Shown here: positions 1-32,076 of the stretch, piece after piece | Layout of the letters: each line of letters starts with the position of its first letter | Position numbering within the stretch: the stretch's first letter is position 1 | Assembly: GCA_016875025.1 (NCBI GenBank) | Contig: VGSH01000026.1 | Coordinates: 1 to 32,076 of the forward strand | Reading direction: 5' to 3' | Origin: Deltaproteobacteria bacterium | GTDB lineage: Bacteria > Desulfobacterota > WTBG01 > CAIYCZ01 > CAIRTM01 | DNA length: 32,076 nucleotides | Notes under the pieces: model-generated | What the model was told of the DNA's origin: nothing | The model's database searches: none | What the model saw: the letters and a program-made list of their open reading frames with translations, nothing else | Position numbers and translations under genes: made by a program

Positions 1-187
1 TATCCGGTTCTTGTTCATCGGCTCGCAGCTTCGCTCCACGCTTCCTCCCCACGCTCGGTCGCCCTCACGCAGTTGCGCTTCACTTCGTTCGCTGTGATCA
101 ACTTACGGCGGGACTTACACCCGCAAGCAGCTATTGACGCATTGGTACTGAGGGCGGATTTTCGTTCAGCAGCAACAGGAGTCTGCC
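1..187. other. Left edge, no gene recognised
   Basis: I see no convincing gene in this stretch. An open frame on the minus strand overlaps the end of the secreted repeat-protein gene and resembles no family I know. The first 110 bases are rich in cttcgct/gcttcgc-type words, as in degenerate intergenic repeats, but I cannot assign them to a family. Confidence 0.4.
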
Positions 188-679
188 TTAGAACCTCCAG
201 TTGACTATTACCATGCCCGGGGCGATCTGATTCGGGAAAGCTCTGAACCACTGGTTCTTGGGGATCACATTCAGGATGCCAAGCTGGAAGCCCGTTGTGG
301 CCGAAGCGGCATAATTGATAATCCCGATCTGCACACCCTTAAGATGCTCGACATAATTGACCACGCCCAGCTGCCCGCCGAGCATGCTCCCATTCGTATA
401 GTTAACGCCTGCGAACTGGAAACCCTTATAGCTGTCCGAATAATTAAGAAACCCCAGGGCGAAGCCTTTACTCGTGCCGGTGAATCCATTGACAATACCG
501 AGAGCGAATGAGCTCTGAGGGTTTTCGCCCCAGATGTTGAGCGACAGGCCCTCGATCCGCGTGGTTCTGCTGTGGATGGCGATATCCGGGGTGAGGCTGA
601 GCTGTATCAGCTTGGATGCCAGTGCCGTGCCGGTCGCCATGAAAATCACCAGACATGCAAGTATGAGTGTTTTCTTCAT
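188..679 (-). CDS. Secreted GFxLG/N-repeat protein (LA_2272-type surface repeat)
   Basis: This 163-residue protein has a clear N-terminal signal peptide: MKK, a hydrophobic stretch to about residue 20, then an ALA-S cleavage-like site. The rest is built of short repeats of the type G-F/V/L-Q-x-G-x-x-N (for example GFQLGILN, GVQIGIINY, GFALGFLNY), about every 16-24 residues. This is the pattern of the LA_2272-type surface repeat, which is exported or outer-membrane associated. Its biochemical role is unknown. The start at 677-679 is supported by a ggtggag ribosome-binding site and a good sigma70 promoter upstream, so it is probably transcribed alone. The family assignment rests on repeat pattern only. 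Confidence 0.72.
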   Translation of the reverse strand: MKKTLILACLVIFMATGTALASKLIQLSLTPDIAIHSRTTRIEGLSLNIWGENPQSSFALGIVNGFTGTSKGFALGFLNYSDSYKGFQFAGVNYTNGSMLGGQLGVVNYVEHLKGVQIGIINYAASATTGFQLGILNVIPKNQWFRAFPNQIAPGMVIVNWRF

Positions 680-747
680 GCTGCTCCACCTTGTACTGTG
701 GGTTTGTATGCGGTGGAACTGCTGAACAAATACTCTTCCTAAAGTTT

Positions 748-776
748 TCTATAGCCCCCACCTGTGCGAATGTCAA
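748..776 (-). promoter_or_regulatory. Sigma70-type promoter of the surface-repeat gene
   Basis: On the minus strand TTGACA (771-776) and TATAGA (748-753) are separated by exactly 17 bp. They lie about 70 bp upstream of the start codon at 679. The -35 is consensus and the -10 has one mismatch. Confidence 0.7.
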
Positions 777-869
777 GGCCCCCCGGGCAATCGTCAAAAG
801 AAACTAAATCCGGGGCCCACCATGACAGATAAACAGCTAAGAAAACAGGCAAAGTTTTTCAACAGCCCT

Positions 870-1547
870 CTAGTCCGGCCGGCGGGCAACCCAGATGGTG
901 TGCAACCCGCCCCTGCCGCAGCCCCGCGCGCTCACGGTTTTTTCCTCTACCGCAAATCCGGCCCTGCGCAGGCGGTTGCTGAATGTGCTGTCAGGCGCTG
1001 CTGACCACACGGTCAGCATACCCTGCGGCCGCAGGGCCCTGTATATTACCGCCAGGCCTTTATTTCCATACAGCCAGTCATTGCTTGCCTGCGTCATACT
1101 GTCGGGGCTGTTGTCAACGTCCAGCATAACGGCGTCAAAATTACTCCGGGCTCTTTTTACGACAGCGCACACGTCGTGCTCCTCAACAATAACGCGGGAG
1201 TCCTCCAGCGGATGCCCGGCCAGGTGTCCGCACAGGCTGCGGTTCCACTGGACCACGGCCGGCACGAGCTCGGCAACAACAATGGCAGCGTCTTTGCGCA
1301 CGACCGCCAGGGCAGCGGCAAGGGTATAGCCAAGGCCGAGCCCCCCGACAAGCACCCTGGCCTGCTGACGGCAGGCAACGGGCCTGCAGGCAAACTCGGC
1401 CAGCAGATCCTCAGAGCCGTGCATGCGGCTGTTCATAAGCTCTTTGCCGTTATAGGAGATAAAAAAATCATCACCCCTTCGAGACAGCTGCAGCTCGCCT
1501 GTTCCATCAGGGGTCTGTGCTGTGCCAAGAATTTTCCTCGGTATCAT
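870..1547 (-). CDS. Spermidine-synthase-like SAM-fold protein
   Basis: This 225-residue protein has a Rossmann-like fold of the spermidine synthase/methyltransferase class. The nucleotide-binding motif is VLVGGLGLGYTLAAAL (about residues 65-80), followed by the acidic strand end VVAELVPAVVQWNR and the DAVMLDVDNSP segment (about 138-148). It matches a widespread bacterial family of about 220 residues that databases usually call spermidine synthase. It lacks the N-terminal beta domain of true SpeE, so the substrate is uncertain. The start at 1545-1547 has a ggag ribosome-binding site about 8 nt upstream. It probably forms its own unit on the minus strand. Confidence 0.75.
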   Translation of the reverse strand: MIPRKILGTAQTPDGTGELQLSRRGDDFFISYNGKELMNSRMHGSEDLLAEFACRPVACRQQARVLVGGLGLGYTLAAALAVVRKDAAIVVAELVPAVVQWNRSLCGHLAGHPLEDSRVIVEEHDVCAVVKRARSNFDAVMLDVDNSPDSMTQASNDWLYGNKGLAVIYRALRPQGMLTVWSAAPDSTFSNRLRRAGFAVEEKTVSARGCGRGGLHTIWVARRPD

Positions 1548-1780
1548 AAGGATCTCCGGGTGATGACAGCCCCCGGGGCAGGCTGCTGTGCGGATGAGCG
1601 CGTAGACGTTGCCGGGCTTTCGTGCAGCATAGCAAAAGGCACCCTAGATTTCAATCCGGCATCGCGAAACGCAGCATGCGGGGCCTCTTTTAGTGCATAT
1701 TCCCCGCTTTTTTTCGATCTCGTTTTCCGTCATTCTCCGCGTCTCTGCGTCCCTGCGCGAAATATAAACTAACCGGGAAC

Positions 1781-1850
1781 CTTCTCCCGCAGAGGCGCGG
1801 AGGCGCAGAGGGTTATTTCTCAACGCCGCACAAGGGGACAGGCCGAATAT
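1781..1850 (+). repeat. 70-bp leader repeat, copy 1
   Basis: This segment recurs at 3853-3916 with a few substitutions and small indels. Shared words include ggttatttctcaa / aattatttctcaa, gccgcaca and ggggacaggccgaatatg. Both copies end shortly before a TTGACA promoter of a toxin-antitoxin module. Confidence 0.75.
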
Positions 1851-1871
1851 GGCTCTCAAACAGGAAAACGG

Positions 1872-1900
1872 TTGACAGCCGCCTTTCGATGCACTACATT
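1872..1900 (+). promoter_or_regulatory. Sigma70-type promoter of the RHH/PIN module
   Basis: TTGACA at 1872-1877, a 17-bp spacer and TACATT at 1895-1900. It lies 25 bp before the antitoxin start, so the leader is very short and leaves room only for the aggagg ribosome-binding site. Confidence 0.72.
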
Positions 1901-1924
1901 GTCTTACATGACAGGAGGCACGCC

Positions 1925-2140
1925 ATGACAACACTCACTATTCGTCTGCCTGAATCGCTCAAGGCTGATCTGGACAAGATCTGCCGGGAGGAAAAAAAGG
2001 TCGTAAGCGATGTGGTGCGGGAATCACTGCGCCGCTACATTGCCGTGGAGAGGTTCCGGTCCGTGCGCAAAAAAATGCTCCCCTTTGCCGAAGCCCAGGG
2101 CCTTTTGACGGATGAAGATGTTTTCAAGGCCCTTTCATGA
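1925..2140 (+). CDS. Ribbon-helix-helix antitoxin (CopG/Arc type)
   Basis: This is a 71-residue protein. Its N-terminal strand TLTIRLPESLKADLDKI, followed by a helix with SDVVRESLRRYI, is the classic ribbon-helix-helix DNA-binding fold. The C-terminal 25 residues would wrap the toxin. The ATG at 1925 is preferred over the in-frame ATG at 1889 because an aggagg ribosome-binding site lies just upstream and 1889 falls inside the promoter. It overlaps the PIN-domain gene by 4 bp (ATGA), as expected for a toxin-antitoxin operon. It probably represses its own promoter at 1872-1900. Confidence 0.85.
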   Translation: MTTLTIRLPESLKADLDKICREEKKVVSDVVRESLRRYIAVERFRSVRKKMLPFAEAQGLLTDEDVFKALS

Positions 2141-2544
2141 GGGTTATTATCGACTCTAATGTCGCTATTGCGGCCGTGGCTGCACGGGGCCTGTGCGAAG
2201 CGGTTCTGGAGCTATGTCTTGAACATCACCATCTGATCCTGGGCGAAGGCATTCTGCGGGAGATTGAAAAGAAGCTCAGCACAAAGCTCAAAGTTGCTCC
2301 CCCGGTTATAGCCGAGTTTCTGACTGTTCTGCGCCACAATGCCGAAATGTTCAAACCGGAGAAAGTTGACCGAAAGGTCTGCCGCGATCCGGCTGATTTA
2401 ATGGTTCTCGGCCTGATAGCCCCCGGCAATGCGGATGTTGTGATCACGGGCGACAAGGATCTGCTGGTGATCGCTCAGTATAAACAAGCCCGCATTATGA
2501 CGCCGCGCGCTTTCTGGGAGGCAAGCAGAAATCAGGCATTCTGA
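2137..2544 (+). CDS. PIN-domain toxin (COG1569-type putative RNase)
   Basis: This 135-residue PIN-domain protein starts MRVIIDSNVAIAA, where D6 is the first metal-binding acid. It carries a central CRDPADLMVLG segment and the C-terminal ITGDKDLL motif, which give the other expected acidic residues. PIN toxins are Mg-dependent endoribonucleases, often cutting tRNA or mRNA. The protein looks full length for the 'putative toxin, PIN family' group rather than classical VapC. The 4-bp overlap with the upstream RHH gene indicates translational coupling and a two-gene toxin-antitoxin module. Confidence 0.85.
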   Translation: MRVIIDSNVAIAAVAARGLCEAVLELCLEHHHLILGEGILREIEKKLSTKLKVAPPVIAEFLTVLRHNAEMFKPEKVDRKVCRDPADLMVLGLIAPGNADVVITGDKDLLVIAQYKQARIMTPRAFWEASRNQAF

Positions 2545-2574
2545 TGGGTGCTGTGTGCGCGGCACCTGCACTAC

Positions 2575-2614
2575 TTTTCCCGTGAAAATCGATTTTTCGT
2601 GTGATACAGTTTCC
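2575..2614 (+). promoter_or_regulatory. 40-bp promoter-like block shared with the thyA leader
   Basis: A block starting ttttcccgtgaaaatcg and ending tgtgatacagtttcc recurs with identical length at 6748-6787 upstream of the thymidylate synthase. The two ends are conserved while the 7-8 central bases differ, as in a promoter or bipartite operator. No factor is identified. Confidence 0.45.
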
Positions 2615-2622
2615 GTAACTGT
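2606..2622. promoter_or_regulatory. Candidate operator upstream of higA copy 1
   Basis: The inverted repeat ACAGTT-5 bp-AACTGT lies about 70 bp before the start of higA copy 1. It is a plausible site for a Cro/C1-type dimer, but it is not present before higA copy 2. Confidence 0.35.
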
Positions 2623-2693
2623 AAACACTTGGCAACGTGAGGGGTATCTCGCAGGGTGCGCCGCGCGCACCGCCGGCAGATAGCAGGAAGAAT

Positions 2694-3008
2694 ATGAGAA
2701 AGCTCGATTCTGTCACTCCCGGGGAGCTGCTCTTGGAAGAATTTCTCAAACCCATGCAGCTCAGCCAGTACCGACTGGCCAGGGAAATCGGGGTGCCCGC
2801 CCAGCGCATCAGCGAGATCATTGCGGGCAGGCGTTCGATCACGGCTGATACCGATCTGCGGTTGTGCCGTTTTTTCGGCCTCTCCAACGGTTACTGGCTG
2901 CGCGCCCAGGCTGCCCACGATACGGAAGTTACCGAGCGCGCCCACAACCCGGCGCTGAAAAAATTAAGCCCTGGGCGCAACCTGTGGCCAATCATGGATA
3001 ATGTTTAA
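2694..3008 (+). CDS. higA: HigA-type XRE antitoxin, copy 1, frameshifted C-terminus
   Basis: This 104-residue HTH_XRE protein of the HigA family starts in the typical way (VTPGELLLEEFLKPM) and carries the helix-turn-helix YRLAREIGVPAQRISEIIAGRR. It is nearly identical to the copy at 4785-5093 up to residue about 87. Copy 1 then has six A bases (2958-2963) where copy 2 has seven, so its tail reads LSPGRNLWPIMDNV. Adding one A restores KIKPWAQPVANHG, close to the tail of copy 2. The HTH is intact, so DNA binding may survive. The ATG at 2694 is chosen for its gcaggaag ribosome-binding site. No HigB toxin gene is adjacent. Confidence 0.85.
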   Translation: MRKLDSVTPGELLLEEFLKPMQLSQYRLAREIGVPAQRISEIIAGRRSITADTDLRLCRFFGLSNGYWLRAQAAHDTEVTERAHNPALKKLSPGRNLWPIMDNV

Positions 3009-3168
3009 AGAGACTGGATTATTGGAGAGCCATGCTCCGACATTCTCAAGCGGGGGAAAGTAAATCTGTCACCTTTCTCCCGGTTTCCTCAAATTTGAAC
3101 ACTGTGCACCGTGCGTGCCCTGGCAGAAATAAAGGAAGTATCCCGTTATTCCGCGGCTTGAATAAACC

Positions 3169-3196
3169 TTGACTATCGGTCCGTTTATGGTACCTT
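3169..3196 (+). promoter_or_regulatory. Promoter of the Phd/ParE module
   Basis: TTGACT at 3169-3174 and TACCTT at 3191-3196 with a 16-bp spacer, just upstream of a ggagg ribosome-binding site at 3206-3210. A GGTACC palindrome overlaps the -10 and could be part of an operator. Confidence 0.5.
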
Positions 3197-3219
3197 TTTC
3201 GGACTGGAGGAACCCCGTC

Positions 3220-3501
3220 ATGAATATTACCCGCGATATCAAACCGATCACGCATTTGAAATCACATGCAGCCAGCCTGCTCAATCAGATCAATGAAACG
3301 CACCGCCCTGTCATCATAACACAGAACGGAGAGCCTCGGGCCGTGCTCCAGGACCCGCAGAGTTATGAAAACATGCGCAACGCCATCGGCCTTTTAAAAC
3401 TTGTTGCGGCCGGGGAAGCCGACATTCGGCAGGGCCGGACAATAGAACAGAAAGATATGTTTGATGAAATCGAGCGTGCGCTCAACGAAAGCCGCACATG
3501 A
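3220..3501 (+). CDS. Phd/YefM-family antitoxin
   Basis: This 93-residue protein has the Phd/YefM N-terminal DNA-binding fold. The block DIKPITHLKSHAASLLNQI is followed by RPVIITQNGEPRAVLQDPQSYE, the family's hallmark. The C-terminal half is the toxin-binding tail. The start at 3220 has a ggagg site ten bases upstream; the frame could extend to 3169, but that lies in the promoter. It overlaps the toxin gene by 4 bp (ATGA). Phd-type proteins usually autorepress, with the toxin as co-repressor. Confidence 0.88.
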   Translation: MNITRDIKPITHLKSHAASLLNQINETHRPVIITQNGEPRAVLQDPQSYENMRNAIGLLKLVAAGEADIRQGRTIEQKDMFDEIERALNESRT

Positions 3502-3824
3502 GCAAAAGATACCATGTCCGGTGGGCTGCTGCAGCACGCGTCGATCTGCAGCGGATACTTTCCTTCATCGCGGCTGACAGCCCGGGCAATGCGCTGAACA
3601 TTCTTAAAAAAATCAGACGAAAAACCACAGCCCTTTACACCATGCCTGACCGGGGCAGGATTGTGCCGGAGCTGAAAGACCAGGGCATTCACTTATACCG
3701 GGAAATCATGGTGAATCCCTGGCGGATACTGTACCGCATAACCGACACAACAGTTTTTGTTGTATCGGTTATAGATTCACGACGGAATGTTGAGGACATC
3801 CTGCTGGATCGGCTTGTTACATAA
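3498..3824 (+). CDS. ParE/RelE-superfamily toxin
   Basis: This 108-residue protein begins YHVRWAAAARVDLQRILSFIA, typical of the ParE/RelE fold, and continues through MPDRGRIVPELK and REIMVNPWRILYRITDTTVFVVSVIDSRRN, the conserved ParE core. Family members either poison gyrase (ParE) or cut mRNA on the ribosome (RelE). Sequence alone favours ParE-like but does not settle it. It appears complete and is coupled to the Phd-type antitoxin by overlap. Confidence 0.87.
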   Translation: MSKRYHVRWAAAARVDLQRILSFIAADSPGNALNILKKIRRKTTALYTMPDRGRIVPELKDQGIHLYREIMVNPWRILYRITDTTVFVVSVIDSRRNVEDILLDRLVT

Positions 3825-3852
3825 AAGCCCCAAGGGGCAGACCAAATTTGGC

Positions 3853-3916
3853 CCTTCCTCCCGCTGAGGCGCAGAGAATTATTTCTCAAGGCCGCACATG
3901 GGGACAGGCCGAATAT
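3853..3916 (+). repeat. 70-bp leader repeat, copy 2
   Basis: Second copy of the segment at 1781-1850, again just upstream of a toxin-antitoxin promoter (3944-3973). The similarity ends at gaatatg in both copies. Confidence 0.75.
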
Positions 3917-3943
3917 GCCCTGAGTTGAAAACCCGTAAATGTA

Positions 3944-3973
3944 TTGACACCCTGATACTGGTTTGCCTATACT
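3944..3973 (+). promoter_or_regulatory. Sigma70-type promoter of the MntA/HepT module
   Basis: TTGACA at 3944-3949 and TATACT at 3968-3973 with an 18-bp spacer, 80 bp upstream of the mntA start. Both hexamers are close to consensus. Confidence 0.7.
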
Positions 3974-4054
3974 CCGGCATAGTGCACGTGCATAGTTGCG
4001 GTGCCGGCCCTTGCGTGTATGGCTTACTGGGTTTGCCTGTCGGAAGGTTCAGCC

Positions 4055-4348
4055 ATGAAAAGCGTTGAAGAAATAAAACAGACCTTATCCTCCCTGAAAA
4101 AAGAAATGCGAGCCCGTTACCGTGTGCGCGAAATCGGCATTTTCGGCTCACGCGTTCGGGGTGAACAGAAAGCCGACAGCGATCTTGATGTGTATGTGGA
4201 TTACGAGGAAACCCCCAGCCTGCTTGATATCGTTGATCTGGAAAATTACCTCAGCGACGAATTGCATGAAAAGGTCGACCTTGTGCCGCGCGAGTGCATC
4301 CGCCCTGAGCTCGCAAAATATATTCTGCCGACCGTGGTGCTTGTATGA
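4055..4348 (+). CDS. mntA: MNT-type nucleotidyltransferase antitoxin
   Basis: This 97-residue minimal nucleotidyltransferase carries the GSx10DxD active site: G31-S32 in IFGSRVRGEQKADSDLDVYVD, with D43 and D45 as metal ligands. In characterised MntA-HepT pairs the MNT protein inactivates its partner by adding AMP to the toxin's tyrosine. The start at 4055 is chosen for the ggaagg ribosome-binding site; an upstream ATG at 4001 has none. It overlaps hepT by 4 bp. Confidence 0.9.
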   Translation: MKSVEEIKQTLSSLKKEMRARYRVREIGIFGSRVRGEQKADSDLDVYVDYEETPSLLDIVDLENYLSDELHEKVDLVPRECIRPELAKYILPTVVLV

Positions 4349-4695
4349 AGCGCAATGTCAGGGTGTATCTGCAGGATATGCATGACAATATGCTCAAGGC
4401 CCTCGAGTATACGGGGGGCCTTGATTATGAGGCCTTTGCCCTGGATAGCAAAACCAATTACGCTGTTGTTCGCTGTCTTGAAATTATCGGCGAAGCGGCA
4501 AAAAATATTCCTGATCAGGTTAAAAGCTCCTACCCTGAAATACCTTGGCGGCAAATGGCGGGCATGCGCGACAAGATAGCGCACCACTATTTCGGGGTTC
4601 AGTTGAAAACCGTGTGGCGTGTGATTAAAGAAGATATCCCCGGACTCGTGGACAAAATCAAAAAAGCCTGTGAATCCACGCCGGAAGAAATTTAA
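4345..4695 (+). CDS. hepT: HepT-type HEPN RNase toxin
   Basis: This 116-residue all-helical HEPN protein has the catalytic RX4HXY motif as R75-DKIA-H80-H-Y82 in MRDKIAHHYF. Y82 is the residue expected to be AMPylated by MntA. The N-terminal segment ALEYTGGLDYEAFALDSKTNYAVVRCLEIIGEAAKNIP is typical of HepT (DUF86). HEPN toxins cut RNA, often tRNA. It is complete and translationally coupled to mntA. Confidence 0.92.
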   Translation: MKRNVRVYLQDMHDNMLKALEYTGGLDYEAFALDSKTNYAVVRCLEIIGEAAKNIPDQVKSSYPEIPWRQMAGMRDKIAHHYFGVQLKTVWRVIKEDIPGLVDKIKKACESTPEEI

Positions 4696-4784
4696 TAGAA
4701 CCGTCTGTCACCCGTTTTCGCTCCCAATATTTCTGAAGTCGACAGGGTGCGCCGTGCGCACCGCTGGCAGATAGCAGAAAGAAT

Positions 4785-5093
4785 ATGAGCAAGCTTGATC
4801 CTGTCACTCCCGGAGAGCTGCTCCTGGAAGAATTTCTCAAGCCCATGCAGCTCAGCCAGTATCGTCTGGCCAAGGAGATCGGGGTTCCTGCCCAGCGCAT
4901 CAGCGAGATTATTGCGGGCAGGCGTTCGATCACGGCTGATACCGACCTGCGGCTGTGCCGTTTTTTCGGCCTCTCAAACGGCTACTGGCTGCGCGCCCAG
5001 GCTGCACACGATACGGAAGTTACCGAGCGCGCTCTCGGCCCGGCGCTCAAAAAAATTAAGCCCTGGTCGCAATCTGCGGCCAACCATGGATAG
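4785..5093 (+). CDS. higA: HigA-type XRE antitoxin, copy 2
   Basis: This 102-residue HigA-family HTH protein is almost identical to copy 1 and ends KIKPWSQSAANHG, so it probably keeps the ancestral reading frame. DNA similarity to the copy 1 region starts about 45 bp before the gene (gggtgcgccgtgcgcacc, then ggcagatagcag) and continues weakly about 100 bp past the stop. No HigB toxin lies next to it, so both copies look like orphans. The next gene downstream encodes a protein with a HELAH motif, a pairing that resembles XRE plus ImmA/IrrE-type protease modules, although the protease is not of that recognisable family. Confidence 0.85.
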   Translation: MSKLDPVTPGELLLEEFLKPMQLSQYRLAKEIGVPAQRISEIIAGRRSITADTDLRLCRFFGLSNGYWLRAQAAHDTEVTERALGPALKKIKPWSQSAANHG

Positions 5094-5136
5094 TTGGAAT
5101 GGTGCACACAGTGCAGTCTTCTTTAATATACAAAGA

Positions 5137-5152
5137 CCATGCTTTGGCATGG
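5137..5152. repeat. Small ccatgc hairpin repeat
   Basis: The hairpin ccatgc-tttg-gcatgg is followed by gccgaatgggaaaaaataaat. A related hairpin with a similar flank occurs at 16995-17014, and a degraded version follows higA copy 1 near 3028. Confidence 0.5.
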
Positions 5153-5248
5153 CCGAATGGGAAAAAATAAATCACCTTTTCCGGTGTAAGGGATTTCAAA
5201 ACCGGGCAGTTTTTTTAAAATGTCAACAAATTATATGAGGTAAGATCA

Positions 5249-6598
5249 ATGAAAAAAATCATTAATCCTGACGACCTTCTACTTCCTTACGGTTTTACTA
5301 CATCTACGCTTGAACAGATTGTTGGTCAGTACGCCAAGCGATGGGGGGCTGGTTTATTTAGAAAGGCCTATACCGCAACCCGTTGTGTTCTTGTAAGTAA
5401 TGACCTGATTGACAAGCTTTATCCTGAGGATAAAAAAATAAGGTATCGTAAGGATTGTCTTGAGACTGTTTTAGCAGAGCTCATTGTTAAAGATGTCAAA
5501 GATTGGAGTAACCATTTTTTTCAAAGGCTTACTGATTGCCCAGATCAGCAGTCGAAATTTTTGCCAATGGGTTTGTATGTAAAAAACACGGTGGCTTTGA
5601 ACTTACCCCATGAACAACTTAATAAGGATGAACCAGCAATTTTAATTGCGCCCGAGAGATGCAATGCATTCGCTAAAAAGGCTGTATCAAAATTAAATTT
5701 AGCTTTGGGCGACGAGGAAAAATTTAAAACCTGTTTTGTTATGACGTATTTCCACGAACTGGCCCACAGGATTATGGATTACGAAAGCATGAAACATTTT
5801 GATAATCATGTCAGTTCATCACCGAATTTTGTTCGACACAGACGGGATTACAATGAAACTCGCGACATAGATTTTGCTGTAAGGGTAATTGAAGGGAGTC
5901 TGGCGAACCTTCTTGCTTCCTTTGTTTTCGAATCTGAAGAGGCCTGTTTTATTGATGCCTGTATGGATCAGCAGCCAATTGAATACAGTGCGCGAAACGG
6001 CTGGAAATTCCTGCTGGGCAATCAAAAAAGCAAGCTGCGACGTGCTGCGCTGGTCTGGTCGACTCGTGATTATTCGGCATTGGAATTTAAGAAAGATGAT
6101 GATCCGGCTTGTCGTGTATTTTTTGAACAGGGAGAACAGATTGAAAATGATTTCTGGGAAGTAATAGCAATACGATTGCTGCAAGAAACAGTATCAAAAG
6201 AGATTGAATCATTTGAGCTTGATGCTCACCTGGTTGCAAATCCATGGAAACAGACCGAATATAGCAATGAGGATTTCAAGATTGACCAAAATAGCAAATT
6301 TTCTTATTCACATGAGTGGGGTAGAAAATATACCCGCAAGCTAAACGCACTGGAAAGCCTTTCTCTTTATAGATATATAAAGCATGTGATGTGGAAAATT
6401 GACGAGTTTAGTCAAGAAGGTATGGTTAATGATGATGATTTTGAAAAAATCAAAATTACCTTCCAAGGCGAAACAAAACAATGGGATTACTACCCACATA
6501 TTGATGAAAATTATTCAGATCCATCTAAACCAGATATAGATAAACTTGAAGGCCTTTTTGAAATCCTCCATGGCTTGATTGACCGCTATAAATCTTGA
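5249..6598 (+). CDS. Unrecognised protein with HELAH zinc-peptidase motif
   Basis: I do not recognise the family of this 449-residue protein. It carries FHELAHRIMD (H169, E170, H173), an HExxH motif in a hydrophobic helix context. A possible third zinc ligand is E215 in VIEGSLANLL, 42 residues on, which fits a gluzincin-like arrangement. There is no signal peptide and no membrane segment, so it is probably cytoplasmic. The N-terminal 150 residues contain LPHEQLNKDEPAILIAPERC, and the C-terminus is acidic and aspartate-rich. Base use is much more AT-rich than its neighbours, which suggests recent transfer. The start has a tgaggt ribosome-binding site 8 nt upstream. The proteolytic function is inferred from the motif only. 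Confidence 0.7.
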   Translation: MKKIINPDDLLLPYGFTTSTLEQIVGQYAKRWGAGLFRKAYTATRCVLVSNDLIDKLYPEDKKIRYRKDCLETVLAELIVKDVKDWSNHFFQRLTDCPDQQSKFLPMGLYVKNTVALNLPHEQLNKDEPAILIAPERCNAFAKKAVSKLNLALGDEEKFKTCFVMTYFHELAHRIMDYESMKHFDNHVSSSPNFVRHRRDYNETRDIDFAVRVIEGSLANLLASFVFESEEACFIDACMDQQPIEYSARNGWKFLLGNQKSKLRRAALVWSTRDYSALEFKKDDDPACRVFFEQGEQIENDFWEVIAIRLLQETVSKEIESFELDAHLVANPWKQTEYSNEDFKIDQNSKFSYSHEWGRKYTRKLNALESLSLYRYIKHVMWKIDEFSQEGMVNDDDFEKIKITFQGETKQWDYYPHIDENYSDPSKPDIDKLEGLFEILHGLIDRYKS

Positions 6599-6657
6599 TG
6601 TTGTTTTTAAATAAGTGGCTGAACAGGATAGCCTTGCATCGGGGCATCCTTGGGGAC

Positions 6658-6722
6658 GTTGTTTACAAAATACACAAACATCCTCTGCCCACCCGTGTCA
6701 TAAATTGTCCTTTGTAAACAAC
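6658..6722. repeat. 12-bp inverted repeat pair
   Basis: Perfect arms gttgtttacaaa (6658-6669) and tttgtaaacaac (6711-6722) enclose 41 bp. It looks like a degenerate mobile palindrome between the HELAH gene and thyA, or a stem-loop in the transcript. Confidence 0.55.
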
Positions 6723-6747
6723 CTTGTCCAGAACTGGCATGCTCCAT

Positions 6748-6787
6748 TTTTCCCGTGAAAATCGTTCCCCCCTGTGGTAAAGTTCCC
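6748..6787 (+). promoter_or_regulatory. Second copy of the 40-bp promoter-like block
   Basis: Same length and ends as the block at 2575-2614 (ttttcccgtgaaaatcg ... tgtggtaaagttccc). It lies 50 bp upstream of thyA and probably includes its promoter. Confidence 0.45.
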
Positions 6788-6836
6788 GATATTTTTTGAG
6801 ACGCAAAACATGCTGTACGTAACGAGGGGTTAGTAA

Positions 6837-7658
6837 ATGACTGATAAACGACGATTTACTCCGCTGCACATCGAGGCGACATCGCTTCCTGATGCCTGGT
6901 TTCAAACCGTGTACCGCTGCGTTGAGAACGGGCGCGATTTTACGATCGATCGCGGCTCGTACGCGGGCCAGAAGCGACTTGAGTTCGACTATATCACCGT
7001 GCACATCCGCTACCCCGGCTCGCGGCCCCTGCTGCCGCAGATCCCCTCGCAGTACAATCTGCCCAACCCGGTGGCCGACGACTACCTTGACGACTACGTG
7101 CCCTATCTCATGACCGGCGCGATGCAGCCCGGCGAATCCTACACCTACGGCCAGCGCATGTGCCGCTATCCGCTTGACCGCGCCTGGCATGAGCACAACA
7201 GCAAAACCAATACCGATATCCTCATCCAGGAGCCGGAGGTGTGGAACAACCCCCAGATCATCATCCGTGACGGCGACGACCTGTTTTTGAACCAGATCGA
7301 ACTTTTAATCTGGACCTACAAGAACAAGGGTTATCGCAACAACCAGATGGTGCTGCAGGTGGCCCACCCGACCGACATGCTGCTGCAGGACCCGCCCTGT
7401 TTGCGCGCCATCGACACCCGCATCCAGGACAACGCGCTGCACTTCATCATCAACTTCCGCTCCTGGGATCTGTGGGGCGGTTTTCCCGCCAACCTGGCCG
7501 GCATGCAGATGATGAAGGAGTATATCGCCTCCGAGATCGGCGTGCAGGACGGCGAAATGATCGTGTGCTCCAAGGGCCTGCACATGTACAACTATGTGTG
7601 GGAACTGGCCGAGTGCCTGCGCGGCAAAACGATCGAAGAATTCCGCGCGGGCAAGTAG
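6837..7658 (+). CDS. thyA: Thymidylate synthase, divergent (archaeal-like) ThyA family
   Basis: This 273-residue protein matches the divergent ThyA group in which the usual motifs are reshaped. The likely nucleophile is C188 in LLQDPPCLRAID. R208-S209-W210-D211 in INFRSWDLWGGFPANLAG corresponds to the RSxD-x-GxPFN phosphate/dUMP motif, and H249/Y251 in GLHMYNYVWE correspond to the H-x-Y motif near the C-terminus. The enzyme methylates dUMP to dTMP with methylene-THF, the same one-carbon intermediate made by the pathway genes downstream. The start at 6837 follows a gagggg ribosome-binding site. It is a single gene with repeats on both sides. Confidence 0.82.
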   Translation: MTDKRRFTPLHIEATSLPDAWFQTVYRCVENGRDFTIDRGSYAGQKRLEFDYITVHIRYPGSRPLLPQIPSQYNLPNPVADDYLDDYVPYLMTGAMQPGESYTYGQRMCRYPLDRAWHEHNSKTNTDILIQEPEVWNNPQIIIRDGDDLFLNQIELLIWTYKNKGYRNNQMVLQVAHPTDMLLQDPPCLRAIDTRIQDNALHFIINFRSWDLWGGFPANLAGMQMMKEYIASEIGVQDGEMIVCSKGLHMYNYVWELAECLRGKTIEEFRAGK

Positions 7659-7724
7659 CCAGCTTCTTAAAACAACCTCTCGGCTAAAGCCGGAACCCAA
7701 ACAAAAAAAACTTTTTGTTCATTT

Positions 7725-7890
7725 CTTTGCTCGCTCCAAAGAAACGAACCAAAGAAAGGGCGCCCAGCAACTCGTCCCGACTAAAGTCGGGATGCCCTCA
7801 CAAAAGACATGTTCACGGCGGCGGCACGAACTCGCACATTCGGGCGCTCAAACAGCGTGCCGCCGGCACCCGTGCCCATGCCTTTTGTTC
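7725..7890 (+). repeat. Long repeat family D, copy 1
   Basis: It begins with a hairpin (tttctttg-ctcgct-ccaaagaaa), continues with gaaagggcgccc, a cccgac-taaa-gtcggg hairpin, then ggcacgaactcgcacatt, gggcgctca and cagcgtgcc. The same order occurs in reverse at 7990-8175. Confidence 0.7.
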
Positions 7891-7989
7891 GGCATCGCTG
7901 CAAACGGGTTTTTAAAACATAGAACCCAAACATACAAAAAAAATGTGTAGATTTTTTTGATTTAGGTTGTGGGTTTTAAACCCCATCGT

Positions 7990-8175
7990 TTCGCAGCCGA
8001 GACGGGTGCATGAGCGCGGATACGAACGGCACGCTGTCTGAGCGCCCAAATGTGCGAGTTCGTGCCGTTCCCGCGATCATGTACCCGGCGAGGGAATCCC
8101 GACCTTGGTCGGGACGCGAAACGCAGGGGCGCCTTTCTTGGGGGTACCCCTTCTTTGGCGGCAAAGAAGGGGTAC
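7990..8175 (-). repeat. Long repeat family D, copy 2 (inverted)
   Basis: Reverse-complement copy of 7725-7890. The gtaccccttcttt-6 nt-aaagaaggggtac hairpin occupies 8144-8175. Its stem is 13 bp and perfect. It ends 48 bp before the dinB start. Confidence 0.75.
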
Positions 8176-8223
8176 GACAAATTTTTTAATTCCTGGATTC
8201 CAGAACCCGCCGGAATAAATGCC

Positions 8224-9396
8224 ATGTGGACTAAAGCAATCATTCATTTAGACATGGACGCCTTCTACCCCGCCGTTGAAGTGCTGGATGACCCTGCGCT
8301 TCGCGGCCGGCCGGTCATCGTGGGCGGCACCAGCCATCGGGGCGTGGTGGCAAGCGCCTCCTACGAGGCGCGCACATTTGGCGTGCGCTCGGCCATGCCG
8401 ATTGCCGAGGCAAGGCGGCGCTGCCCTGAAGGCGTGTACCTTGCGCCCCGCATGCAGCGCTATAGTGAGATCTCGCGCCAGGTATTTGCGATCTTCGAGC
8501 GCTTCACGCCCCTGGTCGAACCGCTGTCGATCGATGAGGCGTTCCTTGACGTGACCGCCTGTGTGCGCCTGTTCGGCTCCCCCCCTGAAATTGCTGCTCA
8601 GATCAAGAGCTGCGTGCGCGAGGAACTGAACCTGACCGTTTCAGCGGGCGTAGCCTCAAATAAATCCGTTGCCAAGATAGCCTCCGATCTTCAAAAGCCC
8701 GACGGCCTGACCGTGGTCGAACCGGGCCGCGAGCGAGAATTCCTGGCCCCGCTGCCGATCGAGCGCCTGTGGGGCGCCGGCCCCGTTACCTGCCGCAGCC
8801 TGCATCTGCTGGGCGTGCAGACCATCGGCGACCTGGTCGGCCTTCCGGTTGACCTGCTCATCGCAAAACTCGGCTTTCAGGGCGAAGCCCTCCACCGGCT
8901 CGCTCAAGGCATTGACGAGCGTGAGGTTGAGACCGCTCAAGAGGCAAAATCGATCGGCAATGAAGAGACGTTTACTGAAGACATACGGGACACAGACACA
9001 GCCCGGCGCGAACTGCTGGCGCTTGCCGTGAAAGTTGCCGCGCGTCTCCGGCATGAGAACGCACGAGGCCGCACCATCTGTTTGAAAGTCAAATATGCCG
9101 ACTTCCGGCAGATCACCCGATCGATCACGATCAACGAACCGGTCGATGACAGCGGCGTCATTTACCGCGAATGCTGCGGCCTTATCGACAAAACCGACAT
9201 CGGCCGCGTTCCGGTTCGGCTGCTGGGCGTAAGCGTTTCCAATCTTTACAGCCCCGAAGCCCCGCACCAGCAAAGCCTCTTTGACGAACAGGGAAGCGAA
9301 CGGAAAACAAAGCGCCTGAACCAGGCCATTGACCGCATTCAGGACGCCTTCGGTAACGGCGCCATCAAACCCGCAACCCTGCTTAAAAAACCCTGA
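8224..9396 (+). CDS. dinB: DNA polymerase IV (Y-family)
   Basis: This 390-residue Y-family translesion polymerase starts IIHLDMDAFYPAVE, with catalytic D10 and the steric-gate region F14-Y15. LSIDEAFLDVT supplies D104 and E105. The little-finger domain follows, and QQSLFDE near residue 356 looks like the sliding-clamp binding motif. Its length suits DinB. The start at 8224 matches where the family begins; the open frame runs upstream into repeat DNA and should not be used. It is a single gene. No LexA-like box is visible near it, and it is flanked on both sides by inverted copies of the same repeat. Confidence 0.95.
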   Translation: MWTKAIIHLDMDAFYPAVEVLDDPALRGRPVIVGGTSHRGVVASASYEARTFGVRSAMPIAEARRRCPEGVYLAPRMQRYSEISRQVFAIFERFTPLVEPLSIDEAFLDVTACVRLFGSPPEIAAQIKSCVREELNLTVSAGVASNKSVAKIASDLQKPDGLTVVEPGREREFLAPLPIERLWGAGPVTCRSLHLLGVQTIGDLVGLPVDLLIAKLGFQGEALHRLAQGIDEREVETAQEAKSIGNEETFTEDIRDTDTARRELLALAVKVAARLRHENARGRTICLKVKYADFRQITRSITINEPVDDSGVIYRECCGLIDKTDIGRVPVRLLGVSVSNLYSPEAPHQQSLFDEQGSERKTKRLNQAIDRIQDAFGNGAIKPATLLKKP

Positions 9397-9408
9397 CGCT
9401 TAAAATCC

Positions 9409-9478
9409 GTACCCCTTCTTTTCCGCCAAAAGAAGGGGTACCCCCAAGAAAGGGCGCCCCGGCGTTTCGCATCCCAGT
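9409..9478 (+). repeat. Long repeat family D, copy 3 (partial)
   Basis: It starts 12 nt after the dinB stop with a perfect 14-bp-stem hairpin (9409-9441, loop ccgcc) and continues cccaagaaagggcgcccc and gcgtttcgcatccc. It is then cut by the MITE-like element that starts at 9487. The hairpin could also act as a terminator, but no T-run follows it. Confidence 0.78.
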
Positions 9479-9486
9479 CCGTCAAA

Positions 9487-9633
9487 CCGGCGCAGAGACT
9501 GTGTCGCAATTCATTTTTTCGGTCATTTCGACCGAAGGGAGAAATCTTTAGTTCAAGAAAATCAACTACTTAAGATTCCTCACATTCGTTCGGAATGACA
9601 TATTTGGCTATTGCGACACAGTCTCTGCGCCGG
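9487..9633. mobile_element. MITE-like element, copy 1, perfect 24-bp terminal inverted repeats
   Basis: This 147-bp element is bounded by perfect 24-bp inverted repeats (9487-9510 and 9610-9633, outer end ccggcgcagagactgtgtcg). Inside is a second imperfect inverted repeat (9522-9548 and 9572-9599). It encodes no protein. A copy at 26142-26281 is almost identical. The size and structure fit a miniature inverted-repeat element moved in trans, although no clear target-site duplication is visible. Confidence 0.82.
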
Positions 9634-9671
9634 AATGACCGATAGAAGCACCTGCTCGCGGGAACGGCATT

Positions 9672-9699
9672 GTAGGGGCGACCGGCCGGTCGCCCCTAC
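9672..9699. repeat. Perfect 28-bp REP-like palindrome
   Basis: A perfect palindrome with outer ends gtaggggc/gcccctac and a ccggccgg centre. It shares its ends with the palindromes at 15786-15813 and 18808-18835 and with the one inside the RAYT gene. Confidence 0.8.
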
Positions 9700-9743
9700 G
9701 CAGCGAAACGATGGGGTTAAAACCCTGAAAGCTAAAATCAGCT

Positions 9744-9832
9744 GCAGGCCGGACAAAGCAGTGCGTGTCCGGCAGCATAGGAGAGATATAAAACGCCGGA
9801 CACTCCGCCACGGCGGATTAGTCCGGCCTACA
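9744..9832. repeat. Long hairpin repeat (aggccggac family), copy 1
   Basis: Outer arms caggccggac and gtccggcct, with inner gtccggca and cgccggacactccgc. A second copy lies at 25020-25106. Confidence 0.7.
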
Positions 9833-10000
9833 GCCTTTTCGCAAGTACTCCCAAAAACAGGATCATCCCCCGATTTTTCACAGCCCTATCAAAACCCTAT
9901 CAAAACCCTTGACGCCCCCCCCGGTTAGGTATATTTTTCTTAAATTTTTAGCCCGCAAAGACGGGGCTCTAACAGATTGTTAAAAAAGTCTTTTTATAAA

Positions 10001-10146
10001 GGCTGTTCAAAAATGCACAGATGCAAGACGCGCGCGGTCTCCGACACCTGCTTGCAGGCAGTTATGAGGAATGAGGCGTACTTCTCCCGTACGCCGCAGT
10101 GACGAATGACGAGCGCAACGCAGCAGATGGGCGTTTTTCAACAGCC
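10001..10146. repeat. R element 1 (ggctgttcaaaaatg ... tttttcaacagcc)
   Basis: An inverted-repeat-ended element with the internal core gaggaatgaggcgtac, a ggcgtac/gtacgcc hairpin, then gcagtgacgaatgacg and agcgcaacgcagcagatggg. It ends 20 bp before cysM. Similar elements precede folD, acsD and acsC. Confidence 0.8.
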
Positions 10147-10166
10147 GGCTGCATGAAAGGCAGGCC

Positions 10167-11075
10167 ATGAGCATTCTCGCGGGCATAGGCAACACCCCGG
10201 TGGTTGAACTCACCAGCATGAACCCCAATCGCCGGGTGCGCATACTGTGCAAACTCGAAGGCAACAACCCCGGCGGCTCGGTCAAGGACCGGCCCGCATA
10301 CTACATGATTAAAGAAGCTGAAAAAAGCGGGCAGCTGACACATGACAAGGTTATCCTCGAGCCAACCTCAGGCAATACGGGTATCGCCCTTGCCATGATC
10401 GGCGCGGCCAAGGGCTACAAAGTTGTGCTGTGCATGCCGGGCTGCGTAAGCATGGAGCGCAAGGGCATTCTGGAAGCTTACGGCGCCACGGTCATACTGA
10501 CCCCGCCAAAAGAGGCTACCGACGGCGCGATCCGGCGCGCCCACCAGATCGTCGGCGAACATCCGGAAAAATACTACATGCCCAACCAGTTCAGCAATCC
10601 CAACAATTATCTGGCGCACTATGAAACCACCGGTCCGGAAATTTCAAGCCAGACCAGCGGGGAAATCGACGTGTTCGTTGCCGGCATGGGCACAACCGGA
10701 ACCCTTATGGGTGTGTCGCGCTACTTCAGGGAGAAAAAGCCCGGCGTGCGCATCGTCGGCGTTGAGCCGCGTCCCGGGCACGCGATCCAGGGCCTGAAGA
10801 ACATGCAGGAGGCGATCGTGCCGGAAATCTACGAGCAAAACCGCCTGGATGAAAAAATCACCATCGACGATGAGCTCGCCTTTGACACCTGCCGCTCTCT
10901 GGCCCTGACCGAGGGCATTTTCGCCGGCATGTCAAGCGGAGCCGCTGTTGCCGGGGCGCTCAAACTGGCCGCCGACATGTCGAGCGGCACGATTGTGACG
11001 CTGATCTGCGACCGCGGCGACCGCTACCTCACCACGGCCCTGTTCCGCTCAACCTGCTCGAAATGCCCTCCGTAA
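10167..11075 (+). CDS. cysM: Cysteine synthase, CysM type
   Basis: This 302-residue PLP enzyme of the O-acetylserine sulfhydrylase family makes cysteine from an activated serine and a sulfur donor. The PLP lysine is K40 in NNPGGSVKDRPA. TSGNTGIALAM (about 67-77) binds substrate, and GTTGT (about 176-180) binds the cofactor phosphate. The overall match, including AHYETTGPEI and the ending ICDRGDRYLTTALF, is closer to CysM than CysK. The start has an aggcagg site. The gene stands alone between R element 1 and the fhs promoter. Its link to the acetyl-CoA genes is positional only. Confidence 0.9.
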   Translation: MSILAGIGNTPVVELTSMNPNRRVRILCKLEGNNPGGSVKDRPAYYMIKEAEKSGQLTHDKVILEPTSGNTGIALAMIGAAKGYKVVLCMPGCVSMERKGILEAYGATVILTPPKEATDGAIRRAHQIVGEHPEKYYMPNQFSNPNNYLAHYETTGPEISSQTSGEIDVFVAGMGTTGTLMGVSRYFREKKPGVRIVGVEPRPGHAIQGLKNMQEAIVPEIYEQNRLDEKITIDDELAFDTCRSLALTEGIFAGMSSGAAVAGALKLAADMSSGTIVTLICDRGDRYLTTALFRSTCSKCPP

Positions 11076-11083
11076 AAAGCGGT

Positions 11084-11112
11084 TTGACAAAACCACACCG
11101 GCGAAATATACT
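11084..11112 (+). promoter_or_regulatory. Strong sigma70-type promoter of fhs
   Basis: Perfect TTGACA (11084-11089), a 17-bp spacer and TATACT (11107-11112). Transcription would start near 11119, giving a leader of about 150 nt before fhs. It is the best promoter I find in the Wood-Ljungdahl cluster and probably drives fhs-acsV-cooC. Confidence 0.75.
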
Positions 11113-11271
11113 GCCTTCCCTATATATATAGTCGTGCAGCATAATGGTGCCCGCTGCGCCATGTGGGCTGGACACCTGTTTGCGCTGATTGTCAGGCGTT
11201 CAATCTGCGGATTGCTCCCATTCCCACACGAAGCACAAAGCTGAAGTACAGTACGAAAAAGGAACCATCCC
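11113..11271 (+). other. About 150-nt fhs leader with a possible small ORF
   Basis: The leader starts AT-rich (tatatatatag) and then contains an ATG at 11161 that opens 27 codons ending at 11244, without a good ribosome-binding site. I recognise no riboswitch class. The fhs ribosome-binding site aaagga lies just before 11272. Confidence 0.35.
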
Positions 11272-13035
11272 ATGCCTTATGATCCGCGCACATTGCAGGA
11301 CTGGCAGATATCAGAGGCGGCTGAAGAAAATATGCCCGATCACGGCCGCATGCGTGACATGCTGGGCCTTGAAGCGGGCGAGCTGCTGCCCATGGGCCGG
11401 CTGGCAAAGCTTGATTTCATGCGCATCATCGAGCGCCTGCGGGGCAAGCCCGACGGCAAATATATTGAAGTTACCGCCATTACGCCGACCCCGCTCGGCG
11501 AGGGCAAAAGCACGACCTCGATCGGCCTGATCGAGGGCCTGGGCAAGCGCGGCAAAAGTGTGGGCGGCGCCCTGCGCCAGCCCTCGGGCGGCCCCACCAT
11601 GAATGTCAAGGGCACGGCTGCCGGCGGCGGTAACGCGCTGCTGATCCCCATGACCGAGTTTTCACTTGGTCTGACCGGCGACATCAACGACATCATGAAC
11701 GCGCACAATCTCGCCATGGCCGCCCTGACCGCGCGCATGCAGCATGAACGCAACTACTCAGACGAGCAGCTCCTGCGCCTGAGCGGCATCCGCCGCCTTG
11801 ATGTCGACCCGACCCGGGTTGAGTTCGGCTGGGCCCTGGACGTGTGCGCCCAGAGCCTGCGCAACATCATCATCGGCATCGGCGGCCGCACCGACGGTTT
11901 TACCATGCAGTCGAAATTCGGCATCGTAGCCGCATCCGAGTGCATGGCGATCCTGTCGATTGCGCGCAACCTGGCTGATCTGCGCGAACGGCTCGATAAA
12001 ATAACGGTGGCGTTCGACAAGCAGGGCCGGCCGGTCACCACCGGCGACCTCGAGGTGGGCGGCGCCATGGCCGCCTGGATGCGCAATACCATCAACCCAA
12101 CGCTGCTGTGCACGGCCGAATACCAGCCTTGCATGGTACATGCCGGCCCGTTCGCCAACATCGCCGTGGGTCAGTCATCCATCATCGCCGACCGCATCGG
12201 GCTGAAGCTGTTTGACTATCACGTGACCGAAAGCGGATTTGCCGCCGACATCGGGTTTGAAAAATTCTGCAATGTGAAATGCCGCCTGAGCGGGCTCAAG
12301 CCCCATGTATCGGTTCTGACCGCCACGATCCGGGCGCTGAAAATGCACGGCGGGGGATCGGCGGTCATTCCGGGCAAGGCCCTGCCAGAGGAATACACCC
12401 GTGAGAATCTACGCCTGCTGGAGCAGGGCCTGTGCAACATGGTGCACCATATCGGCATCCTGAAAAAAGCCGGGATCACGCCGGTGGTGTGCATCAACAC
12501 GTTCTGCACGGACACGAAGGCCGAGATCGCCATGGTTAAAAAAGCGGCCGAGGCGGCAGGAGCCCGCTGCGCCGCAAGCGAGCACTGGCTGCGCGGCGGC
12601 GAGGGCGCGCTGGAGCTGGCTGACGCGGTGATCGAGGCCTGCGGGGAGAAAAACGATTTCACCTTCATGTATCCGCTCGAGATGAAGCTGCGCGACCGCG
12701 TGGAGATGATCGCGCGCGATATCTACGGCGCCGACGGTGTGTTCTGGGAGCCCGAAGCCCTGCAGAAAGCGAAGATATGTGAAAACGATCCGCAGTACGC
12801 CGACTACGCCACCCTGATGGTTAAAACCCATCTGAGCCTGAGCCATGACCCCTCGCTCAAGGGTGTGCCCAAGGGCTGGGTGCTGCCGATCAGGGACATA
12901 CTGATTTTCTCGGGCGCGCGTTTTCTGTGCCCCTGCGCGGGCTCCATCAGCCTGATGCCCGGCACGGGTTCGAACCCGGCGTTCCGCCGCATCGACATTG
13001 ATACCAAAACCGGCAAAGTCCACGGTTTGTTTTAA
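11272..13035 (+). CDS. fhs: Formate-tetrahydrofolate ligase
   Basis: This 587-residue enzyme uses ATP to join formate to tetrahydrofolate, giving 10-formyl-THF, the entry step of the methyl branch. The nucleotide-binding loop is [12 protein letters not shown] (71-82). The conserved [18 protein letters not shown] and [21 protein letters not shown] blocks follow, with [16 protein letters not shown] near the C-terminus. The length is normal to slightly long for the family, with about 30 extra N-terminal residues. It has its own strong promoter and an aaaggaacc site. acsV follows after only 2 nt. Confidence 0.98.
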
Positions 13036-13037
13036 TT

Positions 13038-14984
13038 ATGAAAAACGTTACCGTACAATTTACACCCCTTGATGTGCGCGTGAGCGTCCCGCAGGGGACA
13101 ACCGTACTTGACGCGGCCATGGAGGCCGGCGTGCACATCAACGCCGCCTGCGGCGGCCAGGGAACCTGCGGCCGCTGCCGCGTGCGGCTCGTTTCCGGCA
13201 CGGTTGACTGCGCTCCGGGCGGACTTCTCGCTGCGCAGGATATTGAAGAGGGCTTCCGCCTGGCCTGCGGCACGCGGGTCATGAGCGATGCGACCATTGC
13301 GCTCATCCACACTTCAAAGCTTGAAGCGCCGCCGCAGGAGCTTCGCACCGGCCGCGCTGCCGCGCCCGACCTCGCTAGTGCGTGCGAAGGTCCCCCGGCT
13401 GTGCGAAAGGTGTGCGTCACAATCGATGCGCCCTCGCTGACCGACACGGCCTCGGACGCTGCCCGGCTCATGCGCGCTTTAAAGCAGCAGCACGGATTCG
13501 ACCCCCTCGCGCTTGATCCCGCGGTCCTGCATGAACTGCCGGAAGCAGTGCGCTCAGGCAACAGGCTTGTAACGGTTACGCTTGAGCCGCTCACGTGCCA
13601 GTCGCCGCCCGGCAACGGGGCCGGGCCTGCGCCGCTGCTGAGCATCATCCGCGTTGAGCCGGACGATACGACACCGCAGACCTTCGCAATTGCCATTGAT
13701 ATAGGAACCACGTCGCTGTGGGGCAGGCTGCTTGATCTGCGCACCGGCGAAGCAATCGCGCTTGCATCTCATTACAACCCCCAGATCAAATACGGCGACG
13801 ACGTGATCACCCGCATGGTGCAGGCCCAGAAGCCAGGCGGTCGTGCGCTGCTGCAGCAGGCCGTACTTCAAGGCCTGAACAGTATTATCGACTCACTTAT
13901 TCGCGATGCGGGCATTGAGCCCGCATGCATATCGCATGTCATCGCAGCCGGCAACACGGTCATGAGCCACCTTTTGCTCGGCCTTGAAACCAGATACATC
14001 CGCCAGGCGCCCTACACGCCGGTCGTCAATATGTTTCCGCCGCTCAGGGCGCAGCTGCTCGGCCTGCGCGTGCCGGCCGGAATCCCGCTGCAGCTTTTCC
14101 CGGCCGTGGCAGCCTATGTTGGCGGCGACATCGTTGCCGGCGTACTGGCCTCCGGCCTCTCGACGCGCCCCGAATTGTGCCTGTTTATCGATATCGGCAC
14201 CAACGGCGAGATCGTGCTGGGCAACCGGGACTGGCTGATGACGGCCTCCTGCTCAGCCGGCCCGGCATTTGAGGGCGGAGGTCTTCGCTGCGGCATGCGC
14301 GCAGCGCCCGGCGCGATCGAGCGCCTGCACATCGATCCTGCAACGCTTGAACCGATGATCATCACGGTCGCACACGCTGCGGCCCGGGGCATCTGCGGCT
14401 CAGGCGCCATCAGCATCCTGGCCTGCTTTCTGACAACCGGCATTATCGACCAGAACGGACGTTTCAACACACAGTGCTCATCACCGCGCATCAGAAAAGG
14501 CCCTGACGGCATGGAATTCGTGCTCAGCAAAGCCGAGGAAAACGGCAACGAAGACGTGGTCATTACCGAGCCCGACATCAACAACCTGCTGCGGGCCAAG
14601 GCCGCCATGTTCGCCGGATACCAGTGCCTGCTTGAAAAGGCCTCGCTTGGCTTTGAGGATCTGCAGCAGGTTATTATCGCCGGCGCGTTCGGTGATTTTC
14701 TTAACGTGCGCGAGGCCATCACTATCGGACTGCTGCCTGATATCGCGCCTGAGCGCTTCGTCTTCATCGGCAACGCGTCCCTGCTGGGCGCGCAGATGGC
14801 CTGCCTGTCAGGCGCCATGCTTGCCGATGCCGGGCGCATCAGCCGCAACATGACCAATATTGAGCTCAGCGACGACAGCTCATTTATGGACCGCTACGTG
14901 GCCGCAATGTTCCTGCCGCACACGGACGCGCGCCTGTTCCCGAATGCAGTCTTTCCGTCGGCACGCGCGGGAGCAGCCCAATGA
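13038..14984 (+). CDS. acsV: Corrinoid protein reactivating ferredoxin (RACo/AcsV)
   Basis: This 648-residue protein returns the corrinoid iron-sulfur protein to the active Co(I) state in an ATP-dependent way. The N-terminal [2Fe-2S] ferredoxin domain has C38, C44, C47 and C77 (AACGGQGTCGRC ... RLACG). A middle linker domain follows. From about residue 216 comes the ASKHA-type ATPase domain (IAIDIGTTSLWG, FIDIGTNGEIVLG, AAGNTVMSHLLLG), usually labelled DUF4445. It overlaps cooC by 4 bp and follows fhs almost directly, so these three form one transcript. The role follows from the family and is strongly supported by context. Confidence 0.95.
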   Translation: MKNVTVQFTPLDVRVSVPQGTTVLDAAMEAGVHINAACGGQGTCGRCRVRLVSGTVDCAPGGLLAAQDIEEGFRLACGTRVMSDATIALIHTSKLEAPPQELRTGRAAAPDLASACEGPPAVRKVCVTIDAPSLTDTASDAARLMRALKQQHGFDPLALDPAVLHELPEAVRSGNRLVTVTLEPLTCQSPPGNGAGPAPLLSIIRVEPDDTTPQTFAIAIDIGTTSLWGRLLDLRTGEAIALASHYNPQIKYGDDVITRMVQAQKPGGRALLQQAVLQGLNSIIDSLIRDAGIEPACISHVIAAGNTVMSHLLLGLETRYIRQAPYTPVVNMFPPLRAQLLGLRVPAGIPLQLFPAVAAYVGGDIVAGVLASGLSTRPELCLFIDIGTNGEIVLGNRDWLMTASCSAGPAFEGGGLRCGMRAAPGAIERLHIDPATLEPMIITVAHAAARGICGSGAISILACFLTTGIIDQNGRFNTQCSSPRIRKGPDGMEFVLSKAEENGNEDVVITEPDINNLLRAKAAMFAGYQCLLEKASLGFEDLQQVIIAGAFGDFLNVREAITIGLLPDIAPERFVFIGNASLLGAQMACLSGAMLADAGRISRNMTNIELSDDSSFMDRYVAAMFLPHTDARLFPNAVFPSARAGAAQ

Positions 14985-15748
14985 GCCGGGTCATCGCCAT
15001 CGCCGGCAAGGGCGGCACCGGCAAGACAACCATTGCCGCGCTTTTCATCCGATCTCTGGTCAAAAGCGGCAAACGGCCGGTTCTCGCGGTTGATGCCGAC
15101 CCGGACACAAACCTGCCCGCAGCCCTGGGCCTGTGCGCTGAAAAAACGCTTGCAACCATCGGGGGAACGCGCGAGGATTTTTTCGCGCATCGCGATCAGG
15201 TGCCGGCCGGCATGCCCAAGGAAGCCTGGCTGGAAATGCAGCTTGCCCAGGCCCTGGTTGAATCACGCGAAATCGATTTGATGGTCATGGGCCGGCCCGA
15301 AGGCCCGGGCTGTTACTGCTATATCAATAATATGCTGCGCAAATATCTGGAGTCTTTGGGGAAGAACTATCCCTTTGTGGTGATCGACAATGAGGCCGGG
15401 CTCGAGCATTTAAGCCGCCGCACGGCCCAGGCCGTCGACACGCTGGTGCTGGTATCCGACTATTCGCTCAACGGGCTGCGCGCGGCTGAGCGCGTGCGCG
15501 ATCTGGCCTCTGAGATGAAGCTGCAGGTGGGCCGGGTGCTGCTGGTGGTCAACCGGGCTCCCGATGAGCTCTCAGCGCAGTTCACAAGCGCACTTGCATC
15601 CAACGGCATTGAGCTTGCAGGCCGCGTGCCCGTTGATCCGCTCGTGCCGGAATTTGAAATCGCCGCTCGCACCGTCATGGAACTGCCTGACGGCAGCCCG
15701 GCTGTCAGGGCCATGGAGCAGATCGCGGAAACAGTTCTTGCAATGTGA
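14981..15748 (+). CDS. cooC: CooC/AcsF-type nickel-inserting ATPase
   Basis: This 255-residue MinD/SIMIBI-type P-loop ATPase matures CO dehydrogenase and/or acetyl-CoA synthase by loading nickel. The deviant Walker A is GKGGTGKTT (10-18) and the second loop is VDADPDTNLP. The C111-x-C113 pair in GPGCYCYINN is the metal-binding CXC motif at the dimer interface, at nearly the same position as in characterised CooC. Whether it serves CooS, AcsB or both cannot be told from sequence. The ATGA overlap with acsV couples translation. Confidence 0.95.
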   Translation: MSRVIAIAGKGGTGKTTIAALFIRSLVKSGKRPVLAVDADPDTNLPAALGLCAEKTLATIGGTREDFFAHRDQVPAGMPKEAWLEMQLAQALVESREIDLMVMGRPEGPGCYCYINNMLRKYLESLGKNYPFVVIDNEAGLEHLSRRTAQAVDTLVLVSDYSLNGLRAAERVRDLASEMKLQVGRVLLVVNRAPDELSAQFTSALASNGIELAGRVPVDPLVPEFEIAARTVMELPDGSPAVRAMEQIAETVLAM

Positions 15749-15785
15749 TACAAAAAGGCCACGGACAAAACGCGCAAAATCATTT

Positions 15786-15813
15786 GTAGGGGCACGGCAT
15801 GCCGTGCCCCTAC
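15786..15813. repeat. Perfect 28-bp REP-like palindrome
   Basis: Outer ends gtaggggcac/gtgcccctac with a ggcatgcc centre. Sequence and flanks (gcgcaaaatcat before, gtacgccg after) match the palindrome at 18808-18835. Confidence 0.85.
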
Positions 15814-15866
15814 CGTACGCCGACCCGACGGGTTCTTCCATGGCACGGGAAAAGCAATTTTTAACA

Positions 15867-16050
15867 GGCTGTTCAAAAATGATCGGATGCAAGGCACGCG
15901 CAATCATGAAAAATTTGCACCATATCAACAATCACAAACGCGCCCGAAAGAAGCCGTAGACAAGGCGCGCAAGTACGAGTGAATGAGGCGTACGTTTGTG
16001 TACGCCGCAGTGAACGAGAACGCAGCGCAACGCAGTATACGGCCTTGTTG
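15867..16050. repeat. R element 2 (enlarged)
   Basis: It starts ggctgttcaaaaatg and contains the core gaatgaggcgtacg with its gtacgccgcagtga partner and gcgcaacgcagtat. It carries about 60 extra internal bases and its right end is degenerate. The folD ribosome-binding site follows directly. Confidence 0.65.
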
Positions 16051-16072
16051 CGGGTGCGTTAAAGGAGAGAGC

Positions 16073-16975
16073 ATGACGGCAAAGATAATCAGCGGCACCG
16101 AAATCGCAGCTCAAATCCGCGAAGAACTGAAAACCGCGGTTGAAGAGCTCAAGCAGCGCCACGGCGTTATGCCCGGTCTGGTCACGATCCTTGCGGGCGA
16201 CAATCCGGCCTCGGTCAGCTACGTGACCGCCAAACAGAAAACCGCCCACGAGCTGGGCTTTCACTCCGTGCAGGACAGCCAGCCGGGAGACATCTCGCAG
16301 GAGAAACTGCTCTGCCTGATCGAAGGCTACAACCGCGACCCTTCCATTCACGGCATTCTGGTGCAGCTGCCGCTTCCGGGCCACATCGACGAATCAGCCG
16401 TTTTGAACGCCATTGACCCTGACAAGGATGTCGACGGTTTCCATCCCGTGAACGTGGGCCGCTTGATGATCGGCGGCGACCAGGTCAAATTCCCGCCCTG
16501 CACCCCGGCCGGCATTCAGGAGCTGATCGTGCGCTCCGGCTTTGAAACCAGCGGGGCCGAGGTGGTGGTCGTAGGCCGCTCCAATATCGTGGGCAAGCCC
16601 ATTGCGAACATGCTGCTGCAAAAGGCCCGTGGGGCAAACGCCACGGTTACCGTGGTGCATACCCGCACAAAGGAGATGGAGCGCCACTGCCGCAGGGCCG
16701 ACATCCTGATCGTGGCTGCTGGCGTGCCGGGGCTGGTAAAACCGGAGTGGATAAAACCGGGAGCCTGTGTTATTGATGTTGGGGTTAACCGGGTCGGGGA
16801 AAAGATCAGCGAAAAGACCGGCAAAAAGATAGCCATCCTCAAGGGCGATGTCGATTTTGAGGCTGCCCGCGAGATCGCCGGAGCCATCACGCCCGTTCCG
16901 GGCGGCGTGGGCCCCATGACCATCACCATGCTGATGAAAAATACGGTCCGGGCGGCCCAGATCGCCTGCGGTTGA
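16073..16975 (+). CDS. folD: Bifunctional methylene-THF dehydrogenase/methenyl-THF cyclohydrolase
   Basis: This 300-residue FolD converts 10-formyl-THF through methenyl-THF to methylene-THF with NAD(P)H. The catalytic pair Y50 and K54 lies in SVSYVTAKQKTA. VQLPLPGHID and VDGFHPVNVG form the folate site, VGRSNIVGKP the dinucleotide-binding region, and PVPGGVGPMT the C-terminal signature. No separate cyclohydrolase (FchA) is visible, so FolD probably does both steps. The start at 16073 is chosen for the aaaggagaga site; the open frame runs 90 bp upstream into R element 2. Confidence 0.97.
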   Translation: MTAKIISGTEIAAQIREELKTAVEELKQRHGVMPGLVTILAGDNPASVSYVTAKQKTAHELGFHSVQDSQPGDISQEKLLCLIEGYNRDPSIHGILVQLPLPGHIDESAVLNAIDPDKDVDGFHPVNVGRLMIGGDQVKFPPCTPAGIQELIVRSGFETSGAEVVVVGRSNIVGKPIANMLLQKARGANATVTVVHTRTKEMERHCRRADILIVAAGVPGLVKPEWIKPGACVIDVGVNRVGEKISEKTGKKIAILKGDVDFEAAREIAGAITPVPGGVGPMTITMLMKNTVRAAQIACG

Positions 16976-16994
16976 CAGAATTGGCCTTTTGGAG

Positions 16995-17014
16995 GGCCAT
17001 GCTTCGTCATGGCC
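16995..17014. repeat. ggccatg hairpin repeat
   Basis: Arms ggccatg/catggcc with a 6-nt loop, followed by gtatgaaataaaat. Related to the hairpin at 5137-5152. It lies 19 nt after the folD stop and could also slow or end transcription. Confidence 0.55.
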
Positions 17015-17060
17015 GTATGAAATAAAATCCGGACGCGCAGAAGCGCGTCCCTCCACAGAT

Positions 17061-17118
17061 GTAGGGTGCGCCATGCGCACCATCCACAAACAAAAGCGGT
17101 GCGCACGGCGCACCCTAC
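17061..17118. repeat. Inverted repeat of gtagggtgcgcc type
   Basis: Arms gtagggtgcgccatgcgcac and gtgcgcacggcgcaccctac around a loop of 18 bp, nearly perfect. Half-units of the same type occur before both higA genes (gggtgcgcc-gcgcacc). Confidence 0.75.
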
Positions 17119-17149
17119 GGTACTAAGGATTTAAACGCATATTTTTTCA

Positions 17150-17269
17150 GGCTGTTCAAAAATGTTCAGATGCAAGGCGCGCAAAACCCGAGGAATGAGG
17201 CGTACGTTTGTGTACGCCGCAGTGACGCAGGGTGCGCGCAACGCCGCAGATGGACGTTTGTCAACAGCC
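17150..17269. repeat. R element 3
   Basis: Same ends and core as R element 1 (ggctgttcaaaaatg, gaggaatgaggcgtac, cgtttgtcaacagcc). It ends 25 bp before the acsD start. Confidence 0.8.
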
Positions 17270-17294
17270 GGATAAATACATCAGGAGAAACATC

Positions 17295-18719
17295 ATGACC
17301 CTTGACATCCCCCGGCAGACCTATTTGGGCAGCGTGCGCACGAAAACCATCGGCGAGGGCAGCCGCGCCTTTACGATCGGCGGCGACACGGCTTTTCCCT
17401 TCTGCCGCTTTGAGGGCACAATGCCCAATGCGCCGCGCATCGGCATACAGGTGCTCGACTGTGCGCCGCAGGACTGGGCCCCGGCCTGTGCGGAGCCGTA
17501 TGCGGATGTGCTGGCCGACCCGGTCGCATGGGCGCTGAAAGCCCAGAACGAATACGGCGCCGACTTTATCCAGCTGTGGCTCAAAAGCACCGATCCCAAC
17601 GGGCTTAACCGCAGCGCTGAAGAGGCCGCCCGCACTGCCCGGGCCGTGGCTGACGCAATTGACGTGCCGCTTCTGGTCTGGGGCACGGCCAACGTGGAGA
17701 AAGATGCCGAGGTTCTCTCCCGTGTCGCTGAAGAATGCGCTGACGCCCACATTCTGATCGGCCCGGTTGACGAGGCCAATCACAAACAGCTGGGCGCCAA
17801 GGCCCTGGCTCACGATCTCAGCCTGGTTGCGAACAGCCCGATCGACATCAACCTTGCCAAGCAGCTCAACATTCTGCTCAACAACCTGGGCGTGCCCATT
17901 GAAAAAATAATTATTGACCCGACCACCGGCGGACTCGGCTACGGCCTTGAGTATACCTTCTCCGTCATGGAGCGCATCCGGCAGGCAGCGCTTGCCCAGG
18001 ACGATCAAAAACTGCAAAGTCCTTTTTTATGCAACCTGGCAGATGAGGTCTGGAAATGCAAGGAAGCCAAACAGCCCACGGATGAGGCCATGGGCGATGC
18101 CGCCGAGCGCGGCATTCTCATGGAAGCTGTCACCGCAGTAACGCTGCTCGGAGCCGGGGCGGGCATGCTGGTCATGCGCCACCCCGAGGCTGTGCGGCAG
18201 GTGCGCACCTATATCGCGCAGTTGGGCGGTTTTGAAATGCCCGCGGTTGTAACAAAATCTGCAGCCAGCAAAACAACAGGGGCGGCCTTGAGCGGCGAGG
18301 CCTCCACGGTGGCCGAGCGCCTGCGCGAAGGCGCGCTGTGTGAAATCGTCAAGATCATGGATATGCCCATTGAGCTGGCGCCCGGCTACGCTGTGGCCCT
18401 GATCAAGGCGCTTGACCCCGACGATGAGCGCACCGGACTGCTGCTGTCAAGCGGCGCGCCCGCAGCAGTAGAAAAGCAGCACCCGCAGAGTGCTTCTCCC
18501 GAACCCAAGCCTGCAACGCGCGCTGCCGAAGCAGCGCCGGCCTTTAAGCCCCTGTCAAGCTGGGAGCCTATTGAGTCCGGCGATCAAGGCGGGCCGGTGA
18601 AAAATGACTGGCGGGATATCGTGCGCGGCCGCGATGAGAAGCTGCAGCATGTCACAACAGACCTGCATTACTGGTACAGCGAAGGCTACGGCAGCGAGCG
18701 CCGTAAAAAGCCCGCGTAA
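17295..18719 (+). CDS. acsD: Corrinoid iron-sulfur protein small subunit (acetyl-CoA synthase delta)
   Basis: This 474-residue protein is the small subunit of the corrinoid iron-sulfur protein, which carries the methyl group from AcsE to AcsB. Residues 1-310 form the TIM-barrel core (FIQLWLKSTDPNG, LLVWGTANVEKD, LIGPVDEANHK, IIIDPTTGGLGYGLEYTFSVMERI). It is longer than clostridial AcsD, which is just over 300 residues. The extension holds a helical segment (about 335-373), a Pro/Ala-rich linker (about 387-420) and a charged tail with SSWEP, NDWRDIVRGR and LHYWYSEGYG. The start at 17295 has a caggaga site; the open frame upstream lies in R element 3. Confidence 0.95.
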   Translation: MTLDIPRQTYLGSVRTKTIGEGSRAFTIGGDTAFPFCRFEGTMPNAPRIGIQVLDCAPQDWAPACAEPYADVLADPVAWALKAQNEYGADFIQLWLKSTDPNGLNRSAEEAARTARAVADAIDVPLLVWGTANVEKDAEVLSRVAEECADAHILIGPVDEANHKQLGAKALAHDLSLVANSPIDINLAKQLNILLNNLGVPIEKIIIDPTTGGLGYGLEYTFSVMERIRQAALAQDDQKLQSPFLCNLADEVWKCKEAKQPTDEAMGDAAERGILMEAVTAVTLLGAGAGMLVMRHPEAVRQVRTYIAQLGGFEMPAVVTKSAASKTTGAALSGEASTVAERLREGALCEIVKIMDMPIELAPGYAVALIKALDPDDERTGLLLSSGAPAAVEKQHPQSASPEPKPATRAAEAAPAFKPLSSWEPIESGDQGGPVKNDWRDIVRGRDEKLQHVTTDLHYWYSEGYGSERRKKPA

Positions 18720-18769
18720 GGTTGGTGAATTTTAGAAAAGCAGAAAAATACATGCTTTAAAGACGCGCT

Positions 18770-18900
18770 CATAAAAAGTTCGCAGGTACGTAGCGCAAAA
18801 TCATATTGTAGGGGCACGGCATGCCGTGCCCCTACGGTACGCCGTCCCGCCGGGCGGGAAGGATGAAGCGCAACGCAGCATCCGGACTTTTTACGTGCGC
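18770..18900. repeat. Composite repeat between acsD and cooS
   Basis: Outer ends ataaaaagttcg and cggactttttacg enclose gcgcaaaatcat, a perfect 28-bp palindrome (18808-18835), gtacgccgtcccg and gaagcgcaacgcagcatccgg. The inner 70 bp match 15768-15836 before folD. It ends 16 bp before cooS. Confidence 0.7.
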
Positions 18901-18915
18901 GTCAGGGAGACACTC

Positions 18916-20877
18916 ATGGCGAAGAAGAACGCGACCGACCTCCTGACCAGCTGCGAAGCCAGCAGGCAGATGATCGAGATTGCCGCAGAACGTGGAATTG
19001 AAACTGTTTTTGACCGCGCGGCTTCAATGCGGCCCTGCCCGATCGGTGCGGAGGGCATCTGCTGTAAAAACTGCGCCATGGGGCCCTGCCGGGTTGTATC
19101 AGCAAAGGAAGAAGGCGGGCCCGCCAAGGTAGGGCTGTGCGGTGCAACGCAGGAGACGATCGCCTCGCGCAATTTCGCCCGCATGGTCGCAGCCGGCGCT
19201 GCCGCGCACTCTGATCACGGCCGCGGCGTGGCCGAAGTGTTTCTGCTGGCCGCCCGCGGTGAAATACCCGGCTACGGCATCAAGGATGAGCAAAAGCTGC
19301 TGCAGCTGGGGCTTGACTTCGGCCTTGATGTCGCAAACCTTTCCGTGCAGGAACTGGCCGTTCAGGTCGGCGAAAAGTGCGTGGCAATGTTCGGCCAGCA
19401 GGAAGGCGAGCTGGCGTTCTTGAAACGCGCGCCGCTCAAGCGCCAGGAACTGTGGCGCAAACTCAGGCTGGCACCGCGCGGTATCGACCGCGAAGTGGTG
19501 GAGGTGATGCACCGCACGCACACCGGCGTTGACCAGGACTATAAAAACATTACCGCCCAGGCCGCCCGCTGCGCACTTTCCGACGGTTGGGGCGGCTCGC
19601 TGATCGCAACCGAACTGCAGGATGTTATGTTCGGCACGCCCGTGCCGGTCGCCGGCAGCATCAACCTTGGCGTGCTCAAGAAAGATGAGGTCAACGTTAT
19701 CGTGCACGGCCATGAGCCTCTGCTCTCCGAGATGGTGGTGGTCGCCTCGCAGGACCCGGAATTGCTCGAACTTGCGAAAAAGCAAGGCGCTCGCGGCATC
19801 AACGTGGCCGGTATGTGCTGCACGGCCAATGAAATCCTGATGCGCCACGGGTTGCCGATTGCGGGCAACTTCCTGCAGCAGGAGCTTGCCATAGCGACCG
19901 GCGCGGTCGACGCCATGGTGGTGGACGTGCAGTGCATCATGCAGGCTGTGCAAAAGGCCGCCGAGAACTTCCACACGCTGGTCATCACTACCTCACCCAA
20001 GGCCATGATGCAGGGCGCAACACATATTGAATTCGACGAGCACGACGCTATAGCGACCGCCAAAAAAATAGTGCGCACGGCAGTCGATAATTTCACACGG
20101 CGCGATCCGTCAGCCGTCAACATCCCCGATGTGCGCACGGACATGGTGGCCGGATTCTCGCATGAAACCATCAATTATCTTCTGGGCGGTACGTTCCGCT
20201 CCTCTTACCGACCGCTGAACGACAATATCATCGGCGGCCGCATCCGCGGTATCGCAGGAGTTGTTGGCTGCAACAATGCGCGCACAACCGATGACGAGCC
20301 GCATATAATCCTGATCAAGGAATTGATCAAAAACGATGTGATCGTGCTCACGACCGGCTGCGTTGCCATGGCCTGCGGCAAGGCCGGCCTGCTGACCCCG
20401 GAAGCGGCGAAGTTCTGTGGCGCAGGCCTTGCCGAGATATGCGAAACCGTGGGCATACCGCCGGTGCTGCATCTGGGCTCCTGCGTTGATAATTCACGCA
20501 TCCTGATGGCAGCAACCGCTGTTGTCAAGGAAGGCGGCCTGGGAGATGACATCAGTGAGCTTCCGGCCGCAGGCGCTGCCCCGGGCTGGATGAGCGAGAA
20601 GGCCGTGTCGATCGGGCATTATTTCGTGGCCTCGGGCGTGTACACAATCTTCGGAACAACCTTTCCGACCCTGGGTTCCTCCACCTTCACCGACTATCTG
20701 TTCAACGGACTTGAGGAGACCTGGGGCGGCATGTGGGATTTCGAGCCCGATCCGCTCAAGATGGCCGCGAAAATGATCGCCCACATTGACAAAAAACGCG
20801 CGGCCCTCGGCATTGACAAGGCGCGCGAGCGCGTGCTCATGGATATGGCCATGCGCCGCGAGCTTGAAGCGACTTGA
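18916..20877 (+). CDS. cooS: Ni-Fe carbon monoxide dehydrogenase
   Basis: This 653-residue catalytic subunit reduces CO2 to CO (or the reverse) and feeds CO to AcsB. The N-terminal cysteines match the family: C41 and C49 for the inter-subunit D cluster, and C50, C53, C58 and C75 for the B cluster. The C-cluster region includes VIVHGHEPLLSEM, GMCCTANEILMRHG, VDVQCIMQ, VVGCNNART, VLTTGCVAMACGKAG and LHLGSCVDNSRI. No obvious ligand is missing. The start at 18916 follows a cagggaga site. The gene order acsD-cooS-acsB and its length identify it as the AcsA partner of acetyl-CoA synthase rather than a stand-alone CooS. Confidence 0.97.
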   Translation: MAKKNATDLLTSCEASRQMIEIAAERGIETVFDRAASMRPCPIGAEGICCKNCAMGPCRVVSAKEEGGPAKVGLCGATQETIASRNFARMVAAGAAAHSDHGRGVAEVFLLAARGEIPGYGIKDEQKLLQLGLDFGLDVANLSVQELAVQVGEKCVAMFGQQEGELAFLKRAPLKRQELWRKLRLAPRGIDREVVEVMHRTHTGVDQDYKNITAQAARCALSDGWGGSLIATELQDVMFGTPVPVAGSINLGVLKKDEVNVIVHGHEPLLSEMVVVASQDPELLELAKKQGARGINVAGMCCTANEILMRHGLPIAGNFLQQELAIATGAVDAMVVDVQCIMQAVQKAAENFHTLVITTSPKAMMQGATHIEFDEHDAIATAKKIVRTAVDNFTRRDPSAVNIPDVRTDMVAGFSHETINYLLGGTFRSSYRPLNDNIIGGRIRGIAGVVGCNNARTTDDEPHIILIKELIKNDVIVLTTGCVAMACGKAGLLTPEAAKFCGAGLAEICETVGIPPVLHLGSCVDNSRILMAATAVVKEGGLGDDISELPAAGAAPGWMSEKAVSIGHYFVASGVYTIFGTTFPTLGSSTFTDYLFNGLEETWGGMWDFEPDPLKMAAKMIAHIDKKRAALGIDKARERVLMDMAMRRELEAT

Positions 20878-20897
20878 ACGGCAGGAAAATGGTTGAA

Positions 20898-20976
20898 CTG
20901 TAGGGTGGACTCGCGAAGCGTGTCCACCTTTAAACGGCTGAAATCGGTGGACGTGCTGCGCAAGTCCACCCTACAG
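20898..20976. repeat. Inverted repeat of gtagggtggac type, copy 1
   Basis: Arms ctgtagggtggactcgcgaa / ...ctgcgcaagtccaccctacag. A diverged copy is at 24924-24996 and a single arm at 27036-27064. It fills most of the cooS-acsB junction. Confidence 0.8.
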
Positions 20977-21001
20977 TCTACGAATAGAGGAGACGCGCAC
21001 T

Positions 21002-23209
21002 TTGTCTAAAATAATCTGCACTGCTGCAATCAACGGCGCGCACGCGATCGCGCGCCGGGTTGAAACAACCTATGCACGGGTTCTAAAAAATTACGGACCG
21101 GACCAGGAAATCGGCTTCCCGGATACGGCCTACTTTCTGCCGATCATTTACGCCATGCTGGGCATCGCGGTCAAAAACCTCGGCGACTGCCAGCTGGTGT
21201 TTGAGCGCGCGCGTCGGCTGCTGCCCCGGCCGGTCCGTGACAACATGCCCCTGCCCTACCTTGCCCCGGCTTTGGATGCAGGCATGGCCACGCTGTTCTA
21301 CGAAGAAATCGACGAGGCGATGCGCTACCTTGAGAAACCCGACTTCTATCTGCGCGGAGAAGACGTGGGCGATGACAATATCTGGCTCGGCGCGGCAAGC
21401 GATGTGATTCTGCGCAAGCGCGGCGTCGAATTCGTTGACGGCAGCGCGCCGGGATTTGCGGCCATCGTTGGCGCTGCGCCCGACAGCGAAACCGCCCGCA
21501 AAATCGCCGAAGAGCTGCAGACAAAAAACCTGTACGTATTCATGGCCTCGCAGGACAACGGCCGCTGCTTTGCCCGCCAGCTTGTTGAAGCCGGCGTGCA
21601 GATCGGCTGGGGTACGCGCCTGGTGCCGTTCAGCCCGGACATTTCAGGGGCCGTGTTCGCGCTCGGGTTTGCCTGCCGTGCAGCCATGGCCTTCGGCGGT
21701 ATCAAGCCGGGAGATTTCCGTAAAAACCTGATCTACAACAAGGACCGTATTTTCGCCTTTGTGCTGGCCATGGGCACGGTGACCGACGAGTGGTATGCCA
21801 ATGCGGCCGGCTGCATCAATTTCGGCTTCCCGGTTATTGCCGATACGCCCATCCCGGCTGTGCTGCCGACCGGCATCTGCACCTATGAGCACGTTGTTCC
21901 TAATGTGCCCCACGACCAGATGGTGGCCCGCGCGGTTGAGATCCGCGGCCTGAAGGTAACCGTCACCGAAGTGCCGATTCCAGTTGCCTACGGCCCCGCT
22001 TTCGAGGGCGAGCGCGTGCGCGGCGACGACATCTATTTCGAATGCGGCGGCGGCCGCACCCAGATGGTCGAATTTTCGGTGCTGCGCCAGATGGACGAGG
22101 TCGAAGACGGCCGCATCGAGGTTGTGGGCCCCGACATTCCCGATATCGAACCCGGCACAAAGCTTCCGCTTGCGATATACGTCGAGATCGCCGGCCGAAA
22201 AATGCAGGAGGATTTCCTGCCCATACTCGAGCGCCAGATCCATCACCTGATCAACTACGCGCAGGGCATCATGCACATCGGCCAGCGCGATATCTCCTGG
22301 ATCAGGCTTGCGCGCCAGGCCGTGGACAAGGGCTTCACATTTAAAGACATCGGCCGCATCCTGCACGCCATGTATCATAAGGACTTCGGCAAAATACTGG
22401 ACAAGGTGCAGGTTACGATTTTCACCGAGGAAGAGCGCGTGCAGAAGGTGCTCAAAGAAGCACGGGAAGCCTACAGCCTGCGCGACGCGCGCATCGCCAA
22501 CCTGACCGACGAGGTTGAGGGAGTTTATTATTCCTGCACCCTGTGCCAGTCATTCGCGCCGTCGCACGTGTGCGTGATAACCCCGGAGCGCACCGGCCTG
22601 TGCGGAGCCTATAACTGGCTGGACTGCAAGGCCGCCTTTGAGATCAACCCGACAGGGCCCAACCAGCCGATCGAAAAGGGCGTTGAAAATGACGGCCGCA
22701 CGGGCAACTGGCGCGGCGTGAACGAGTTCGTGGCCCAGGCCTCGCGCGGCAAGGTGCAAAACGTCAACGCCTACAGCATCATGCAGGACCCCATGACCTC
22801 CTGCGGCTGCTTTGAATGCATCGCGGCCTACCTTGACCAGTTCAACGGCGTTATGACCGTTGACCGCGATTTCAAGGGCGACAACACGCCCTGCGGCATG
22901 AAGTTCACCACCCTGGCCGGCTCGGTCGGCGGCGGCGCGGTGACACCCGGGTTCGTGGGCCACAGCAAGCACTATATCTGCTCGGGTAAATTCCTGAAAG
23001 CCGAAGGCGGCATCGCGCGCCTGGTCTGGATGCCCTCGCAGCTGAAAGAAGAACTGCGGGATAAAATAAATGCGCGCGGCGAGGCTCTCGGCGTGAGCAA
23101 CCTGGCAGACCGCATCGCGGATGAAACCGTCGGTATGTCGCAGGAGGAGATCCTGCCGTTTTTGAAAGAGAAGAAACATCCGGCGCTGGAAATGGAATCA
23201 ATGATTTGA
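21002..23209 (+). CDS. acsB: Acetyl-CoA synthase catalytic subunit
   Basis: This 735-residue AcsB condenses the methyl group, CO and CoA at the nickel A-cluster. The six A-cluster cysteines are C512, C515, C524, C534, C601 and C603 (CTLCQSFAPSHVC, TGLCG, SCGCFEC). Their spacing is the same as in the Moorella enzyme, shifted by six residues. The gene starts with TTG at 21002, supported by an agaggaga site about 8 nt upstream and by the family-like start MSKIICTAAINGA. The next in-frame ATG would remove about 48 residues. CooS precedes it, separated by a repeat. Confidence 0.97.
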   Translation: MSKIICTAAINGAHAIARRVETTYARVLKNYGPDQEIGFPDTAYFLPIIYAMLGIAVKNLGDCQLVFERARRLLPRPVRDNMPLPYLAPALDAGMATLFYEEIDEAMRYLEKPDFYLRGEDVGDDNIWLGAASDVILRKRGVEFVDGSAPGFAAIVGAAPDSETARKIAEELQTKNLYVFMASQDNGRCFARQLVEAGVQIGWGTRLVPFSPDISGAVFALGFACRAAMAFGGIKPGDFRKNLIYNKDRIFAFVLAMGTVTDEWYANAAGCINFGFPVIADTPIPAVLPTGICTYEHVVPNVPHDQMVARAVEIRGLKVTVTEVPIPVAYGPAFEGERVRGDDIYFECGGGRTQMVEFSVLRQMDEVEDGRIEVVGPDIPDIEPGTKLPLAIYVEIAGRKMQEDFLPILERQIHHLINYAQGIMHIGQRDISWIRLARQAVDKGFTFKDIGRILHAMYHKDFGKILDKVQVTIFTEEERVQKVLKEAREAYSLRDARIANLTDEVEGVYYSCTLCQSFAPSHVCVITPERTGLCGAYNWLDCKAAFEINPTGPNQPIEKGVENDGRTGNWRGVNEFVAQASRGKVQNVNAYSIMQDPMTSCGCFECIAAYLDQFNGVMTVDRDFKGDNTPCGMKFTTLAGSVGGGAVTPGFVGHSKHYICSGKFLKAEGGIARLVWMPSQLKEELRDKINARGEALGVSNLADRIADETVGMSQEEILPFLKEKKHPALEMESMI

Positions 23210-23238
23210 CGCTTTTTCCTTTTTACTATAACCCTTCC

Positions 23239-23313
23239 CGTTCGTGGTGAGCTTGTAGAACCATGAACGGGCGGGCATTTCGTTCTGCCCTTCGACAGGC
23301 TCAGGGCGAACGG
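23239..23313. repeat. cgttcgtggtgagcttgt-type paired hairpins
   Basis: Two inverted units: one reads cgttcgtggtgagcttgt and the other cttcgacaggctcagggcg. They resemble the gttcgccctgagcctgtcg-type repeat common in proteobacterial intergenic DNA. Confidence 0.65.
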
Positions 23314-23383
23314 ACGATGTTGTATCAGCCTATAATGTTTAAAAAAATGTTTTAACAGGTTCTTGAAAAAGTCCTTTTATACA

Positions 23384-23504
23384 GGCTGTTCAAAAATGGC
23401 CAGATGCAAGGCGCGCGAAGTTATGAGGAATGAGGCGTACTTTTGCGTACGCCGCAGTGACGAATGACGAGCGCAACGCAGCAGATGGGCGTTTTTCAAC
23501 AGCC
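23384..23504. repeat. R element 4
   Basis: The cleanest R element. It starts ggctgttcaaaaatgg, has the hairpin ggcgtac-ttttgc-gtacgcc and ends gcgtttttcaacagcc. Similarity to R element 1 extends about 35 bp further upstream (aaaaagtcctttttata-like). It ends 44 bp before acsC. Confidence 0.82.
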
Positions 23505-23548
23505 TGCTGGGAGGCCCCGCGGGCGCAGCCTGCAGCAGGAGGAAAGCA

Positions 23549-24895
23549 ATGCCATTGTCCGGAATAGATATTTTCAAGAAGCTCCCCAAGACGAACTGCC
23601 AGGAATGCGGCGTACCGACCTGCATGGCGTTTGCCATGAAACTGGCCGCAGGCCAGGCCGAATTGGCCGCATGCCCGTATATCGCCGATGACGTGCGCGC
23701 CCAGCTCGAGGAGGCCTCGGCCCCGCCGATTCGCTGCGTTACCATCGGGACGGGCGACAACGCTTTGAAAGTGGGCGGCGAGACCGTCATGTTCCGCCAT
23801 GAAAAAACCTTCGTGAACCCGCCCGGCCTCGGCGTGCTGGTGAGCGATACCATGCCGGCCGAAGAAATCGACTCACGCCTGCAGCGCCTGCTTTCACTCT
23901 CCTGGGAGCGCGTCGGGATGCATCTCAAGGCCGACATCGCCGCGCTGAAAGCCGCAAGCGGCAGCGGCGCAGCATTTGCAGCGCTGGTTGCGCGCGCCCG
24001 CACAGCCGGCGTGACGAACATGGTGCTGATGAGCCAGGACCCCGCCGTGATGGCTGAGGGCTTAAAGGCAGCATCGGGCCTGCGGCCGCTCATCTACGCG
24101 GCCACCGCTGACAATCTGCAGGCCATGGCTGACCTTGCCCTTGAGCACAGCTGCCCCCTGGCAGTGCGCGGCAAGGGCCTTGACGAAGTCGCTCAGCTGA
24201 CTGCGCAGCTCAAGGACATGAAAATCAGCGATATCGTGATCGACACCGGCACACGCGACCTGCACCAGGCGTTTGAAGACCAGATGAACATCCGCCGCGC
24301 AGCCCTGAAAGGCAATGTCCGCGCGCTCGGGTTTCCAACGATCGTATTTCCGTGCGAGATGACCGATGATCCCATGCAGGAAACCCTGTTCGCCGCGACC
24401 TTTATCCCCAAGTACGCCGGCATCATCATCATGAGCGACCTGCACGGCGCCAACCTGTTCCCGCTGGCTGTGCAGCGCATGAACATCTACACCGACCCGC
24501 AGCGGCCCATGGCAACCACCGAGGGCATTTACGAGATCAACAACCCGGACGAAAATTCTCCCGTGCTGATCACGAGCAACTTCTCGCTCACGTATTTTGT
24601 TGTTTCCGGCGAGATCGAATCCAGCCGCATGCCGGCCTGGCTGCTGATCAAAGATACCGAAGGACTCTCCGTGCTGACCGCCTGGGCAGCCGGGAAATTC
24701 GTGGCCGACTCGATCGCGGCATTTGTCAAGAAATCGGGCATAACCGACAAGGTCGCACACCGCACGTTGGTGATCCCGGGACTGACCGCAACCATCAGCG
24801 GCGACCTGGAAGAAGAACTGCCGGACTGGACTATCCAGATCGGGCCGCGCGAAGCCGCGCACCTGACGCCGTTTTTGAAAAACTGGAAAGCCTGA
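23549..24895 (+). CDS. acsC: Corrinoid iron-sulfur protein large subunit (acetyl-CoA synthase gamma)
   Basis: This 448-residue large subunit carries the low-potential [4Fe-4S] cluster that reduces the cobalt. Its ligands are C17, C20, C25 and C42 (KTNCQECGVPTC ... AACPYI). A TIM barrel fills the middle, and the C-terminal domain (about 320-448) binds the corrinoid (YFVVSGEIESSR, LLIKDTEGLSVLTAWAAGKF, LVIPGLTATISGDLEEEL). Length and motifs are normal. The start is preceded by a caggagg site. It pairs with AcsD, though two genes lie between them. Confidence 0.96.
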   Translation: MPLSGIDIFKKLPKTNCQECGVPTCMAFAMKLAAGQAELAACPYIADDVRAQLEEASAPPIRCVTIGTGDNALKVGGETVMFRHEKTFVNPPGLGVLVSDTMPAEEIDSRLQRLLSLSWERVGMHLKADIAALKAASGSGAAFAALVARARTAGVTNMVLMSQDPAVMAEGLKAASGLRPLIYAATADNLQAMADLALEHSCPLAVRGKGLDEVAQLTAQLKDMKISDIVIDTGTRDLHQAFEDQMNIRRAALKGNVRALGFPTIVFPCEMTDDPMQETLFAATFIPKYAGIIIMSDLHGANLFPLAVQRMNIYTDPQRPMATTEGIYEINNPDENSPVLITSNFSLTYFVVSGEIESSRMPAWLLIKDTEGLSVLTAWAAGKFVADSIAAFVKKSGITDKVAHRTLVIPGLTATISGDLEEELPDWTIQIGPREAAHLTPFLKNWKA

Positions 24896-24923
24896 GGGTG
24901 GCAGGCCGAACAAAAACGTAGAT

Positions 24924-24996
24924 GTAGGTTTGACTCGCGAAGCGTGTCCACCAATGACATTGCAACCGGTGGACGTGCTGCGCAAGTCCACCCTAC
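24924..24996. repeat. Inverted repeat of gtagggtggac type, copy 2
   Basis: Diverged copy of 20898-20976. The left arm reads gtaggtttgactcgcgaag and the right arm ctgcgcaagtccaccctac. It lies just after acsC. Confidence 0.75.
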
Positions 24997-25019
24997 CGTA
25001 TCTTTCACGCAAACCAGTT

Positions 25020-25106
25020 GTAGGCCGGACTAAGCGCAGCATGTCCGGCAAAATACGGTCAACAAAAACGCCGGACACTCCGCAACGGCGGATTAGTCCA
25101 GCCTAC
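25020..25106. repeat. Long hairpin repeat (aggccggac family), copy 2
   Basis: Copy of 9744-9832: gtaggccggactaagcg, then gtccggca, cgccggacactccgc and gattagtccagcctac. Flanked on both sides by a similar 25-bp word (near 24995-25020 and 25127-25153). Confidence 0.75.
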
Positions 25107-25179
25107 ATAATACGGCAGCGGCATTAAAACGGTATCTTTCGTGCATACCAGCTCAGGCTGTTCAAAAGGAGGATATAAG

Positions 25180-26067
25180 ATGATCATCACCATCGCCGAA
25201 AGCATCAACATCATGTCCAAAACAATCGGTCCTGCCATGAAGGAGCGCAACCCCGGCCCCATTCAGGAAATGGCCCGGGCCGAGGCTGCCGCAGGCGCTG
25301 ACTTCCTTGATGTCAATATCGGGCCCGCGCGCAAGGACGGCGCTGAGCTGATGCGCTGGCTGGTTGAGACCATTCACGCGGTGGTTGATCTGCCCCTGTC
25401 GCTTGACACGACCAACCTCGAGGCCATGGAAGCCGGGCTGCAGGCGCATAAAAAAGGCGGGCGCCCGCTGGTCAACTCCGTGTCCTGCCAGGCCGACCGC
25501 ATGGATGCAGGCATCAGCCTGGTAAAAAAATACAATGCCCTGATGGTAGGCCTGCTGTGGGGCAGTGACGGCATGCCGCGTGACGTAAACGAGCGGGCCG
25601 CCCTTGCGGTCGACCTGATCTACCGGGCCAATGAAGCGGGCATTCCCAACGAAGACATTTTTGTCGATCCCATCGCCACGCCGATCATGGGCGAGATCAA
25701 CCAGCTCCTGGCCTGCACGGAATTTATGCAGATGCTGGCCGAGATCGCCCCGGGCTGTAAATCGATCGTCGGCCTCTCAAACGTCTCCAACGGGGCTCCG
25801 GCCGAGTTGCGCCCCTTTCTCAACCGCGCCTATCTTTTGATGCTGCACAGAAACGGCCTGTACTCGGCCATACTGGATGCATACGACAGCGAGATCATGG
25901 CCCTGTGCCGTGGAGCTCACCCGGAGCTGTCTGACCTTGTGGGGCGCATCATGGACGGCGCTGCGGTTGACATCGCCGCGCTTTCCCCGGCCGAGCGCAA
26001 TTATGCCCGCAGCGTCAACGTGCTCACCGGCAAGGTGCTGTATTCCAACTCCTGGCTCGAGGGGTGA
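25180..26067 (+). CDS. acsE: Methyl-THF:corrinoid iron-sulfur protein methyltransferase
   Basis: This 295-residue pterin-binding TIM-barrel enzyme moves the methyl group from methyl-THF to the cobalt of AcsCD. Typical segments are MIITIAESINIMS at the start, ADFLDVNIGPARKDG, SLDTTNLEAMEAG, LVNSVSCQADRM and IFVDPIATPIMGEI, all lining the folate pocket. It is slightly longer than the roughly 262-residue Moorella enzyme, with a C-terminal addition. The start at 25180 has an aaggagga site. A GTG at 25141 is in frame but lacks one. A leftover R-element end (caggctgttcaaaa) lies just upstream. Confidence 0.95.
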   Translation: MIITIAESINIMSKTIGPAMKERNPGPIQEMARAEAAAGADFLDVNIGPARKDGAELMRWLVETIHAVVDLPLSLDTTNLEAMEAGLQAHKKGGRPLVNSVSCQADRMDAGISLVKKYNALMVGLLWGSDGMPRDVNERAALAVDLIYRANEAGIPNEDIFVDPIATPIMGEINQLLACTEFMQMLAEIAPGCKSIVGLSNVSNGAPAELRPFLNRAYLLMLHRNGLYSAILDAYDSEIMALCRGAHPELSDLVGRIMDGAAVDIAALSPAERNYARSVNVLTGKVLYSNSWLEG

Positions 26068-26141
26068 AATCGGGCAGCCGTGCGAGCGTTTTGAAAGCCT
26101 GATAGCACTTTAAAAAGTACGCGCCATCTGTTGTATGTCAT

Positions 26142-26281
26142 CCGGCGCAGAGACTGTGTCGCAATTCATTTTTTCTGTCATTTCGACCGAAGGGAGAAAT
26201 CTTTAGTTCAAGAAAATCAACTGCTTAAGATTCCTCACATTCGTTCGGAATGACATATTTGGCTATTGCGACACAGTCTCT
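26142..26281. mobile_element. MITE-like element, copy 2
   Basis: It matches 9487-9626 with about two substitutions over 140 bp. The left terminal repeat is complete, while the right one keeps 17 bp (attgcgacacagtctct) before diverging. It lies between acsE and the cytochrome b gene and may separate their transcription. Confidence 0.82.
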
Positions 26282-26349
26282 TCAACGGTGTGACGGCGTG
26301 GTATATGTGTGTCAACCTTGAACGTTGAACCTTGAACAATTCTCACATC

Positions 26350-27039
26350 ATGTACGATTCCATGCTTGACAGCATCTATTCGTTCGCGCGGGGGCCGATG
26401 CTGTGGGCGGCTGTGCTGATACTGTGCGCTGGCACTGTCTACCGCATTTATGAGCTCTACCTCCTGACCTCACGCAAAAAAAAACGACTGCTGCCTGCAT
26501 CTGCGGCAAAGGTTTCCCTTTCACCGGAAGAGCAAACCCTTGACCGTCTGGCGCGCTTTCAGCAAAGCGCCTTTGCCGTGCATCCGGTCATGTTCATCGT
26601 ATCGATACTGTTTCACATTTGTTTATTCGCAGCACCGTTGCTCGCGCTGGGCCACAGCCTCGAAATATACCGCTCCTGGGGCATTACCCCGCCAAGCCTG
26701 CCTGAGCCCCTGATTGATGGTATGACTGTCATTGTGCTGCTGTGCGGTATTTTTTTTCTCATGCGCCGCCTGGTGCTGCCGCGCGTGCAGGCGATATCAA
26801 CGCTGGCTGATTATGTCCTGCTCGCATGTGTCATGGCACCGTTCCTGACCGGATTTTTTGCCTATCATCACATATTTGATTACAAGACCGTCATAACGCT
26901 TCACCTGCTTGCCGGCAATATTCTGCTGATCGTACTGCCCTTCAGCAAGATCGGTCACATGGTATATTTCTTTTTCGTCAGGCTGTTTATCGGCTCGGAG
27001 TTCGGCCCGGCCCGCGGCAGCCGGGAGTGGAAACCGTAG
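26350..27039 (+). CDS. NarI/HmcE-like membrane cytochrome b subunit
   Basis: This 229-residue integral membrane protein has five or six hydrophobic segments (about 17-37, 79-100, 122-138, 152-172, 181-197 and possibly 200-213). Histidines lie inside or at their ends (H78, H89, H102, H173/H174, H185, H203), as expected for a NarI/DsrM/HmcE-type dihaem cytochrome b that exchanges electrons with quinone. Its size fits HmcE. The start is uncertain: ATG 26350 is used, TTG 26332 and ATG 26362 are alternatives, and none has a good ribosome-binding site. Its stop codon TAG is part of a repeat arm. The HdrC-like gene follows. Confidence 0.8.
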   Translation: MYDSMLDSIYSFARGPMLWAAVLILCAGTVYRIYELYLLTSRKKKRLLPASAAKVSLSPEEQTLDRLARFQQSAFAVHPVMFIVSILFHICLFAAPLLALGHSLEIYRSWGITPPSLPEPLIDGMTVIVLLCGIFFLMRRLVLPRVQAISTLADYVLLACVMAPFLTGFFAYHHIFDYKTVITLHLLAGNILLIVLPFSKIGHMVYFFFVRLFIGSEFGPARGSREWKP

Positions 27040-27064
27040 GGTGGACCCGCGAAGCGCGTCCACC
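27036..27064. repeat. Single arm of the gtagggtggac repeat
   Basis: The hairpin-forming half-unit gtagggtggacccgcgaagc followed by gcgtccacc. Its second to fourth bases form the stop codon of the cytochrome b gene. Confidence 0.7.
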
Positions 27065-27091
27065 ATTACCAATACAGCCACGGATCATCAT

Positions 27092-27481
27092 ATGAACACA
27101 GCCGTCATACAGGACATGCTGCAGCAGCACAAAAAACGCATGAAGCTGAACCTGGCCGCGTGCGCCGGCTGCAGCCTGTGCGCGGAGAGCTGCTTTCTGT
27201 TCGAGCTGCACGATCATGATCCGCGCTATATGCCGTCCTTCAAGGTGCTCAATTCCCTCGGAAAGCTGTACCGCACGCACGGCCGCAGTACACAGGAGCA
27301 GCTGCAGGGCATGGCAGAAATTGTGTGGCGCACCTGCGTGCTGTGCGGACGCTGCTACTGTCCGTTCGGCATCGATATTCCGAACATGATCGCGCTTGCG
27401 CGCGACATCCTGCGCGCGCAGGGTATTGCAGGCGTGTACCCGCATTCGATCGGCGAGCCCGATGATGCGCAGGGGGAATGA
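27092..27481 (+). CDS. Short HdrC-like iron-sulfur protein
   Basis: This 129-residue protein corresponds to HdrC or to the N-terminal part of HmcF/TmcB/QmoC-type proteins. The first [4Fe-4S] site is C24, C27, C30, C34 (CAGCSLCAESC). The second is C82, C85, C88 and C90 (CVLCGRCYCPFGID), where the usual three residues before the last cysteine are reduced to one. The CCG domains that normally follow in HmcF-like proteins are absent. The start at 27092 is preferred because upstream codons lie in a repeat; the ribosome-binding site is weak. Its stop overlaps the RAYT start. It would pass electrons between the membrane cytochrome b and a soluble enzyme. Confidence 0.78.
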   Translation: MNTAVIQDMLQQHKKRMKLNLAACAGCSLCAESCFLFELHDHDPRYMPSFKVLNSLGKLYRTHGRSTQEQLQGMAEIVWRTCVLCGRCYCPFGIDIPNMIALARDILRAQGIAGVYPHSIGEPDDAQGE

Positions 27482-28059
27482 ATATGTATGAGCAGGCGGA
27501 AGCACCACATCGCCGCCGATCCATCCGGCTGAAGGGGTATGATTATTCCGAAGCGGGAACATATTTTGTGACCATATGTACACAGAACCGCGAGTGTTTG
27601 TTCGGAAATATTATAGACGGAACAATCCGTTTAAACGAAGCAGGCGAAATGATTCAAACAGTGTGGAACGAAATCCCAAGCCATTATGACGGTATTGATG
27701 TTGATGAATTCGTTATTATGCCCAATCATGTTCACGGTATCATTGTCATTGTAGGGGCAGGCCCCTGTGCCTGCCCTGATTCAGAACCACAGAAAAACGG
27801 GCACCCACAGGGGGTTGCCCCTACAAGGCTGTCTTTGCCTGACGTGGCACATCGATTCAAAACGCTGACCACGAAACGATACGTCGATGGTGTGAAAAAA
27901 CACCGATGGCGTCCTTTCGCCAAGGCACTATGGCAGCGCAATTACTGGGAACACATTATTCGCAGCGAAGACGATTTAAACCGCACACGCGAATACATAC
28001 ACAATAATCCCAGAAAATGGGAATTAGATGAACTCTATGCGGAAACGCAAACTGCTTGA
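27478..28059 (+). CDS. REP-associated tyrosine transposase (RAYT, Y1/HUH type)
   Basis: This 193-residue single-domain HUH protein of the IS200-like TnpA_REP family has histidines H84 and H86 in MPNHVHGI and the catalytic Y173 in TREYIHNNPRKW. RAYTs nick and join single-stranded REP hairpins. Codons of about residues 91-117 coincide with a 78-bp palindromic repeat (27749-27826) that is read in frame as low-similarity protein sequence. The gene sits between the HdrC-like gene (4-bp overlap) and metV (12-nt gap) in the same direction. ATG 27484 has better spacing to the aggggg site than ATG 27478. The protein looks intact. Confidence 0.9.
   Translation: MNMYEQAEAPHRRRSIRLKGYDYSEAGTYFVTICTQNRECLFGNIIDGTIRLNEAGEMIQTVWNEIPSHYDGIDVDEFVIMPNHVHGIIVIVGAGPCACPDSEPQKNGHPQGVAPTRLSLPDVAHRFKTLTTKRYVDGVKKHRWRPFAKALWQRNYWEHIIRSEDDLNRTREYIHNNPRKWELDELYAETQTA
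27749..27826. repeat. REP-like palindrome inside the RAYT reading frame
   Basis: Arms 27749-27776 and 27799-27826 (outer ends ttgtaggggc/gcccctacaa) pair at about 24 of 28 positions. The total length of 78 bp is a multiple of three and keeps the frame. The ends match the 28-bp palindromes at 9672, 15786 and 18808. Confidence 0.82.
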
Positions 28060-28071
28060 CAGGTCATCTTT

Positions 28072-28758
28072 ATGATCAAAGCCACCATCAAACCCCTTGA
28101 GGAAATCAGGGCCCTGGTCGCCCCTTTTCGGCGCGTGCTGACCGTGGGCTGCGGCGGCTGCGTTTCTCTTTGCCTTGCCGGCGGCATGAAGGAGGCGCGC
28201 GAGCTGAACATTAAGCTGCGCGCGCTGCAGGACCCCGGTTCCGAAGCGGTATTCGATGATATCACCGTTGAGCGTCAGTGCGAGCAGCAGTTCCTTGCAG
28301 CGCTTGACAGCCGGGTTGAAAAATATGATGCCCTGATTTCTCTGGCCTGCGGCGCGGGCGTGCAGTTCCTGGCTGAGCGATTTCCGCATAAGCCTGTTTT
28401 CCCCGGCGTAAACACGCAGTTCGTCGGAGTGACGCTCGATATCGGCTGGTATGAAGAGCGCTGCAAAACCTGCGGCGACTGCGTGCTCGGCCTGACCGCC
28501 GGCATATGCCCGGTAACCATGTGTTCCAAAAGCCTTTTCAACGGGCCCTGCGGCGGCCCGCAGGACGGCCACTGCGAAGTCGACCCAAACACTCCCTGCG
28601 CCTGGATTGCCATTTATGAGCGCCTGCAGCAGCAGGGCCGCCTTGACAGCATAGCGGACGTAATGCCCGCGCGCCAGTGGCAGGGCCAAACACCGGGGCG
28701 TATCCTTCACCCCCGCTATCGCGACCGCTATGTGCATGAGGATGGAAACGATACATGA
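28072..28758 (+). CDS. metV: Methylene-THF reductase iron-sulfur/zinc subunit
   Basis: This 228-residue MetV partners MetF in the methylene-THF reductase of acetogens and related anaerobes. The N-terminal cysteines C27, C30 and C34 (VGCGGCVSLC) and the C-terminal cluster region CKTCGDCVLGLTAGICPVTMC, with NGPCGG and a further C at HCEVDPNTPC, bind metal clusters. Its role is to bring electrons to the MetF flavin. It overlaps metF by 4 bp and follows the RAYT closely. Which partner delivers electrons is open; the neighbours suggest an Hmc-type membrane complex rather than HdrA/MvhD. Confidence 0.93.
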   Translation: MIKATIKPLEEIRALVAPFRRVLTVGCGGCVSLCLAGGMKEARELNIKLRALQDPGSEAVFDDITVERQCEQQFLAALDSRVEKYDALISLACGAGVQFLAERFPHKPVFPGVNTQFVGVTLDIGWYEERCKTCGDCVLGLTAGICPVTMCSKSLFNGPCGGPQDGHCEVDPNTPCAWIAIYERLQQQGRLDSIADVMPARQWQGQTPGRILHPRYRDRYVHEDGNDT

Positions 28759-29693
28759 AATCCGGAAGCCGGCTTGAAAGGATCCTAAAGGCAGGCCAGT
28801 TCGCCCTGACCGGCGAGCTGGGCCCGCCGCGCGGTGCTGATGCGGACGCAGTGCGCGGAAAAGCCCGACACCTTTCGGGCATGGTCGACGCCGTCAACAT
28901 TACCGACAACCAGACAGCGGTTGTGCGCATGTCGAGCCTTGGAGCCTGCCTGATTGCCATGCAGGCGGGGCTTGAGCCTGTGTACCAGATGGTGTGCCGC
29001 GACCGCAACCGCATCGCCATGCAGTCCGATATACTCGGGGCCGCTGCTCTTGGCGTGCGCAATATCCTGTGCCTGTCAGGCGATCATCAGTGCTTCGGGG
29101 ACCACCCCGACTGCAAGAAAGTCTTCGATCTTGACTCCATGCAGCTCATCAATATGGTAAAGACCATGCGCGATGAGGCCCGCTTCCAGGGCGGTGCGGA
29201 AATAACGGTTGCTCCGAAAATGTTTATCGGCGCAGCAGCCAATCCGTTTGCAGAGCCGCACGCGTTCCGGGTCACGCGCCTTGCTAAAAAAATCGCTGCC
29301 GGCGCGGACTTTATCCAGACCCAGTGCGTGTACAACATGGAGCGCTTTTGCGCCTGGCTGGCTCAGGCACGCGACATGGGCCTGACGGAAAAGGTCTACA
29401 TCCTTGCAGGCGTAACGCCGCTCAAATCGCTCGGCATGGCGCGCTACATGCAAAAAAACGTGCCCGGCATGGATGTGCCCGATGATCTGATCAACCGTCT
29501 GCAGGGCGTTGATAAAAAAGATCAGGCAAAAGAGGGAATCGCGATCTGCTGCGAGCAGATCCAGCAGTTGCGCGAGATGAAAGGCCTTGCAGGCATTCAC
29601 CTCATGGCGATCGAATGGGAGCACCGTGTGCCGGAAATCGTCGAAAAAGCCGGCCTGCTGCCGCGCCCTGAGCTGCAAGCGGAGCAGGTATGA
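28755..29693 (+). CDS. metF: Methylene-THF reductase flavoprotein
   Basis: This 312-residue FAD TIM-barrel enzyme interconverts methylene-THF and methyl-THF, the last methyl-branch step before AcsE. ALTGELGPPRG contains the conserved acid E21. NITDNQTAVVRMSSLGA, NILCLSGDH, FIQTQCVYN and YILAGVTPLKS are typical of MetF. It lacks an NADH-binding partner domain and depends on MetV. It overlaps metV at its start (ATGA, 28755-28758) and hmcA at its end (ATGA, 29690-29693), so a cytoplasmic folate enzyme and an exported cytochrome are translationally coupled. Confidence 0.95.
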   Translation: MKSGSRLERILKAGQFALTGELGPPRGADADAVRGKARHLSGMVDAVNITDNQTAVVRMSSLGACLIAMQAGLEPVYQMVCRDRNRIAMQSDILGAAALGVRNILCLSGDHQCFGDHPDCKKVFDLDSMQLINMVKTMRDEARFQGGAEITVAPKMFIGAAANPFAEPHAFRVTRLAKKIAAGADFIQTQCVYNMERFCAWLAQARDMGLTEKVYILAGVTPLKSLGMARYMQKNVPGMDVPDDLINRLQGVDKKDQAKEGIAICCEQIQQLREMKGLAGIHLMAIEWEHRVPEIVEKAGLLPRPELQAEQV

Positions 29694-31354
29694 AAAAAAT
29701 ACTGGCGACCATTGTCGTTTTTGCAGGAGCATGCGCTTTTCTGCTTGCTGCCGTACCCGGCCCTGCAGCACCTGACACGCCGGGCGCATGCAGCGCAGAT
29801 AATGAAACCGCTGCCGGGTATATCCTGCTCCGTGAAGATGTCCTCACCCGGCCCGCGGTCATTTTTAATCATGAAAAGCATGTGTGTGCACTCGGAGAGC
29901 GCGCCTGCGCCGACTGCCATGCAAAAAAAGCCGACGGCAGCCTTGTGTTTAAATTCCCCAAGAATCACCCGGACACAGATGATCCTGACTCGTTGATGCA
30001 GGCCTGGCATGACGGCTGTATCGGCTGCCACAGCGAACGAGCGCAACGCAAGGAGCCAAGCGGCCCGCGTACCTGCGGGCAGTGCCATGTCAAAGATCGA
30101 AAGAGCATGGCGTTCCGGCACATGCCTGTGCTGCCCTCCTATTACGAACCCTTGCGCGACACCTATCATGGCGACTGCATTGCCTGCCACAGCGAGCCGC
30201 TGCGAAAAGCCGAACATGCGCCCGTGCTTGACTGGAAAAAATTCCATATTCTGCGCAGCACACTGCCTGAGCCGGAGCAGCCGCCATCGGGCTTTGATTA
30301 TCAACGCCATTACAAGCACACACGCACGCTTGAAAAAGACTGCGGCCTGTGCCACTACCTGTCCCCCGAAAAACGCCAGGCCATCGAGAAAGAGGGCAAA
30401 GAACCCGAATGCCGCGACTGGCTGCTGGAGCCCGACCCGGAAGGAAGCTGGCGCGAGCAGGACTACGCCCATGCCCGCTGCGTGAACTGCCACTTCGCGC
30501 GCGTCACGGCCGGTGAAGAAAAAGCCGGACCCCTTATGTGCAGCGGCTGCCATACGCCTGAAGTGCGCACACCCGAACAGATGCAGGATGTTGCCCGACC
30601 TGAGTGCGAGCAGAAAGAAACAATCCTGATTACGTCCGGGGATGCTGCTGTCATGGATGCGGTGCCCTTTGACCATGCCGCACATCAGCTGCGCACAACC
30701 TCCTGTCAGGACTGCCATCACAACGGCTTGCAGGCCTGCCGCGAATGCCACACTCCGACCGGTGATGAAAAGGGCGAGCATATTACGCTGGCACAAGCCT
30801 ATCACCGCGAGCATGCAGGCCGCAGCTGCGTGGGCTGCCATAACCGGCAGAAACAAAAAGGCGAATGCGCCGGGTGCCACCATCAGTTGCCCGCAACGCT
30901 CGAATCAAAAAGCGCCTGCACGGCCTGCCACAGCGGCAGCCTTGAAGCTCTGCAGCGCAAACGCGCACCCGCCGCGCCGGAGTCCCTGCTGCCGCACGAT
31001 ACGAAGGATTCCTGGCACATTGAAAAACTGGGCACAGACTATGAAAAGGTGGACTTCAAACACCTGGCAATGGCGAAGGCGCTCGCTGCTGTCAGCGAGA
31101 AGTCATCACTGGCGCGCTATTTTCATGTCGATGAGATGGCCGTGTGCGCAAGCTGTCACCATTACAGCCCGCTTGAAAAGGGTAAACCCGTTCCGGCCTG
31201 TCGCACCTGCCATGACGCTCAGCCGACCGCAGCAGCATCACGGCCGGATCTCATGGGCGCCTATCACCAGCAGTGTCTCGGGTGCCATCAGAAGATGGGC
31301 GGCACTGAAGAGAAAATGCCTCATACGTGTGAGGGCTGCCACGCAGCCCGGTGA
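29690..31354 (+). CDS. hmcA: 16-haem cytochrome c, HmcA-like
   Basis: This 554-residue exported cytochrome has 16 CxxCH haem sites (CADCH, CIGCH, CGQCH, CIACH, CGLCH, CVNCH, CSGCH, CQDCH, CRECH, CVGCH, CAGCH, CTACH, CASCH, CRTCH, CLGCH, CEGCH) and a signal peptide over the first 25 or so residues. The haem number and length match HmcA, the high-molecular-weight cytochrome of the Hmc transmembrane complex of sulfate reducers. HmcA takes or gives electrons in the periplasm, usually with cytochrome c3 and hydrogenase. The gene overlaps metF by 4 bp and is followed by hmcB after 4 nt. Confidence 0.92.
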   Translation: MKKILATIVVFAGACAFLLAAVPGPAAPDTPGACSADNETAAGYILLREDVLTRPAVIFNHEKHVCALGERACADCHAKKADGSLVFKFPKNHPDTDDPDSLMQAWHDGCIGCHSERAQRKEPSGPRTCGQCHVKDRKSMAFRHMPVLPSYYEPLRDTYHGDCIACHSEPLRKAEHAPVLDWKKFHILRSTLPEPEQPPSGFDYQRHYKHTRTLEKDCGLCHYLSPEKRQAIEKEGKEPECRDWLLEPDPEGSWREQDYAHARCVNCHFARVTAGEEKAGPLMCSGCHTPEVRTPEQMQDVARPECEQKETILITSGDAAVMDAVPFDHAAHQLRTTSCQDCHHNGLQACRECHTPTGDEKGEHITLAQAYHREHAGRSCVGCHNRQKQKGECAGCHHQLPATLESKSACTACHSGSLEALQRKRAPAAPESLLPHDTKDSWHIEKLGTDYEKVDFKHLAMAKALAAVSEKSSLARYFHVDEMAVCASCHHYSPLEKGKPVPACRTCHDAQPTAAASRPDLMGAYHQQCLGCHQKMGGTEEKMPHTCEGCHAAR

Positions 31355-31358
31355 GTCT

Positions 31359-32076
31359 ATGAACCGACGCGGATTTATTGAGCGCATCACCTGTTTGACC
31401 GGCGCTGCCCTGCTCGGCCAGCCATGGCAGGCACGTGCGCGCAGGCTGAATCACGCTGCCCGCCAAAGCCTCGGCGTGCTGGTTGATACAACCCTGTGCG
31501 TGGGTTGCCGGGCCTGCGAGCTGGCCTGCAATGAAATCAATGTCGATTTGCCGATCAGGCCGGAAGGTTATTTCAAGGACACGTCGGTTTTTGAACGCAG
31601 ACGCCGCATGGACGCTTCCGCGTTCACCGTGGTCAACCGCTACCAGCCTGAACCCTCCGGTGCGCCCGTGTACGTTAAATTTCAATGCATGCACTGCCTG
31701 AACGCGGCGTGTGTTTCAGCCTGCCTGGTAAGCGCTCTGACCCGGGATGCGACCGGCGCGGTCGTATACGACGGAAACAAGTGCATCGGCTGCCGCTACT
31801 GCATGGCCGCCTGCCCTTTCCAGGTACCGGCGTATGAATATACTTCGGTGCTCACGCCGCGCGTGCGCAAATGCACATTCTGCTTTAATACGCGCCTGTC
31901 AAACGGCGAAATTCCTGCCTGCATTGAGGCCTGCCCCATGAGGGTTATGCGCTTCGGCCTGCGCGACGACCTGATAACGCTTGGCCGCGAGCGTATCCGC
32001 AAAAACCCCGGACGGTATGTGCAGCATATCTACGGCGAGCAGGAAGCCGGGGGCACAGCCTGGATGTACCTGACGC
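31359..32076 (+). CDS. hmcB: HmcB-like periplasmic ferredoxin subunit (cut by window end)
   Basis: The first 239 residues are present; the gene runs past the end of the window. A twin-arginine-type signal (MNRRGFIERITCLTGAALLG) suggests export. Four cysteine groups follow: CVGCRACELAC, CMHCLNAACVSAC, CIGCRYCMAACP, and CTFCF with CIEACP. They fit four [4Fe-4S] clusters of the HmcB/DsrO/NrfC type. It would link HmcA to a membrane NrfD-type subunit, expected just downstream but not visible here. It lies 4 nt after hmcA, in the same operon. Confidence 0.88.
   Translation, partial: MNRRGFIERITCLTGAALLGQPWQARARRLNHAARQSLGVLVDTTLCVGCRACELACNEINVDLPIRPEGYFKDTSVFERRRRMDASAFTVVNRYQPEPSGAPVYVKFQCMHCLNAACVSACLVSALTRDATGAVVYDGNKCIGCRYCMAACPFQVPAYEYTSVLTPRVRKCTFCFNTRLSNGEIPACIEACPMRVMRFGLRDDLITLGRERIRKNPGRYVQHIYGEQEAGGTAWMYLT

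Follow-up and report, generated by a model that had tools for sequence, protein, structure and literature searches.

A candidate membrane-linked methylene-THF reductase: metVF within a conserved Tmc/Hmc-type gene cluster

For acetogens and syntrophic acetate oxidizers, it has long been asked how methylene-THF reductase is coupled to energy conservation (PMC9430772, PMC6895022). MetVF from other bacteria accepts reduced ferredoxin in vitro, and in the type IV enzymes MetVF is paired with HdrCBA (PMC9430772, PMC8760232). Canonical Tmc and Hmc loci have the gene order cytochrome b, TmcB (with its CCG domain) and cytochrome c. No earlier description of a link between MetVF and Tmc/Hmc was found in the open-access literature, which is not proof of novelty.

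The window, the stretch of 32,076 nt analysed here, is one whole contig in the assembly of an uncultured deltaproteobacterium (GCA_016875025.1, VGSH01000026.1, positions 1-32,076). A module at 26350-32076 stands directly after the CODH/ACS genes (Table 1). As described in the initial annotation, the genes encoding cytochrome b, the HdrC-like protein, RAYT, MetV, MetF, HmcA and HmcB are all in the same direction. The ATGA overlaps of metV with metF (at 28755) and of metF with hmcA (at 29690), the 4-nt gap between hmcA and hmcB and exactly 16 CXXCH haem sites in HmcA were likewise found.

Table 1. Wood-Ljungdahl and redox module genes predicted in the window.
Feature	Coordinates	Strand	Basis and remarks
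Fhs, formate--THF ligase, Wood-Ljungdahl methyl branch	11272..13035	+	PF01268 E 1.4e-208
RACo-type corrinoid activator	13038..14984	+	RACo domains, PF14574 E 1e-101
CooC-like maturation ATPase	14981..15748	+	CbiA/AAA_31 domains; name inferred from context
FolD, methylene-THF dehydrogenase/cyclohydrolase	15983..16975	+	PF02882/PF00763
AcsD-like CODH/ACS subunit	17232..18719	+	PF03599
CooS, CO dehydrogenase catalytic subunit	18826..20877	+	TIGR01702 E 5e-184
AcsB, acetyl-CoA synthase	21002..23209	+	NF040764 1054 bits
AcsC, corrinoid Fe-S protein large subunit	23549..24895	+	NF003195 E 1.5e-183
AcsE, methyl-THF:corrinoid protein methyltransferase	25141..26067	+	NF005719 E 8e-65; start codon uncertain
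Membrane cytochrome b, TmcC/HmcE-like	26350..27039	+	NF045723 TmcC 198 bits, NF045716 HmcE 147 bits
HdrC-like two-[4Fe-4S] protein	27092..27481	+	NF045711 residues 39-152 of 457
RAYT, REP-associated tyrosine transposase	27478..28059	+	NF047646 67.5 bits (curated cut-off 80); PF01797 above cut-off
MetV (DUF5981)	28072..28758	+	PF12225 E 6.7e-36
MetF, flavin methylene-THF reductase subunit	28755..29693	+	PF02219 E 6e-42
HmcA-like cytochrome c, 16 CXXCH	29690..31354	+	NF045713 367 bits (curated cut-off 400)
HmcB-like periplasmic Fe-S protein	31359..32076	+	Ferredoxin domains; truncated where the contig stops, remainder on C23 (L168:1-561)

The N-terminus of the HmcA-like cytochrome is hydrophobic, compatible with export, and HmcB begins with the twin-arginine sequence MNRRGF. 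The start of contig C23 of the same genome overlaps the last 379 bases of the window with 96.8% identity, and this contig carries the remainder of hmcB, a stretch of about 2.2 kb with a VapC-like gene, and hmcC. The operon runs on from the window into this contig, and the NrfD-type hmcC that the initial annotation had proposed to look for beyond position 32076 is present there. The C-terminal part of HmcB and HmcC match NF045715 and NF045714, respectively, both below the equivalog cut-offs, as is the TmcC/HmcE score of cytochrome b (best match TmcC). HmcD was not seen in the Hmc-like gene set.

The metV and metF genes overlap and encode a DUF5981 MetV and an MTHFR-fold MetF, the pair by which MetVF enzymes are recognised. 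MetF aligns to solved MTHFRs, and the alignment takes in the N-terminal Glu as well as the GD segment. For MetV and the HdrC-like protein, no solved relatives were found by sequence. The AlphaFold model of MetV (pLDDT 81) gave no match at E < 0.001 in a fold search, and that of the HdrC-like protein is poor (pLDDT 58). The genome was searched family by family, and neither a second MetF (at E 1e-20) nor a second MetV was found. No RnfC2 subunit gene, the mark of type III enzymes, is among the neighbours of metVF, and of the linked hdrA/hdrB/hdrC/mvhD set that marks type IV only the HdrC-like gene is present.

By sequence, the cytochrome b of the module is kin to TmcC/HmcE, and the HdrC-like protein to the N-terminal half of TmcB/HmcF. 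The cytochrome is expected to carry two b haems; its four haem-ligand His residues are invariant in all 31 module proteins and all 24 canonical ones compared. All eight Cys of the HdrC-like protein are invariant in the module set; its second cluster motif reads CX2CX2CXC in 31/31 module proteins and in 0/30 canonical ones, which have the form CX2CX2CX3C. The HdrC-like protein corresponds only to the N-terminal part of HmcF/TmcB, without the CCG domain. It is short in all 31 module loci, compared with 440-510 aa in most canonical loci. In the phylogenies, module and canonical proteins fall on opposite sides of a branch, with support of 100/99 for HdrC against TmcB/HmcF and 100/100 for cytochrome b against TmcC/HmcE. 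Given the canonical gene order, MetVF thus occupies the place of the CCG domain.

The short HdrC-like gene is directly followed by RAYT, and the HmcA-like protein reaches 367 bits with the HmcA model. Both could point to a true Hmc for sulfate respiration, serving DsrC or heterodisulfide reduction, in which metVF was inserted by chance and HmcF was truncated by RAYT. This reading is already contradicted and retains almost no probability. RAYT stands between HdrC and MetV only in this genus and is absent in other relatives; it is an insertion outside the module. The HdrC-like gene was rejected as a broken HmcF because relatives without RAYT carry the same short protein, with metV following at once. 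The HdrC-like clade is old, with members in many families. The genome contains no other TmcC/HmcE-like cytochrome b. DsrA is also absent; a CCG/DsrC role would therefore be without use here, and a sulfate-respiration Hmc was rejected for this genome.

When the HdrC-like protein served as the sole query against 395 phylum genomes, proteins of the module type were retrieved from 32 genomes in 12 families, and metV and/or metF adjoin the HdrC-like gene in 31 of these. The absence of such adjacency in relatives, which would have spoken against a functional link, is clearly not what is seen: it is conserved over about a dozen families. Two types of locus were distinguished. The window type, [acsE]-cytb-HdrC-metV-metF-hmcA-hmcB(-hmcC), is shared by relatives from the family or order of the window genome, and three further loci have it in rearranged form. 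The second type (20 loci) has cytb, HdrC and tetrahaem cytochrome c genes with metV, mostly nested between metF and metV. Its cytochrome is TmcA-like, and no TmcA is encoded in the window locus. The conserved core consists of the TmcC/HmcE-like cytochrome b and the HdrC-like protein without CCG; of its two alternative c-cytochrome partners, HmcABC is just one.

Some loci depart from these patterns. In three module loci, MetV is present with no MetF beside it. The genome G015 (91% complete) keeps acsE-cytb-HdrC, and no MetV or MetF was found in it. In the sister species G001, acsE-cytb and HdrC-metVF-hmcAB lie on different contigs, so a single transcript is not obligatory. Tree distances of MetV, HdrC, cytochrome b and MetF correlate at 0.79-0.90; little weight is given to these values, because co-evolution is not separable from vertical descent.

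No HdrA, HdrB or MvhD gene is present in the window, as had been noted, and contig C34 of the same genome carries genes for HdrCB-HdrA-MvhD together with NAD(P)H/FAD partners of a Flox-like kind. The initial annotation had regarded a complete hdrABC-mvhD set plus another metF elsewhere as evidence against its reading; the Hdr/MvhD set exists, and the second metF does not. The C34 set could serve MetVF in trans. MetVF could be an ordinary soluble reductase, either of type II with ferredoxin, as the in vitro activity of other MetVF enzymes allows, or of type IV with C34 HdrABC-MvhD, the Hmc-like relay being separate and merely sharing the carbon-fixation locus. The unlinked cytochrome b gene of G001 would fit this arrangement. 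We consider it unlikely, since the cytochrome b and HdrC-like clades accompany metVF in 31/32 phylum genomes, the second type nests the cytochrome genes between metF and metV, and the Hdr set on C34 comes with donor genes of its own. The relay also has no other cytoplasmic end, because the CCG half of canonical relays is lacking.

Alternatively, the module may act together with HdrABC, with MetVF feeding both the membrane relay and an Hdr/Flox flavin complex. The membrane arm would then form a single branch of a larger system, confurcating or bifurcating. The pairing of MetVF with HdrCBA in type IV enzymes is a precedent, and some tetrahaem-type clusters (L074, L117, L125) have a second MetF-like gene and more Hdr-like Fe-S genes just downstream. 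However, those Hdr-like genes may belong to the second MetF, and the window type has no linked HdrA or HdrB, which makes such co-operation quite improbable.

The proposal that an Hmc-type membrane redox complex, instead of HdrA/MvhD, is the partner of MetVF gains support at the genomic level from the conserved linkage, the dedicated cytochrome b and HdrC-like clades and the single MetV and MetF. We estimate a probability of roughly three in four that this is a membrane-linked methylene-THF reductase, a Tmc/Hmc-type transmembrane relay in which the cytoplasmic CCG end (heterodisulfide/DsrC-type) has been replaced by MetVF. What follows on its physical complex, on the route and direction of its electrons and on its coupling to energy is our inference. 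MetF (flavin) and MetV (Fe-S) would catalyse the interconversion of methylene-THF and methyl-THF in the cytoplasm. The small two-cluster HdrC-like protein would dock MetV to the diheme cytochrome b in the membrane, which would exchange electrons with a multihaem cytochrome in the periplasm; in the window type this would be the 16-haem HmcA, together with HmcB and NrfD-type HmcC. For the reduction of methylene-THF inside, the electrons would come from formate in the periplasm (or from reduced c cytochromes or menaquinol), and their inward crossing of the membrane would conserve energy. When acetate or methyl groups are oxidised instead, electrons near -200 mV would leave the cytoplasm for the periplasm or for an acceptor outside the cell, with the proton gradient helping where the acceptor is more negative. 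A TAT-exported periplasmic formate dehydrogenase and futalosine menaquinone genes are present in the genome. Of the two periplasmic partners suggested earlier, formate and hydrogen, the latter is unlikely in this genome: a search for [NiFe] hydrogenases returned none, and a periplasmic enzyme of that kind was rejected as partner.

It is also fairly probable, with somewhat less confidence, that these loci represent a fifth class of methylene-THF reductase, in which MetVF is fixed to a dedicated relay of cytochrome b, HdrC-like protein and multihaem cytochrome c. The step would then be respiratory, pmf-coupled and able to run either way, for CO2 fixation or for acetate oxidation, across a dozen or more deltaproteobacterial families and now and then outside them (a spirochaete-labelled MAG, Ca. 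Tharpella). MetVF is a key enzyme of making or burning acetate, and the loci suggest that its step is wired through the membrane to the periplasm, where it could store or spend energy. If true, this would explain how methyl-THF electrons get to the periplasm or to partners outside the cell with neither NADH nor ferredoxin involved, and Tmc/Hmc-type complexes would be re-taskable by exchange of their cytoplasmic end. The conserved cluster names specific subunits for the study of MetVF energy coupling, and a CX2CX2CXC HdrC beside metV may serve as a signature of the class in metagenomes.

Among described systems, Desulfovibrio Hmc (HmcA-F) shares the 16-haem HmcA, HmcB, the NrfD-type HmcC, an HmcE-like cytochrome b and the N-terminal Fe-S domain of HmcF; here HmcF lacks its CCG half, metVF stand in that place, HmcD was not seen, and the genome has no DsrA. 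Tmc (TmcABCD) shares the cytochrome b and the HdrC-type domain, as well as the TmcA-like tetrahaem cytochrome of the sister loci, but the module lacks the TmcB CCG domains, has the altered cluster motif and is linked to metVF. For Thermacetogenium phaeum, a similar transfer of methyl-THF electrons to the membrane and a periplasmic formate dehydrogenase has been put forward, with the proposed link running from HdrABC/MvrD to menaquinone, without a dedicated cytochrome b/c relay (PMC6895022). The MetF-HdrABC of Seep-SRB1g, also Desulfobacterota, likewise links Wood-Ljungdahl genes to electron-transfer genes, but its Hdr partner is of the bifurcation type and no cytochrome relay is involved (PMC10553843). 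The type IV MetVF-HdrCBA-MvhD of Moorella thermoacetica and Sporomusa ovata shares the MetVF core, an adjoining HdrC-type Fe-S protein and a proposed membrane or quinone link (PMC9430772, PMC8760232); here, where HdrA, HdrB and MvhD are not linked, the partner encoded in the cluster would be a dedicated cytochrome b with a multihaem cytochrome of the c type.

The window is one entire contig (C26) of a 3.25-Mb genome that comprises 254 contigs and is rated 100% complete. A Wood-Ljungdahl block starting at position 11272 contains fhs, a RACo-type activator, a cooC-like gene, folD, an acsD-like gene, cooS, acsB, acsC, and acsE. The cytochrome b to hmcB genes come after acsE, all on the + strand. 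The metV/metF and metF/hmcA overlaps and the 4-nt gap before hmcB described in the initial annotation are exact at the sequence level. The last 379 bases of C26 share 96.8% identity with the first 379 of contig C23 (L168:1-379), suggesting that the operon very probably extends onto C23. The 12 mismatches in this overlap are probably strain variation at the contig break. C23 carries the rest of hmcB, a stretch of approximately 2.2 kb with a VapC-type toxin gene (L168:2215-2604) that is missing from relatives, an NrfD-type hmcC, and then an MFS transporter gene. No hmcD was seen.

Features of the metVF cluster and the formate dehydrogenase locus
Feature	Coordinates	Strand	Remarks
Cytochrome b gene	26350-27039	+	
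HdrC-like protein gene	27092-27481	+	
RAYT gene	27478-28059	+	
metV	28072-28758	+	
metF	28755-29693	+	
hmcA-like gene	29690-31354	+	16-haem
hmcB	31359 to window end	+	
Formate dehydrogenase catalytic subunit	L169:1205-4270 (contig C166)	-	TAT start; TGA-interrupted; then Fe-S (HmcB-like) and NrfD-like subunits

TmcC is the best-scoring model for the window cytochrome b, followed by HmcE; the HdrC-like protein best matches the N-terminal region of HmcF and of TmcB, and all of these scores are below equivalog cut-offs. Canonical loci of the phylum are ordered cytochrome b, TmcB/HmcF with CCG domains, and c cytochrome. In the trees, the HdrC domains and the cytochromes b encoded with metV/metF (the module; 31 of each) each form one side of a branch, with support of 100/99 and 100/100, respectively. 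The second cluster motif is CX2CX2CXC in 31/31 module HdrC proteins and CX2CX2CX3CP in 30/30 canonical ones, and none of the eight cluster cysteines or four haem histidines varies. Collectively, the branch support, motif difference, and invariant ligands indicate that the module represents an ancient and dedicated subfamily lacking the CCG half.

As an independent test, 395 genomes of the phylum were searched with the HdrC-like alignment alone. Two separated groups were retrieved: short proteins in 32 genomes from 12 families (at least 174 bits) and long TmcB/HmcF-like proteins in 17 genomes (at most 153 bits). Twenty short-group loci were read out afresh, 10 of them on contigs resembling ones already found via MetV, and in 19 of the 20 metV and/or metF plus cytochrome b adjoin the HdrC-like gene. 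The exception, G015 (L264:5023-6183), keeps acsE-cytochrome b-HdrC; neither MetV nor MetF was found anywhere in this genome (91% complete), so that either they are absent from the MAG only or a different reductase is in use. metV adjoins the HdrC-like gene in all of the remaining 12, already known loci, among which only the sister species of the window genome has its cytochrome b elsewhere. Its cluster is split between cytochrome b and HdrC at REP-like repeats, indicating that the set is not co-transcribed in full in every genome.

REP-like palindromes are also located in gaps of the window acs/met cluster (20903, 20964, 24946, 24986, and 27039), with a GTAG head and the form GGTGGAC..CGCGAAGCG..GTCCACC, some as opposed pairs. 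Given their proximity to the RAYT gene, they may be its own REP family. The palindrome at 27039 marks the cytochrome b/HdrC junction, where the sister-species cluster is split. In both genus members, a RAYT gene separates the HdrC-like gene from metV (in the second member at L055:4600-5142, - strand). The two RAYTs are 48.7% identical and the MetV proteins 93%; the low RAYT identity reflects either separate insertion or fast divergence. The acsE-cytochrome b intergenic region contains a short MITE-like element (approximately 26158-26285) whose terminal inverted repeat is GAGACTGTGTCGCAA ... TTGCGACACAGTCTC.

The order acsE-cytochrome b-HdrC-metV-metF-hmcA-hmcB is common to same-family and same-order relatives (L056-L058, L060, L061, and L090), not all of which extend back to acsE or forward to hmcB. 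Their hmcA genes encode 16 or 17 CXXCH motifs, and hmcC is also present where the contig is long enough; window-type locus L059 is cut before hmcA. Three further loci (L134, L161, and L099, the last cut) have the order metF-cytochrome b-HdrC-metV-hmcA. Window HmcB shares 57-75% identity with close relatives and 46-50% with L134 and L161. On the MetV tree the 16-haem partner occurs in two distinct places, a distribution suggestive, though no proof, of its having joined the module twice.

A second type, with a tetrahaem TmcA-like cytochrome, comprises 20 loci found through MetV, a query that over-represents the module. Its hosts are Syntrophaceae and other deltaproteobacterial MAGs, Ca. Tharpella, and one MAG labelled Spirochaetes. 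The typical order is metF-cytochrome b-HdrC-tetrahaem cytochrome-metV, an arrangement in which metF and metV flank the cytochrome genes; L110 deviates, ending metV-metF. Other Desulfobacterales MetVF loci from the same search have a 940-950-residue Fe-S protein, probably HdrA, in place of the cytochrome genes. All of the evidence is comparative-genomic; HMMs made from these same sequences served for the neighbourhood scan, and many surveyed genomes are fragmented MAGs. In tetrahaem-type clusters L074:12978-19901, L117, and L125, metV is followed by a second MetF-like gene (approximately 35% identical) and, farther downstream, by Hdr-like Fe-S genes, so that two reductases of different coupling may stand side by side.

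The window genome encodes one MetV, one MetF, and a single TmcC/HmcE-like cytochrome b. Neither DsrA nor a [NiFe] hydrogenase large subunit was found in it. DsrA is present in some other module carriers (G095, G162, and G163), and the module is therefore not bound to one respiratory type. Menaquinone genes of the futalosine pathway are encoded, and the in-frame TGA of the formate dehydrogenase gene probably specifies selenocysteine. Two Hdr-type sets were assigned partly by size and motif only: HdrCB-HdrA-MvhD with Flox-like partners (contig C34) and one resembling an Hdr-2-oxoacid oxidoreductase (C46).

MetF aligns with solved methylene-THF reductases (MTHFRs), including the conserved GD segment and the N-terminal Glu. 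Cytoplasmic MetVF would be joined to the periplasmic multihaem cytochrome through the cytochrome b. The E0' of methylene-THF/methyl-THF is approximately -200 mV, that of H2 -414 mV, and that of formate approximately -432 mV (PMC9430772, PMC6895022). If periplasmic formate reduced methylene-THF, electrons would move inward and energy would be conserved. Passing electrons from methyl-THF to make formate would require the membrane gradient; passing them to higher-potential periplasmic or external acceptors would not.

Four MTHFR classes have been described: MetF, MetVF, MetVF-RnfC2, and MetVF-HdrCBA-MvhD (PMC9430772, PMC8760232). The enzymes of S. ovata (PMC9430772) and T. phaeum (PMC6895022) are thought to contact the membrane via Hdr subunits, and in ANME and Seep-SRB, MetF(V) has been described with HdrABC (Seep-SRB1g: PMC10553843). 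No description of a cytochrome b/HdrC/c-cytochrome linkage with metVF was found among the open-access papers searched.
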